Of a stretch of DNA of 64,000 nucleotides, positions 1-64,000 are shown piece by piece. Every line of letters begins with the position of its first letter. The stretch's first letter is position 1. The position numbers were made by a program, and so were the translations under genes. The notes below the pieces were generated by a model. It was not told where the DNA came from, ran no database searches, and saw only the letters and a list, made by a program, of their open reading frames with translations. The stretch is taken from NCBI GenBank assembly GCA_027487385.1, contig JAIYDS010000205.1:1-64000 (forward strand), in the 5' to 3' direction. The stretch comes from Acetobacteraceae bacterium (GTDB taxonomy: Bacteria > Pseudomonadota > Alphaproteobacteria > Acetobacterales > Acetobacteraceae).

Positions 1-1065
1 CGCGCCGCCGTCGCCAGCGCCGAGCAGATGGCGGACACGCTGCTCAAGGGCGTCATCGTCAACCTCTCCTGCGGGCAGCCGGAGAGCCGGACGCACAATA
101 TCCTCTGGCAGGTGGGCGGGCGCGCCGCGACCATGGCCGATCTCGGCGCCATCATGACCGAGGGCGTCCGCCGCACCCAGGCCGAGGGCCGCGAGGCGGT
201 GCACAGCTTCCCGCTCGGCTTCACCGTGGATGCGACGGGCGGCGTGGATGACCCGCGCGGCATGGTCTGCGACACGCTGGGCGCGCGCCTGCATGTGCTG
301 GATGCCGCGAGCCACGCGCTGTTCAACCTCGGCCAATGCCTGCAGCGTTGCGAGCTGGAGGTGGAGGAACTTGTTTCCTCGCCCTTCGCCGCCGGCCTCG
401 CGACCCTTGTGGATGATGAGCGTGAATTGGGCGCGGTCTGCGTGGATATGGGCGGCGGCACCACCAGCATCGCGGCCTTCGCCGAGGGCCGGCTGATGCA
501 CACGGCGCAGCTGCCCGTGGGCGGCTGGCAGGTCACGAATGACCTGGCGCGCGTGCTCTCGACGCCGATCACCCATGCGGAACGGCTGAAGACCATGCAT
601 GGCAGCGTGCTGGAAGCGGCCGAGGACCGGGGCGAGATGCTGCCGGTGCCGATGGTGGGCGAGGAAGATGACCAGATCGCGCGGGTGCCGCGCGAGATGA
701 TCGTCAAGATCATCCGGCCGCGGCTGGAGGAAAGCTTCGAATTGCTGCGCGACCGGCTGGAAGCCAGCGGCCTGCCCGGCGAATTCCGCCGCCGCCTGGT
801 GCTGACGGGCGGCGCCAGCCAGCTGATCGGCGTGCGCGAATTGGCGGGACGGGTGCTGGGGCGCGATGTCACCGTGCGGCTGGGCCGCCCACGCCTGGTG
901 CGCGGCCTGCCGGAAACCGCCTCCGGCCCTGGATTCTCGGGCGCGATCGGGCTGCTGGCATGGGCCGCGGGCGAGGGCAAGCCTTTGCTCGACGTGGCGC
1001 CTGCGGTAGCACCGTCTCGCGGTTTGCTGCGCCGGGGCCTGACCTGGCTGCGCGAGCGTTTGTGA
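1..1065 (+). CDS. ftsA: Cell division protein FtsA, 5'-truncated by window edge
   Basis: Frame open from base 1 (RAAVASAEQMADTLLKGVIVNLSCGQPESRT...); actin-like ATPase motifs (VDMGGGTTSIAAF, LTGGASQLIGV); immediately upstream of ftsZ. Confidence 0.95.
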   Translation, partial: RAAVASAEQMADTLLKGVIVNLSCGQPESRTHNILWQVGGRAATMADLGAIMTEGVRRTQAEGREAVHSFPLGFTVDATGGVDDPRGMVCDTLGARLHVLDAASHALFNLGQCLQRCELEVEELVSSPFAAGLATLVDDERELGAVCVDMGGGTTSIAAFAEGRLMHTAQLPVGGWQVTNDLARVLSTPITHAERLKTMHGSVLEAAEDRGEMLPVPMVGEEDDQIARVPREMIVKIIRPRLEESFELLRDRLEASGLPGEFRRRLVLTGGASQLIGVRELAGRVLGRDVTVRLGRPRLVRGLPETASGPGFSGAIGLLAWAAGEGKPLLDVAPAVAPSRGLLRRGLTWLRERL

Positions 1066-1169
1066 CCGTATTGCAAGAGGCGCCCTGTGGATAACGGGGA
1101 CAGTCTGCGATGATGTGCAGACTCGAATCGCGGCGAGTGGTTTAAGCTACGTTAAGGAGAACCTGTCCC

Positions 1170-2708
1170 ATGACCCTGAACCTGACGTTGCCGGTGACCC
1201 AGCACACGGATTTCTCACCGCGCATCGCCGTCATCGGCGTGGGCGGGGGCGGCACCAATGCCGTCAACAACATGATCCATCTGGGTCTCGATGGCGTCGA
1301 GTTCATCGTGGCCAACACCGATGCCCAGGCGCTGGTGAACAGCCGCGCCGAGCGCCGCGTTCAGCTGGGGCCGCATCTGACGCAGGGCCTGGGCGCCGGC
1401 GCCAAGCCCGAGATCGGCCGCGCCGCCGCCGAGGAAGCGACGGATGAGCTGGCCCGCCACCTGGAAGGCTGCCACATGGTCTTTGTCACCGCCGGCATGG
1501 GCGGCGGCACGGGCACGGGTGCGGCGCCCGTCATCGCGCGCATGGCGCGTGAGCGCGGCATCCTGACCGTCGGCGTGGTCACCAAGCCGTTTGACTTCGA
1601 AGGGCCGAAGCGCCGGAAGTCGGCCGATGCCGGCCTGGAGGAACTCCAGCAATTCGTGGATACGCTGATCGTCATCCCGAACCAGAACCTGTTTAAGCTG
1701 GCGAATGACCGCACCACCTTCGCCGAAGCCTTCAAGATGGCCGACAACGTCCTCTACATGGGCGTGCGCGGCGTCACCGACCTGATGGTCAACCCGGGCC
1801 TGGTGAACCTCGATTTCGCCGACATCCGCACCGTCATGGCCGAGATGGGCAAGGCGATGATGGGCACGGGCGAGGCCGAGGGCGAGGGCCGCGCCAGCCA
1901 GGCCGCCGATGCCGCCATCAACAACCCGCTGCTGGAGGACACCTCCATGCGCGGCGCCAAGGGGGTGCTGATCAACATCACCGGCGGCCTCGACATGACG
2001 CTGTTCGAGGTGGATGAGGCGATGGCCCGCATCCGCCGCGAGGTGGATGAGGATGTGAACATCATCTTCGGCTCGGCCATTGATGACACGATGAATGGCC
2101 GCATCCGCGTTTCGGTCGTCGCCACCGGCATTGACGCGGCCTCGATGGGTGCGTCGATGAGCCCCGCGGGCCCGCGCCTGGCCGTGGTGAACCAGCCCGC
2201 CCCGGCGCCCGCGCCTGCCGCCCGCGCGCCCTCCGGCCCGCTCGGCGCGCCCGTCGTCCCCGCCCCGCGCCGGCCGGTGCAGGTGGGTGGTGGCGCCGGC
2301 CTGCTCCGGCAGCCCGCCGCGGCTGCCGGGCCCGCCACCGCGCTGGCCGCCGCGCCGCCGGTCGCGCAGGCCCAGGCCTATGTCGAAGAGATGCCGCAGC
2401 CCGTGGTGGTGCAGCCCGCCGCCCAGCCGGCCGCGCCGCCGCCCGTGGCCTATCAGCCGCCTTTGCCGCAACCCGCCCTGCCCGAGGCCGCGCCCGCCGG
2501 CCAGGGCGCCGGCTGGCGCGGCCTGTTCCGCAACGCGACCGGGCTGATGCGCCGCAATGTCGAGGAAGCGCCGACGGCCCCGCCGCAGCGCGCCGAGCCG
2601 GTGGCCAGCCAGCAGCCCCGCCCGCCGCAGCCCATGCGCCCCGCGCAGCAGCAGCCGGATGAGATGGGCCTGGATATCCCGACCTTCCTGCGCCGGCAGA
2701 GCAACTGA
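1170..2708 (+). CDS. ftsZ: Cell division protein FtsZ
   Basis: [34 protein letters not shown] tubulin signature; Pro/Ala-rich linker and C-terminal peptide [11 protein letters not shown]. Confidence 0.98.
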
Positions 2709-4411
2709 GGCCGAGGGGGGGCTTGAGGGGCTCTGCCCCTCTGTTTTTCTTTAACCGTCATTGCTTCGGCGGCGCTTGCGATGCCCGTGGCTGCGCTGAG
2801 CGGCAGGTTTGGTTGAGCCGCGGCCAGCATCTGGGCCAGATGGCCTTCGACGGTGATCTTGGGTGGCGTTCCTTTTGGGGTGGGGTGAACCGTGATCCGG
2901 CGGATCAGCTCGCGAGTGGTTGCAAGAGCATGCGGATTGTCGCCCGCAGCCAGGCATTCGCGCAGCCGGGCGAGGGTCTGTCGGTAGGCTACGCCGAGGT
3001 TCGGCATGATACGGACGGGCGATGGCCTGGCTTGAGCGATCGCCATACGCAGCCTTTCCGTCTCCGCTTCTGCAGCAGCCAGTTTGGCAGAGAGGCCGGC
3101 GCTGCGGAGCCCGTCGGCGATGGCGTCCAGCAGGTTCTCCAGCTTTCGCTCCGCCGCATCCAACTGCTTTTGGAGATGGGCGCTCACCTGCCCTTGCTCG
3201 GCAGCCAGCCGGTTCCACTCGGCGGCATAGGTCTCGGCAAACGCCTCCAGCAAGACGGGGTCCATCATGTTCTCGGCGAGCACCGTCAGAACGCGTTCTT
3301 CCAGGAAGTCCCGAGGCACCGCCCGGCGATGATCGCAGGTCCCCCGCGGGACGTTATTGCAGGAGTAGCGACTTCCGGCGTTTGCCGCGAAATTTCCACC
3401 ACAGGCGCCACAGAAGATCTTGCCGGACAGCAGGTGACCCGGTCGACGCCTTTCCCAAAAGCGGGTGACACCGGTCTGAGCGTCCTTGGGTGCGGCAGCC
3501 TCGGCCAGGCGCTGTTGCACCCGATCCCAAAGCTCGTTTTCGATCAAACGAAGCCCAGGCGCCTGGCCCGTGACGCGCTGTTCAGTGGGGTTCAGTCTGC
3601 GGTGATGCTGACCGGTCTGCGGGTCGATGACGCGGTGACGGCGGTTCCAGCAGATTTCGCCGAGATAGGCGCGGTTGCGCAGAATGCCATCGGCGTGGCT
3701 GGGCCGTCCTCGCAAGGTCATCGCATTCCAGCCGGCGCCTCGAGGGGACGCAACCCCTTCGGCGTTCAGGCGGCGCGCGATCACCCCGGGCGTGACACCT
3801 GCGGCGTACTCCTCAAAGATCCGCCGCACGACCGAGGCCTGCTCTGGAACAATTTCCCGCAAGCCCCGGTCGATCTCCCCATCGGCGCGAAGGACGCTGG
3901 TGACACGGCGATAGCCATAAGGCGTCGGCCCGGTGGCTCGCCCGGCCCGGACGCGGCCTTCCAACCCACGGCGAGTCTTTGCCGCAAGATCCTCCAGATA
4001 GAGCGCATTCATCGTGCCTTTGAGACCGACATGGAGCAGGCTGACCTCGCCCTCACTGAGGGTCACGAGCCGCACGCGCTGGTATGTGGCGATTTTATAG
4101 AAGGCCGCGACATGCTCCTGGTCACGAGAGAAACGGTCCAATGCCTCGGCCAGGACCACATCGACCTCGCCACCCCGCATCGCAGCCAGGAGGGCTTGAT
4201 AGCCCTGCCGCAGCATGGTGCTGCCGGAGATCGCCGCGTCCTGGAAGGTCAGAACAATCTGCCAGCCGTTCTGCTCGGCCTGGGCACGGCAAATGCGAAG
4301 TTGGTCCTCGATGGAGTGTTCAGACTGCCGATCGCTGGAGTAGCGCGCGTAGAGTGCCACTCGGGGAGGCTTCCCTCCGCTGGGCGCCGGCATCGCCGAT
4401 GGCTTCATCAT
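2453..4411 (-). CDS. Large serine recombinase (resolvase N-terminal domain, recombinase domain, zinc ribbon); 3' end reads antisense into ftsZ
   Basis: [47 protein letters not shown], zinc ribbon [20 protein letters not shown]; start overlaps stop of upstream recombinase gene. Confidence 0.9.
2725..2752 (+). terminator. Rho-independent terminator of ftsZ
   Basis: Perfect 7-bp stem GAGGGGC-TCT-GCCCCTC followed by TGTTTTTCTTT. Confidence 0.75.
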
Positions 4412-5583
4412 GGCGACCACTCCTTTTTGCGACCGGCACGGGGGTCTTGCCATTCGCCAGTCACGAGACGCTTGGCCGCTGCCTTTCGGTGGGCCTCGAG
4501 CAGCGCCTCGTAAAGCTGATGCGCTGCCTCAGCCTGGCTCACGATATAAAAACCGTTCGTCGTTGCGAAATAGGCATGATCCAGCAGAAACATTCCCATC
4601 AGAACCGCCTTTGGGTCGTCCTTTCCGAGGGTGGTCGCCAGGCAAATGCGGAAACTCTGGGGGTCCATGGCCCAACCAAAGCGTTGCTGCGTATGGCGAC
4701 CAATATGACCGCAGAAGTTGCTGATCGAGAGCGGATTGCCATGCTTGGATATCCATAGACGCCTTGGGGCCTCGGGACGATCGGCCGCGAGGCAGCGGGA
4801 CTGTTGCGCGAGAAGGCGCGGTCGATGAACCGTGAGGTAGCGTTCCAGGGCAGGCTGCAGAATGGCGGGAAAGCTCTTTTCAATCTCTCGCCCCCCCTTG
4901 GTCTCCTCCGCCGGAAAGACAAACCGCGACATATCCCCTGAGCGCAGCAGATGGCGTCCGATCTCGATGCCGTGGAAATTGCGCCGCCGAAAGGGCCTCA
5001 GAGCCAGGAGGGCGATGATGAGGCCGTCGCGATACCGGTCGGCCGCCTGGCGGGGATTGATCTCAACCATGGCCTCAGCCTCGGTCATGAGATCCAGCCC
5101 GAGGCGTGCCAATTCCCGCGAATCTTCAACGCGCTCCGCCTTGCTGCGCAGCGGCACGGCCATTTGCTGCAGGTTGGCCCGCGCGGCACGCATCCATTCC
5201 CAATCAATCGTTGGGAACATGGCATTCAACGCCATGATGAGCTTGGCCATCGTGCTGGCGACAGTAACCGGTGCACGGTCCTGCATCAGATAGTTGATGA
5301 AGGCCCGGACGCGCTCGCGGTCGACACGCTCCGCTGGCGCGTCGGCCTGATGCAGCCAGCCATTGAGCTTCAGGAAGCCCAGCCAAAGCCCATAATTCCC
5401 CATCACAGCGTCACGGGATGCAGGCCGCCATTTCGCGCCCTTGCCGCCAGCCTGGAGGATGGATCCGCCTCGGCAGGCCGCATCCCAGGCTGTCCGATCC
5501 GCAACCGGCCACTCCGAGAAGGGAATTCGGATGCGCTGCGGCGCGACGTCACTCTGGCGGGTGCGGCGCTTGCGGCGTTCCAT
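4408..5583 (-). CDS. Tyrosine recombinase/site-specific integrase with atypical catalytic motif
   Basis: Integrase-like architecture with C-terminal SFRICLATTLGKDDPKAVLMGMFLLDHAYFATTNGFYI; stop/start overlaps on both sides. Confidence 0.8.
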   Translation of the reverse strand: MERRKRRTRQSDVAPQRIRIPFSEWPVADRTAWDAACRGGSILQAGGKGAKWRPASRDAVMGNYGLWLGFLKLNGWLHQADAPAERVDRERVRAFINYLMQDRAPVTVASTMAKLIMALNAMFPTIDWEWMRAARANLQQMAVPLRSKAERVEDSRELARLGLDLMTEAEAMVEINPRQAADRYRDGLIIALLALRPFRRRNFHGIEIGRHLLRSGDMSRFVFPAEETKGGREIEKSFPAILQPALERYLTVHRPRLLAQQSRCLAADRPEAPRRLWISKHGNPLSISNFCGHIGRHTQQRFGWAMDPQSFRICLATTLGKDDPKAVLMGMFLLDHAYFATTNGFYIVSQAEAAHQLYEALLEAHRKAAAKRLVTGEWQDPRAGRKKEWSP

Positions 5584-7288
5584 TATCTCCTCCCCTTTCG
5601 AGAGCGGGTCTGGGGCGCGGTTCTGACCGTTGCTTTGCGTTTGGCGGCCTTTCCAGTCAGGTGTGCCTCGATCAATGCGTCGTAATGAGCCGTGGCTGCG
5701 ACACCTTGCCGGTCCACATAGGAGCCGAGCGTGGTTTCCAGGGTCTCATGCCCGAGATGTTCCTTCACGACGTAGATGGCGGTGGGGTCGTCATCGAGGA
5801 TCAGCTTGGCCGAGAGGTGACGAAAAAAGTGAGTGGTGGCGTCGATGCCCACGCGATCGCGGATCTCGGTCTTGATGTTGTGGCTCAAGGCTCCGAGGGT
5901 CTTGGACCGCCCCGGTTTACTGCCCGGGAATATGAAATCCGAGGGGAAGTCGCTCAGCAGTGGTCTGTGCAGCTGGAGGTAGGCTTTCAGCATTGTCGCC
6001 AGGCGCGGCGAGAGCTCGGTTTCGATTGGAACCCTGTTCTTGACCTCAGTCTCGTGGATCGCAATGACCACCCGTCCGTCCGGCCGCAGCAGCACATGTT
6101 TGCCAAGGGTCAGGCCGCCGAGATTTTTGATCCGCCAGCACTTGGTCAAGCTGAGCGCAATCGCGAGAGCCGTCTGATACTTCAGGGCCAGAGGGGGGGT
6201 ACTGGTGCCTGTCCGCTTGACGTCCCTCTCCACCTCGGCCGCCATCGCCCAGGGCAAATTGATCATCGCGTCAGTCCGCCCCGCGTCATCCATGGCTCGC
6301 AACCGGGTTTTGTTGCGGTCCGTGATCCCGCGCTTGGGCATCTGCAGTTTTTTGGCAATATCCTGCAGCCGCGCGAGATCAGGGCCTGACATTTTGAGGT
6401 GATGCTTGGCGATCGCGACTGCCAGGCTGGCGATTCTGGCGTTGACGTAGCTTCGTTCACCACCAGCCCGTTCAAGGTGATAGGTGCAGGCTTTGTGGAT
6501 CAGCTCGGGCGTGATGACGGCCTGCAGATCGACGAGGCGAGCGGGATCCTCTCCACTGTTCACCAAGGCGCCCAGCATCAGACGCAGATGAACCCGGTTG
6601 CTTTCGACGGTGGCGGGGCTGAGCGCCCGGCGACGAGGCAGCCGGGCAAAGATGTCAGATTGGGTGCCCCCGGCCAGCCAGCGTTCCACGTCGGTCAGCA
6701 GGCTCGGCGGATACGTGCTCCGGGCGGGGTGTAGTACAGGCTGTTGTCAGGCACGGTCAGCTGGGTGGCAGGCCAGCCTGGCACGCTGGATACGGCGTTG
6801 TTCCAGGCGAGGACGGTCTCGCGGAAGTTGGTTTCTGGATCGGCGATCAGACTGCGATGAATGAGGTCGTCGCGGTGTCTTGCCATGAACTCGTCGTTGA
6901 CCTGGCACGGTTCGATGTCGAGGCGGGTGCAGCAGCGTGCAAACCGGCCCAGCACCGCGGCAGGCCCCTTTCCGACAAGGCGAACCAACAGGGCACGCCA
7001 CGCCTCGGAAGGCGGAGCATCAATCCTGTTTGGGATGTTGATGACGCCGAGATGCAGCAATGCGAGACCGGCGTGCGAGCGCACATTGCTCCAGCGCCCC
7101 CTTGAGATCCCCACCATGGCGCCGGTCTTGTGGCGGATCAGATCCCTGATGACGGGAGGGCTGGCGGGGATGCCTTCCAGCATTTTGCCGGCGGCTTTCG
7201 CCAGAGTGTTGAGGGAGGAGACCATCTCCCGGCGCAGAGCGAGGGGCAGGGAAAGATCGTCACGGATGCGCTGGCTGACCTCCGCCAT
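5583..7288 (-). pseudogene. Tyrosine recombinase/integrase split into two frames by an apparent 1-nt deletion near 6721
   Basis: ORF 6695-7288 (ends ...DNSLYYTPPGARIRRAC*) continues in another frame at 5583-6689 (...STYPPSLLTDVERWLAGG...); adding one T on the coding strand gives YTPPWSTYPPSLLTDVERW. The 3' part keeps HFFRH...LGHETLETTLGSYVD. Confidence 0.75.
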
Positions 7289-7487
7289 GGTTGTGGGCAG
7301 GCCGCTCGAGCAAGGTCAATCTACCTTCTCCTTTGTGGTCACGCGTGGTCTCCTGTGTACGTGTGTGATCTATGCTGGACAATCGTGACTGCATACCACC
7401 GATGTTCATCGGATTTAGTTGAGGCGTGTAGTCACGGCAGGTAGATTTCTTGTGGACATACATGGACTCCAGTGTCCCTCTGCTCCC

Positions 7488-7733
7488 TCAGCGGCGTCGG
7501 GCGGCGAGGAAGATCTGGAGGTCGGTTTCCGAGATGCGGAGCGCGCGGCCGATGCGGTGAACCGGGAGATCGCCATCGGCGATGCGGCGGCGAACCGTCT
7601 TCGTTGACGTGTTGAGGCGGCAAGCGACCTCCTCCACGGTCAGCAGCGGCACGGTGGTGCGGGTTTCCGGCTTGGGGCGGGTAGTGATCACGAGATGTTC
7701 TCCGGCGGGGTGGCGAGACCGGCCTGCTCCCAA
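7488..7733 (-). CDS. Excisionase-type helix-turn-helix DNA-binding protein
   Basis: VPLLTVEEVACRLNTSTKTVRRRIADGDLPVHRIGRALRISETDLQIFLAARR, typical MerR/excisionase-like HTH. Confidence 0.8.
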   Translation of the reverse strand: MGAGRSRHPAGEHLVITTRPKPETRTTVPLLTVEEVACRLNTSTKTVRRRIADGDLPVHRIGRALRISETDLQIFLAARRR

Positions 7734-7897
7734 GCCTTACCTGCCGCCTGCCGCGCCAGGGCGCGGACCAGGTCCAGCAGGAGGAGGGACCGCTGCTCAT
7801 CGGCCAGCCCCACCTGCACGGAGGCGTGGGTGTTCCCGGCCATGTCGAGCGACTGGTCGGAGGAGGCTGTGATGGGCAAAGGTTTGGGGGCGGCCAT
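7688..7897 (-). CDS. Small hypothetical protein overlapping the excisionase-like gene
   Basis: 69-aa ORF directly upstream of and overlapping 7488-7733, same strand. Confidence 0.45.
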   Translation of the reverse strand: MAAPKPLPITASSDQSLDMAGNTHASVQVGLADEQRSLLLLDLVRALARQAAGKAWEQAGLATPPENIS

Positions 7898-8130
7898 CGC
7901 GTCAGAAAGCCGTCACGACGGCCAGCACGCATGAGCGGCAAGGCCGGTGGGAAGCTGAGGAGCACTCCGATTAGGCCGAGTGAACTTCCCAAGCGACTGA
8001 AATTAAATTGGAAAATCGGCAGACAAGAAAATTCGAATCCTGACGCCTAAAACACTTGCTTATCCAGCGAATCGGATGACCACCCCGAGGGACTGTATGG
8101 GTGAGTGATTGTCCTGGTGCTGGCCTTATT

Positions 8131-8208
8131 CGTCAGCGCTGACGTTTATGCGGCCTGCGAGGCTCGACGATCGTCAGAGAGTCGGGCGAATTATCGTCAG
8201 CGCTGACG
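8131..8208. promoter_or_regulatory. Two identical 14-bp palindromes CGTCAGCGCTGACG
   Basis: Perfect palindromes at 8131-8144 and 8195-8208, plus a CGTCAG half-site at 8172-8177. Confidence 0.6.
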
Positions 8209-8548
8209 CAAAATAGACGAGCGCGGCGAGCGCATCCGCGGCGGCCGCGCGGGCCGATCGGCCCTCCTCGGGCGGGGCCCAACACCACGGCGTGAGCTCG
8301 CGGATGCGGTTGTTGCGCCAGAGACGCTCGGCGTTATCGGAGAGGCGGCCTACGAAGTTGGTCTGCAGTCGCGGCAATCAGACCGGCCATGGCGCCAGAC
8401 AGAGCAGGACGCGGCGTCAGTTCAGCCTGGGCCTGAGCTTCCCAGAGGCCGTCAGGTTTCACTTGGTCAAGTTACCGTGCGCAGTTCCGGGGGGAGGAAG
8501 AAAAGCCGACCGGCGCCACAGCAGCCAGGCGACTCTCACACTTGAATG

Positions 8549-8833
8549 TTACGGGTACAGAAGCGAGCCCTGCTTCGGGGTGGGGGCAACAGCAGGCTCG
8601 GGCTTCCCTGCCCCCCGTGCCCTGCTGCCCGCGCTGCGGCTACCCCGGCGGGCCAGCGCCGTCAGTGCCTCCCGCAGGACATCATTTGTCGACAGTTTTG
8701 TCCGTGCACGGGCATCCAGGATAGCGGAGTGGACAGCGCGGGTTATCCGAATTGTAATCAGTTTGCGCCTTTCCACATATCGAGCTTGCCGCTCGGCACC
8801 AGACAGCGCCTCAGATTTGCGGTGGCGATCCAT
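8549..8833 (-). CDS. Small ribbon-helix-helix-like protein
   Basis: LITIRITRAVHSAILDARARTKLSTNDVLREALTALARR resembles an RHH/CopG-like module. Confidence 0.45.
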   Translation of the reverse strand: MDRHRKSEALSGAERQARYVERRKLITIRITRAVHSAILDARARTKLSTNDVLREALTALARRGSRSAGSRARGAGKPEPAVAPTPKQGSLLYP

Positions 8834-9075
8834 TCATCACTCCGCGCGAAAAGGTCAGCGCGGATAAAATGCGTCTATGCGACGCGGCTCATCAACAAAT
8901 TCTAGGCAGGCGCGAGCCGCGCAGGGTCAACAGGTCTGCACATCCGGACATCCCTGGCGTCGCTGGGTTGACCTTAATTCGCGTTGTGCCTCCGGAAATG
9001 GAGTGCCCGGCGGATTACAAATGTACTTGCCCCGGCTTCGTGGACACCCCGAGGCTTGAGACGGAGGTGTTTGAG

Positions 9076-9710
9076 ATGCCACAATTCGGAGTGCCCTACC
9101 GACAGGAGTTCCGGCGGCAGATGCTTGAGTTGGTCCGATCTGGGCGAACGCCGTGGGACCTATCTCGTGAGTTTGAACCGACGGCGCAGTCGATCTGGAA
9201 CTGGGTTTGCCAGGCGGAGCGCTATGGCAGCACGCACAAGGACGTCGGCGTCACCAGCGCCGGGCGCAAGGAGCGACGAAGCTCCGACTTGAGAATCACC
9301 GCCTGCGCCAGGAGCGCGACATCGTGGCATAGGCGGCGGCCGTCGGACGCATACGTCCGACCGCGCGGGAGAAGGCCCCGGTCGGATCTTCGAAGCCATG
9401 AGCGCGCTAGCCAAGCCGAATTCCCCATCGCCCCCATGCCCCGCGTGCTGGGCGTCTCGGTGCCCGGCGGCCACGCTTGCCGCAGCCGCCCAGCTTCGAT
9501 CCATGCCACGAGCGATGCAGTACTGCGGCATCGGATCCGCAAGATCCACGCCGCGTCGTAAGGCCCCTATGGCGCGCCGCGGGTGCAGGCCGAGGGCACG
9601 GCTGTCGCCCGAAAGCGCGTGGCGCGGCTGATGCGTGTGCCGGGGGTGTGCGGCGCCTCACGGCGCCGCTTTCCAACAACGACGGAGCGAGAGCCGAGCC
9701 ACTTCGGCAA
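9076..9710 (+). pseudogene. Decayed IS3-family insertion sequence (OrfA plus 5' part of OrfB)
   Basis: MPQFGVPYRQEFRRQMLELVRSGRTPWDLSREFEPTAQSIWNWV (OrfA HTH); shifted frame TKLRLENHRLRQERDIVA*AAA; OrfB-like GPYGAPRVQAEGTAVARKRVARLMRVPGVCGASRRRFPTTT; multiple frameshifts and stops. Confidence 0.8.
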
Positions 9711-9808
9711 AGCCCTGGCAGGGCAGCGCCAGGATACAAAATCAGCACCAGGATCCAAGCGAGATCCGTGACGCCGTCACCGATCGCCGGATCGTCGGTC
9801 TGCAAAAT

Positions 9809-9850
9809 GGGGGTGCCGAGCCCGCCAATGGGCTGATGCCCAGCACCCCC
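9809..9850 (-). terminator. Stem-loop terminator downstream of the PEP-CTERM gene
   Basis: 8-bp outer stem GGGGGTGC/GCACCCCC with inner AGCCC/GGGCT, followed on the minus strand by ATTTT. Confidence 0.6.
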
Positions 9851-9857
9851 ATTCACG

Positions 9858-10559
9858 TCACACGTTGCGGCGGCGGCGCAGCAGGCCCAGGCCCAGCAGG
9901 CCAGCGCCGAACAGCGCGAGCGAGGCGGGCTCCGGCACGGCCACGATTTGCGAGCTGGCATTCACAGCGGCACCGGCCGCGCTGAAGATCGCGTTGATCA
10001 CGATGGTCTCGGAAAACAGCGTGTTCGGCAGCGAAAGGCTCTCGTAGATCACCGGCGAGGCGTTGGAGCCCGGCGTGGTGAAGGTGGCCCCGGCCAACTG
10101 CGTCGTACGGTTGAACGCACGGTTCAGCGCATCGGCATAGTTGTTGATGCTGACGCTGGTCACGCCCAATCCGTTCACCAGCAGGTTCGCGGTGAGCGTG
10201 CTGGCCAGGCTGGCGAAGACCCCGCCCGCGCTCAGGCTCGGCACATCGGTCTGCGTCACTTCGACGCGCAGCCTGTGCGAGCCCGTGCCATAGCCAGCGA
10301 GCGCGGAGATGGTGGTGCTCTGCGCGACCAGGTTCGGCGCATCCACCACCGGGATGCCGACGGCAAAGGCGGTCACCACCGAGAAGCGGCTCGTCGCGCC
10401 ATTGACGACGAGGCTGCCGGTGCCGGAAGTAGCGGACAGGGCGCCCTGCAACACATTGTCCTGATAGACCCGGAAGCTGAGGGTCGGGGCCGCGATGGCG
10501 GCGGTGGAAACAGCGGCGACGCCGAAGATGGCGACGGCGGCGGCCAGATACGTCTTCAT
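9858..10559 (-). CDS. PEP-CTERM sorting-domain secreted protein
   Basis: Signal peptide MKTYLAAAVAIFGVAAVSTAAIAA; C-terminal VPEPASLALFGAGLLGLGLLRRRRNV. Confidence 0.93.
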   Translation of the reverse strand: MKTYLAAAVAIFGVAAVSTAAIAAPTLSFRVYQDNVLQGALSATSGTGSLVVNGATSRFSVVTAFAVGIPVVDAPNLVAQSTTISALAGYGTGSHRLRVEVTQTDVPSLSAGGVFASLASTLTANLLVNGLGVTSVSINNYADALNRAFNRTTQLAGATFTTPGSNASPVIYESLSLPNTLFSETIVINAIFSAAGAAVNASSQIVAVPEPASLALFGAGLLGLGLLRRRRNV

Positions 10560-10617
10560 GGAGCTTGGACCTTCCGAGGGGGCAGATGAACCGGTGCGGT
10601 GCATCTGCCCCTTGCAC

Positions 10618-10633
10618 AGCACATCCCGTGCCA
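10618..10633 (-). promoter_or_regulatory. Putative sigma-54 promoter of the PEP-CTERM gene
   Basis: TGGCACGGGATGTGCT against TGGCACG-N4-TTGCW; GG and GC at -24/-12 spacing. Confidence 0.7.
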
Positions 10634-10671
10634 CGAATTTTACAATTCAAAATCAATATCTTGTGGGCCAC

Positions 10672-11526
10672 TTAGGTCAAGACCCGGCCGGTCTGTAAAG
10701 CCGGCCGACAAGCGCCCGCCGGCTGATCCTGGCGAAACGGAAGGCCAGCGGCGACCAGCAGCAGGAGCACGAGCGTGAAGAAGACCCAGCCATAGATCAG
10801 GTGATCCGCCGCCGCGGCCTCGGCGCTGCCGAGCTGATGGCCCAGCAGCACGATCCCCAGCGCCCGCAGCCCATTGGCCAGCACCGGCACCACCAACGCC
10901 AGGACCATCACCGCCACGCGCCGCCCTGGGCTGCGGAACATCACCGCCGCGTAAAGCGCGCCGAAGGCCAGCGAGGCGATGAGGAAGCGCAGCCCGGCGC
11001 AGGCTTCGGCCACCAAGAAGATGCCGGCCGGGATCTCGATGGTCAGCGCATCGGCGAAATGCGGGATGCCGAGCAGCGTCAGTCCGGTAACGATCATCCA
11101 GGCGGTCAACCGTTGCAGCAGCGGCACCAGAAAGGCGCCGAAGGGCACCAGGAACACAAGATAGGCCAGCGGCACGGCGAAGGCGCGGAACAGGCGCCAG
11201 CCGAAAACGCCGAGGAACCAGGCGGGCACCAGCCCCAGCGCGGCGAGTTGCCGCCCCTCCATGAGGCCCAGCCGGTCCGCCAGCCACCAGCCGGCGCCGA
11301 ATCCGGCCGCCATGGGCAGCGCCAACCAGCTCGGTTCGGCCAGGCCCGTGAAGCGCGCCCGCCGCGTCCAGCCGAGCCAGAGCGCGATAGGGAGAACAAG
11401 CCAGCAGTGGTTATAGGCGGTGGAGCTGGACCAGATGCCCAGCGCCGCGCTGATCTCCGCCTGGAAGGCCCAGCCCAGCAGCGGCAAGCCGGCTAGAAAG
11501 AGCATCGCCGCTCGCTGGAGCCTCAT
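10672..11526 (-). CDS. xrtA: Exosortase A
   Basis: Multi-TM protein with EACAGLRFLIASLAFG (Cys), LANGLRALGIV (Arg) and DHLIYGWVFF (His) motifs. Confidence 0.92.
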   Translation of the reverse strand: MRLQRAAMLFLAGLPLLGWAFQAEISAALGIWSSSTAYNHCWLVLPIALWLGWTRRARFTGLAEPSWLALPMAAGFGAGWWLADRLGLMEGRQLAALGLVPAWFLGVFGWRLFRAFAVPLAYLVFLVPFGAFLVPLLQRLTAWMIVTGLTLLGIPHFADALTIEIPAGIFLVAEACAGLRFLIASLAFGALYAAVMFRSPGRRVAVMVLALVVPVLANGLRALGIVLLGHQLGSAEAAAADHLIYGWVFFTLVLLLLVAAGLPFRQDQPAGACRPALQTGRVLT

Positions 11527-12734
11527 GCCGCGGGCGCCAGCAGCGCATCCAGCCGCCGCAACGTCACCGACCAGTCATGTCCCCGCTCCATGGCCAGCCG
11601 CCCCGCAGCCCCCAGCGCCGGGTGGCGCCCGCACAGCACCTCGGCGATGGCCTGGGCCGTCGCGGCGGCGCCATCGGCCACCAGCAGGTCCCGCCCAGGC
11701 GTCGCGCGGATGCCCTCGAAGGCGGGGCTGGAGGCGATGACGGGCCGGCCCATCGCCATGGCCTCCAGCAGCTTGTTCTGCACGCCGCGCGCGATCAGCA
11801 GGGGCGCCACCGCCGCCGCCGCATGGGCGATATAGGGCCGCGTGTCGGCAACGCGGCCGGTGACGTGGATATCGGGCTGGGCCGCCAGGGCGCGCACAGC
11901 CTCGCTCGGCCGGGCGCCGACGATGTGGAATTCCGGCGCGGCATCGCCCCCGCGCAGCAGCGGCATCACCTCCCGCGCGAACCAGAGCACGGCCTGGATA
12001 TTGGGGCGGTAATCCATCGTCCCGGTGAAGACCAGCGCGGGCCGGCCCAAGGTGTAAGGATTCCTGAAAGCCAGCGCCGGATGGAACCGCGCCAGGTCCA
12101 CGCCATTGTCCACCCACCCGGTGCGCGAAGCCGCCTCGGGCGCCAGCGCCGCGAAACGGTCGCGCTCGGGCTCGGAAACGAGGATGGTATGATCGAAGCC
12201 CGCCGCCGCCTGGCGTTCGTAGGCCAGCAGCGTGCGGGCCTCGCGCGCCCAAATCTGGCGGCGCGGCATGGCCGCCTCGGCCGCGTAGGCAAGCCATTTC
12301 TCGCTATCCACATCCACGAGGTCGAGCACGCGGGCCGGCACCGCGCCCCAGCCGGGGGCAGCGAGCACATATTGCGCCATGGCCGAGGAATAGGCGAAGG
12401 CCGCGTCATAGCGCCCCGCCGCCAGGCCATGCGCCACCCAGGCCCGCAAGCGCGGCGCGTGGAACCAGCCCAGCGTCAGCGGCAGGCCCGGCCGGGCGCG
12501 CACCAGCGCCCGCGCGCCCGCCGCGAGCCCCAGCCGCACCGGCACGCATTCCACCGCCGCGCAAAGGCCGCGCAGCCTCGGCAGGTGATCCTCATCGGCC
12601 GGATCATCTGAAAGGCAGCCGAGATCCACCTCGAAGCGCCGCGCCAGATGCTCCAGGAGATGCCAGGAGCGGATGCGGTCCCCCTTGTCCGGCGGGTAGG
12701 GCAGGCGATGGGCGAGGAAGAGCAGTCGTGCCAT
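11523..12734 (-). CDS. Glycosyltransferase, PEP-CTERM/exosortase-associated (TIGR03087-like)
   Basis: MARLLFLAHRLPYPPDKGDRIRSWHLLEHLARRFEVDLGCLSDDPADE; GT4 C-terminal half. Confidence 0.9.
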   Translation of the reverse strand: MARLLFLAHRLPYPPDKGDRIRSWHLLEHLARRFEVDLGCLSDDPADEDHLPRLRGLCAAVECVPVRLGLAAGARALVRARPGLPLTLGWFHAPRLRAWVAHGLAAGRYDAAFAYSSAMAQYVLAAPGWGAVPARVLDLVDVDSEKWLAYAAEAAMPRRQIWAREARTLLAYERQAAAGFDHTILVSEPERDRFAALAPEAASRTGWVDNGVDLARFHPALAFRNPYTLGRPALVFTGTMDYRPNIQAVLWFAREVMPLLRGGDAAPEFHIVGARPSEAVRALAAQPDIHVTGRVADTRPYIAHAAAAVAPLLIARGVQNKLLEAMAMGRPVIASSPAFEGIRATPGRDLLVADGAAATAQAIAEVLCGRHPALGAAGRLAMERGHDWSVTLRRLDALLAPAA

Positions 12735-12739
12735 TCGCC

Positions 12740-13774
12740 CTATCCCAAGCCGCGCACGATGGGCGGGCCCAACAGATTGGCAAGCCGCAGCGGCAGGCGC
12801 CGCCAAGCCGAGATCATCATCTTGTACTTCGGGTTGGTCGGGTTGTGCTCGGCCAGGCTCGCGCCGGGGCGCAACTGATAGGCGTAGTGCAGCGTCTGCG
12901 GCGTGAAGCCCCAATGCTGCTTGAAGGCATAGGCGCCGGTGCCGGTCTTGCTGCGGCCGAAGTCGAAGAGTCGCGCGCCGCGCTCGGCGCCGGCGCGGCG
13001 CATCACCTCCCAATACATGAAGTCATTGCCGGCCAGGGCGCGCGCGGCCGTCGTGCCGCCGCCGTAATAGGGCAGCACCTCGTCGCGGAAATGGAAGTTC
13101 AGCACAGAGGCGATGGGCCGGCCCTCATGCAGCACGGTCAGCACATCGCTTTCCGCCGCGAAGATTTCGCCCAGCAGGCGGAAATAGCGGCGCGGGAAGA
13201 CAGGCGTGCCGAGGTTCAGCACGGATTGCGCATAGATCCCGTGCAGCCGGTCCGTGTCGTGATCGCTGATGGAGGTGAGCCCGTTCTGGATCCCCTTGCG
13301 CACCATCGCGCGCTGCTTGCGCGGAATGGCGGCGAGATCGGCCTCGGCCTGGCCGGTCATCGCCTTGCGGAAGGTGGTGTAGAGCGCGCCGCGCTCAGGC
13401 CAACCCAGGTCGGGCTCATGCAGATGACGGAATTCCAGGCAGGGCGCGCCCAAGCGGCGCTGCAGGTCGAGCGCGTGTTCGGTGAGGGCGGCAGCGGCCT
13501 CCTGCGTGGCGGCGACCGGCCCGCCATAGACGCAGAAGGGCGTGGAGATCAGCGCATCGCCAAACAGCCAAGTCTTCATCCGCGCCAAAGGCAGGATGCC
13601 GACCACGGCGCCATCCTGCTCGGCATAGCTGAAGTGGGTGGCGTGGCCGAAGGCCTCCTCGATCACGCGGCGCCAGCCGGAGAGGTGAAACATGGTCGCC
13701 TCCGGCCGGGCGCGGACGAAATCATCCCAGGCGCCGGCCGAGGAGGGGGTGAGGGTGTGGATGCGGAGCGCCAT
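12740..13774 (-). CDS. FemAB-like protein, XrtA/PEP-CTERM system-associated
   Basis: Peptidoglycan-bridge-type GNAT fold motifs (PRKQRAMVRKGIQNGL, FDFGRSKTGTGAYAFKQHWGF); locus context. Confidence 0.88.
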   Translation of the reverse strand: MALRIHTLTPSSAGAWDDFVRARPEATMFHLSGWRRVIEEAFGHATHFSYAEQDGAVVGILPLARMKTWLFGDALISTPFCVYGGPVAATQEAAAALTEHALDLQRRLGAPCLEFRHLHEPDLGWPERGALYTTFRKAMTGQAEADLAAIPRKQRAMVRKGIQNGLTSISDHDTDRLHGIYAQSVLNLGTPVFPRRYFRLLGEIFAAESDVLTVLHEGRPIASVLNFHFRDEVLPYYGGGTTAARALAGNDFMYWEVMRRAGAERGARLFDFGRSKTGTGAYAFKQHWGFTPQTLHYAYQLRPGASLAEHNPTNPKYKMMISAWRRLPLRLANLLGPPIVRGLG

Positions 13775-13775
13775 G

Positions 13776-14630
13776 TCAGGCCGCCGCCAGCGTCGCGGCG
13801 TGCAGCGCATCCATGCGGCCCCAGGCGAAATCGCCCAGCAGCCGCTCCATCCGCCGCGCCATGCTGCGCTGGCCGACATAATGGCGGAACCCCGCACGCA
13901 TCCCGGCATTGACGACGCGCGGCTGGTCCGGATCCACCTCCCAGGGGTGGAAGTAGAAGATCCCCTCGCGCCCATGCACCGCATTCACCCGCCGCAGCCC
14001 AAGGCGGAACAGCCAATAGGGCATCAACCGGAACCACCCGCCGCCCGAGCAGGGGAGGTTGCGGCCATGGACGCGCAGGATGGTCATGGGCAGTTCCATC
14101 ACCCCATCTGGCGCGGGCCAATACGGCACCACCGAAGTCTCGGCCGAGCCATAGGTATCGTGATGAATGGGGAAGATGGAGGAGCTGTAGAGATGCCCCT
14201 CCTCGCGCAGGATGCGATGCGCCCAGGGGGTTTCCGCCGCGCTGATCGAGAAGGTGGGCGCGCGATAGCCCAGCACCGGCGTGCCGGTGATGCCCTCCAG
14301 GATGGTTTTCGCGCGGCGGATGTCGCGGCGGAAGGCGGCCTCGCCGATCGCATCCACACGGTCATGCCCATAGCCATGGCTTGCGACTTCGTGGCCCGCG
14401 GCGGCGATGCGCAGCACCAGCTCCGGATGGCGCTCCGCCACCCATCCCAGGATGAAGAAGGTGGCGCGCACATCGGCGCGGGCGAAGCTTTCCAGCACGC
14501 GATCCGTGCTGGCCGCCACGCGCGATTCCAGCGCGGACCATTGCCGGCGCTCGATCACCTCCGCGAAGGCCTGGACCTGGAACCACTCCTCCACATCCAC
14601 GCTCATCGCGTTGCACAGGCGGGGGGTCAC
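13776..14630 (-). CDS. Polysaccharide deacetylase, XrtA-associated (DUF3473-type)
   Basis: MSVDVEEWFQVQAF, ATFFILGWVAERHPELV, ASHGYGHD, GYRAPTFSI; 4-nt overlap with upstream ATPase gene. Confidence 0.92.
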   Translation of the reverse strand: MTPRLCNAMSVDVEEWFQVQAFAEVIERRQWSALESRVAASTDRVLESFARADVRATFFILGWVAERHPELVLRIAAAGHEVASHGYGHDRVDAIGEAAFRRDIRRAKTILEGITGTPVLGYRAPTFSISAAETPWAHRILREEGHLYSSSIFPIHHDTYGSAETSVVPYWPAPDGVMELPMTILRVHGRNLPCSGGGWFRLMPYWLFRLGLRRVNAVHGREGIFYFHPWEVDPDQPRVVNAGMRAGFRHYVGQRSMARRMERLLGDFAWGRMDALHAATLAAA

Positions 14631-15616
14631 CACCGCAGCCTCCCCGACTTGCCATAACAAAGCCGGCCCACCCAGCCGAGGCGATCGGCATATTCCTCCA
14701 GCGCGCGCTGATTTTCTTCGGCGCGGTCCGCGAGACGCTCGAAGAGATCGGAGTTGGAAGGCGGCTGCGCCTCGATCGCCTCATACCGCGCGGCGGCAGG
14801 CGCGAGGGAGGGCCCGCCGAGATCTTCCTCCAGCTCCTGCGCCGTCATCTGCGCCATCTCGGCGGTGATCACGCCCGCCTCCTCCAGCGCCGCGCTCAGC
14901 ATGATGCGGGCGCAGAGCCGATTGACGCGGCGGGGAATGCCGTCGCTGTGGCGGAAGACGACATCCAGCGCCTCGGGCGCCCAGGCGGGGCGGCCCTGCC
15001 AGCCCACCGCGCGCAGGCGATGCAGCACATACTCATGCGTCTCCTCCCGCGTCAGCCCGGTGAGGTGGTAGGAGGCGATGACGCGCTGGCGCAGTTGGTC
15101 CAGGTCGGGGCTCGCCATCATCCGGCGCAGCTGCGGCTGGCCCATCAGGATGGTCTGCAAGGCCTGCTGCCCGGGCAGCGTCACGTTGGAGAGCATCCGC
15201 AGCTCCTCCAGCGCGGAGGGCGGCAGGCCCTGCGCCTCATCCACCACCAGCAGATGGCGCCGGATGGAAATCCTCATCGCATGGGTGATACCGCGCAGCA
15301 CGGCGGCCTTGTTGCCCTCGGGCTCGGCGCCGAAGGCATGCGCCACCATGCGCAGCACGTCATCGCCGCTGACCAGCGTGGTCGTGATTCGCGCGATGAC
15401 GAAGCCCGCCGGGTCCAGGTCGTCGCAGAGATGCTCGATCAGCGTGGTCTTGCCCGCGCCGACCTCGCCCGTGATGACGATGAAGCCCTCGCGCTGCGAA
15501 AGCCCATAGACCAGATGCGCATGGGCGCGGCGATGCACGCTGCTGGGGAAGAAAAGCCGGGCATTGGGCGTCATCTGGAAGGGATGTTCGCGCAAGCTGT
15601 AAGTGGTGCCGTGCAT
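14627..15616 (-). CDS. AAA ATPase, XrtA-associated
   Basis: YSLREHPFQMTPNARLFFPS, Walker A GEVGAGKTTL, Walker B LLVVDEAQ. Confidence 0.92.
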   Translation of the reverse strand: MHGTTYSLREHPFQMTPNARLFFPSSVHRRAHAHLVYGLSQREGFIVITGEVGAGKTTLIEHLCDDLDPAGFVIARITTTLVSGDDVLRMVAHAFGAEPEGNKAAVLRGITHAMRISIRRHLLVVDEAQGLPPSALEELRMLSNVTLPGQQALQTILMGQPQLRRMMASPDLDQLRQRVIASYHLTGLTREETHEYVLHRLRAVGWQGRPAWAPEALDVVFRHSDGIPRRVNRLCARIMLSAALEEAGVITAEMAQMTAQELEEDLGGPSLAPAAARYEAIEAQPPSNSDLFERLADRAEENQRALEEYADRLGWVGRLCYGKSGRLRW

Positions 15617-15652
15617 GGTGGCACTCCTGTGTCGCAGGTGGGGGGCGGGCGG

Positions 15653-17353
15653 TCAGAAGCTCTGGCGCAGCCCGATGACGACGGTGTTCTGGATGGCGCG
15701 GCCGCCGCCATATCGCTCGCCGCGATTGCTCAGCACGTATTGCGCATAGGCGCTGAGACCCGGCGCCAGCTGTGTGACGAGGGAGACGGTGCCGCCATAG
15801 ACATCGCCCGAGGGCTGCCCCTGTCGCTCCAGCCGGCCATATTGCAGGGCAGCGATCGCCGTCGTCGCAGGCGTCAGCGCATGGGACCAGGTGAAGGTCG
15901 CGGAATTGCCCCGCTGCTCATAGGCGATGGCCCCGGCCGCGATGGCCACAGGGAGCTGGCGCTCGCTCGCGAGCGTCAGGGCGAAGACATCGCGCGGCCA
16001 GGTCTGGGTGATGGTGGCACTCGCCCGGCGGATGCGCAGCAGGCTGCCCTGCGCGCCTAGGAAGGAATCGGCGAAGGGTTGGGCGGCCGGCGCGCCGGTC
16101 AACCCATCCACCGGATTGCCGAGTGCATCGAGCGTGGTCAGGCTCAGGAAATCGGCGGCGCGCTGCGCGCCTGTGGTCAGCCTCTCGGAATAGCTGGCGA
16201 AGATGCGCGTGCGCCCGCCCAGCGCGAAGACGGAATCAAACGCGGGGGAGCTGAAGCCGCCGCGATGCACATAGCGGAGCGTGAATCCGCTTTCGGGCGA
16301 GAGCGCCATGCGGCCGCCGACGGACCACACCGCCTCGTTCAGCTCGAAGCGCGGCGATCCGGAATAGCGCTGCATCTCGTAGCCACCTTCGGCCAGCAGG
16401 GCGATGCGGCGGGTGATGAAATAGCGGCCCTCCAGCGTGGCGCTGCGGCGATAGGCGTTCTGCAGCACGCCCGTGCCGTCGTAATCGGTGGAGAGCACCC
16501 GCGCCTCCAGCCCCAGCGGGCCGAAGCGGGGTCCGGTGCGCGCCACGCCATAGATGGCATTCGCGGTGAAATGGTCATTGGCGAAGCCGGAGGGCGGGGT
16601 GGTGGTGGAGAGCGCGGGGCCCCCACCGACAAGGCTTTGCTGCACGGATTGGAAGGCATAACCGGCCTGCACCGTCGCGAGATCGCCGAAGCGATGCATC
16701 CAATAGGGGGCGATCTGATAGGCGATGGTCTGCACCAACCCATCCCGCCCCAGCGTGGGCGTGGTCTGCGGCGCATAGCCGCCCGTGGCGGATTGCGTCG
16801 CCGCCGCGCCGCGCACATCAATGAAGATGGCATCGGGCACGATGGTCGCGAGGAATTGGCCGTTGAAGCGCTGCAACACCTGCGGCCGCGAGGGGTCCGA
16901 GCCAAAGAGCTGCACGGCGGGCGTGTAGTTCAGCAGCCCTTGGATGCGCCGCGTGTCCACCGCCATCATCAGCCCGGGCGTGAGTGTCGTGATCCACTCG
17001 GAGCGCGCGCCGGTCGCGGTCTGCTGCACATTGTCGGTAGCGAGCAGCTGGGCAGCTATGCTGGGCGTCACGGTGAAGCGGCGGGTGGTGAGATCGGCGG
17101 GCGGGCTGGTGGCGTTGAAGGGAAAGCCCTGCCCCATCGGCATGAGCGCGGAGTTGCCCAGCGCGGGCACCCCCAGCGCCGGGCCGCGCGTCAGCGGCGC
17201 GTCGAAACCCTGCGCGAGGGGCGTGCCCTCGCCGAGCCCGGCCTCGGGTGCCGCAACCTCGGCGCGCGGGGTGGTCTCCATCGGGGGCGGCGGCACCTGC
17301 GCGACGGCCAGGCCTGGCAGCAGTAGGATCAGGGCGAGGGGCTCAAGGCGCAT
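15653..17353 (-). CDS. Outer-membrane beta-barrel protein, PEP-CTERM system-associated (TIGR03016-like)
   Basis: Signal peptide MRLEPLALILLLPGLAVAQ; beta-rich; C-terminal ...NTVVIGLRQSF. Confidence 0.8.
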   Translation of the reverse strand: MRLEPLALILLLPGLAVAQVPPPPMETTPRAEVAAPEAGLGEGTPLAQGFDAPLTRGPALGVPALGNSALMPMGQGFPFNATSPPADLTTRRFTVTPSIAAQLLATDNVQQTATGARSEWITTLTPGLMMAVDTRRIQGLLNYTPAVQLFGSDPSRPQVLQRFNGQFLATIVPDAIFIDVRGAAATQSATGGYAPQTTPTLGRDGLVQTIAYQIAPYWMHRFGDLATVQAGYAFQSVQQSLVGGGPALSTTTPPSGFANDHFTANAIYGVARTGPRFGPLGLEARVLSTDYDGTGVLQNAYRRSATLEGRYFITRRIALLAEGGYEMQRYSGSPRFELNEAVWSVGGRMALSPESGFTLRYVHRGGFSSPAFDSVFALGGRTRIFASYSERLTTGAQRAADFLSLTTLDALGNPVDGLTGAPAAQPFADSFLGAQGSLLRIRRASATITQTWPRDVFALTLASERQLPVAIAAGAIAYEQRGNSATFTWSHALTPATTAIAALQYGRLERQGQPSGDVYGGTVSLVTQLAPGLSAYAQYVLSNRGERYGGGRAIQNTVVIGLRQSF

Positions 17354-18176
17354 GGGCGGCGCCTTCCCCGGCGCGGTTGCCGAAGCTGCCACTGCTGCTG
17401 AGCCGCGTGCGGTTCAGCAGCAATTGGAGCACGGGGCAGGCCTCCAGCAGGTCCAGCGCGGCCTCCACCTCGCCGCGCGCAGTGCGCTGCGCATCCACCA
17501 CCAGCACCACCTGCCCCGCCGCGGCGGCCAAAGCGGCGGCGTCGCTGCTGGCAAGGCAGGGCGGCGTATCGAGCACGAGGATGTGATGCGGCAGGCTGGC
17601 GGCGAGGCGGAGCACGCAATCGGCCAGGGTTCCGCCCGGCGCGGCTTCGGTGAGGCGGGGGCGGCCCAGCGGCAGCAGATGGAGGCGGTCCAGCGCCGTG
17701 GGCAGGATCAGATCCGCCCCACGCTGCCGGGGTTCGGCCACCAGGTCCCGCAGGCCGGTGCGCCCTTGCAGATTGAGGCTGCGCGTCAGGCCGGCGCCGC
17801 GCCCATCCGCATCCACCAGCAGCACGGGGCGCGCCCCGCTGGTCGCGATGCTGGCCGCGAGGTTCAGCGCGATGAAGCTGCGCCCCTCGCGCGGCAGGGC
17901 GCTCGCCACCAGGATGATCCGGCGTGCCGCCGCCTCATCCGCTTGGCGCAGCACCTGATGCTGCACCAGGGCGATCTCCTCCTGCGCGCGGCCGGGCCGG
18001 CCGCCGGGTGTGACCAGCAGCCCCGCCGCCCGCAGCGCCTCGATCGGGATCAGCGCGGCCGGCGGCAGCGCGAGCAGCGCGGTGACGGGAGGGCGCGGTT
18101 TCTCCGCCGCCTCGCGGCGCAGCATCTCGGCCGCGCGCTCCACCAGGTGGCCGCGGAACTGGGCGTCGGCGCTCAT
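17343..18176 (-). CDS. Tyrosine autokinase/CpsD-CapB-like ATPase, XrtA-associated
   Basis: ILVASALPREGRSFIALNLAASIA, VLLVDADGRGAGLT, HILVLDTPP. Confidence 0.88.
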   Translation of the reverse strand: MSADAQFRGHLVERAAEMLRREAAEKPRPPVTALLALPPAALIPIEALRAAGLLVTPGGRPGRAQEEIALVQHQVLRQADEAAARRIILVASALPREGRSFIALNLAASIATSGARPVLLVDADGRGAGLTRSLNLQGRTGLRDLVAEPRQRGADLILPTALDRLHLLPLGRPRLTEAAPGGTLADCVLRLAASLPHHILVLDTPPCLASSDAAALAAAAGQVVLVVDAQRTARGEVEAALDLLEACPVLQLLLNRTRLSSSGSFGNRAGEGAAHAP

Positions 18177-19672
18177 GCGAAATGCCTTATCAACTCGGCG
18201 GGCATGCCGGTGAGGACGGCCGCGTAGCCGACGAACAGCAGGGCCAGTCCGCCCAGGAAGGCGGCACTGGCCAAGCCCCCGCCCACCCGACGCGGCCCGG
18301 TGATGCCGCCCAGCACCGGCAGGCCCAGGGCGCGCAGATCCTGCAGCGTGTAGAAGCTGTGATCGAGGCGCGAGAGCGCGAAGGCCGAGGCCAGGCCGGC
18401 CGCCAGCCCCGCCGCCAGCACGGCCGAGAAGAGCAGCAGCCGGTTGGGCGCGATGGGCCGCGTCGGCAGGCTCGGCGGGTCCACCACCTCCAGCCGCACG
18501 CGGTCCGAGCTGTTGCGCGCGGCGCCGGCGATCTGGATCGCCTCGCGCCGGCCCAGCAACTCGTCGTAATTGCGGCGCAGCACGGTGTAGTCGCGGTTGA
18601 GGTTCAGCGCCTGAGCCTGCACCTCGGGCTCGCTGCGGGCGATGGCGTCGAGCCGCTCCACCTCCGAGCGGCCCAGCCGCTCCTGGCGTTCGAGCGAGGC
18701 GATCTGTGCCGTCACATCCACCAGGCGGACGCGCAGCTGCTCCAGCAGCGGGTTGGAGCGCGCTGCGGCTGTGCCGCCGCGCGGGGCGCTGCGCGCGCCA
18801 CCACCGCTGCCGCGCAGCTCCGCCACGATGCCGCGGGCCGCGACCACATCGGGGTGCTGATCGGTGAGGCGCAGACGCAGCTCGCGCAGCGCGCGCTCGG
18901 CCTCGGCCAGGCGGCCATTTCCGCCGCCCGCCTCCAGCGCCGGCAGGGCGGGGGTGGCGTCGATCTGCTGCTGGGTGATCTCGCGGCGCGAGCTCGCATC
19001 CTGCAGCTCACCCTGCACCTGGAGCACGCGGCTGCGCGCCGCCTCCAGGCGGGAGACCCCGCCCAACGCGTCCGAGGGCAGGATGTCCATGTAGCGCGCC
19101 TGGAACTCGGCCCGGCGCTGCTCGGCCTGGCGCAGCTGCGCCTCATAGCTCGCGATCTGCTGCGCGACGAAACTGCGCGCGCTGTCCATCTGCTGCCGGT
19201 CATTCGCCGTCGCGGCCTCGATGAAAAGGTTCAGCGTCGTCTGCACCACATCGCGGGCGATGCGGGGATTGCGGTCGCGATAGTCGATGGTGAAGAGATT
19301 GCGCGTCTGGGTGGTGATGCGGATCTCGCGCGCCAGGCGCTGGATCAGCGCATCCCGCTCTGCGGCGGCCTCCACGCGCTCGCGCAGGTCGGTGCGGGCG
19401 ACGACCTTCTCGAGGTTGGGGCGGCTCAGCAATGTGCGTTGCAGCACCTCGACCTGGCCGGCGGGCGTGCTCTCGATCGCGATGCCGCGCAGCAGCAGGC
19501 TGAGGATGGCATCGGCATCGGCATAGACGCGGGCGTTGGATTCATACTGGCTCGGCAGCATCTGCACGGCGAACCAGCCGCCGCCGCAGACCAGCCAGGC
19601 GACGAGCAGCGCGCTCCAGCGATGCCGGGCCATGGCGGCGGCATGCCGCCTGAGGAGGTTCATCAGCGCCAC
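18173..19672 (-). CDS. Polysaccharide chain-length determinant, XrtA-associated (Wzz-like)
   Basis: N- and C-terminal TM segments, long coiled-coil, QYESNARVYAD, DPPSLPTRPIAPNR. Confidence 0.9.
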   Translation of the reverse strand: MALMNLLRRHAAAMARHRWSALLVAWLVCGGGWFAVQMLPSQYESNARVYADADAILSLLLRGIAIESTPAGQVEVLQRTLLSRPNLEKVVARTDLRERVEAAAERDALIQRLAREIRITTQTRNLFTIDYRDRNPRIARDVVQTTLNLFIEAATANDRQQMDSARSFVAQQIASYEAQLRQAEQRRAEFQARYMDILPSDALGGVSRLEAARSRVLQVQGELQDASSRREITQQQIDATPALPALEAGGGNGRLAEAERALRELRLRLTDQHPDVVAARGIVAELRGSGGGARSAPRGGTAAARSNPLLEQLRVRLVDVTAQIASLERQERLGRSEVERLDAIARSEPEVQAQALNLNRDYTVLRRNYDELLGRREAIQIAGAARNSSDRVRLEVVDPPSLPTRPIAPNRLLLFSAVLAAGLAAGLASAFALSRLDHSFYTLQDLRALGLPVLGGITGPRRVGGGLASAAFLGGLALLFVGYAAVLTGMPAELIRHFA

Positions 19673-19675
19673 GGT

Positions 19676-20299
19676 TCAGAACCAGCCCTGAGGGATGACG
19701 AGCGTATCGCCCGGATGCATCGCGACATCCTGGCTAATGTCGCCATCTCGCAGCAGGTCGGCCAGGCGGACGGGGATGCGCGTGGTCTGGGGATGGGCCT
19801 CGCCCGTTAGGCTCTCGCGCCGGATGATGGTGGCCCGGTTGCCGGCAGCGAAGCGTGTCAGCCCGCGCGCGCCGATGATGACGTCGAGCAGCGTCAGGCC
19901 GTCGCGATAGGGCGCGGACATGGGTTGCGCCACCTCGCCCACCACGCGGATCATGCGGCTGGGCGGGCCCTGGAAGCCGCGCACCATGACGGTGACGCTT
20001 GGCTCGCGCACGAAGTCGCGCAGCTTCGCCTCGATGTCGCGGGCCAGGGCGGAGGGGGTCCGGCCGGCGGCCTGGATGTCTGGGACCAACGGCAGGGAGA
20101 GCCGGCCATCGGGGCGGACGGGCAGGTCCGCCGCGCTGAGCTCCGGCGCGCGATAGACGAAGACGGTCAGCGTATCGCCCGCGCCGAGGATGTATTCGGA
20201 GCTCGGGATGACGCCGCGCTCGGGGGTCTGCGGCAATTGGCTGGCACATCCGGCGAGGATGGCGAGCGGCAGGGCGATGATGGATCGAAGCCGTCGCAT
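19676..20299 (-). CDS. Polysaccharide export lipoprotein, XrtA-associated (Wza-like)
   Basis: Lipobox LAILAGCAS; YILGAGDTLTVFVYRAPELS; GFQGPPSRMIRVVGEVAQP. Confidence 0.9.
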   Translation of the reverse strand: MRRLRSIIALPLAILAGCASQLPQTPERGVIPSSEYILGAGDTLTVFVYRAPELSAADLPVRPDGRLSLPLVPDIQAAGRTPSALARDIEAKLRDFVREPSVTVMVRGFQGPPSRMIRVVGEVAQPMSAPYRDGLTLLDVIIGARGLTRFAAGNRATIIRRESLTGEAHPQTTRIPVRLADLLRDGDISQDVAMHPGDTLVIPQGWF

Positions 20300-20575
20300 G
20301 GCGGTTCCTCGGCTGGGGGTGTGGGTCGGTGCGGCACGGCACGTCCCATCAGCCACCCCGCCTGGGTCGTCGGCGGAACTTTCGATGACAAGGATGACTA
20401 CGCCGGGGCGGGCGTTGTTTCAAGAATATTTTACGTTTCTCTCCCTGTATTATATGTAAATATCAAAATTCTGGAGAAATATTTTCTTTTATTTTTCTAT
20501 TTTATGAAATATCGGTCGTTATTTCTGAATGTAATTTTCCAAAAATCACGGATGTAAACAATAAATACTAGTATT

Positions 20576-22000
20576 TTGTTTGACAGTACGGATACCAGGG
20601 CGGAATACACAAGAAGAACTGTCGCAACACCAAGCAGGTCACCCGCCATCACCAACATCTTCGGCCACAATATCCGCTCCGACCTGCTGGCGCTCTACCT
20701 CGCGGAGGCATTGGCCGTCTTCCTGCTGGCCTATGGGCTGATGGCCTGGGGCTCCGGCGAGGTCGCCGCCATCCAACATGCCGAACTCGCCCTGCTGGCG
20801 GCCGCGGTCGCCCTAGCCGCGGGCTTCGCCGCCGGCGCCGCCGGCCTCTACCAGCCGAGCGTCATGGCACGCGCCAGGCGCGCCGCGCTCGCCGGCGCCG
20901 TCGCCATCGGCCTGTTGGCGCTCGGCGTGGTCCTGGCGGTGAAGCTCTTCGGCCCCTGGAACCTTGGACTCTCCTCCAATGGGTTGCTGCTGGCCCTGAT
21001 CCTGGGTGCCGTCGGCGGCATCGCCGTGGCGCGGCTGGCCCATGCGCTGGCCTCGCGCCGGGGCTTCCTCGCCCGGCGGCTGCTGCTGGTCCGCGACCCG
21101 CACACCGGCCGGCTGGGCGGTCAGGTGACGACGTCGGGCTCGCCGCTGATGACGACGGAGCTCACCCTTGCGGAGCCCAGCAGCGCAGCGCTGATCGCCC
21201 TACTGAGTCCCGCCTGGCTGCGTGCGCACAACCTCTGGGCCATCGTGGCCCCCGCGGGCACCGATGATGCGGCGCTGCGCCAGCATTGCCGCGCCGCCGG
21301 ACTGCGACTGCTGACGGAGGATGAGTTCCTCGAATGCCGCCTGAACCGCGTGGCCTGCGAGAGCCTGCCGCAGGATTGGCTGGCCACCGCCCGCAGCATC
21401 CGTCCCGGCCTGGCCGAAGCCGGCTTCCGCCGTGGCTTCGACCTCCTCGTGGCCCTCACCCTGCTGCTCTTCACCCTGCCTGTCATGCTGGTGACGGCGG
21501 CGCTCATCGCGCTCGACGGCAAGGGGCCCATCTTCTACCGGCAGGAGCGGTCGGGCCTGCATCGCCGCGGCTTCCAGCTCTACAAGTTCCGCAGCATGGT
21601 GGTGGATGCCGAGGCCGGCGGCACACCGCGCTGGGCCACCGCCGGCGATCCGCGCGTCACACGCATCGGCCGCTGGCTGCGCCTGACCCGCATTGATGAG
21701 CTGCCGCAGCTGCTGAACGTGCTGCGCGGCGACATGTCCATCGTCGGCCCGCGCCCCGAGCGCCCGGGCTTCGTCGAGCAGCTGGGTGGCATCATCCCGC
21801 ACTACCATGACCGCTCCAGCGTGAAGCCCGGCATCACCGGCTGGGCGCAGGTGAACTACCCTTATGGCGCCTCGGTCGAGGATGCGCGGATGAAGCTGGC
21901 CTATGACCTCTATTATGTCGGCCGGCGCAGCCTGTTTCTCGATCTGCTGATCCTCGTCGCCACGGTGCGCGTCGTCCTCTTCCAGGAAGGCGCGCGATGA
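20576..22000 (+). CDS. Initiating sugar transferase, PEP-CTERM/EpsH1-associated
   Basis: TM N-terminus IFGHNIRSDLLALYLAEAL; C-terminal GPIFYRQERSGLHRRGFQLYKFRSM, PRVTRIGRWLRLTRIDELPQLLNVLRGDMSIVGPRPERP. Only canonical in-frame start is TTG. Confidence 0.9.
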   Translation: MFDSTDTRAEYTRRTVATPSRSPAITNIFGHNIRSDLLALYLAEALAVFLLAYGLMAWGSGEVAAIQHAELALLAAAVALAAGFAAGAAGLYQPSVMARARRAALAGAVAIGLLALGVVLAVKLFGPWNLGLSSNGLLLALILGAVGGIAVARLAHALASRRGFLARRLLLVRDPHTGRLGGQVTTSGSPLMTTELTLAEPSSAALIALLSPAWLRAHNLWAIVAPAGTDDAALRQHCRAAGLRLLTEDEFLECRLNRVACESLPQDWLATARSIRPGLAEAGFRRGFDLLVALTLLLFTLPVMLVTAALIALDGKGPIFYRQERSGLHRRGFQLYKFRSMVVDAEAGGTPRWATAGDPRVTRIGRWLRLTRIDELPQLLNVLRGDMSIVGPRPERPGFVEQLGGIIPHYHDRSSVKPGITGWAQVNYPYGASVEDARMKLAYDLYYVGRRSLFLDLLILVATVRVVLFQEGAR

Positions 22001-23982
22001 GCCCCGACAGCACGGGATGGTTCCACGCCGGCGCGGCCCTGCTCTGCTTGGCCTGGGCGGTTCTCACGCTGATGCTGGGGCGGGGCCGGACGGCGGCGCT
22101 CCTCGCCGCGTGTCTGCTCGTCACGGCGCTTTGGGCCGCGGTGGTGGCCCTGATGCCCGCCGAGCCGCTGGCCGGCGCGGGCGGCGTGTTCGAGGTGCTG
22201 CGGAGCCTCAGCTGGCTCGCGATGCTGCTGCTGGTCTGCCACCGCCTGGGGGCGCGGCGCTGGGTGGCCTGGCTGGGGCTCGCGGGTGCGGTGCTGGCGC
22301 TGGCCGCGCTCTGGCCGGCGCTGGCGCGCAGCCTGCCGCTGCTGGGATCGCTCGGCTTTCTGCCGCGGCTCGCCCTCTCGCTGCTGGTCGTACTGACGGC
22401 CGAGAACCTCTACCGGAACGCGCCGGAGGCCGCCCGCTGGCATGTGGTGCTGCCCTGCATCGCGCTCGGCGGCCTCGCGGGCTTCGACCTGCTGCTCTAC
22501 GCCGATGGCGCCCTCTCCCGCGCCTATTCCCCCGCCCTGCTGGATGCGCGGGCGGCGCTGACGGCCGTGGCGGCGCCGCTCCTGGCCATCGCCGCCCTGC
22601 GCGACCGGCGGGCACGGCGCGAGCCGCCGGTCTCGCGGCAATTCGTCTTCCACGGCGCGACGCTGATGGTCGCCGGGACCTTCCTGCTCGCCATCGGCGC
22701 GCTAAGCGAGGCGCTGCGCCAATGGGGCGTGGCCTGGGCCTCGGCGGCGCTGCTGGCCGCAGGGCTGATGGCGCTGGCCGTGGCGCTCAGCGCCGCCTCG
22801 CTGCGCGGAAGGCTGCGACGCCTGCTGGCGCGCCACTTCTTCCGCGCCCGGCATGACTACCGGCATGAATGGCTGCGCTGCCTCGCCACCCTCACTTTGC
22901 CTGAGGCCGAGGCGCCGGCCGAGATTCGCGCCATCCGCGCCCTGGCCGACCCGGCGGATTCGCCCTCAGGCGTGCTGCTGCTGCGGGATTCGGTCACCTC
23001 GGCCTGGCGCTGGGGCGGTGGCTGGAACGCCATCGCGGCCGAGCCTGATGCCGCGCTCCGCGCCGAGGTGAGCGATGCCCTGCGTGACGGCCCATGCCAT
23101 GCCAAAACGCGCCCGGGCGGCCTGCCGGCCATTACGCGGGCCTATGGCGCGATTCACCTGGTCATCCCGCTGCTGCATCACCGAGACGGCCTGATCGGTG
23201 CCGTGTTGCTGGCCCCGCCCCGCGCCCCTTTCCCGCTGGGCCGCGACGCCTTCGCCCTCTTGCAGATGTTGGGGCGCGAGGTCGCGATGTTCGTGGCCGA
23301 GCGCCGCGCCGCCGAACACCTGGCCGAGCAGGCGCAGTTGCAGGACTATGCCCGCCGCTTCGCCTTCGTGGCGCATGACGTGAAGAATGTCGGCGCCCAG
23401 CTCTCCATGTTGCTGGGCAATGCCGCGCTGCATATCGGCAACCCCGAATTCCAGCAGGACATGCTGCTGACGCTGCGCGCCTCGGCCGAGCGCATCCGAA
23501 CCCTCATCGCCCGCCTCGATCAGGCCGAGGAGGCGCCCGCGCGGGCGGAGACCGACCCCCTGCCGCGCCTGCGCGCCCTGGCCCAGGGCTTGGGCCGCCC
23601 GGTGGAGCTGCTGCATGACGGCGCCGCGGCGCCGCGCATCGCCATGGCCCCGGAGCAATTCGATTCCGCCGTGCGACATTTGCTCGACAACGCCGTGCAG
23701 GCCGCGCCGCAGGGCGGGGCGCTGCGGCTGCGGCTGCGGCGTGAGGCGACCTGCAGCATCGTGGAGATCACCGACCGGGGCCCCGGCATGTCCGCCGAAT
23801 TCGTGCGCGACGCGCTGTTTCGCCCGCTGGCCACGACACGCGAGGCGGGCAGCGGGATCGGCGCCTGGCAAGCACGGGAATTGTTGCGCGGCTGCGGCGG
23901 CGATCTCGATGTGGAAAGCCGCCCGGGCCAGGGCACCACGATGCGCCTGCGCCTGCCGCACGCAGCGGGGCTCGCCCGATGA
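21997..23982 (+). CDS. prsK: PrsK-like histidine kinase of the XrtA system
   Basis: TM sensor half; FVAHDVKNVGAQLSMLLGNA H-box; HLLDNAVQAAP and GSGIGAWQARELL ATPase motifs. Confidence 0.9.
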   Translation: MSPDSTGWFHAGAALLCLAWAVLTLMLGRGRTAALLAACLLVTALWAAVVALMPAEPLAGAGGVFEVLRSLSWLAMLLLVCHRLGARRWVAWLGLAGAVLALAALWPALARSLPLLGSLGFLPRLALSLLVVLTAENLYRNAPEAARWHVVLPCIALGGLAGFDLLLYADGALSRAYSPALLDARAALTAVAAPLLAIAALRDRRARREPPVSRQFVFHGATLMVAGTFLLAIGALSEALRQWGVAWASAALLAAGLMALAVALSAASLRGRLRRLLARHFFRARHDYRHEWLRCLATLTLPEAEAPAEIRAIRALADPADSPSGVLLLRDSVTSAWRWGGGWNAIAAEPDAALRAEVSDALRDGPCHAKTRPGGLPAITRAYGAIHLVIPLLHHRDGLIGAVLLAPPRAPFPLGRDAFALLQMLGREVAMFVAERRAAEHLAEQAQLQDYARRFAFVAHDVKNVGAQLSMLLGNAALHIGNPEFQQDMLLTLRASAERIRTLIARLDQAEEAPARAETDPLPRLRALAQGLGRPVELLHDGAAAPRIAMAPEQFDSAVRHLLDNAVQAAPQGGALRLRLRREATCSIVEITDRGPGMSAEFVRDALFRPLATTREAGSGIGAWQARELLRGCGGDLDVESRPGQGTTMRLRLPHAAGLAR

Positions 23983-25376
23983 GCAAGCCCAAGCTTCTGG
24001 TCATCGAGGATGACGCGGCGCTGGCCGCGCAATATCGCTGGGCCTTCCCCGATTGCCGCGTGCTGCTGGCCGGCGACCGGCGTCAGGCCCTCATGCTGGC
24101 CGAGCGCGAGCAGCCCGAGGCCGCGCTGCTCGACCTCGGCCTCGCGCCCGATGCCGAGGGCGTGACCGAGGGCTTCGCCACGCTGGATGGCCTGCGCAGC
24201 GTCAGCCGCGGCACGCTGGTCATCGTCGTCAGCGGGCAGGGCCAGCGGGAGAACATGCTGCGCGCCGTGGCGCAGGGCGCCTATGATTTCTGCGAGAAGC
24301 CGGTGGACCTCGCCGCACTGCGCACCATCCTGGACCGTGCGCTGCGCCTGCGCGAGCTGGAGGATGAGAATCGCCGCCTCGCCCTCATCCCGCAGACCAG
24401 CCCGATCCAGGACATCATCACAGCCGATGAGGGCATGCTCCGCATCTGCCGCACGGTGGAGCGGCTGGCCCTGGTCTCCGTCCCCGTCCTGCTGCTGGGC
24501 GAAAGCGGCACGGGCAAGGAGGCGCTGGCCCGCGCGCTGCATGAGATGGGGCCGCGCGCCAAGGGCAGCTTCGTCGCCATCAATTGCGCGGCCATCCCCG
24601 AGCCGCTGCTAGAGAGCGAGCTCTTCGGCCATGAGCGCGGCGCCTTCACCGGCGCCGTGCGGCAGGTGGCCGGGCGGATCGAGGCCGCGCATGGCGGCAC
24701 GCTCTTCCTCGATGAGGTGGGCGATCTCCCGGCGGGATTGCAGGCGAAGCTGCTGCGCTTCCTGCAGGATCAGGTGATCGAGCGCGTCGGCGGCCGCACG
24801 CCCATCCGCGTGGATGTGCGCCTCGTCTCCGCCACCAACCAGCCGCTGGAGGCGCTGGCGGAAAGTGGCGCTTTCCGCGCCGACCTGCTCTATCGCCTCA
24901 ACTCGCTCATCATCCGCATCCCGCCGCTGCGCGATCGCGGCGGGGACAGCCTGCTGCTCGCGCGCTGGTTTGTCGCGCGCTACGCGGTGGAGTTCAACCG
25001 CAAGCTGCGCGGCCTGGATGCGGCCGCGATCGCGGCCATCGCCTCGCATCGCTGGCCCGGCAATGTGCGCGAATTGGGCAACCGCATCCGTCGTGGCGCA
25101 GTGATGAGCGACGGCCCGCTGCTCTCGCCCGCCGATCTGGAATTGGAACCGGCGGAAGAGGGCGAGATGACCGATCTCAATCTCCGCACGCTGCGGCTGC
25201 GGGCCGAGCGCGCGGCGCTGGAGCAGGCGCTCGCCCGCACCCAAGGCGGGCTGGCCGCCGCCGCGCGGCTGCTCGGCATCAGCCGGCCCACCATCTACGC
25301 GCTGCTCGACACCCACGGCATCAGCGCCGGCCGCCGCCATGCCGACCACCCCACGCCGCCCCACGAAACGCCCTGA
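23979..25376 (+). CDS. prsR: PrsR-like sigma-54-dependent response regulator
   Basis: Receiver LLVIEDDAALAAQYRWAF; AAA+ GESGTGKEALARAL, ESELFGHERGAFTGA; C-terminal Fis-type HTH. Confidence 0.94.
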   Translation: MSKPKLLVIEDDAALAAQYRWAFPDCRVLLAGDRRQALMLAEREQPEAALLDLGLAPDAEGVTEGFATLDGLRSVSRGTLVIVVSGQGQRENMLRAVAQGAYDFCEKPVDLAALRTILDRALRLRELEDENRRLALIPQTSPIQDIITADEGMLRICRTVERLALVSVPVLLLGESGTGKEALARALHEMGPRAKGSFVAINCAAIPEPLLESELFGHERGAFTGAVRQVAGRIEAAHGGTLFLDEVGDLPAGLQAKLLRFLQDQVIERVGGRTPIRVDVRLVSATNQPLEALAESGAFRADLLYRLNSLIIRIPPLRDRGGDSLLLARWFVARYAVEFNRKLRGLDAAAIAAIASHRWPGNVRELGNRIRRGAVMSDGPLLSPADLELEPAEEGEMTDLNLRTLRLRAERAALEQALARTQGGLAAAARLLGISRPTIYALLDTHGISAGRRHADHPTPPHETP

Positions 25377-25388
25377 GACGAGGCCGCC

Positions 25389-28190
25389 ATGACCCCCACC
25401 GCTTCACACCTTCGCCGCGCGCGCCTGCTGGCGCCGTTGCTGCTCAGCCTCGCGGGAACGCCCGCCCTGGCGCAACCGGCCGAACTGCGCGCGGCGGCGG
25501 CCGCCGCCCGGGGGGACCTGCGCGCGGCGCAGATCGAATGGCGCAACGCGGCGCGGCAAAATCCCGGCTCCAACGCGGCACGCCTCGCTCTGGCGGAAGC
25601 GAGCCTCGAAATCGGCGATGGGGAGACGGCGGAGCGCGAGGCCCGCGCGGCCCTGCAACAGGGGGCCGATCCCTCCACCGCCATGGCGCTGCTGCTGCGC
25701 GCCTATCTCGTCAACGGCCGGCAGGATGCACTGCTCCAGGCCTTCCCCGAGACGGTTCCCGATCCCGGCGGGCAGGTCGCCGCCGCGCGCGGCATGGCGC
25801 TGCTGGCGCTCGGCCAGCTTGAGCCGGCGCGTGCCGCGATCGAGGCCGGCCTGCGCAGCGCGCCGGAAGGCGCCGCCCCCAACCTCGCCGCCGCGGCGCT
25901 GGCCCAGGCCGAGGGAGACCGCACCGGCGCGGAGCTTCTGATGGACCGGCTGCTGGCGCGCGAACCTCGCCTCACCGAGGCGCTGATCCGGAAGGGCTCC
26001 CTGCTCTTTGCCCGCAATGAGCCGGTCGAGGCGATCCAACGCTTCGACGCCGCGCTGGTCATCACCCCGGGCCAGGTCTCCGCCCTGCTGCGCCGGGCCG
26101 AGGCGCGCCTTGCGCTAGGCCAGTTCCCAGGCGCCACGCAGGACCTCGACGCCGCCCTGCTCGTCGTGCCGAACAGCGCGGCCGGGCATTACCTGCGCGC
26201 CGTGGCGGCCGCGGGCACGCGCGACTGGGTGGGCATGGACCGTGCCCTGCAGCGCGTCGGGCCCATGTTGGGCAGCTTCCCGGATGGCTTCCTGCTGCTC
26301 TCCACGGCCAAGCGCGGCATCGGCCAGATGGCGCAGGCCGAGGACGCGGCGCGGCGTCACCTGGCCCGCCAGCCGGCCGATCCGCGCGGCGCCAGGCTGG
26401 TCGCGGCCTTTGACCTCCAGGCCAACCGGCCCGGCGATGCGGCGCTCGTGCTGACGCAGCTCGCCGCGCGCGGCGGCGCGGATGCGGAGGCGTTGGACCT
26501 GTTGGGCCAGCTGCACGCGGGGGCGGGACGACGGCGCCAGGCGGTCACCGCCTTTGCCGCCGCCAGCGAACTGGCGCCGCAGGACCCGGCGATCCTGGCG
26601 CATCTGGCTGCGGCTCAGCTTGGCGTGGGCGACCTGGGCAGCATGGTGCGCGCGGCGCAGGCGGCGCTCACCCTCAACCCCATCCTCCCGGGCATGCGCG
26701 AATTGCTGGCTTTTGCGGCGCTGTATCGCGGTGACCTCGACGGGGTGCGCATCGAGCTGGCACGGCTCACCCTGGAGGAGCGGCGCGGGGAGGCCGCGCG
26801 CATTCTCGAAGCCTCTGCCCTTATCATGCAGATCAACCTGCCCCCGGCGCGCGCCATGCTGGATGAGGTGCTGCTCGCTGTCCCGGGTTCGGTTGCGGCA
26901 CGGCTTGGGCTGGTGCGCATCGCGCGGCTCGAAGGGCGTAGCGATGAGGTGGAAGCGCTGCTGGGCGAGGTGCTGCGCCTGGATCCCGCCAACACCGAGG
27001 CCGCGGGCCAATTGCTAGACGCGATCCGGCCCGATGGGCCGCGCGTGGCACAGGCGCTGGGCATGCTGCGGGCCAGCCAGGCGGCCGCGCCCACCAACCC
27101 CGCGCTGGGCATCCGCCTGGCCCAGGCCCTGGTCCAGATCCGCGAGCCTGCCCAGGCCGTGGCGCTGCTGACCCAAGGCCCCCTGGCCGCGCTGGAGGAT
27201 GCCGAAATGCAGACGGAGCGCGCCGAGTCACTTGCAGCGGCGGGCGATTTCCCCGCGGCGGAGGCCGCGAGCCGCGCCGCCCTGGCGATGCAGCCGCGTG
27301 CGCAGCGGGCGCGCCGGCAACTGGCCGCGCTGCAATTCCGCGCCGGCGATGCGCCCGGTGCCGAGGCCACCCTGCTGCAAGGCCTGCGCGAAGACCCCGC
27401 TGACCCGGCGCTGCAGCAGGGCCTGGCCGCCCTGCTGCGCCAGGCGCGCGGCATGGATGCCGCCCAGGACTTCGCCGCCCGCATGGCGCGCGAACCCACC
27501 GCGCAGCCTGCCGGGGCGGCGCTGCGCGGGGATCTGCTGCTGGGGGCGGATCAGCCGCTGGAGGCGGCGCGCGCCTATGCCATCGCGCATGCGGAAGGCC
27601 CCTCGGCCTATCTCGCCCTGCGCCATGCCAGCGCCCTGCGCCTGGCCGGCCAGCCCGAACCCTCGGCCGCCGCGCTGCGCGCCTGGCTGGAGCGCGCGCC
27701 CGATGACAATGACGCGGCAATGATGCTCTCGCAGCTCGACATCGAGGCCGGCCGCCTGGCCGCGGCCGAGCCGCGGCTGGAGGCGCTGCTGGAACGCCGG
27801 CCGGATGACGCGCTGGCGTTGAACAACCTCGCCTGGCTGCTGCGCCAGAAGGCGGATCCGGCCTCGCGCCTGCGCGCACGCGGCCTGGCGGAGCGCGGCT
27901 ATTACCTCGCCCCCGGCACGGATGTGGCGGATACACTAGGCTGGATCCTGGCGCGGGACGGGCATCCGGCCGAGGCGGTGCTGCTGCTGCGGCAATCGGC
28001 CCGGCTGCGCCCGGACGCGGTACCGGAAGCAGGTGCCGCCTACCGCCTGGCCTTCGCGCTGAACGCGAGCGGCGCGCGGGCAGAAGCGCTGGCCGTGCTG
28101 GCCCCTGCGCTGGAGGCCCTGCCCGCGCCCAGCTTCCCCGAGCGGCCGGCCGCGCTGCTGCTGCTGGCCGAATTGCGCCGGCAGAACTGA
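25389..28190 (+). CDS. prsT: PrsT-like TPR protein, XrtA/PEP-CTERM-associated
   Basis: 933 aa with serial TPR-like repeats; directly follows prsR. Confidence 0.85.
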   Translation: MTPTASHLRRARLLAPLLLSLAGTPALAQPAELRAAAAAARGDLRAAQIEWRNAARQNPGSNAARLALAEASLEIGDGETAEREARAALQQGADPSTAMALLLRAYLVNGRQDALLQAFPETVPDPGGQVAAARGMALLALGQLEPARAAIEAGLRSAPEGAAPNLAAAALAQAEGDRTGAELLMDRLLAREPRLTEALIRKGSLLFARNEPVEAIQRFDAALVITPGQVSALLRRAEARLALGQFPGATQDLDAALLVVPNSAAGHYLRAVAAAGTRDWVGMDRALQRVGPMLGSFPDGFLLLSTAKRGIGQMAQAEDAARRHLARQPADPRGARLVAAFDLQANRPGDAALVLTQLAARGGADAEALDLLGQLHAGAGRRRQAVTAFAAASELAPQDPAILAHLAAAQLGVGDLGSMVRAAQAALTLNPILPGMRELLAFAALYRGDLDGVRIELARLTLEERRGEAARILEASALIMQINLPPARAMLDEVLLAVPGSVAARLGLVRIARLEGRSDEVEALLGEVLRLDPANTEAAGQLLDAIRPDGPRVAQALGMLRASQAAAPTNPALGIRLAQALVQIREPAQAVALLTQGPLAALEDAEMQTERAESLAAAGDFPAAEAASRAALAMQPRAQRARRQLAALQFRAGDAPGAEATLLQGLREDPADPALQQGLAALLRQARGMDAAQDFAARMAREPTAQPAGAALRGDLLLGADQPLEAARAYAIAHAEGPSAYLALRHASALRLAGQPEPSAAALRAWLERAPDDNDAAMMLSQLDIEAGRLAAAEPRLEALLERRPDDALALNNLAWLLRQKADPASRLRARGLAERGYYLAPGTDVADTLGWILARDGHPAEAVLLLRQSARLRPDAVPEAGAAYRLAFALNASGARAEALAVLAPALEALPAPSFPERPAALLLLAELRRQN

Positions 28191-28194
28191 CGTC

Positions 28195-29481
28195 ATGCGC
28201 GACGCGGCGCTGATCGCAACCCTGGGCGCGCTGCTGGCAGCGGTGCTGGCGCAGCCCTTCATCGGCATTCTGCTGTGGAATTGGATCGCCTTCATGAATC
28301 CGCACCGGCTGGCCTATGGGATGGCCAGCGAGTTGCCCTGGGCGGTGATGGTGCTCGCCGCCACGCTGCTCGGCTGCCTCATGGCGGGCGAACTGCGCCT
28401 GCCGCCGCTGAACGCCACCACGCTGCTCTTCGTGGCGCTGATGCTCTGCTTCACCGCGACCTCCTTCGTCGCCCTCGGCGACCCCGCGGCGGTCTGGGAG
28501 AAGTGGGACCGAAGCGTGAAGATCCTGCTCGGCCTGCTGCTGACGGCGGCGATGCTGACGACGCGGCAGCGGCTGCACGCGCTGGTCTGGGTGATGGTGA
28601 TCTCGCTCGGCTATTACGGCGTGCGGGGCGGCATCTTCGCGCTGGCCACGGGCGGAAGCTATCGCGTCTGGGGCCCGCCGCAGACCATGATCACCGACAA
28701 CAACCACCTCGCCGCGGCGCTTCTGATCTCGCTGCCGCTGATGAATTACCTCCGGCTGCAATCGGCGCATCGCGTGGTGCGGTTCGGGCTTGGCATCGCC
28801 ATGGGGCTGACGCTGCTCGCCGTGGTCGCCAGCTATTCGCGCGGGGCGCTGCTGGGCCTCGGCGCCGTGCTCTTCGTGCTCTGGCTGATGAGCGCGCGCA
28901 AGTTGCTGCTGGGTGCCGGGCTCGCACTCTGCCTCGCCGGCGTGGTCGCCTTCATGCCGGGCGGCTGGAGCGAACGGATGGGCGGGATCTCCAGCTATCA
29001 ATCCGATGACAGCGCCTCCGAGCGGCTGGTGCTCTGGGGCATTTCCTGGCGCCTCGCGCTGGATCGCCCGCTGGTCGGCTCCGGCTTCACCGGACCCTAT
29101 ACGCGGGCGGTGGTGGACCGCGTGGCCCCGGGCGGGCCGGCGCGGGCGGTGCACAGCATCTGGTTCGAATTGCTGGGCGAGCACGGCTTCCCCACCTTCC
29201 TGATCTGGGCCGCGCTGAGCGGCGTGGGCGTGGTGCAGGCCTGGGGGCTGATGCGCATGGCGCGCGGGCGGGCGGAGCTGGGCTGGGCGGGGGATCTGGG
29301 GCGGATGGGGCTGGTCGCCATCGCCGCCTATCTCGTGAGCGGTAGCTTCCTCTCGCTCTCCTACTGGGATTTCTACTGGACGCTGCTGGTGGTCCTCGCC
29401 GGCGCGCAGGTGCTGGCTTCGCGGGCGCGGGCGCCCGTGCCGGCGCGGGGCTGGCGCGGCGCCGCCCTGGCCACCCGATGA
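28195..29481 (+). CDS. O-antigen ligase-like O-glycosylation ligase, exosortase A-associated
   Basis: Multi-TM; LWNWIAFMNPHRLAYG, GPPQTMITDNNHLAAALLISLPLMNYLRLQ, HSIWFELLGEHGF. Confidence 0.9.
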   Translation: MRDAALIATLGALLAAVLAQPFIGILLWNWIAFMNPHRLAYGMASELPWAVMVLAATLLGCLMAGELRLPPLNATTLLFVALMLCFTATSFVALGDPAAVWEKWDRSVKILLGLLLTAAMLTTRQRLHALVWVMVISLGYYGVRGGIFALATGGSYRVWGPPQTMITDNNHLAAALLISLPLMNYLRLQSAHRVVRFGLGIAMGLTLLAVVASYSRGALLGLGAVLFVLWLMSARKLLLGAGLALCLAGVVAFMPGGWSERMGGISSYQSDDSASERLVLWGISWRLALDRPLVGSGFTGPYTRAVVDRVAPGGPARAVHSIWFELLGEHGFPTFLIWAALSGVGVVQAWGLMRMARGRAELGWAGDLGRMGLVAIAAYLVSGSFLSLSYWDFYWTLLVVLAGAQVLASRARAPVPARGWRGAALATR

Positions 29482-29602
29482 CGGAGACGCGCCATGGATG
29501 GCCTTTATTTCCTCGCCATGCTCGGCGGCATTGCCTGGCTCGCCTGGTGGTCGGTGGGGGGTGCCGGCTGGTCGCCCTTCGCGATGCGCGAGGTGTGCGC
29601 GG

Positions 29603-30724
29603 ATGATCCGGCTGCTGAGCTTCACCACCCTCTATCCGAACCAGGCCGCCCCCAACCATGGCGTCTTCGTGGAAAACCGGCTGCGCCATCTCGTCGCCGG
29701 CGGTGAGGCTTGCAGCACGGTGCTGGCGCCGGTGCCCTTCCACACGCGCGTGCCGGGCGAGGAGATGCGGCAAGGGCTGCGCGTGCTGCACCCGCGCTTC
29801 CCCATGGTGCCGGGCCTGGGATTGTGGACGAGCCCCATGGGCCTCTTCTGGAGCGCGCGCCGCACGCTGGAGCGGATGTTCGCCGATGGCTTCGATTTCG
29901 ACGTGCTGGACGCGCATTACCTGCACCCCGAGGGCATCGTGGCCGTGCGGCTTGGGCAGCTCCTCGGCAAGCCGGTGGTGCTGACCGCGCGCGGCTCGGA
30001 TGTCAGCCTGCTGCCGCGCTACCCTGGCCCACGGCACGCCATCCTGCGCGCGATGCGCGAGGCCGATGCGCTGATCGCGGTCAGCGCCGGGCTGAAGGAC
30101 GCGATGGTGGAACTGGGCGCGGACGCCGCAAAGATCACTGTGCTGCGCAATGGCGTGGATCTCGATCTCTTCCACCCCCCCGAAACCCGCGCGCCGCATC
30201 CGCCGACGCTGCTTTCGGTGGGGCTGCTCATCCCGCGCAAGGGGCATGACCGCATCATCGCCGCCCTGCCGGAGCTGCCGGGCTTTCATCTGCGCATCCT
30301 CGGTGAGGGGCCGGAGCGGGGCCGGCTGGAAGCCCAGGTCCGGGCGCTGGGCGTAGGGGATCGGGTGGCGATGCCAGGCGCCGTCCCGCATGCCGCGCTG
30401 GCCGCGCAATATGGCGCGGCGGATGCGCTGGTGCTGGCCTCGAGCCGCGAGGGCTGGGCCAATGTGCTGCTGGAGGCGATGGCCTGCGGCACGCCTGTCC
30501 TCGCCAGCCCGGCATGGGGCTGCCGCGAGGCGGTGCAGGCGCCGGAAGCCGGCCGCCTGCTGACCGATTTTTCCTTGGGTGCCATCGTGGCCGGCGTGCG
30601 CGCCCTCTTCGCCGCGCTGCCCGACCGCGCCGCGACCCGCCGCTACGCCGAGGGCTTCGGCTGGGCGGAGACGACGGCGGGCCAATTGGCCGTGTTCCGC
30701 CGTGTGCTGGGCGGGCCATGCTGA
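29603..30724 (+). CDS. GT4 glycosyltransferase, exosortase A-associated
   Basis: FTTLYPNQAAPNHGVFVENRLRHL, RGSDVSLLPRYP, SSREGWANVLLEAMACGTPV. Confidence 0.88.
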   Translation: MIRLLSFTTLYPNQAAPNHGVFVENRLRHLVAGGEACSTVLAPVPFHTRVPGEEMRQGLRVLHPRFPMVPGLGLWTSPMGLFWSARRTLERMFADGFDFDVLDAHYLHPEGIVAVRLGQLLGKPVVLTARGSDVSLLPRYPGPRHAILRAMREADALIAVSAGLKDAMVELGADAAKITVLRNGVDLDLFHPPETRAPHPPTLLSVGLLIPRKGHDRIIAALPELPGFHLRILGEGPERGRLEAQVRALGVGDRVAMPGAVPHAALAAQYGAADALVLASSREGWANVLLEAMACGTPVLASPAWGCREAVQAPEAGRLLTDFSLGAIVAGVRALFAALPDRAATRRYAEGFGWAETTAGQLAVFRRVLGGPC

Positions 30725-32691
30725 GCCGCCGCCACGCGATGGCCCTAGGGCTGATGCCCTGGCCCGCCCAGGCCGCCTGCGCCCCGGATTTCGCGCGGCT
30801 CACGCTGGAGGGCACGGGCGCGCCGGCCGGCAGCATCGCCGTCTTCGGCCAGGCCTTCCGCCCCGGCGACATGCCGCGCGGCAGCCTACCCACAATCCGC
30901 CTCGCCAGCGGCGCCGCGCTGGCCACGCAGATGGATGTGCGCAACCGCCACCCCGATGGCTCCGTACGCCTCGCGCAGATCGCTGTCGCTTGCCCGGCCT
31001 TGGCGGATGGCGCGCTGGCACCCTGCCTGATGCGCGCGGAACCGCGGGAGGCCGGTGCGGCGCTCGGCGCCACGGGCCGTTCCGCGCTGATCGAGATTCA
31101 ATCCGGCGGACAGGTCTGGCGGGCCGATCTGATGCAAGGCTTCCCCGGTGCCGATCCCTGGCAATCCGGCCCGCTGGCCGTGCAGGGGCGCCTGGCGCTG
31201 CCAGTGACCCTGACCGGGCTCGCCTCGCTGCGGCTGGTCGCGGATGTCGCCTTGCGCGCGGATGGCACGCTCTGGGTCGAGGCTTGGCTGCGCAATGACA
31301 TCGCCATGCGCCCCAATGGGGGCGAGGTCGCCTATGTCGTCCGGCTGCGGCTGGATGGGCGCCTGGCACTGGAGGCCGAGATCCGCCGCCAGCATCACTA
31401 CACCGGCTGGGGCCGCCTGCTCGGCAGCACGCGTGCGGGGCCGGCCCCGCCGCCTCCGCTGATCCGCCATGACGCCGGTTACCTGGCAGATGCCGGCGCC
31501 GTCGCGCGTTATGGCCTCACTGCCGGGATCGAACCGGCGCTGCTGGCGCGCATGGACGGCGTGATGGCGGCGCCCGGCTGGAGCAAGCCGCTCGGCCCGC
31601 GCGGGGTCACGCAGGATATGCGGCAGACGGGCGGGCGCGCGGATATCGGCCCGGCGACCATGCCGCAGGCCGCCTGGCTGATCAGCGGCGACCGCCGTGC
31701 GGCCGCCTTCGCCCTGGGCCAGGCGGAAGCCGCCGGCAGCATCCCCTGGCATTTCCAAGACGCCGCGCGCGGCTGCTGGATGGACACGATCCGCTGGCCC
31801 GGCCTCTGGACGGATGGGCGCGGTGGGCCCGCCCCGGGTGGCCTGGCCCAGCCCATCTCAGGCGAGACGGGCTGGATCACGGATTGCGCGCATCAGCCTG
31901 ACCTGAACTTCATCCCCTATCTGCTGAGCGGCCGACGCGCCCTGCTCGACAATCTCCAGGCGCAGGCCGCCTGGGCGGTGCTCTCACAATGGCCGGCGGC
32001 GGCCGCGCGCGGCGCCGGTGAGGGGACGAATGTCGTGCGCGGCAATCAGGTGCGCGGGGCCGCGTGGTCACTCCGGCAATTGGAAAATGCCGCCTGGGCC
32101 AGCCCCGAGCGCGATGCAAACCGGGCCTGGCTGCGTGCGTCCGCCGATGCGAACTGGGCCTGGATCATCAGCCGCATTCCCGCCTGGACCGCCACGCAGG
32201 GCGAGGCGCACGGCCGCATCCCCGGCGAATACGGCACGCCGGGCGTGACACCGCCCTGGCAGCAGGATTATTTCGCCTCGACCGCGGCGAGCGCCGCCCG
32301 ACGCGGCAACGCGCAGGCGCGCGCCGTGCTGCTCTGGATGTCAAATTTCCTGGTGGGCCGCTTCACGGCAGAACCACGTGGCTTCGCGCCACATGATGGT
32401 TGCGCCTATCTCATCGCCACCGGCACGGCGCGCGGCTGGGCCGAGATCGGCGCGGCCACCCGCGCGGCGGGGCTCTCCAACGGCATGGGCTGGAGCAAGA
32501 CGGAGGGCGACTACGCGCAACTCGCGCTGCAATCCCTGGCGGCGATCAGCGATGTGCTTGAACTGCCGGCTTCCCGCGGCGCCTACGCCTGGCTAGCGGC
32601 GGCCGGCGCGCCCTTCACCCGCCCGCAAGATTTCCGCCGCGACCCGGCCTTTCACATCGTGCCACGCGGCGCGGCCCCCTGCCGGGACTGA
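30718..32691 (+). CDS. Secreted hypothetical protein, paralogue of the N-terminal part of 53947-57018
   Basis: N-terminal MLSRRHAMALGLMPWPAQAACA; collinear similarity with the 53947 product over its full length (e.g. PPWQQDYFASTAASAARRGNA...NFLVGRF). Confidence 0.8.
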   Translation: MLSRRHAMALGLMPWPAQAACAPDFARLTLEGTGAPAGSIAVFGQAFRPGDMPRGSLPTIRLASGAALATQMDVRNRHPDGSVRLAQIAVACPALADGALAPCLMRAEPREAGAALGATGRSALIEIQSGGQVWRADLMQGFPGADPWQSGPLAVQGRLALPVTLTGLASLRLVADVALRADGTLWVEAWLRNDIAMRPNGGEVAYVVRLRLDGRLALEAEIRRQHHYTGWGRLLGSTRAGPAPPPPLIRHDAGYLADAGAVARYGLTAGIEPALLARMDGVMAAPGWSKPLGPRGVTQDMRQTGGRADIGPATMPQAAWLISGDRRAAAFALGQAEAAGSIPWHFQDAARGCWMDTIRWPGLWTDGRGGPAPGGLAQPISGETGWITDCAHQPDLNFIPYLLSGRRALLDNLQAQAAWAVLSQWPAAAARGAGEGTNVVRGNQVRGAAWSLRQLENAAWASPERDANRAWLRASADANWAWIISRIPAWTATQGEAHGRIPGEYGTPGVTPPWQQDYFASTAASAARRGNAQARAVLLWMSNFLVGRFTAEPRGFAPHDGCAYLIATGTARGWAEIGAATRAAGLSNGMGWSKTEGDYAQLALQSLAAISDVLELPASRGAYAWLAAAGAPFTRPQDFRRDPAFHIVPRGAAPCRD

Positions 32692-32782
32692 GACCCGATC
32701 CGGGAAGCGGCGCCTCATCAAGGGAAGAGAGCGTCCGGCGGCTGGGGCCGGGGCTCTGTCTTTGCGCTGGACGTATGGCCGC

Positions 32783-33769
32783 TCAGCGCGCCCGCAGCGT
32801 GCCCAGCGCCAGCAGCCCACGCGCCGCGATCTCCCGCCACGGCGTCGGCCAGGCGGCGACGCCGGCCTTGATGCGCAGGGGCCAGGCCTTGCAAGGCTCC
32901 GGCAGCAGCCGCCAGATGCCGCGCACCGCGGCGTGATCCTGCCGCGCGAAGGCGATGTCTAGCGCCTGGACGCGCCGCCGCGCGACACTCTCGCCGATCA
33001 GCCGGTCCAGCGGGCGCAGCGAAGGCCGGCGCGCCAGCACATGCTCGAGAATGGCGGCATCGCCGAGATTCATCGCCTGCACATCCGCGGAATGGCCGCC
33101 GGCATGCTTGCGGATCATCACCAGCGGGCGATGCACGATGCCGATGGGCGCATGCTCGCAGAGCAGGAGGATGGTGGCGAAATCCGTGCCCACGATGCGC
33201 CCCACCGAGGCGTCCCAGCCGCCGAGACCCAGCAGGAACACCCGGTCAGCGACCATGGCCGAGGGGAAGAAGGGCTGGAAGCCGATCACGCGCGCCACGA
33301 TGGCTTGGTCGAAGGCGCCAAGCCCGCCCGGCGCCAGCAGGCGCAAGCCCCGCCAAAAGCCCGGGGGCGCATCCGCGAATTTGGTGGTCATGGCGCAGAC
33401 GCCGTCCCGCAGCAGCACGAAATCCGCGAAGCCCACGCGTAAGCGGGGCTCGGCCGCCCAGAGCGCGGCCATGGCCTTCAGGAAATCCGGCTCCCAGATG
33501 TCATCGCTGTCACAGAAGGCGACGAGCCGCCCGCGCGCGACGGCAAGCCCCGCATTGCGCGCCAGCAGGTCCCCGCCATTCGTGATGCGCAGCACCCGCA
33601 CCCGCGCGCCATACTGCGCGCCCACCATCTCGGCCGTGCCATCGGTGGAGCCGTCATCCACGAGGATCACCTCCAGCGGCGGATGGGTCTGCGCCAGCAC
33701 GGCGTCCAGCGTCTGCGGCAGCAGCGAAGCGCGGTTCCAGCTGGGAATGACGACGCTGATCTCCATCAC
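32783..33769 (-). CDS. GT2 glycosyltransferase
   Basis: ISVVIPSWNRASLLPQTLDAVLAQTHPPLEVILVDDGSTDGT; FCDSDDIWEP. Confidence 0.9.
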   Translation of the reverse strand: MMEISVVIPSWNRASLLPQTLDAVLAQTHPPLEVILVDDGSTDGTAEMVGAQYGARVRVLRITNGGDLLARNAGLAVARGRLVAFCDSDDIWEPDFLKAMAALWAAEPRLRVGFADFVLLRDGVCAMTTKFADAPPGFWRGLRLLAPGGLGAFDQAIVARVIGFQPFFPSAMVADRVFLLGLGGWDASVGRIVGTDFATILLLCEHAPIGIVHRPLVMIRKHAGGHSADVQAMNLGDAAILEHVLARRPSLRPLDRLIGESVARRRVQALDIAFARQDHAAVRGIWRLLPEPCKAWPLRIKAGVAAWPTPWREIAARGLLALGTLRAR

Positions 33770-34707
33770 GCAGGCCGGCCCGCGCGTTGGAAGACCAGAT
33801 CCGCCATCTCGAAATCACGGCGCAGCAGTGGCATCGGGCCGCGCGGCTGGCCGGCGATGTAGGAGGCGGCGCCATAGTCATTCTCCACCTCGAAGGTCGC
33901 GAAGCCCGCATCGGTGAAGAGCGCCAGCAGCGCCTCCACCGAGCCGCCCATGCCCAGCAGCGCGTCGCGCTTCACCTCGATCAGGATCTGCACGTCATGC
34001 CGCAGGCGCGGCAGCAGCGCGGCGATGCCCTGGATGACCATCCATTCCGCGCCCTCCACGTCGATCTTGATGAGACGGGCGGCGAGTAGATCCTCCAGCG
34101 GGACGATCTCGGCGAGCGGCCGCCCCTCGACCGTCGCCTCCAGCACGGCGCCGGAGCGCGCGGCCTCGCTCGCGATGATCGTGGTGCCGCCGAGGTTGCT
34201 GTCATCGTGCAGATAGACGGCGACGGGGCCTGCCACGGCGGTTGCGGCCATGTTGCGCGCCTGGATGTTCGTCGCCCCATTGGCGGCGATGTTGCGCAGC
34301 AACCGCGCGAAGATCCAGGGCGAGGCCTCCACCGCATGCACCCGCCCCGTGGGGCCGACCAGCCGCGCGGCCAGCAGGCTGTGCAGCCCCACATTGGCGC
34401 CGACATCCACCATGATGTCGCCCGGCCGGAGTGCCTGCTGGAAGAGGCGGGTGACCGCCGGTTCCCAGACGCCGAAGAAATAGACGAAGCTGTGCACCAC
34501 ATCCGGGAAGCCGCCTTCCAGCCGCGCGCCGAATCGCGTCCGCGCCTCGATGCGGAAGCTGCGCCAGAGGATGTGCGGGCGCACCACGCGGTCCCAGAGC
34601 CACAGGCGCAGGCGCGGCAGGCCAGGGCTGCGGAAGATCACGCGCAGCCCCGCGCAGGTGCTGCGTAGCGCGAAACGCCCCGCCCTTGTCTCAGCCAGAG
34701 CGTTCAT
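33766..34707 (-). CDS. FkbM-family methyltransferase
   Basis: GDIMVDVGANVGLHSLLAARLVGPTGRVHAVEASPWIFARL; LIKIDVEGAEWMVIQG. Confidence 0.88.
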   Translation of the reverse strand: MNALAETRAGRFALRSTCAGLRVIFRSPGLPRLRLWLWDRVVRPHILWRSFRIEARTRFGARLEGGFPDVVHSFVYFFGVWEPAVTRLFQQALRPGDIMVDVGANVGLHSLLAARLVGPTGRVHAVEASPWIFARLLRNIAANGATNIQARNMAATAVAGPVAVYLHDDSNLGGTTIIASEAARSGAVLEATVEGRPLAEIVPLEDLLAARLIKIDVEGAEWMVIQGIAALLPRLRHDVQILIEVKRDALLGMGGSVEALLALFTDAGFATFEVENDYGAASYIAGQPRGPMPLLRRDFEMADLVFQRAGRPA

Positions 34708-35666
34708 GGGCTTGCCTCGATGGTGAAGGGTTCGGCGCAGCTATAGGCGGCGCGCTCATCCGCGCCGGCCTGGGGCGAGAGGCACAGGAAGCGCAGGAGG
34801 TCGCGCCCCTCCCGCAGGTCGGAAAGCCAGGCGGTCAGGGCGATGCGCCGCGCCGCCCAGCGCCGCCCGGCACGCAGATTGTTCATCGCCAAACCCTTGC
34901 GCGCGCTGTAGAGCGCCCAGCGCGCCTCCTGCCGGAAGCCCTGCAGCAAGGGGTCCCGCGCGGCCAGCGTGAGGTAGCGCAAGGAGCGGGTTCGGAGCCG
35001 CGCGCTGGACCCCGTGAGCCCTCCGCCGATGCGCCGCCACGCATAGACCTCCCGATCCAGCAGATGCAGCGGCGCCAGCCGCGAGAGGCGGGTGAGCAAC
35101 AGCACATCCTCGCCATAGTATAGGCCCTCGCCGAAGCCACCCGCCTGCAGCGCCAGGTCCCGCCGCATCAGCGTGGCGCCCAGATGCATCCAGAAATTCG
35201 CGAGCAGCCGGCGGGTCAGCGCATCGCCATCCAGCATGCCCGCCGGCGCCAGGGCGGGGGCGGGAAGCAGCGTGCCATCACCGCCCAGCAGCGCGTGGCG
35301 CGCGCCGATCCAGCCGATCTCGGGCCGCCCCATGAGGCCCTGCATGGCCGCAAGCCGGCCCGGCAGCCAGATATCATCGGCATCGAGGAACCCAAGCCAG
35401 GTGCCGCGGGCGGCCCGGATGCCCCGGTTGCGGGCCGAGGCCGGGCCCTGATTGACAGTACTGCGCAGCAGCCGGACCCGCCCGCCAGGGGCGGCCAGGC
35501 GCTCCATCCCCGCAATCGCGCCGAGTTGCAGCGAGGCGTCATCCACCAGGATCACCTCGCCAGCCACCCCCGCGACGTCCATCTCATCCAGCACCGAGCG
35601 CACCGCCGCGACCAGGAGAACGATGTCCGGATCAAACACCGGGCAAATGACGCTGACTTCGATCAT
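34704..35666 (-). CDS. GT2 glycosyltransferase
   Basis: VSVICPVFDPDIVLLVAAVRSVLDE; GFLDADDIWLPGRLAAM. Confidence 0.88.
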   Translation of the reverse strand: MIEVSVICPVFDPDIVLLVAAVRSVLDEMDVAGVAGEVILVDDASLQLGAIAGMERLAAPGGRVRLLRSTVNQGPASARNRGIRAARGTWLGFLDADDIWLPGRLAAMQGLMGRPEIGWIGARHALLGGDGTLLPAPALAPAGMLDGDALTRRLLANFWMHLGATLMRRDLALQAGGFGEGLYYGEDVLLLTRLSRLAPLHLLDREVYAWRRIGGGLTGSSARLRTRSLRYLTLAARDPLLQGFRQEARWALYSARKGLAMNNLRAGRRWAARRIALTAWLSDLREGRDLLRFLCLSPQAGADERAAYSCAEPFTIEASP

Positions 35667-35842
35667 CCTAAAAACTTAGATCAATACGGCCGAAAGAGCC
35701 AGTATAATTGGCATTTTACTCCCTTTATTCCTCAAGATTAAAATACAGATCGAATTATAACTGAAACTTTGACAGATTTTATTGCCATGAAAAACGATTT
35801 AAATACAATTTTTACTGCAAAATCAGGCATCTACACCTATGT

Positions 35843-35863
35843 TCCGTCAGCGATTTTGACGGA
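35843..35863 (+). promoter_or_regulatory. Leader hairpin overlapping the Shine-Dalgarno of the epimerase gene
   Basis: 7-bp perfect stem TCCGTCA/TGACGGA; 3' arm contains the start of GGAGG, ~10 nt before ATG 35876. Confidence 0.45.
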
Positions 35864-35875
35864 GGAAATTCCCCC

Positions 35876-36835
35876 ATGGCGACGATCCTGGTCACTGGAG
35901 GCTGCGGCTTCATCGGCGCGCATCTCTGCGCCGCGCTCAGCGCGCGGGGGGACCAGGTGCGCGTCCTCGACGACCTTTCCACCGGCTACGAGGCAAAGCT
36001 GCCGCGCGGTACGCGCTTCCTGCGCGGCGACATCAACCAGATAGCCACCCTCGCCGAGGCGATGGAGGGCGTGGATGCCTGCTTCCACCTAGCCGCCATC
36101 GCTTCCGTCGAGCGCGGGACGCAGGATTGGCTCGGCACGCACCGCACCAACCTCTCCGCCACCATCGGCCTTTTCAACGTGGCACGCCGCCGCGCCATCC
36201 CGGTGGTCTATGCCTCCTCCGCTGCCGTCTATGGGCGTGGCGACGGGCATCAACTGGCCGAAGGCGCGCCGCGCGCCCCGCTGTCCTCCTATGGCGCCGA
36301 CAAGCTGGGTTGCGAACAGCATGCGCAGGTGGCGGGGCTGGTGCATGGCGTGCCCACGCTGGGGCTGCGCTTCTTCAACGTCTTCGGCCCCGGCCAGGAC
36401 CCGGCTTCGCCCTATTCGGGCGTGATCTCGATCTTCTGTGATAGGCTCGCCCGCGGGCTGCCCATCACCATCTACGGCGATGGTCGGCAGACGCGGGACT
36501 TCGTCTTCGTGGGCGATGTGGTGCGCGCGCTGATCGCCGCCCTGCCGCGCGCCGCCCTGAGCGGGCCCGTGGTGAATGTCTGCACCGGCATCGCCGTCAC
36601 CATCCAGGGCCTGGCCGAGATGATCGCGGGCCTCAATGGCCTGCCGCTGGAGGTTCGGCGGAAGCCGTCGCGCCTCGGTGAGATCGCCCATTCCCTGGGC
36701 TCACCCGCCCGCGCGCGGGAGCTGTTGGGCCTGGGCATGCCGGTTCCCCTGCGGGAGGGCCTGCGCGCGACCTTGCAGGCGATGCTTCCGCCGCCGCGGG
36801 GCCGGGCACCCGTCAGTGCGACAGCCACCGCATGA
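35876..36835 (+). CDS. NAD-dependent sugar epimerase/dehydratase
   Basis: ILVTGGCGFIGAHL; YASSAAVYG; SSYGADKLGCEQ. Confidence 0.92.
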   Translation: MATILVTGGCGFIGAHLCAALSARGDQVRVLDDLSTGYEAKLPRGTRFLRGDINQIATLAEAMEGVDACFHLAAIASVERGTQDWLGTHRTNLSATIGLFNVARRRAIPVVYASSAAVYGRGDGHQLAEGAPRAPLSSYGADKLGCEQHAQVAGLVHGVPTLGLRFFNVFGPGQDPASPYSGVISIFCDRLARGLPITIYGDGRQTRDFVFVGDVVRALIAALPRAALSGPVVNVCTGIAVTIQGLAEMIAGLNGLPLEVRRKPSRLGEIAHSLGSPARARELLGLGMPVPLREGLRATLQAMLPPPRGRAPVSATATA

Positions 36836-36941
36836 GCAGCGCCAGGCTGAACCAGGCGGCGATCGAGAGACCCGCGATCAGCAGCGTCGCCGCCTGCCAG
36901 GACATGCGGCCATTCGCCGGTTTGGGCTTTCCGCCAGCCAT
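36813..36941 (-). CDS. Small (42 aa) putative single-TM membrane protein
   Basis: MAGGKPKPANGRMSWQAATLLIAGLSIAAWFSLALLMRWLSH with AGAGG-like SD upstream; below the 60-aa ORF cutoff of the track. Confidence 0.4.
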   Translation of the reverse strand: MAGGKPKPANGRMSWQAATLLIAGLSIAAWFSLALLMRWLSH

Positions 36942-37103
36942 GCGCATCGCCTCTTCTGATCCTGTCTGGTCGCGTCACGGCCAGGGCGCGCCGCCCTGTC
37001 GCAAGCCTGGGCCATGCAAGGGCCCACTGCGCGAGCATCGGCCGCACCGCCCCTGCGCGGCAAGCATCCTCACCATCGGCGTCCATCCAGAGGAACGCAA
37101 GAC

Positions 37104-39008
37104 ATGTGTGCGGTGATCGGCCTTTTCCCGCAGGACCGGCGGGCGCTGCCCGAGCTGGCGAGCCTGCGCCGGATGGCCGATGCGCTGCGCCACCGCGGCC
37201 CGGATGGCGAGGGGTTCCACGTCGAGCCGGGCCTGGGTCTCGGCCATCGGCGCCTGGCCATCGTGGATCTCGCGGGCGGCCATCAGCCGATGCTCAGCGC
37301 CGATGGGCAGGCGGTGCTGAGCTTCAATGGCGAGATCTTCAACCATGCGGCGCTGCGCCGCGAGTTGGAGGCGCGCGGCCATGTCTTTCGCTCGCGCTCC
37401 GACACCGAAGTGATCCTGCAGGCCTGGCGGCAATGGGGCGTGGGCTGCCTGGATCATTTCAACGGCCAATTCGCCTTCGCCCTCTGGGATGCGGCGCTGG
37501 GCCGCCTGCTGCTGGCGCGGGACAGGCTGGGTGAGAAGCCGCTGCATTACGCGCGGCTGCCAGATGGCAGCGTCGCCTTCGCCTCCGAGATCGCGGGCCT
37601 GCTGGCCCTGCCTGCGGTCTCGCGACGGCTGGACCCCGCGGCCCTCGCCGACTTCCTGGCACTCGGCTACGTGCCCGATCCCGGCTGCATTCACGCCGCG
37701 ATCCGCAAGCTGGAGCCAGCGCATTTCCTCCTGCTGGAGCATGGCTTCTCCGGGCTACCGGCGCCGCAGCGTTACTGGCGCGCGCCAACCCGCGTCGCGG
37801 AAGCACCCGCAGACGCGATGGAACAACTCGGCGAGCGGCTGAGCGAGGCGGTCCAACTGCGCCTGATGTCCGATGTGCCACTGGGCTGCTTCCTCTCGGG
37901 CGGGGTGGATTCGGGCGGCATCGCAGCACTTGCGGCCCAGCTCGGCCCGGCGCTGGAAAGCTTCAGCATCGGGCTCGCCGGCAGCGCGGATGAGCGGCCG
38001 GCAGCGGCGGCCCTCGCTGCGGCCCTCGGCGGATCACACCATGCGGCAGCCGTGACGCCCGACCCGCTGCGCGATGCGCGCGAGGTCGCCGCCATCTTCG
38101 GCGAGCCCTTTGGCGATTCCTCCGCGACGCCGACGCTGGCCGTCTCCCGCCTCGCGCGGGGGCGCGTCACCGTGGCGCTCTCCGGCGATGGCGGGGATGA
38201 GGTTTTCGGCGGCTATCGCCGCCACCGCTGGCACCAGATGACGGATGCGGTGCGCCGGCATATCCCCGCCAGGCTGCGCCATCGCATCCTCGGCGCGCTG
38301 GCCCGCGCCTATCCCAAGATGGACCGCGCGCCGCAATGGCTTCGCGCCAAGCACACGCTGACCGAACTCAGCCTCGACAGCGCGCTGGGCTACTACACCA
38401 TGGTCTGCCGCATGGATGCCGCGCGGCGACACGCGCTGCTCTCGCCCGCGCTGCGCGCCACGCTGGAGGGGCATGACCCCGCGGCGCGCTTCACCCGCCT
38501 CATGGCGGAATGCGACCCCGACGAGCCGCTGCTGCAGGCCCAGTACGCCGATCTGCACACCTACCTGCCCGGCGACATCCTCACCAAGGTGGATCGCGCC
38601 AGCATGGCCGCCTCGCTGGAAGTGCGGCCGCCCCTGCTGGACCACACCCTCGTCGCCTGGGGCATGGCGCTGCCGGCCGCGCTGAAGCTGCGCGGCACCA
38701 CCGGCAAGGCGATCCTGCGCGACGCCCTGGCCCCGCTGCTGCCGCCCGAGCTGCTGACGCGGCCCAAGCAGGGCTTCGCCGCGCCGATGGGCGCGGCACT
38801 CCGCGCCCGAATGCCGGAAATGCGCGCCCGCCTGCGCGGGCCGGCGCTGATGGATAGCGGCCTGCTGAGCGAGGCCGGGCTGATGCGCCTCATCGCCGAG
38901 CATGAGAGCGGCCACTTCGACCACGGCACCGCGCTCTGGCAATTGCTGGTGCTGGAGGGCTTCCTCGCCAACCAGGGCAGCCGCGCCAGCCTGGCCGAAG
39001 CGGCGTGA
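37104..39008 (+). CDS. Asparagine synthase-like amidotransferase, XrtA/PEP-CTERM-associated
   Basis: MCAVIGLF N-terminal Cys glutaminase; LRHRGPDGEG; SGGVDSGGIAALAA; ALSGDGGDEVFGGY. Confidence 0.93.
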   Translation: MCAVIGLFPQDRRALPELASLRRMADALRHRGPDGEGFHVEPGLGLGHRRLAIVDLAGGHQPMLSADGQAVLSFNGEIFNHAALRRELEARGHVFRSRSDTEVILQAWRQWGVGCLDHFNGQFAFALWDAALGRLLLARDRLGEKPLHYARLPDGSVAFASEIAGLLALPAVSRRLDPAALADFLALGYVPDPGCIHAAIRKLEPAHFLLLEHGFSGLPAPQRYWRAPTRVAEAPADAMEQLGERLSEAVQLRLMSDVPLGCFLSGGVDSGGIAALAAQLGPALESFSIGLAGSADERPAAAALAAALGGSHHAAAVTPDPLRDAREVAAIFGEPFGDSSATPTLAVSRLARGRVTVALSGDGGDEVFGGYRRHRWHQMTDAVRRHIPARLRHRILGALARAYPKMDRAPQWLRAKHTLTELSLDSALGYYTMVCRMDAARRHALLSPALRATLEGHDPAARFTRLMAECDPDEPLLQAQYADLHTYLPGDILTKVDRASMAASLEVRPPLLDHTLVAWGMALPAALKLRGTTGKAILRDALAPLLPPELLTRPKQGFAAPMGAALRARMPEMRARLRGPALMDSGLLSEAGLMRLIAEHESGHFDHGTALWQLLVLEGFLANQGSRASLAEAA

Positions 39009-40519
39009 GCAGCATCCTCGTACGCACTGCCCACGGCGCCGGCTGGGTCATCGCCTGGCGGTTGATGACGCGGCTGCTCGGAATCTTCAGCACGCTCGTG
39101 CTGGTGCGCCTGCTCTCGCCGGCCGATTTCGGCCTGGTCGCGCTGGCGACGGCCTTCGCCCTCGCGCTCGATGTCTGCCTTTCCATCGGCGTCGAGGACC
39201 AGATCATCCGCAGCGAGGCGCCGGGCCGCGCGCTCTACGATACAGCCTTCACGCTGAACCTGATGAAGGCGCTGTCCGTCTCGCTGCTTCTGGCCATGAG
39301 TGCGGCACCGGCGGCGGAGTTCTTTGGCGATGCGCGGCTGCGCGATGTGCTGCTGGCGCTGGCCCTCTCGGCCGCACTGAGCGGGGCCACCAATATCGGC
39401 ATCGCGGATTTCCGGCGGCATCTCTCCTTCGACAAGGAATTCCGCCTGCAATTCCTGCCGCGCCTGGCCGGCATCAGCATGACCATCGGCATCGCCTGGG
39501 CCTTTCGCAGCCATTGGGCGCTGGTGCTGGGCGTTCTCACCAACCGCTTCGGCATCGTGGTGATGAGCCATGTGCTGCACCCCTATCGCCAGCGCCTTTC
39601 GCTGGCTGCCTGGCGCGAGCTTTCCGGCGTCTCCTTCTGGAGCTGGGCGATCAGCCTGGCCGCCACCATCCGAGACCGCGCGGACAGCTTCGTGATCGGC
39701 CGCGTGCTGGGCCCCGCACCGCTCGGCATCTATGCCGTGGGCGTCGAGGTCGCCGCACTCCCGACGACCGAGATGGTGGATCCGATCTGCCGCGCCTGCA
39801 TGCCGGGCTTCGCCGCCACGCTGCGCGATTCCGGGCGCGAGGGCGTGGCGCCCGCCTATCTGCGCATCATCGGGCTGATGGCGGTGCTGACCCTGCCGGC
39901 CGGCATCGGCACCTCGCTCATCGCGGGGCCGGTCGTCGCCCTGGTCTTCGGGCCGGCCTGGCTGGAGGCGGCGCCGGTCATGGCGCTGATCGCACTCGGC
40001 TGCACGCTCTCGCTCGCCGGCAATGTCAGTGCGGCGCTGCTGAATGCGCGGGCCGCGCTGCGCGGCATCCTCGTCGTCACCGCCGCCGCCGCGCTGTTGC
40101 GCATCGGGCTCTTGCTGCTCTTCATGCCCCGGTGGGGGTTGTTCGGCGCGGCTTTGGCGATCGCAATGGCGCTGCTGCTGGAGCATCTGGCGCTGGTTGG
40201 CGGCGCGTTGCGGATGCTGGCGCTGCGGCCCTGGGCGCTGCTGCGGGTGGTGCATCGCCCGGCCATCGCGGCCATGGCCATGGCCGCCCTGCTCTGGGGC
40301 TGCGGGCTGGGCTGGGCGCCGGCACCCGGCGCCGCCGCTGCGGCGCTGGCGCGGCTCGGCCAGGCCATTCCGCTGGCCGTGGCGAGCTACGCGCTGGTGC
40401 TGCTCGCGCTCTGGCGGCTGGCCGCCTGTCCGGCCGGCGCAGAGGCTGATCTGCTGCGCCTGATCCAGTCCCTGCTGGCGCGGATGGGCTTCGCCTGGCG
40501 TCGCCTGGCGCCCCGCTGA
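39005..40519 (+). CDS. Oligosaccharide flippase (Wzx-like)
   Basis: Multi-TM; GWVIAWRLMTRLLGIFSTLVLVRLLSPADFGLVALA. Confidence 0.9.
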   Translation: MSSILVRTAHGAGWVIAWRLMTRLLGIFSTLVLVRLLSPADFGLVALATAFALALDVCLSIGVEDQIIRSEAPGRALYDTAFTLNLMKALSVSLLLAMSAAPAAEFFGDARLRDVLLALALSAALSGATNIGIADFRRHLSFDKEFRLQFLPRLAGISMTIGIAWAFRSHWALVLGVLTNRFGIVVMSHVLHPYRQRLSLAAWRELSGVSFWSWAISLAATIRDRADSFVIGRVLGPAPLGIYAVGVEVAALPTTEMVDPICRACMPGFAATLRDSGREGVAPAYLRIIGLMAVLTLPAGIGTSLIAGPVVALVFGPAWLEAAPVMALIALGCTLSLAGNVSAALLNARAALRGILVVTAAAALLRIGLLLLFMPRWGLFGAALAIAMALLLEHLALVGGALRMLALRPWALLRVVHRPAIAAMAMAALLWGCGLGWAPAPGAAAAALARLGQAIPLAVASYALVLLALWRLAACPAGAEADLLRLIQSLLARMGFAWRRLAPR

Positions 40520-40520
40520 G

Positions 40521-41435
40521 ATGGCGGCCCCCGATCCCAGCTGGAGCGTGGCGATCTTCGGCCGCAACGAGGCCGCCAGCATCGGCGCCTGCATCGCAGC
40601 CCTGGCATTGGCGGCGGAAGGGCGATCGCTGCATCTGACCATCCTGCTGAACGGCACCACGGATGGATCCCACCGCGAGGCCAGCCTCGCGCTGCGCCGC
40701 TGCGGGTTGCCCGGCTCCATCCACGCCATCGCCGAGGCCGACAAGGCCAATGCGGTGAACCAGTTCATCCGGAAGCTGCGCCCCGAGGCCGAAACCTATT
40801 TCTTCGTGGATGCCTATGCGCGGGTGGCGCCGGATGCGCTGCGCCATCTCGCCCAGGCCTTGCTGGATCACCCTGGCGCGCAGGCCGCCGCCGCCGTGCC
40901 GAGCACGGGCCGCAGCGCGGCCCGGCTGCGCGCGGCGATGATCCGGCATCCCGGGCTGCACGGCTCGCTCTTCGCCTTGCGCGGCGGCTTCGTGGCGCGG
41001 ATCGCGGCGCTGGGCCTCGGGCTGCCGGTCGGGCTTTATCGCGGAGACGGGCTGCTCGGCTCCTTCGTGCTGCATGACCTCGATGCCGCCCAGGGCGGCT
41101 GGCATGGCGAGCGGATCGCGGTGGAGCCGCGGGCGACATGGGCCGCGCCACAGTTGCAGCCCTGGCGCTGGCGGGATTGGCGGCGGCAATGGCAGCGGCT
41201 GATCCAGCAGGGGCGTGGCCGGCTGCAATGGGCCGCCATCCGCGCCCGGATCTACCCGGCTGGCTTCGGCGCTTTGCCCGTGGATGCCGATGCCTGTGTG
41301 TTGCAATCCCTCGACGCCGTGCGCCCGCCCAGGCTGTGGCGCGATCCCTTCGCCGCCCTGGCCCTGGCCCGCATGCGCCACGCGCCGTCCCGGCACAGCC
41401 TCACCCCGCGCCTGCTCAGCGAATGGAACATCTGA
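40521..41435 (+). CDS. GT2-like glycosyltransferase
   Basis: WSVAIFGRNEAASIGACIAAL; ETYFFVDAYARVAPDAL. Confidence 0.8.
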   Translation: MAAPDPSWSVAIFGRNEAASIGACIAALALAAEGRSLHLTILLNGTTDGSHREASLALRRCGLPGSIHAIAEADKANAVNQFIRKLRPEAETYFFVDAYARVAPDALRHLAQALLDHPGAQAAAAVPSTGRSAARLRAAMIRHPGLHGSLFALRGGFVARIAALGLGLPVGLYRGDGLLGSFVLHDLDAAQGGWHGERIAVEPRATWAAPQLQPWRWRDWRRQWQRLIQQGRGRLQWAAIRARIYPAGFGALPVDADACVLQSLDAVRPPRLWRDPFAALALARMRHAPSRHSLTPRLLSEWNI

Positions 41436-41440
41436 TGAGA

Positions 41441-42448
41441 TCAGCGCAGCCGCGCCACCATGCCGCGCCAGGACCAGGGCCGCACCAGCTCCACCCACCA
41501 GAGCGCCTGGCTGCCCTGGCTGAGGCTGAGCTTGTAGCGATCCGCACCGCCCAGGAAGTCATAGACGCTGTCCCCGGCAGCCAGCGCGCGCTCGATGGCC
41601 AGGTGGTGGCTGGTCAGGCCGGGCTTGCCATGACGGCCCGCGCCGGCCAGGTCGAAGCCGCTCTGATAGGCATGCACGCGCCCCTGGTGGCGGAGATTGT
41701 AAAGGTAGCCGACATCGCCGCCGCCGGCGCTGATGCGCAGCAGCTCGACCTCGCCGCGCGGATGCGCCGCCGTGATCAGCGCCGCGTGGAAGCGCCGCAT
41801 CCAGGCGCCGGCAAAGGCGCCGGACTGGCCGCGCGCTTCCCAGCTTCTTTGATGCAGCGGCAGCATCGCGGCGAAGCCGGCCAGCGGGTCCGCGCAACAG
41901 CTGAGCGTGAGTTCCCCCTGCGCCGCATAGTAGCGATCCGAGCGCCGGATCTGCTGGCGCGCATTGGCGCTGCACAGGCCCAGGGCGCCTTGCCCGACCG
42001 CGCGCAGCGCCACGAGATCGGCAAAGGGCGCCTCACGCCGCTGGGCACGCCAGGTGGTGCCGGCCACCGCTTCGGCGGCAACGCCGCTCAGCACCAGCCG
42101 CCGCACCCCGCTCACATTCCAGGCCGCGCGCAGCAGCGCCGCGCCGATGGCGGGCGGGGCGAGCGGCGCATTGTGCTCGATGAAGGGCGCGTCCAGCGCG
42201 GGGTCGCCGCTTTCCGCCAGGCACAGACGATCACCGCGCCGGTTGAACAGCGCGAGGCCCAGCAGGCGGCCATCCTGCTCCGCCCTCAGCAGCACCGGGT
42301 CGGGGTAGCGCTCCTCGGCCAGGCAACCCACCCAGCTCCAGGATTGGAAAAAGCCGTGCCCCGCCACCTCGGGCTCAAGCGCTCGCCACAGGCGGCCCAG
42401 CGCCGCGAAATCCTTGACCGGCGAGAGATGGATCTGCACAGCCCCCAC
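41441..42448 (-). CDS. GNAT/FemAB-like acyltransferase
   Basis: ANARQQIRRSDRYYAAQG; HHLAIERALAAGDSVYDFLGGADRYKLSLSQG. Confidence 0.8.
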   Translation of the reverse strand: MGAVQIHLSPVKDFAALGRLWRALEPEVAGHGFFQSWSWVGCLAEERYPDPVLLRAEQDGRLLGLALFNRRGDRLCLAESGDPALDAPFIEHNAPLAPPAIGAALLRAAWNVSGVRRLVLSGVAAEAVAGTTWRAQRREAPFADLVALRAVGQGALGLCSANARQQIRRSDRYYAAQGELTLSCCADPLAGFAAMLPLHQRSWEARGQSGAFAGAWMRRFHAALITAAHPRGEVELLRISAGGGDVGYLYNLRHQGRVHAYQSGFDLAGAGRHGKPGLTSHHLAIERALAAGDSVYDFLGGADRYKLSLSQGSQALWWVELVRPWSWRGMVARLR

Positions 42449-42468
42449 CCTGCGGCGAAGCGCGGCGC

Positions 42469-44673
42469 ATGACCAGCCCGCGGCGCGTCCTGCATGTGCT
42501 GAAGAGCTATCGCCCGCAATTCACCGGCGAGGGCGTCTTCCTCGAACGCTCGAGCGCCGTGATGCAGGAGCTCGCGCGCGATGTGACGCATGAGCTGCTG
42601 GTGACCCATACGCCCCGACCTGAGGCCACGGCCTGGTGCGGCACGCTGGCGCGCGTCACCTGGCTCACCACCGGACCAGTGGGGGATCTGCGGCGCGAGG
42701 CGATGCTCTGCTGGTGGTTCCTGCGCCACCTGCATCGCTATGAGGTGGTGCATTTCCGCACCCATGCGGATTGGTATTTCCTGAGCTATGCGATGACGAA
42801 GCTCGCCGGGCGGCGCCTGCTGCTCTCGGCGACGTTGGATGACAGCCTGCCTGTGCTGATCGGGCATTACCGGCCGCTCTGGCGGCAGCTTGCGGCGCGG
42901 GGCTTTCGGCTCTTCGACGGCTTCATCAGCATCAGCCCGCGGCTGCATGCGCAAAGCGCGGCGGTGGCGGCCGCACCTTGCCACCTCCTGCCCTGCGGCA
43001 TCACCGTGCCCGCAGCCCAACCCGGCGAGCGCGCGCGGATGCGGCGTGAACTCGGCCTCAGCGCGGGCGACCCACTGCTGATCTTCGTCGGCGGTCTCTG
43101 CGCGCGGAAGGATCCGGCGACGCTGATCGCCGCCATGCCCGCCATCCTCGCGCAGCATCCGGGTGCGAAGCTGCTGCTGGTCGGACCCGCGTTGGAGCCG
43201 GATCATGTGCGGGCCCTGGAAGCGGCCGCGCGGCCCTTGTGCGGCGCCGTGATCTTCGCGGGCGAGCAAAGCAACCCGCACCCGTGGTTCGCCGCCGCCG
43301 ACATTCTGGTCTTCGCCTCGCGCCTCGAAGGCTTCGGTACGGTAGTGCCCGAGGCGATGGCTCATGGCCTGCCCGTCGTCGCGCGCCGCCTGCCGGGCGT
43401 GAATGACGGCTTCGTGCTGGAGGGCGAGACCGGCCTCCTGTTTGACGATGCGGCCGGCTACCTCGCCGCCGTCCTGCGCCTCGCGGCCTCGCCCGAACTG
43501 CGTGCGCGCATGGGCCGTGCCGGGGCCGCGCTGGTCGCGCGCGAGTTCGACATGGCGCGCATTGCCACGGGTTATCTCGCTCTCTACGGCATGGCCGATG
43601 CCGTGCGGCCGCTCGACGCGCCGGAAACCAGGCTGGCCGCCACCGCCTCCATCCCCGATCGCCGCTTCCACAGCCCGGTTCCCGTCACCGAACCCGCCCG
43701 CCTCATCACCATGGTGGATGCGGAGGAGGCCTTCGACTGGTCCCGGCCTTTCTCGCGCGAGGCGCGGGACGTCAGCTCCATGCGCCACCAGCATCTGGCG
43801 CATCGCGTCTTCGAGCGGCATGGGGTGGTGCCCGTCTATCTCGCCGATCATCCCGTGGTCGCGCAGGATGACGGCCGCGCGCCGCTGCAGGAATTGCTGC
43901 GCGGCCGGCATTGCGAGATCGGCGCGCAGCTGCACCCTTGGGTGACGCCACCCTTCACCGAGGCGATGGAGCCCGGCAACAGCTTTGCCGGCAACCTTCC
44001 CGTGGCGATCGAGGTCGCCAAGGCCCGCACGTTGACCGAGGCTTTAGGCGCGACCTTTGGCCAGCACCCGCTGATCTATCGCACCGGCCGCTTCGGCGTC
44101 GGCCCGCGCACGGCAGATATCCTGAAGCATCTGGGCTATGCGGCCGATAGCAGCGTCGCCGCCTGCTGGCCGCCCGGCATGGCCCGCGGCGATGCCGAAG
44201 CCTGGCGCTCCGGCCAGGCGCCCTATTGGGTGGATCGGGACCGGACGTTGATGGAAATCCCGGTCACCGCCGCCCTGGTCGGCCGGCTGGACGGGCGGCT
44301 CGGCCGGCGCCTGGCTCCCCTGCTGTTCCACCCCGCCGCTGAGCGGCTGCGCCTACCGGGCCTGGCCGCGCGCATGGGCCTCATGGAGCGCATCCGCCTG
44401 ACGCCCGAGGGCATGACGCTGGAGGAAGCAAAGCGCCTGACGCGCGCGCTGCATGCGGCCGGGCAGCGCGTCTTCGTGCTCACCTACCACTCGCCTTCGC
44501 TGGTGCCGGGCAATACGCCCTATGTCCGCACGCTCGCCGAGCGCGAGGCCTTCCTCGCCTGGCTCGACGGCTATTACAGCTTCTTCCGCGAGGAGATCGG
44601 TGGCCGCAGCGCAAGCTGGCGGGAGATCCGCTATCCCGCTGAGGCCGCGCCGCAGCGGGTGGCCGCGGAATGA
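42469..44673 (+). CDS. Fusion protein: GT4 glycosyltransferase plus C-terminal WalW/polysaccharide deacetylase-like domain
   Basis: N-term RRVLHVLKSYRPQFTGEG...IFVGGLCARKDPATLIAAMP; C-term RLITMVDAEEAFDW...GAQLHPWVTPPF...VFVLTYHSPSLVPGNTPYV. Confidence 0.85.
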   Translation: MTSPRRVLHVLKSYRPQFTGEGVFLERSSAVMQELARDVTHELLVTHTPRPEATAWCGTLARVTWLTTGPVGDLRREAMLCWWFLRHLHRYEVVHFRTHADWYFLSYAMTKLAGRRLLLSATLDDSLPVLIGHYRPLWRQLAARGFRLFDGFISISPRLHAQSAAVAAAPCHLLPCGITVPAAQPGERARMRRELGLSAGDPLLIFVGGLCARKDPATLIAAMPAILAQHPGAKLLLVGPALEPDHVRALEAAARPLCGAVIFAGEQSNPHPWFAAADILVFASRLEGFGTVVPEAMAHGLPVVARRLPGVNDGFVLEGETGLLFDDAAGYLAAVLRLAASPELRARMGRAGAALVAREFDMARIATGYLALYGMADAVRPLDAPETRLAATASIPDRRFHSPVPVTEPARLITMVDAEEAFDWSRPFSREARDVSSMRHQHLAHRVFERHGVVPVYLADHPVVAQDDGRAPLQELLRGRHCEIGAQLHPWVTPPFTEAMEPGNSFAGNLPVAIEVAKARTLTEALGATFGQHPLIYRTGRFGVGPRTADILKHLGYAADSSVAACWPPGMARGDAEAWRSGQAPYWVDRDRTLMEIPVTAALVGRLDGRLGRRLAPLLFHPAAERLRLPGLAARMGLMERIRLTPEGMTLEEAKRLTRALHAAGQRVFVLTYHSPSLVPGNTPYVRTLAEREAFLAWLDGYYSFFREEIGGRSASWREIRYPAEAAPQRVAAE

Positions 44674-45410
44674 GCATCCCCTGGCGACACACCCTGCCGG
44701 CACTCACGCTTCCGCCGATGCTGCTCGTGCTCTGCTGCCTCGTCTGCGGGCTGCTCGCCTGGCGCGGGCGGCGGCTGGCGGGTCTGGTAGGCGCGGCCTC
44801 TGCGCTGGCGCTGCTGCTGCTGGCGACGCCCGCGCTCGCGGGCCTGCTGCGCTGGACGCTGGAGCGCGAGGTGACGCTGCCATCGGCGGCGAGCGCACCG
44901 CCCACCGCCATCATCATCCTCGGGGCCGAGGTCACGCCGGGCCCGGATGGCCCGATGGTGGGCCCGCTGACGCTCGAGCGGCTGCGTGCGGGCGCCGCGC
45001 TGCATCGGCGCATGGGCTGGCCCATCCTGGTCACGGGCGGTGTGCTGGCCCCGGGCGATCCGCCGCTGGCGCGGCTCATGGCGCTGAGCCTCGCCGAGGA
45101 TTTCGGCGTGACCACGCGCTGGATCGAAGCGCGCGCCGCCAATACGGCGGAGAACGCCGCCTTCAGCGCGGCCATGCTGCAGGCCGAGGGCATCACCAGC
45201 GCCTATCTCGTCAGCCATGCCTGGCATGTCCCGCGCGCGATGGATGGCTTCGCGCGCGGCAGCCTGAGCGTGACGCCGGCGCCGCTCTCGCTCACCCCCG
45301 TCTCGATGACACGCATGACCGACTGGCTGCCGCGGCCCGATCACCTGGCCGAAAGCTGGTACGCGCTGCGCGAATGGGCAGGGAGGCTTGTTCATGTCCT
45401 GCAAGGTTGA
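44670..45410 (+). CDS. YdcF/DUF218-family membrane protein
   Basis: TAIIILGAEVTPGPDG; LVTGG; NTAENAAFSAAML; YLVSHAWHVPRAM. Confidence 0.88.
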   Translation: MSIPWRHTLPALTLPPMLLVLCCLVCGLLAWRGRRLAGLVGAASALALLLLATPALAGLLRWTLEREVTLPSAASAPPTAIIILGAEVTPGPDGPMVGPLTLERLRAGAALHRRMGWPILVTGGVLAPGDPPLARLMALSLAEDFGVTTRWIEARAANTAENAAFSAAMLQAEGITSAYLVSHAWHVPRAMDGFARGSLSVTPAPLSLTPVSMTRMTDWLPRPDHLAESWYALREWAGRLVHVLQG

Positions 45411-46431
45411 GGGTGGGCCCCTGCCGGCCTGGTGCGAGCCGCATCTGGCCCCACCGGATGCTCCGGATTTCTTCGCCAGCCGCGCCTGGTACGACACGCT
45501 CCTGGCGCATGCCCTGCCGCCGGGGGCGGAACCCTGGCTGGCCCGCTGCGGCGAGGCCCTGCTGGTGCCCCTGCTGCGCCAGGGCGGGCGGCTCGGCGCG
45601 CTCGTCACGCCCTATAGTCTCGAATGGCGGCCCCTGCCGGCGCGTCACGCGAGCCCGGCCATGCTGCGCGCGGCGGGGCGGGAGCTGGCCCGCCTGCTGG
45701 CGCGACGGGCACCGACACGGCTGGAGGCGCTGGATGCGGAGACGCCGGGCCTCGAGGACACCCTGGAGGGTCTGCGGGAGGGCGGCTTCGCCATCAGCCG
45801 CTACCGGCATTTCGGGAATTGGCATGAGGCGCTGACACCCGGCGCCGGCTGGCCCGGCTACCTCGCTGTCCGTCCCTCGGCGCTGCGCGCGACCATCCTG
45901 CGCCGCACCGCCGCCATGCTCCGCCATGGCCATCTCTCCCGGCATGATGCGCCCGGGCCAGGGCTGGAGCGCGGCATCCTCGCCTATGCCGAGGTGCGCG
46001 GGCGCAGCTGGAAGCCGTTGGAGCCCTTCCCCGACTTCGACGCGGCGCTGCTGCGCGCCACGGCCGCCATCGGCGCGCTGCGCCTGGGCGTGCTCTGGGG
46101 CCCGGATGGGCAACCCATCGCGGCGCAATACTGGGTGCTGACCGGCGGGCGGGCGATGCTGCTCAAGCTCGCCCATGTGCGCGACGCGAAGGCGGCCTCG
46201 CCCGGCACGGTGCTGACCGGGCTGATGATCCGCCACCTCATCGAGGTGGATGGCGCCACCGCCCTTGATTTCGGCCGCGGCGACGATGCCTACAAGCAGC
46301 TCTGGTGCGGGCGGCGGCGGCAGCGCATCGGGTTGATCCTGAGCGATCCCTGGCATCCCGCCGGCCTGTTGCAGATGGCGCGAGAGGCGGCGCAGCGCGG
46401 GCGGGACCTGCTGCTCAGGCGCGCGGCATGA
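45394..46431 (+). CDS. GNAT-family acyltransferase
   Basis: IRHLIEVDGATALDFGRGDDAYKQLWCGRRRQRIGL; locus context. Confidence 0.8.
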   Translation: MSCKVEGGPLPAWCEPHLAPPDAPDFFASRAWYDTLLAHALPPGAEPWLARCGEALLVPLLRQGGRLGALVTPYSLEWRPLPARHASPAMLRAAGRELARLLARRAPTRLEALDAETPGLEDTLEGLREGGFAISRYRHFGNWHEALTPGAGWPGYLAVRPSALRATILRRTAAMLRHGHLSRHDAPGPGLERGILAYAEVRGRSWKPLEPFPDFDAALLRATAAIGALRLGVLWGPDGQPIAAQYWVLTGGRAMLLKLAHVRDAKAASPGTVLTGLMIRHLIEVDGATALDFGRGDDAYKQLWCGRRRQRIGLILSDPWHPAGLLQMAREAAQRGRDLLLRRAA

Positions 46432-47561
46432 GGATCCTCTACAGCCACCGCATCCGCTCGCGCGATGGCCAGGCGGTGCATCTGGAAGCCATGGTAGGTG
46501 CCTTGCGCGCCGCCGGCCATGAGGTGCGGGTGAGCGGTCCGGAGAGCTTCGCCGGCACGGCGTTGGGCGGCAGCAGCCGGTTGCTGGATGCGCTGCGCCA
46601 GCGCCTGCCGGGCTGGCTCGGCGAGGTGGCGGAGATGGCCTATGCGATCCCGGCCGCTTGGCGGCTGGACCGCGCCGCACGCGCCTTTCGCCCGGATGTG
46701 ATCTATGAGCGCGCGAACCTGTTCCATCTCGCCGGCGCCTGGGTCGCGGGGTGGCGCGGGCTGCCGCTGCTGCTGGAGGTTAATTCGCCCCTGGCGGAGG
46801 AGCGCGCGGTGCATGGCCGGCTCTCGCTGCGCCGCATCGCCGGGGCGGCGGAGCGGCTGGTCTGGCGCCGTGCCAGCCATGTACTGCCGGTGACGGAGGT
46901 GCTGGCCACGCATCTGCGTCAAGCGGGCGTGGCGGAGGCGCGCATCAGCGTCATTCCGAACGGGATCACGCCGGCAGATTTCGCGGCCGAGCCGGCGCGC
47001 GCGGCAGGCCCGGTCGTCACCCTCGGCTTCATCGGCTTCCTGCGCGAGTGGCACGGCATGGATCGCGTGCTGGCTGCCATGGCCCGCGAGGCTGGCGCGC
47101 GGGAACTGGTGCTGCGCATCGTGGGCGACGGCCCGGCCCTGGCGGCGCTGCGGGTGCAGGCCGCCGCATTGGAGCTTGGCGCGCGCGTCGCCTTCCTGGG
47201 GCTGGCTTCCCGTGCCGAGGTGCCGGGCCTCATCGCCGGCTTCGATATCGCGCTGCAGCCCGCCGCCGTGGCCTATGCCTGCCCGCTCAAGATCCTGGAA
47301 TACATGGCCGCCGGCTGTGCCATCGTGGCGCCCGACCAGCCCAATCTCCGCGAATTGCTGGAGGATGGCCGCAACGCCCTGCTCTTCGACACGGGCGATC
47401 CCGAGGCGATGTGGCGCGCCATCCTCGCCCTGGCCGGCGATCCGGCGCTGCGGGCCGGGCTGGGCGCCGCCGCGCGCGCCGATATCGCGCGCCGGGGGCT
47501 GAGCTGGGCGGCGCTGGCGGGGCGCGTGGTCGCATTGGCCGAGGCGGCGCGCCCGCGATGA
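46428..47561 (+). CDS. GT4 glycosyltransferase, exosortase A-associated
   Basis: MRILYSHRIRSRDGQAVHLEAMVGALRAAGHEV; LKILEYMAAGCAIVAPDQPNLREL. Confidence 0.88.
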   Translation: MRILYSHRIRSRDGQAVHLEAMVGALRAAGHEVRVSGPESFAGTALGGSSRLLDALRQRLPGWLGEVAEMAYAIPAAWRLDRAARAFRPDVIYERANLFHLAGAWVAGWRGLPLLLEVNSPLAEERAVHGRLSLRRIAGAAERLVWRRASHVLPVTEVLATHLRQAGVAEARISVIPNGITPADFAAEPARAAGPVVTLGFIGFLREWHGMDRVLAAMAREAGARELVLRIVGDGPALAALRVQAAALELGARVAFLGLASRAEVPGLIAGFDIALQPAAVAYACPLKILEYMAAGCAIVAPDQPNLRELLEDGRNALLFDTGDPEAMWRAILALAGDPALRAGLGAAARADIARRGLSWAALAGRVVALAEAARPR

Positions 47562-48643
47562 GCGAGGCGCCCCTCCTGCTGCACGTCTTCCCGAGCTTTG
47601 CCGTGGGCGGGGCACAGGTGCGCCTGGCTGCCATCGCCAATCGCTTTCCGGGGCGCTGGCGCCATGTGGTGGTGGCGCTGGATGGCAACACGGCCTGCGC
47701 CGCCCGGGTGCGGCCAGAGGTGGGCCTGCGCTGCATCGCCCCGCCTTACGCCGCCGGCGCCGGGCTGGCCGCGCGGCTCTGGGCGATCACCCGGCTGTTG
47801 CGCGGGCGACGCCCGGCGCTGCTGGTCACCAGCAACTGGGGCAGCATGGAATGGGCTCTGGCCAACCGCCTCGCCGCCCGACCGCATCTGCATCTGGAGG
47901 ATGGCTTCGGCCCGGAGGAGCACAGCGCCCAACTCCCGCGCCGCGTGCGGGCCCGCCGGCTCATCCTGCGATGGAGCCAGGTGGTGCTCCCCTCGGAGAC
48001 GCTGCTGGAGCTGGCCACCGGCTGCTGGAAGCTGGCGCCGGCGCGCTGCCGGCTGATCCCCAATGGCGTGGATCTGCGCCGGCTGCATCCGGCGGCGAAG
48101 TCGCCCGGCCTGGTGATCGGCACCACCGCCGCGCTGCGGCCGGAGAAGAATCTCGGCCGGCTGCTGCGCGCGGTGGCGCTCATGCAGGCCGACCTGCCCG
48201 GGTTGCGGCTGGACATCCTGGGCGACGGGCCCGAGCGGCCTATCCTGGCAGCGCTCGCGATCCGCCTCGGCATCGCCGATCGCACGCGTTTTCTCGGGCA
48301 TGTGGCGGACCCGGCCGCGCTGCTGCGCGGCATGGATGTCTTCGCCCTCTCCTCCGACACGGAGCAGATGCCCTTCGCCGTGCTGGAAGCCATGGCGAGC
48401 GGCCTGGCCGTTGCCAGCACGGATGTGGGCGATGTGCGCGCGATGCTGGCGGCGGAGAACCGGCGCTTCGTCACGCCACTGACCGATTCGGGAATGGCGG
48501 AGGCCTTGCACACCCTGTTGCGCGATCCCGCGCTGCGCGCGCGCATGGGCCAGGCCAATCGCGCGCGGGCCGAGGCGGTGTATGATGAGGAGGCGATGTT
48601 CCAGGCCCATGCCGTGCTGATGGACCGCCTGGCCCGTCCCTGA
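47558..48643 (+). CDS. GT4 glycosyltransferase
   Basis: HVFPSFAVGGAQVRLAAIANRF; SSDTEQMPFAVLEAMASGLAVASTDVGDV. Confidence 0.9.
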   Translation: MSEAPLLLHVFPSFAVGGAQVRLAAIANRFPGRWRHVVVALDGNTACAARVRPEVGLRCIAPPYAAGAGLAARLWAITRLLRGRRPALLVTSNWGSMEWALANRLAARPHLHLEDGFGPEEHSAQLPRRVRARRLILRWSQVVLPSETLLELATGCWKLAPARCRLIPNGVDLRRLHPAAKSPGLVIGTTAALRPEKNLGRLLRAVALMQADLPGLRLDILGDGPERPILAALAIRLGIADRTRFLGHVADPAALLRGMDVFALSSDTEQMPFAVLEAMASGLAVASTDVGDVRAMLAAENRRFVTPLTDSGMAEALHTLLRDPALRARMGQANRARAEAVYDEEAMFQAHAVLMDRLARP

Positions 48644-48682
48644 CCGCCGCAGCCCGCGGTGTCGCGCCCCCGGTTTCGGCGC

Positions 48683-51600
48683 TCAGCCTTTCGCGTCCGG
48701 CGTCGCCGCCGCCACCGCCAGCCGTGCCAGGGCCGGGAGCGAGCGCGAGCCGGTGGCATGCATGATGGCCGCACGATGTGCCTCCACCGTGCGCTGGCTG
48801 ATGCCGAGATCGGCGGCGATGTTCTTGCTCGGCTGGCCGGCCAGCACGCGGTCCATCACCATGCGCTGGCGCGGCGTGAGCCGCCCGATCAGCGCGGCCG
48901 CGGCGCGCCGGTCGGCCGCCTGCTGACCAAGATCCTGCGACTGCCGCAGCGCATCGGCGATCACCGCCAGGAGCTTCGCGACCTCGACGGGTTTCTCGAC
49001 GAAATCCGTGGCGCCGGCCTTGATCGCGCGCACCGCCGCCGGAACATCGCTGAAGCCGGTGATCATGATGGCCGGCGTCGCGTCGCCGCGCTCCCGCAGC
49101 AGGGTCAGCAGCTCATACCCGCTCATCCCCGGCAGCTTCGCGTCAATCAGCACGCAGCCGCACGCCTCGCCGCCGGGCGGCTGCGCGGCGAGGAAGGCTT
49201 CCGCCGTGGCATGGTCCTCGACCATGTAGTGCTCCCGTTCCAGCATCCCGCGCATCGCGGCACGGAGCAGCGGGTCATCATCCACCACATGCACGGTGCA
49301 GCCCGCCTCGGCCGCCGGGCTGGCCGGCGGGGCGGCCAGAAGCTGCCGCGCCAGGGCCAGCAGGTCGGCCGGCTTCACCGGCTTGCGCAGCTGGATGCAT
49401 TCGAGCCGCGCGATGGCCTGCTGCGTCTCGGGCGAGATGTCGCCGGTCAGGATCACCACGGGCAGAGAGCCCCCGGCGGCGGCGCGCAACCGCGTGGCGG
49501 CATCGAGGCCGGTCATGCCGCCCGGCAGGTTGAAATCCGCCAGCACCAGCTGCGGCCCGAAGCCCGCCTCCCGCGCCAGCGCGAGGCCCGAGGCTCCGTC
49601 CGCCGCGCCCCGCGCGTCATGCCCCTCGGCGATCAGGGTGCTCACCAGCAGCCCGCGCAGATCCGCGTCATCCTCGATCACGAGGATGCTGCCGCACCGC
49701 GGCGGAAGGGCCGGGATGCTCTCGGCCGGGAGCGGCGGCGCCGGGACGATGCGGGCCTCCAGCGCGAAGACCGAGCCATGCCCGAGGCGGGACCGCACCT
49801 GCAGGCGGTGCCCCAGCAGCATCGCCAGGCGCTGGACGATGGAGAGGCCGAGGCCGAGCCCGCCCTGCCGCTCGCGCGGCAGCTTCCGGATCTGCTGGTA
49901 CTCGCCGAAGATCGTCTGCAGATCCTTCGCCGCGATGCCGATGCCGGTGTCCCAGACCTCGATCTGGAGAATTCCCTCGCGCTGCCGGCAGCCCAGCAGG
50001 ATGCGGCCCCTCGGCGTGTATTTCAGCGCGTTGCCCAGCAGGTTGCGCAGCATCAGCTCGAGCAGGGTCGCATCGGTCTCGACCGCAAGGCTGGAGGACA
50101 CGACGCGCAGCTCCAACCCCTGCGCCGTGGCGAGGTAGCCGAATTCCTCGCGCAGCTTCTCCAGCAGGGGCGCGATGCGGAACGGCGCATGCGTGGGCAC
50201 CAGCGTGCCGGAGCCCACCGGATCCGTGTCGAGCAGCGTGTTCAGCATGCCGCCCATCGCCGTCAGCGCGGGCTCCAGCAGGCGCACCAGGCGCGTTGCA
50301 TCGGCGCCCTCCACGCTGCGTGCCAGCATGGCCTGCAGCAGGATCAGGGTCTGGAGCGGCTGGCGCAGATCATGGCTCGCGGCGCTGAGGAATTGCGACT
50401 TGGCGGCATTGGCGGCATCGGCCAGGCGCCGCGCCTCTTCCAGGGCCTCGGCGATCTCCTTGCGGGCGGTGATGTCGCCGTAGGTGATCACCACGCCGTC
50501 CACCTGGCCATCCTGCGTTCGATAGGGCAGGACATGGCGCAGCAGCCAGAGCCCGGCCACGGTGCGGATTTCCCGCGCCGCCGGCGCTTCGCCCCGCAGC
50601 ACCGCGTTCACATCCGCCAGCATGTCCTCATCCGGGGCTAGCGCGCGGAGATCCGCCAGTGGGCGCCCGATATCGCCCGCCAGCAGGTTGAAGACCGTGC
50701 GTGTCGCCGGGGTGAAGAAGCGGATGCGCAGCTTCGGGTCGAGGAAGAGCGTCGCCACATCGGTGCTGTAGAGCACGTTCTGCAGATCATTCGAGGTGGT
50801 GCGGCTGCGCTCCAGCGTCTCCTGCAGCTGGCCGTTCAGCGCGGTCAGCTCCTCGTTGAGGGATTGCAGCTCCTCCTTGGAGGTCAGCAACTCCTCATTG
50901 GTGGATTGATACTCCTCATTGGCGGAGAGGGTCTCCTCGTTGATGCTGCGCTGCTCCTCGCCGGACAGCTCCAGCTGGCGGATGGCGTTGCGCAGCTCGG
51001 CGCGGGTTTCCTCCAATTCGCGCTCCAGCGTCGCGACGCGCGGGCTCCCCTTCCGCCCCGAATCAGGGAGGGCTGGCCCGCCGGGTATCTCGACGAAGCA
51101 GACCAGCAGCATCTCATCCGGCTCGGTCGTGATGCCGCGGGCATCGATCCTGAGCCGGCTGCCGCCCGCGCCAGACGCGGCCTCGGTCACGCTGGTCGGC
51201 GCCCCGCTCTCGCGCGCCTGCTGGATCACCAGGCGCAGCTTGGCGCGCAGGCCGGGGCGCGCGAGCAGGAGCAGATCCTGCGTCGGCTGCCCCGAGGGGT
51301 GGGAGAGGTATTGCTCGACTGCGCCCATGGAGTAGAGGCAGTTGTTGTTCCGGTCGAGCAGCACGGCGGCCGGCGAATGGCTCTCCAGCACGAGGCGACG
51401 ACAGAGGTCGGCCAGGCGCATCTGGCGCGATGTGATCCGCCCGCCCTGCGGCCCGCCCCGCCCGCCCTCGCCGATCAGGTTGAGGGAGCTCACCTCGATG
51501 CTGCGGCTCTCCTTCCCGCGGCGCCAGAGGCGCTCGGATTTCGCCACGGGGTGGAAGCCGGCCTCGGCCTGGCCCAGCGCCTCCGCATTGCCCAGCAGCA

Positions 51601-52912
51601 GCAGGCCGCCGGGCCGCAGCGCGAAGTGGAACAGCCCGATCACGCGGGCCTGCGCCTCGGGCTTGAGGTAGATGAGCAGGTTGCGGCAGGAGACGAAGTC
51701 GAGCCGCGAGAAGGGCGCATCCGCCAGCACGTCCTGGACGGAGAAGATCACGCAGCCGCGCAGATCCTGGTTGACCCGCCAGCAGCCGTTTTCCTCGACG
51801 AAGAAGCGCCCGAGCCGCTGCGCCGAGACCTCGCGCGCGATGCTGAATGGGTAGATGCCGCGTCGCGCCGTCGCGATGGCCTCGGCATCCAGGTCCGAGG
51901 CGAAGACCTGGAGGCGGATCGGCTTGCCACTGGCGGCGATCGCCTCCTGCAGCAGCATGGCGAGCGACCAGGTCTCCTCCCCCGTGCTGCAGCCGGCGAC
52001 CCAGAGGCGGAAGGGGAGGTTCGCGGGGTGGTTCGATATGACCCCGGGCAGGATATCGGCCTCCAGCTTGGCAAAGACGGCGGGGTCCCGGAAAAAGGCC
52101 GTGACATGGATCAGCATGTCCTTGCCGAGCAGGGCCAGCTCCTGCCCATCCGCCTCCAGCCGGGCGGTATAGGCGCCGATCTCGCGCGTGCCGGCGATTC
52201 CCATGCGCCGGGCCACGCGGCGGCGCAGCGTGCCGGGCTTGTAGAGCTCGTAATTGCTGCCGGCCTGCTCCTTCAGCAGGGTGATGATGCGCGGCAATTG
52301 ATCATCCGAGGCGCCGGCATGGCCGCGGGAATGCGCCTGAAGGGCCGCCGGCATCGCCGCGATCCGCAACACCGCGCTGGCGCCGCCGCAGGCGATCACG
52401 CCTTCCGGCATGCCCTTGAACTCCGCTTCCGCGGGATCCTGCACCAGAACCAGGCCGCCCTTGGCGAGGATCGCCCGCGCTCCCTTGCTGCCATCCTGCC
52501 CGTTGCCGGAGAGAACCACCGCCGTCGCGCGGGCGCCCTGATCCTTCGCCAGGGAGGCCATCAGGAAATCCAGCGGTAAGCGCAGCCCGTGCTTCTCGCG
52601 CACGGAAGCCACGCGCAGAATGCCGCCCGTCAGGGCCAGGGTGGTTCCCGGGCGGATCACATAAAGGTGATCGGCCAGGACAGGCATGCCGTCCTCCGCC
52701 TCCTCCACGACGAGCCCGGTATGCGGCGCCAGCAATTCGACAAGCAGGCTCTCGTGATCGGGATCGAGGTGCTGGACCAGGAGGAAGGCCATGCCGCTGG
52801 GCGTGGGCAGCGCTTCCAGCAGGCGGCGGAACGCCTCCAGCCCGCCGGAGGAAGCGCCGATCGCCACAACATCCATCGGGTGTCTTGCGACAAGTGTCGG
52901 CGCGTCAGACAT
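48683..52912 (-). CDS. CheB-CheR-PAS-histidine kinase-REC-REC-LuxR HTH hybrid sensor/regulator
   Basis: CheB [18 protein letters not shown]; CheR [20 protein letters not shown]; coiled coil [54 protein letters not shown] H-box; two receivers; C-term [41 protein letters not shown]. Confidence 0.92.
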   Translation of the reverse strand: [1409 protein letters not shown]

Positions 52913-53148
52913 GGGCCGGCACTTTCGAACATGGCGTCACGCTCTTCGCAACGCAGATCCGTCTAGCACGTTGCGCTGTCGGTCGGAGAATTCATTCCGC
53001 GTGCCGTGTCACGCCGGTGCGTAGTTTCCGATCCTCCCGCCACCGCACGGGCCCCGCCTATAAAATGCAGCCTGCTTCCTGCCCTGCATCGCCGCCCAGG
53101 CCCTGCCTCCGCCGTCTCGAAGCCGCCAGCCCACCATTGCCGAAAAGG

Positions 53149-53700
53149 ATGTCCGACATGCCGAGTTCGCAGTCTCCGCTCTCCACCGCCTCCCACGCCA
53201 ATGGCGCGATCTCCAACGGCGCGGGAGCGCTGGCGGACCACCGCCACATGATCTCCCCGCGCGACCATGTGGGCCTGCCCGAGCGCCTGCCGCTGCCGCC
53301 CGTGCCGGGCGTGCGCTCCGCGACCGCGTCCGACACCGCGCTCGGCCAGAAGATCCGGGGGCTTCGGCGCGCGCGGGTGCTGACGCAGAAGGAATTGGCG
53401 GCGATGGTGGGCGTCACCGGCGCGCAGCTGCATCGCTACGAGACCGGCGGCACCCGCATCGCCGCGAGCCGCCTTGTCGCGCTCGCCCAGGCACTGGGCG
53501 TGCGGGCGGACACGCTGATCGGCTCCTGCACGACGGAGCCGGAGGCGCCGGCGCCCGCCATCTTCTCCTCGGGCGATGAATTGCTGGAGCTGATCCAGAT
53601 CTTCAGCGGCCTGACCGACCCGCGCCACCGCAGCGCCGTGCTCTCCATCGCGCGGATGTTCCCGGTGGGCGACGCCGCGAAGACCAATGGCGAGGGCTGA
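53149..53700 (+). CDS. XRE-family transcriptional regulator
   Basis: LGQKIRGLRRARVLTQKELAAMVGVTGAQLHRYETGGTRIAASRLVALAQALGV. Confidence 0.88.
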   Translation: MSDMPSSQSPLSTASHANGAISNGAGALADHRHMISPRDHVGLPERLPLPPVPGVRSATASDTALGQKIRGLRRARVLTQKELAAMVGVTGAQLHRYETGGTRIAASRLVALAQALGVRADTLIGSCTTEPEAPAPAIFSSGDELLELIQIFSGLTDPRHRSAVLSIARMFPVGDAAKTNGEG

Positions 53701-53902
53701 CCTCCGGCCGGGGCGGGGGGCGCTTGCTTCCCCCCCGTCGCTGACCGCGCCGGCGCGCCATGTCTTCTTCCCTCGGCTTCTCGTCACCGCTGCGCGGCGC
53801 TCGCTGGTGTGATCTCAATTTAACAGGAGAGTATCGCTAAACAATCCTTTCTAACTCGTCACGAAAAAAGAATTTCGCTGAGCGGCAAATGCCGTAACTT
53901 CG

Positions 53903-53942
53903 CTCCTGAAATAACGTAGAGAGAAATTCTCTCGTTCAGGAG
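53903..53942 (+). promoter_or_regulatory. Nested 5'-leader hairpin sequestering the Shine-Dalgarno
   Basis: Outer 8-bp perfect stem CTCCTGAA/TTCAGGAG, inner 6-bp stem GAGAGA-AAT-TCTCTC; GGAG lies in the 3' arm, 4 nt before ATG 53947. Confidence 0.6.
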
Positions 53943-53946
53943 TGAA

Positions 53947-56900
53947 ATGGCAAGTTCACCAGCGCAGGTTATATTCAATATTACGCCGACACATTCGCCA
54001 CAGACGCCGCATTCGATTGTCAGTTTTTTTTACCAGAATGCCGGAGTGGCACAACTCGCTTCGGGCCTGTCAGTCCTGGGCCAGGTGTTCGCCGCGGGCG
54101 AACTGCCCCGCCACGCGCAACTGACCGCCGCCATCGCCGGCGTGACTGTCGCGGTCCAGATGGACATCAAGACCACGCACCCGGATGGTTCCGCCAACAT
54201 GGTCCTGCTCACGGTCGAGCGGCCGGCTCTGGCCGCCGGAGCGAGCCTGCAGGTGGATCTCGCGCTCGGCAGCGGGCCCGCCCCCGCCGCGCTCGACCTG
54301 CGCGCCGGCCTGCACGGGCATCACCTGGCTGCCACGCTGACCGGCCCGGGCCTCGCGCCCCAGCATTTCGACGTGCTGGCCGCGCTCGACCACGCGCTGG
54401 CGGCGGGCACGGCCTCGATCTGGCAGAGCGGGCCGCTCGCCAGCCAGGCGCGGGTGGCGATCGACCTTCCCGGCTCCGCCCGGCTGGTCTTCGACGTGAC
54501 GCTGTTCCGCGACGGCGCCCTCTCGGTCGAGGCGCAGTTCAACAATGACGGCGCGATGGAAGCCACGGGCGGGCGCGTCGTGCGGCAGATCGCCGTGACG
54601 CTGGATGGCGTGGCCGCACCCGCCGTCTCGCTCGACCAGGGCCAGTACCAGAACTGGCATGGCAGCTTTTCCACCTCCACGCGCGATGGCGGCCAGGGGC
54701 TGGGGAGTGCCGCGGGCGGCTGGCTGAACATCCGCCAGGATGTGGCGCACCTCGAAGCCACGGGCGCCGTGGCGCATTACGACCTGACGCATGGCGTGAA
54801 CACCTCCCTGCTTGACGGCTTCGCGGCCGCCGCCGCCGCACCGGGCTGGAATGCGCCGCTCGGCACGCATGGGGTGGCGACCTTCATGCCGGGCACCGGC
54901 GGGCGGGCCGATATCGGCTTCACCACCGCCGCCAACACCGCCTGGCTGATGACGCAGGATGCGCGGGCCGCGAATTACGCCATCGGCCAGGCCGAGGCGG
55001 CGAGTGCGGCGCCCTGGCACCTCTGGGATGCGCAGCACGGCACCTGGCTCGGCACCAACGCCTATCCGTCACTCTGGACCGACGCGCGCGGCGGCGTGGG
55101 GAGGCCGGGCGCCGCGGGCTCCACCGGCCTGACGCAGCAGCCCGACGCCGCCACGGGCTGGACGCTCGACACGGCGCATCAGCCCGACCTCTCCTATGTG
55201 CCCTATCTGATGACCGGCGCGCGCTGGATGCTGGACAACCTCCAGGCCCAGGCCAGCTGGAACCTGATGAGCCAATGGCCCGCCATGCGCGGCGAGGCGC
55301 AGGATCTGGTGGTGCAGGACAACCAGGTGCGCGGCGCGGCCTGGAGCCTGCGCCAGATCGACGAGGCCGCCTGGGCAAGCCCCACCGGCAGCGCCGAGAA
55401 GGCCGCCTTCACCGAGGCTTCGGCCGCCAATTGGGCCTGGCTCGTCAGCAAGATTCCCGAATGGACCGCCCAGCAGGGCGAGGCACATGGCTGGCTGCCC
55501 GGCGCCTACGGAACCCCGGGCGCGCTGCCGCCCTGGCAGCAGGATTACTTCGCCTCGACGGCCATCGCCGCCGCCCGCCATGGCAATGCGGATGCGCTCA
55601 CCTTCCTCAATTGGGAAGCGAATTTCCTGGTGGGCCGCTTCACCCATACGAAGCAGGGCATGCCCGCGCATGACGGCGCGGCCTATCTGCTCGCCATCGC
55701 CGACCCCGCGACCGGCACGCCCTATGCGACATGGGCCTCCATCGGCGCGCATACCGCGGCGCTGGGCTGGTCCAACGGCGCGGGCTGGGGGCAGAGCCAG
55801 GGCGATTACCCGCAGCTGGCCTTGGCGACGCTGGCCGGTATCGCCGAACTCACCGCCTCCCAGGCCGCCGCGCGGGCCTATCGGGCGCTGCTGGCCGATG
55901 CGCCACCCTTCACCGCGACCAGTGATTTCACCCGCGATCCCACCTTTTCGCTGATCCCACCGGCCAGCCCGACCATGGCGGCGCTCTCCGTCGTGCTCGG
56001 TGCCGATTCCTGGCAGGGCCACCCCGATGCGGTGATCCTGCTGGATGGGCGGGAGGTGTTCCACGGCCTCATCGCGGCCAGCCATGCGAGCGGCGGCATC
56101 GCCATCGAGCTCGGCCAGGTTTCGCTCGCCGAGCCGCATGCCGTGACGGTGCGCTTCCTCAATGATGCCTGGGGCGGCACCGCGGCCACGGATCGCAACC
56201 TGCATGTCGAGGATCTCCGCCTCGACCAGGTCTCGACCGGCCAGCACGCGGATCTCTTCGCGACGGGCGAGGTCACGCTGCGCCTGCCCGGCGCCGCGCC
56301 GCCCGCCCTGCCGGTTCCCGCGCCCCCGCCGCCGGCCGTGCCAGGCGTGCTGATCCATCTGGGCCTCTCGGAAGATGCCTGGGCGGGCCATGCGCATGCG
56401 ACCATCCTGCTCGATGGCGTCGTCCTCGCCGCGAACCGGGAGATCACCGCCAGCCATGCGGCGGGGAAGGTGCAGTATCTCGACCTGCGTGCCGAGATGA
56501 CGGCGGGCGCACACACGCTGACGGTGCGTTTCCTTGACGATGCCTGGGGCGGCAATGCCGCGGCGGACCGGAACCTCTACGTGGATTCCGTGGCCATCGG
56601 TGGCGTGGACCTGCACCAATCCGCCGCACTGCTCTGGAGCCGCGACACAAGCTTCTCCTTCACCCAGCAGGGGGCCGCCCCCGTGATCGGCAGCGGGCCG
56701 GATTCGCTGACGCTCGGCCTCTCCGCCGATTCCTGGGGGGGGAATCCGCATTTCCTCATCCTGGTGGATGGGCGCCAGATGGGCGGCGTGCAGAGCGCCT
56801 CGGCCAGCCACGCAGCAGGACAGCATGACTTCCTGGAGATTCATGGCAGCTTCGGCACCGGGCAGCACCAGCTCACCGTGCGTTTCCTGGATGATGCCTG

Positions 56901-57018
56901 GGGCGGCACCGCGGCGCAGGATCGCAACCTCCATGTGGACAGCCTCTCGCTGAACGGGGTGGATCTGCACCGGCACGCGTCACTCCTGGCCTCGGGCGAT
57001 GCGGTGTTCGCGTTCTGA
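53947..57018 (+). CDS. 1023-aa hypothetical protein: N-terminal paralogue of the 30718-32691 product plus three C-terminal CBM60-like repeats
   Basis: Collinear similarity to the 30718 product, then three ~100-aa repeats each with DSW/DAW...ILLDG...VRFL(D/N)DAWGGxAAxDRNLxV. Confidence 0.85.
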   Translation: MASSPAQVIFNITPTHSPQTPHSIVSFFYQNAGVAQLASGLSVLGQVFAAGELPRHAQLTAAIAGVTVAVQMDIKTTHPDGSANMVLLTVERPALAAGASLQVDLALGSGPAPAALDLRAGLHGHHLAATLTGPGLAPQHFDVLAALDHALAAGTASIWQSGPLASQARVAIDLPGSARLVFDVTLFRDGALSVEAQFNNDGAMEATGGRVVRQIAVTLDGVAAPAVSLDQGQYQNWHGSFSTSTRDGGQGLGSAAGGWLNIRQDVAHLEATGAVAHYDLTHGVNTSLLDGFAAAAAAPGWNAPLGTHGVATFMPGTGGRADIGFTTAANTAWLMTQDARAANYAIGQAEAASAAPWHLWDAQHGTWLGTNAYPSLWTDARGGVGRPGAAGSTGLTQQPDAATGWTLDTAHQPDLSYVPYLMTGARWMLDNLQAQASWNLMSQWPAMRGEAQDLVVQDNQVRGAAWSLRQIDEAAWASPTGSAEKAAFTEASAANWAWLVSKIPEWTAQQGEAHGWLPGAYGTPGALPPWQQDYFASTAIAAARHGNADALTFLNWEANFLVGRFTHTKQGMPAHDGAAYLLAIADPATGTPYATWASIGAHTAALGWSNGAGWGQSQGDYPQLALATLAGIAELTASQAAARAYRALLADAPPFTATSDFTRDPTFSLIPPASPTMAALSVVLGADSWQGHPDAVILLDGREVFHGLIAASHASGGIAIELGQVSLAEPHAVTVRFLNDAWGGTAATDRNLHVEDLRLDQVSTGQHADLFATGEVTLRLPGAAPPALPVPAPPPPAVPGVLIHLGLSEDAWAGHAHATILLDGVVLAANREITASHAAGKVQYLDLRAEMTAGAHTLTVRFLDDAWGGNAAADRNLYVDSVAIGGVDLHQSAALLWSRDTSFSFTQQGAAPVIGSGPDSLTLGLSADSWGGNPHFLILVDGRQMGGVQSASASHAAGQHDFLEIHGSFGTGQHQLTVRFLDDAWGGTAAQDRNLHVDSLSLNGVDLHRHASLLASGDAVFAF
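55970..57015 (+). repeat. Three tandem CBM60-like domain repeats within the 53947 CDS
   Basis: TVRFLNDAWGGTAATDRNLHVEDL / TVRFLDDAWGGNAAADRNLYVDSV / TVRFLDDAWGGTAAQDRNLHVDSL. Confidence 0.85.
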
Positions 57019-57175
57019 GGGTCTGCGGAAACCAAGCGGGGGCGCCACGCCCCGCGCAGCAGTGGGCACGTGGTTTCCGAGGCTATGAGGCGGAGCGGCC
57101 TTCCCGCAGCATGGGTGTCGCCATGCCGGCCATGACGGCACGGCGGTCCCGAAGCTCATGGTTGAAGGACCCGCC

Positions 57176-57394
57176 ATGTCCGACCTCTCCGCACCGCAGC
57201 CGATCCTGCACCAGCTGCGCTTCCTGTTCCGGCACACCGCGCCGCTGCTCTACCTCGTCGCGAATGCGACGGCTGGCGATGTCGCGGCAATCTGGGCCCG
57301 CATCTCCGTCCGGCGCGCCGAGGCGCCCGTCGGCGTCGCCGTCTCCATCGCACCGCCGCGGGCGGCCGGGCTGCGGATCGCCAAACTGGATTAG
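57176..57394 (+). CDS. Small hypothetical protein
   Basis: MSDLSAPQPILHQLRFLFRHTAPLLYLVANATAGDVAAIWARISVRR... Confidence 0.45.
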   Translation: MSDLSAPQPILHQLRFLFRHTAPLLYLVANATAGDVAAIWARISVRRAEAPVGVAVSIAPPRAAGLRIAKLD

Positions 57395-57469
57395 GTCATG
57401 TCAGGCGCAGGACACCCGGCGGCGGCCCGCCCGTTTGGCATGCGCCGCCCAAGGAGAGACACGCTCCGC

Positions 57470-57565
57470 ATGCCGCGCCTTTTCCGCCATCCCTTCATGA
57501 GCCTCTGGCTCAGCCCGGCCAGCCGCGAGGCGCTTGCGGAGGCGCGCGCTGCCCGCCCCCCATGA
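57470..57565 (+). CDS. 31-aa small protein with FMSLWLS motif
   Basis: MPRLFRHPFMSLWLSPASREALAEARAARPP; AAGGAG upstream; N-terminus matches the 60184-60387 product. Confidence 0.4.
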   Translation: MPRLFRHPFMSLWLSPASREALAEARAARPP

Positions 57566-57742
57566 CCGTCGCGGTCGAAGCACTGACCATGGCCATCCGG
57601 GGCGGGCGCCAAGACTTGGCGCGCTCACGCAGGGGATTAGCGCCGGCTGCGTTCCGCTGTCCTGATCGCGCTGCAACCCGCCTGGGCAAGAGGCGTTCAC
57701 CTCGCAGCACCGCATGTGCCGCGGTCAACAAGGAGAACGCAG

Positions 57743-57946
57743 ATGAACTGGGATACGATCAAGGGCAATTGGAAGCAGATGACCGGCTCCGTGAAGGAGC
57801 AATGGGGCAAGCTCACCGATGACGACATGACGACCATCGAGGGCCGCCGCGACCAGCTCGTGGGCCAGATCCAGGAGCGCTACGGCATCGCCAAGGATGA
57901 GGCGGAATCACAGGTGAAAGCCTGGGAAGAGCGTCACCGCTCCTGA
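57743..57946 (+). CDS. CsbD-family stress protein
   Basis: MNWDTIKGNWKQMTGSVKEQWGKLTDDDMTTIEGRRDQLVGQIQERYGIAKDEAESQVKAWEERH. Confidence 0.95.
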   Translation: MNWDTIKGNWKQMTGSVKEQWGKLTDDDMTTIEGRRDQLVGQIQERYGIAKDEAESQVKAWEERHRS

Positions 57947-58211
57947 GGGTGCCAGGCGGTCCCGCTCCATGCGGGGCCGCCTGCTTCCGACGAAAAGCAC
58001 CGGCTGAGGGCACCGACCTGGGGTAACGCCCGAAGGGTCCTGCCTGGCTCGCCTGGGCCATGCCTTCCCCGTGGTGGCGCTGATCGCGGGTGCCACCACC
58101 TTCGTCGGGGTTGTCGGTTCCCCGGACACCGCCGGCCAAGAGGCGCGGCAAGGCTGGCGAAGGGAGGCGGAAGGAGCGGCGCTGGTCGCGATCAGCGCCG
58201 CCCTCATCGCG

Positions 58212-58550
58212 TCAGCGCGAGGCGGGTGGCGTCACGCGGCCCAGGGTCCGGCCAGCCGCGGTGCCGGGCGGATTGCCCGGCATGCCGTCGGACTGCATGG
58301 GATAGGCGCCGGAATTGTTGGTCCCCGCCGCGCGATCCAGGGAGCGCTCCGCCGCCGTGCCGGGCGGATTGCCGGGACGGCCATCGGATTGGGCGGGATA
58401 CGCGCCGGAGGTGTTGGTCCCCGCCGCACGATCCAGCGAACGTTCGGCCGCCGTGCCGGGCGGATTGCCGGGGCGCCCGTCGGAGGGGTCGGTGCAGGCG
58501 GCGGTGCCGAGCAGCAGGGCGCCCAGGGTCAGGTTGCGGAACAGGGTCAT
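58212..58550 (-). CDS. Small lipoprotein with three DGxPGNPPGT repeats
   Basis: Lipobox LLLGTAAC; repeats SDGRPGNPPGTAAERSLDRAAGTNTSGAYPAQ. Confidence 0.75.
   Translation of the reverse strand: MTLFRNLTLGALLLGTAACTDPSDGRPGNPPGTAAERSLDRAAGTNTSGAYPAQSDGRPGNPPGTAAERSLDRAAGTNNSGAYPMQSDGMPGNPPGTAAGRTLGRVTPPASR
58264..58480. repeat. ~99-bp imperfect tandem repeats
   Basis: Repeated GTTGGTCCCCGCCGC(G/A)CGATCCAG...GCCGTGCCGGGCGGATTGCCGGG encoding the 33-aa protein repeat. Confidence 0.7.
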
Positions 58551-58671
58551 GGTCTCTCGTCCTTTGAAGGGTTGCCCTTCGTCAACGCGGCTTCAACGCC
58601 CGGGTTGCCGGACCGCAACCGGAAGCGATCCACCGCGTTCCCGCCACGGTCCATCAACTCAGGAGAGAACC

Positions 58672-58749
58672 ATGCGTGGCGCATTGCTCTGGCTCGTCGG
58701 AATTCCCATCCCCATCATCATCGCGCTGTATCTCTTCGGGGTGCTGTAA
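58672..58749 (+). CDS. 25-aa hydrophobic small protein
   Basis: MRGALLWLVGIPIPIIIALYLFGVL preceded by AGGAGAG. Confidence 0.5.
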   Translation: MRGALLWLVGIPIPIIIALYLFGVL

Positions 58750-58802
58750 GCGTCGCCGCTTCGGGAATGATCGGACGGGGCTCTGCCAGGACTGAGGCCC
58801 GA

Positions 58803-59036
58803 ATGGAGGGCGTGATGCGGCTGGCACGCCGCCTCGGCTCCGCCCTGACCCCGCCCGAGGCCGCTCCCGCGGCCATGACCGTCGCCGTGATGGGGCCCGG
58901 GCAGAGTCAACCGCGCAGGCTGTTCGAGCCGGCGCTGATGATCATCGCGCCCGTCGCCATGCTGGCGATCACGCTGCTGCTGATGGCCTTCATCCGGGTC
59001 CAGCGCCAGATGTGCGAGACCGTGTGCTGCGCCTGA
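58803..59036 (+). CDS. Small putative membrane protein
   Basis: C-terminal TM FEPALMIIAPVAMLAITLLLMAFIRVQRQM; start uncertain. Confidence 0.35.
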   Translation: MEGVMRLARRLGSALTPPEAAPAAMTVAVMGPGQSQPRRLFEPALMIIAPVAMLAITLLLMAFIRVQRQMCETVCCA

Positions 59037-59139
59037 ACTGTTCAGCCTGATCGGCGCGCCGCTGCTGGCCCCCTGGACGGCCAGCCCGCCGGCCGGCGCA
59101 TGGATCACCGCGCGCGGCCTGCTCACCCGACCGGAGCGA

Positions 59140-60183
59140 TCAGTCGCGCCCGACCGCGATGCCCCAGAAGGCCGTGATGTGCCGCACGGCGGAGACGCCC
59201 GCTTCCAGCACCCAGGGCCCCGCCCGGCCGAGGCCCGCGGCGATCGGGAAGCCATGGCCCATCTCCGGCAAGGTCCAGAGTTCCACCGCCGCCACGCCGC
59301 GCCGTGCCCAGACGCGGTGCCGCGCCTGCGGAATGGGCGTCGTTTCGCTGCTGGGCTCATGCGCGCAGCCATGCAGTTCGGCCCATTGTGCCGCGAGGAT
59401 TTCGGCATTCTCCGGGTCCACCGTGCGGTCCCGCTCACCCTGCCAGATGGAGAGGCGCGGCCAGGGCTGGTGGCCGCGCGGCGCGGTTCGCGCGCGCACG
59501 GCCGCCGCGAGTCCGATGCGCGTGCTGAAAGGATCCGCGCGATGCATGCGCAGCAGAGCCATGGGCGAGGTGCTGGCCGCGCCGACCGGCATGCCAGCGA
59601 CCACCGCCCCGGCCGCGAAGACGGCCGGATAGGCGGCCAGCATGGCCGCCGCCATCGCGCCCCCGGCCGAGAGCCCCAGGATGAAGACGCGCCGGCGGTC
59701 CGAGCCGAATTCCCGGCTCGCGTGGCGCACCATCTGCCGGATGGACAGGGCCTCGCCCTGGCCGCGGCCAACATCCATCGGCCGGTACCAGTTGAAGCAG
59801 CGGTTGCGATGATTGGCCGTGACCTGAACGGGCAGCACCAGCGGGATGCCGAGTTCCTCGGCCATCATGATCCAGCCGGTCTGCGCGGCGAAGTCCGCGC
59901 CGTCCTGGCCGCATCCATGCAGGACGACGATCAGCGGCGCACCCGTCTGCGGCTTGCGGCGCGGATGGAAGACCAGCATGCGCAACGCACCGGGATTGGA
60001 CCCGAAATGCGCGACTTCGGTGACCCTGCCACGTGGCGCTATCGGCGCGCGGCTTGGCTCAGGCGGGGCCCAGGCCAGGTGGATCAGCCGGGCGGCGGCC
60101 TGGCCGAGATGTACCATCAGGCCGCTGGCGCGCAGCCGCTTCGCCGCCCTGGGCCGCCCGGCCCGCCGGGAACGAAGCGACAC
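59140..60183 (-). CDS. PHB depolymerase-family esterase
   Basis: LIVVLHGCGQDGADFAAQTGW; CFNWYRPMDVGRGQGEALSIRQMV; VFILGLSAGGAMAAAMLAAYP; LPEMGHGFPI. Confidence 0.92.
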   Translation of the reverse strand: MSLRSRRAGRPRAAKRLRASGLMVHLGQAAARLIHLAWAPPEPSRAPIAPRGRVTEVAHFGSNPGALRMLVFHPRRKPQTGAPLIVVLHGCGQDGADFAAQTGWIMMAEELGIPLVLPVQVTANHRNRCFNWYRPMDVGRGQGEALSIRQMVRHASREFGSDRRRVFILGLSAGGAMAAAMLAAYPAVFAAGAVVAGMPVGAASTSPMALLRMHRADPFSTRIGLAAAVRARTAPRGHQPWPRLSIWQGERDRTVDPENAEILAAQWAELHGCAHEPSSETTPIPQARHRVWARRGVAAVELWTLPEMGHGFPIAAGLGRAGPWVLEAGVSAVRHITAFWGIAVGRD

Positions 60184-60387
60184 TCACCGCCCCTTGGGGC
60201 GCCGGGGCGGGCTCGTCCGGCCCAGGGCGTGGGTCCAGAACTGCTCGACATTCCGAGTGGCCGTGGCGACGATCTCGCATTGCTGGCGCCGGACCTCGGC
60301 CGTGATCATCCCGTGGCCTGTATTGGCCATGCGGTGGGCCGCGCTGAGCCAAAGGCTCATGAAGGGATTGCGTGGGACGCGCGGCAT
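60184..60387 (-). CDS. Small protein (67 aa), phasin-like context, directly upstream of the PHB depolymerase
   Basis: MPRVPRNPFMSLWLSAAHRMANTGHGMITAEVRRQQCEIVATATRNVEQFWTHALG; stop adjacent to the GTG start of the esterase. Confidence 0.6.
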   Translation of the reverse strand: MPRVPRNPFMSLWLSAAHRMANTGHGMITAEVRRQQCEIVATATRNVEQFWTHALGRTSPPRRPKGR

Positions 60388-60467
60388 GGCGGGGACTTTC
60401 CTGTGGATTGGCAGCGGAACGCCGGGGCCGGCCCCGCGTTGCATCCATCGGGCGGGATGGGTTCAGC

Positions 60468-60580
60468 TCAGCGGCCGCCGGCGCTGACCCGCCAGACCGT
60501 GTTGCCGGCATCATCCGCCACCAGCAGCCCGCCAGGCCGATCGGGCTGACGCCCATGGATGGAGCGCTCCATCGCCATCG
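60468..60580 (-). pseudogene. C-terminal remnant of a sorbosone/PQQ-type sugar dehydrogenase
   Basis: Frame reads HGRQPDRPGGLLVADDAGNTVWRVSAGGR*, a characteristic C-terminal strand, with no upstream body. Confidence 0.5.
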
Positions 60581-60751
60581 TTGGGCCTCCCGTGCGTCGC
60601 AATCTCCGTCGTTCCACGCGATGTCGCCTGGACGTCGCGCGGCAGCGGTGTGCGGGTGGCCCGCCAATCGGACGGCAAGCGCCGGGTCATGTCAGCGGCC
60701 TTTCGGCCTTGGGCCACGCGCTGCGTCGTCGCGCGGCCCCCGGGCAGAGGC

Positions 60752-61432
60752 TCAGCCCTGGCGCGTTTCGTTCTCCGGGCGGGCGCCGCTGATGTTGGTC
60801 CCCGCACCGTGCTCCAACCCACGGCCCGCCATGGTGCCAGACGGATTGCCGGGCCTGCCGTCACGCCGGCCTTCCACCAGGGTACGGCCATCATCGTGGT
60901 AGCCGGTCCAGCCCGCGGCGCGGTACTCGGCCTCACGGGCGCCGATATCCACTGATGCATGGCGCGCGAGGACGGTGGCGGCCTGGGTGCTGCGCACCTC
61001 CTCGGCGCGGATGGTCACGATCGTGCCGCCGCGCCGCACGCCTTCGGCGAAGACCTCCGCTTCCTTCGCATCGACACCGGCCTCGGCGAAGGAGCCGATC
61101 AGGCCACCTGCCGCTGCGCCCGCGCCGGCACCTGTCAGCAGCGCCACCAGCCAGCCTGCGGCCACGATCGGACCCACACCTGGGATGGCCAGGACGCCAA
61201 GCCCAGCCAGGAGGCCCACACCTCCGCCCAGCACGGTGCCGAGTGACGCACCGACTTCGGTGGACGCGTCAGCGATGGTGGCGCCGTGCGAGGCGTCCGC
61301 CGGAGCACCCGGCGTATTGTTGCTCATGATGCTGACCTCGTCGGGCGAAAAACCTGCTGCCTCCAGGTCGCGCACCGCGTCAACGGCGTGGGCATGGGTG
61401 TCAAAGAGCCTGGTCTGGGTGCGTGTTGTCAT
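60752..61432 (-). CDS. General stress protein with glycine-zipper region and C-terminal DGRPGNPSGT motif
   Basis: TRLFDTHAHAVDAVRDLEAAGFSPDEVSIMSNN; Gly/Ala-rich centre; C-term DGRPGNPSGTMAGRGLEHGAGTNISGARP. Confidence 0.75.
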   Translation of the reverse strand: MTTRTQTRLFDTHAHAVDAVRDLEAAGFSPDEVSIMSNNTPGAPADASHGATIADASTEVGASLGTVLGGGVGLLAGLGVLAIPGVGPIVAAGWLVALLTGAGAGAAAGGLIGSFAEAGVDAKEAEVFAEGVRRGGTIVTIRAEEVRSTQAATVLARHASVDIGAREAEYRAAGWTGYHDDGRTLVEGRRDGRPGNPSGTMAGRGLEHGAGTNISGARPENETRQG

Positions 61433-61530
61433 TCGCGAAATTCCTTGATGGGGATTGTCAAAGCCCGTGGCGGGCAGACGGTGCTGGCTGCAAGGGTGCC
61501 GCCAGTCCCATCTGTCCGGCGCGATGCGCC

Positions 61531-62022
61531 TCAGCGCGGCGGCGGCGTCGTGCCGGGCGAGCCCGCAGGGCCCATGGCGCCGGAGCGCAGCGTGGCAACT
61601 CCCGCACCGGCCGCGATATGGCCGTGGAAGTCCATGGCCAGATCGGTGGCCATGCCGTTGCGGGTGCCGCGCGCACGCCAGAAGCCTGCTTCATCCTTGG
61701 ACAACCCCTGGACGCCGCTGAAGCCCGCCGCTTCGAAGCGGCCCTTTGCCTGGCTCTCCGTGAAGCTGTTCGCGCCGGCCTCGAGCGTGGCGGCTTCGAC
61801 GATGATCGAAGGCGTGGTCGTGACGAGCGGCGTCACGGTGGCCGGCGCGGCGGCGCGCGGCATGGTGTTCTGGACCGGCGGGATGGCGACGGACGGGATG
61901 GCGGGCGCCATGCTGCTTGGCGGTGCCGCGGGTGCGGTCTGCGCCCAGGCGCCCGAGCCCGCGGCGAGAGTGCCGATGATGAGAAGTCCAAGTGTTCCGG
62001 CGCGCATGATGACTGAATCCAT
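61531..62022 (-). CDS. Secreted hypothetical protein with PepSY-like region
   Basis: Signal peptide LGLLIIGTLAAGSGAWAQ; FTESQAKGRFEAAGFSGVQGLSKDEAGFWRARGTRNGMATDLAMDFHGHI. Confidence 0.6.
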   Translation of the reverse strand: MDSVIMRAGTLGLLIIGTLAAGSGAWAQTAPAAPPSSMAPAIPSVAIPPVQNTMPRAAAPATVTPLVTTTPSIIVEAATLEAGANSFTESQAKGRFEAAGFSGVQGLSKDEAGFWRARGTRNGMATDLAMDFHGHIAAGAGVATLRSGAMGPAGSPGTTPPPR

Positions 62023-62499
62023 TCGCTGTTATGACGAGTGCCACATCATTTTCCACGCACTCGGATTGAGGAACGACGCGGTTGGGGGAAGGTTGCATGG
62101 CGCAGGCGCTTCGCCTGGCCGTGATGCTCGCCTCTGCCCCCCGCCGCGCGCCGCTCACCGGAGCGATGGCCCATAGGCGGAGTGGGCGGGTGTCGCCCGG
62201 CGAGCCCTCGGAATCTCCGCCGCCCGGGCCCCTGGGCGGCGCGCGCAATCGCCGCCTCCAGCTCCGCGCCCAGCAGGATGAAATGGACAATGTCATGGAG
62301 CGAGGTGAGCAACGCCTCGGTCGCCCCACATGCGCCACAGGTCCTATGGTGGCTCGCGAAATGGGTGACATGGGGCGAGAGAGTCGAGGCGGCGGCGGCC
62401 CGGGCGGTGGAGTGTCGCGGTCGCAAGCTGTCCCGAGACCAGCAGCCAGGCAAAGGAGGCCGCTCGCAGCAGCAGAGCATCCCGCGTCGGGTGCCTTGC

Positions 62500-62990
62500 C
62501 GCCTGATGACGCACCACGGTCTTCGACAGCTGGAACCGTTGGAGCCAGCGCGGGCTCTGGCAGGAAATCTTCGCGGCACTCGCCGGTTACGCCGATTCAC
62601 CCGACGTCACGATGATCCAAAAAACTCTACGGTGAAGGTGCACCGCTCGGCCGCAGGCGCCAGAAAGGGGGCAAAGGCGACCCCTGCCACCCAGGGGCCG
62701 GCCGCTCGCGCGGCGGGCGGACCCCCCAAGATCCATGCGCGCTGCGATGGCAAGCCCGCCAGCACACCATACTGCTGGCCGGCGGCAGTATTGCCGACAT
62801 CACCACAGCCGCCAGACTGGCTTCGGCGGCGCCAACACCCGCCGAGCTATCCGGCGAAAGCGACTCCGACGCCATCCATCTGCGCCGCCTCCTCGCCGCA
62901 AGCGGGACCGTCATCCTCGGCACGGAACGTCCTCGCCGCCATCTGCCTGGTCTCAACCATCACCGATTGGGCGCCATTGAAGCCGTACCC
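62500..62990 (+). pseudogene. Degenerate IS5-family transposase remnant
   Basis: Frame fragments LWQEIFAALAGYADSPDVTMI, TVKVHRSAAG, PPKIHARCDGKP, ADITTAARLASAAPTPAELSGESDSDAIHLRRLLAASGTVILGTERPRR across shifted frames. Confidence 0.65.
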
Positions 62991-63052
62991 TATTCTGGTG
63001 CAATCCTACGCATGCTGACGGTAAAGCAAAGACCACCCCCTCAAACTCCCCG

Positions 63053-63140
63053 GCAGGGAACTCGTTCCCTGCACCCCTATTTGTTGGAGATGCAAGAACC
63101 TACGGTTCTTGCCGGGGCGCCCGAGGGGCAGCGCCCCTCG
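63053..63140. repeat. Three consecutive perfect hairpins
   Basis: GCAGGGAAC-TC-GTTCCCTGC (63053-63072), GCAAGAACC-TAC-GGTTCTTGC (63092-63112), CGAGGGGC-AGC-GCCCCTCG (63122-63140). Confidence 0.75.
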
Positions 63141-63148
63141 GTCCACCC

Positions 63149-64000
63149 TCACCCCCAGCGCTGCCGATAACTCCAGGCATTCAACAACGTCAGGTTCCAC
63201 CTTCCGGCATTCTCATCCGCGCGCCCCTGGCTCTGCCGTTCCAGATGCACCAGCACCGCGCGGTCTTCCATCACGCAGGTGAGGCCCGCTTCGGTCAGGC
63301 GCGTGCAGAGATCCGCATCCTCGAAATCACCGATCACATAATCGGGGTCGAAGCCGCCGAAGCGTTCCGCCACCTCGCGCCGCAGGGCGAGGCAGGCGCC
63401 GGTCAGCGCCTCCACCACGCGCGGCTCGGCGGCGGGCGGCGTGGGGCGCAGGCCCTTGCCGGGGTGCTCGGGGAAGCGCCAGCCGGCCGGGCCGGGCTGC
63501 ATCTTCATGCCGCCATGCTGCAGGCTGCCATCGGGGAAAAGCAGCCGCGCGCCGGCCGCGCCAACGCCCTCCGGTGCCACTGCCGCCACCAGAAGGTCCA
63601 GCCAATCCGTGCCCTGCGGGAAGACATCGGCATTGACGAAGACCACCACCCCGCCCCGCGCCGCCTTGAGGCCGAGATTGCTGGCCGGGCCGAAGCCGCG
63701 GGATTCGGCGGGCAGGATCAGCCGCATCGGCAGGGCGAAGCGGTCCCAGAGGGATTGCGCCAGCGTGATCGCCGCCTCGCGCCGGGGCGGGTCGTCCAGC
63801 ACCAGGATGATTTCGTCCCCCGCCATGCGGCAGGCGGTGAAAAGGGCGATCTGCACCGGCAGCATGTCCAGCCGGCCATGCAGCGGGATGATGAGGCTGG
63901 CGCGCGGCGCGTCCGGAGCAGGGCCGAAGCTGCGCTCCTCCACCAGCATCGGCCGGTTGAGCCGTTCGCGGTGCAGCGCGACCAAGGCGGGGCCCAGCAC
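63149..64000 (-). CDS. GT2-like glycosyltransferase, truncated by window edge
   Basis: ASLIIPLHGRLDMLPVQIALF; VVVFVNADVFPQGTDWLDLLV; EALTGACLALRREVAERFGGFDPDYVIGDFEDADLCTRL. Confidence 0.88.
   Translation of the reverse strand: MLGPALVALHRERLNRPMLVEERSFGPAPDAPRASLIIPLHGRLDMLPVQIALFTACRMAGDEIILVLDDPPRREAAITLAQSLWDRFALPMRLILPAESRGFGPASNLGLKAARGGVVVFVNADVFPQGTDWLDLLVAAVAPEGVGAAGARLLFPDGSLQHGGMKMQPGPAGWRFPEHPGKGLRPTPPAAEPRVVEALTGACLALRREVAERFGGFDPDYVIGDFEDADLCTRLTEAGLTCVMEDRAVLVHLERQSQGRADENAGRWNLTLLNAWSYRQRWG

Follow-up and report, generated by a model that had tools for sequence, protein, structure and literature searches.

Sinorhizobium meliloti shortens succinoglycan with two glycanases, one encoded by exoK and the other secreted by PrsDE (PMC1403797, PMC4916376), and ExoK has been described as a beta-1,3-1,4-glucanase (PMC1403797). 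A further precedent is AlgL, an in-operon toroid lyase that removes polymer from the periplasm (PMC8829089). Neither a hydrolase nor a lyase is mentioned in the 2006 description of the XrtA/PEP-CTERM exopolysaccharide (EPS) system (PMC1569441).

The window analyzed here, the whole stretch of 64,000 nucleotides from an Acetobacteraceae genome, contains a full XrtA/PEP-CTERM EPS locus, in which XrtA, PrsK, PrsR, PrsT, a chain-length determinant, and an O-ligase all score above their NCBIfam cut-offs. Loci of this type are widespread. This one also encodes an EpsB-type transferase, a tyrosine kinase, an ATPase, a deacetylase, FemAB, and others, along with glycosyltransferases and a flippase-type protein. 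A short form of an uncharacterized core lies in the middle of the locus, and a long form lies 21 kb further on, past the last glycosyltransferase and a CheB/CheR/kinase hybrid.

The arrangement resembles that of ExoK and ExsH, as a paralogue pair in which one copy has a signal peptide and belongs to the EPS cluster and the other has a type I-like C-terminus; the second S. meliloti enzyme is type I secreted, whereas the long copy of the window is only type I-like. ExoK and ExsH are GH16 beta-jelly rolls. No GH16 Pfam match was found in the window copies or in 21 homologues, and the core, with a predicted RIFT barrel, beta-sandwich, and alpha/alpha toroid, is not homologous to ExoK or ExsH; the likeness is a functional analogy, and the activity is predicted. 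AlgL (PL5), a periplasmic toroid enzyme of an EPS operon, serves as a model for what the short copy may do, but its (alpha/alpha)5 toroid belongs to a family other than that of the core, and we know of no RIFT or sandwich part in it. Because the facts match the ExoK/ExsH arrangement and the AlgL precedent, we favor a self-EPS depolymerase pair and consider it fairly probable that the two gene products, one periplasmic and one extracellular, cut the exopolysaccharide of the XrtA locus.

Two copies of one core and their genomic context

The genes and modules discussed below are as follows.

10672-11526, minus strand: exosortase A, XrtA (TIGR03109)
25389-28190, plus strand: PrsT TPR protein (TIGR02917), a marker of the XrtA system
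28195-29481, plus strand: XrtA-associated O-ligase (TIGR03097), upstream of the short form
29498-30724, plus strand: GT4 glycosyltransferase, overlapping the short form
30718-32691, plus strand: short form, 657 aa; export signal peptide and core
30718-30774, plus strand: short-form signal peptide MLSRRHAMALGLMPWPAQA, by inspection; Sec or Tat
30790-31041, plus strand: short-form RIFT-barrel domain, PcRGLX_1st-like
31084-31494, plus strand: short-form beta-sandwich domain, from the AlphaFold2 model
31495-32673, plus strand: short-form alpha/alpha toroid, from the model and conservation
53938-53942, plus strand: AGGAG, likely ribosome-binding site of the long form, from sequence reading
53947-57018, plus strand: long form, 1023 aa; core and three CBM60 modules, no signal peptide
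54043-55965, plus strand: long-form core, residues 33-673
55975-56313, plus strand: CBM60 repeat 1 and the beginning of a Pro-rich linker
56347-56649, plus strand: CBM60 repeat 2
56656-57015, plus strand: CBM60 repeat 3, up to the C-terminus GDAVFAF

An initial annotation had described a full-length paralogue pair of which only the distal copy carries three CBM60-like modules, and both parts of this description hold. The two ORFs lie at the positions it gave, and their cores are collinear, with 303/648 identical residues (47%; E = 4e-154, BLASTP); the alignment spans residues 33 to 671 of the long form, which gives a common core of ~640 aa. A search of the whole assembly (5.49 Mb, 313 contigs) recovered exactly two copies of this core. 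CBM60 (PF16841) matches the long form in three stretches (E = 3.3e-36; 124 bits versus a gathering score of 28.2) and is absent from the short form. These modules, far above the curated cut-off and here attached to a new core, are predicted to bind glycan. They share 42-45% identity with one another and were not reported as repeats at the DNA level by a tandem repeat finder, and the C-terminus GDAVFAF is common to several homologues.

The short ORF is open in frame upstream as far as 30514. Its start is likely to be 30718, because an ATG here runs into the GT4 stop codon (ATGCTGA) and is followed by a stretch resembling a signal peptide. Since the start sits inside the GT4 stop region, the GT4 gene and the short form are probably co-translated. 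Upstream of the XrtA locus (2453-6689, minus strand), the window has weak matches to serine recombinases of the XisF/CcrB type and to a tyrosine recombinase; past the long form (59140-60183, minus strand), it encodes an extracellular polyhydroxyalkanoate depolymerase (NF050058). The hybrid that separates the EPS genes from the long form is a 1409-aa CheB-CheR-PAS-kinase-receiver-LuxR protein (48683-52912, minus strand), and several of the other long-form loci (L061, L062, L070, L091) have relatives of it nearby.

Homologues of the core are associated with EPS loci, as the initial annotation had anticipated. An O-ligase or GT4 gene lies directly upstream on the same strand in 29/43 short-form loci, and an XrtA-system gene lies within 10 kb in 31/43, with about a quarter of the short-form loci lacking XrtA-system neighbors. 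Of the 29 long-form loci, 19 have a gene of the kind found in the EPS locus of the window within 10 kb. In a sample of 150 genomes, PrsT was above its cut-off in 20/25 core-bearing genomes versus 28/125 others (Fisher P = 7.6e-8, a value inflated by the shared ancestry of the genomes). Core loci outside XrtA clusters are found in Acidiphilium, among others; the locus of Acidiphilium rubrum (L104) is followed within 3 kb by two ORFs that are presumably PssD/PssE-like. A plasmid relative in Skermanella rosea (NZ_CP086112.1, 86292-88898) is annotated as a calcium-binding protein, and no EPS biosynthesis genes were seen around it. As for the polymer, the EPS locus has no UDP-glucose dehydrogenase gene and so gives no indication of a uronic acid substrate, a test made uninformative by the two such genes elsewhere in the genome. 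The epimerase at 35876 is generic.

Family, clades, and export routes

The core was present in 25/150 Acetobacteraceae genomes searched, often in two copies, and a genome-wide scan added 79 further loci, nearly all from Roseomonas-like Acetobacteraceae and their relatives. The ORFs fall into two length classes, with C-terminal extensions of either at most 18 aa or, where complete, ~200 to 1150 aa. A tree built from 86 cores placed 28 rows of Roseomonas-type long forms in one clade and 33 rows of short forms in another, each with an SH-aLRT of 99; more distant members were mixed. Like the window, ten other contigs carry both copies, separated by 11-33 kb. Taken together, the two clades and the paired contigs indicate that the pair is an old duplication that has been kept together across Roseomonas-like Acetobacteraceae. 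At one locus (L101, 5171-11968), the short and long forms are divergently transcribed neighbors, and the same layout is suggested in a second genome (G062). Both copies of another genome look broken, with frame changes and an internal TGA (G088:C1:5143530-5145550 and 78443-80326), through either sequencing error or decay.

The length classes differ at both ends. Short forms open with a hydrophobic signal peptide, in which RR is frequent, and long forms start directly at the RIFT barrel; signal peptides were judged from hydropathy and inspection, the automatic choice of starts being noisy, and 13 loci were without the motif used. Among 29 long-form C-termini, CBM60 was found in 15/29, RTX repeats in 14/29, and the serralysin C-terminal domain in 5/29. 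Many RTX-bearing long forms end in a DFLW-like motif, and many of those with CBM60 end in GDAVFAF or GDVFLQF. RTX proteins are exported by type I secretion. The long form of the window has CBM60 only, without RTX repeats, and is a probable type I substrate, a reading we draw from its kinship with RTX-bearing relatives. Two type I HlyD genes above the cut-off are present in the genome, away from the long gene; no type I secretion genes are linked to the long gene.

Predicted fold of the core and its relation to PL26

The AlphaFold2 model of the core (pLDDT 85.8, pTM 0.88) has strands to about residue 230 and helices after it, and predicts a RIFT barrel followed by a beta-sandwich and an alpha/alpha toroid. 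Searched with Foldseek, its sole significant PDB fold matches were chains of PL26 exo-rhamnogalacturonan lyases (E = 1.4e-5 to 2.6e-4, probability 0.96-1.0, TM 0.27-0.45). A structure search could have pointed away from the polysaccharide role first suggested for the family; instead, the best PDB match was a polysaccharide lyase. The predicted order of domains would be that of the PL26 enzyme PcRGLX (PDB 5xqg, 5xq3, 5xqo), at these low TM values and with a toroid that finds no significant match when searched alone.

Sequence comparisons place the likeness to PL26 in the RIFT barrel. This domain is homologous to that of PcRGLX by profile (hhalign, E = 2.4e-5 over 54 columns), and the Pfam domain PcRGLX_1st (PF19501) was found in 10/21 homologues, with a best E of 2.5e-6. 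It was matched by neither window copy, so the first impression that no known enzyme signature is present stands for the two window sequences taken singly and fails for the family. The PL26 beta-sandwich (PF21345) and toroid (PF21346) gave zero Pfam matches in the 21 homologues at E ≤ 1, and the corresponding sub-profiles did not align to PL26 (E = 0.25-0.35, hhalign); three bona fide PL26 proteins, used as a control, scored 1e-110 or better in Pfam. A search for further PL26 sequences among relatives of one genome (G370) found none beyond the known one, and PDB sequence searches by protein and by profile returned nothing meaningful. Membership of the core in PL26 was rejected for the sandwich and toroid, which have no detectable sequence kinship with it. 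For the same reason, we regard the architecture as PL26-like and assign the putative catalytic part to a new CAZyme-like family distinct from PL26. The beta-sandwich is also much shorter (~140 aa versus 360 aa in PcRGLX), and unlike PcRGLX, the core family has two export types, CBM60 or RTX tails, and an EPS-operon context. For its architecture alone, we slightly prefer a lyase over a hydrolase.

Modeled alone, the toroid reached a pLDDT of 92.5, and in the toroid-only fold search no PDB entry matched it significantly (lowest E = 0.047, TM up to about 0.45). The matches listed, all nonsignificant, were mostly alpha/alpha carbohydrate enzymes, including epimerases, GH88, GH105, GH76, and lyases.

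Conservation was counted over 78 bacterial and 8 phage rows, with residues numbered from nucleotide 30790 of the short form. Y204, R283, W340, W362, H368, R422, W426, R429, W490, and Q492 are invariant in the 78 bacterial rows, and D285, N455, and D493 are present in 97% or more of them. All 8 phage rows have R283, D285, W340, W362, H368, R422, W426, R429, N455, W490, Q492, and D493. These polar and aromatic positions would suit an active site. They also bear on whether the family might instead be a noncatalytic EPS-binding or matrix protein, the core binding polymer and the long form cross-linking it. The CBM60 and RTX modules of the long forms would fit such a role, as would the lack of a catalytic Pfam signature in the sandwich and toroid; however, the lyase-like architecture of the core makes it unlikely, as do the numerous charged and aromatic residues that are invariant and persist even in the distant copies of phages.

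Phage relatives and proposed function

Homologues of the core are also encoded by phages, namely, viral contigs from IMG/VR (L115-L124) and gp39 of JF412302. In L115-L122, the sandwich and toroid occur without the RIFT barrel, carried on an N-terminal stretch and a Pro-rich linker, and the proteins of L115, L117, L119, and L120 are 47-53% identical to the short form of the window. The core module has no PHROGs family of its own. PHROGs matches to surrounding genes place it after tail fibre/J-type genes and before an endolysin-like gene in L119 and after baseplate wedge and tail-lysozyme-like genes in L120; the remaining viral contigs have few PHROG matches, few of them to tail genes. In the published phage EBPR siphovirus 1, gp39 is a 25% relative and adjoins an annotated glycosyl hydrolase gene. 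An Acetobacteraceae genome with both bacterial copies (G107) encodes a protein 66% identical, over its full length, to the J-type protein of L119, and the contig carrying the prophage-like region of this genome ends before the expected place of the phage core gene. Six phage rows of the 86-core tree join the short clade (SH-aLRT 100), and two distant ones fall outside. Because phage copies of the module adjoin tail genes, their placement points to a surface polysaccharide as substrate. Its position next to tail or baseplate genes makes the module a putative phage depolymerase.

These phage copies also weigh on a nutritional alternative, in which the enzymes would attack plant or algal polysaccharides such as pectin or xylan, like PL26 and the classical CBM60 xylanases. 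The PL26 architecture and the description of CBM60 as xylan binding would agree with such a diet, and some loci outside EPS clusters could fit it (the Skermanella plasmid, for example). We nevertheless find it improbable, since most carriers have the short copy within an EPS biosynthesis operon, the window shows no set of uptake or degradation genes beside it, and the six phage copies group with the EPS-operon copy in the tree. Least probable of all is an EPS-modifying enzyme whose toroid epimerizes or isomerizes polymer sugars, like AGE-type or C5-epimerases with alpha/alpha folds: modifying enzymes are frequent in EPS operons, and cellobiose 2-epimerase, mannose isomerase, and YihS lead the toroid-only list, which includes glucuronyl C5-epimerase, but those matches are nonsignificant (E ≥ 0.047), the whole core matches a lyase, and adjacency to phage tail genes fits a depolymerase and not an epimerase.

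We thus return to a pair of depolymerases acting on the producer's own EPS. The initial annotation had proposed a family acting on or binding the EPS of this locus; the fold search and the EPS-locus linkage uphold the connection, and action on this particular EPS is what we infer. The toroid and sandwich would form a glycan-cleaving active site, with residues such as R283, H368, R422, R429, N455, and D493. The short copy would reach the periplasm via Sec or Tat and trim or clear polymer while it is being made and exported. The long copy would leave by a type I exporter, hold glycan through Ca-dependent CBM60 modules, and cut released polymer outside the cell, which may control chain length or biofilm release. 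Phages carrying the same putative catalytic module among their tail-region genes may use it for passage through the same polymer. More tentatively, we speculate that one catalytic module serves in three places on one polymer, the producer periplasm, the cell exterior, and phage tails, and that phages took the producer's enzyme, or the reverse, for receptor clearing.

If the proposal is correct, these proteins represent a CAZyme family whose catalytic part has no Pfam, NCBIfam, or PHROG entry, and a depolymerase encoded in the operon, together with its secreted sibling, would offer a way to influence chain length, export, and biofilm release. The phage gene that is ~50% identical to the core makes the substrate directly testable, as the EPS of the phage host.
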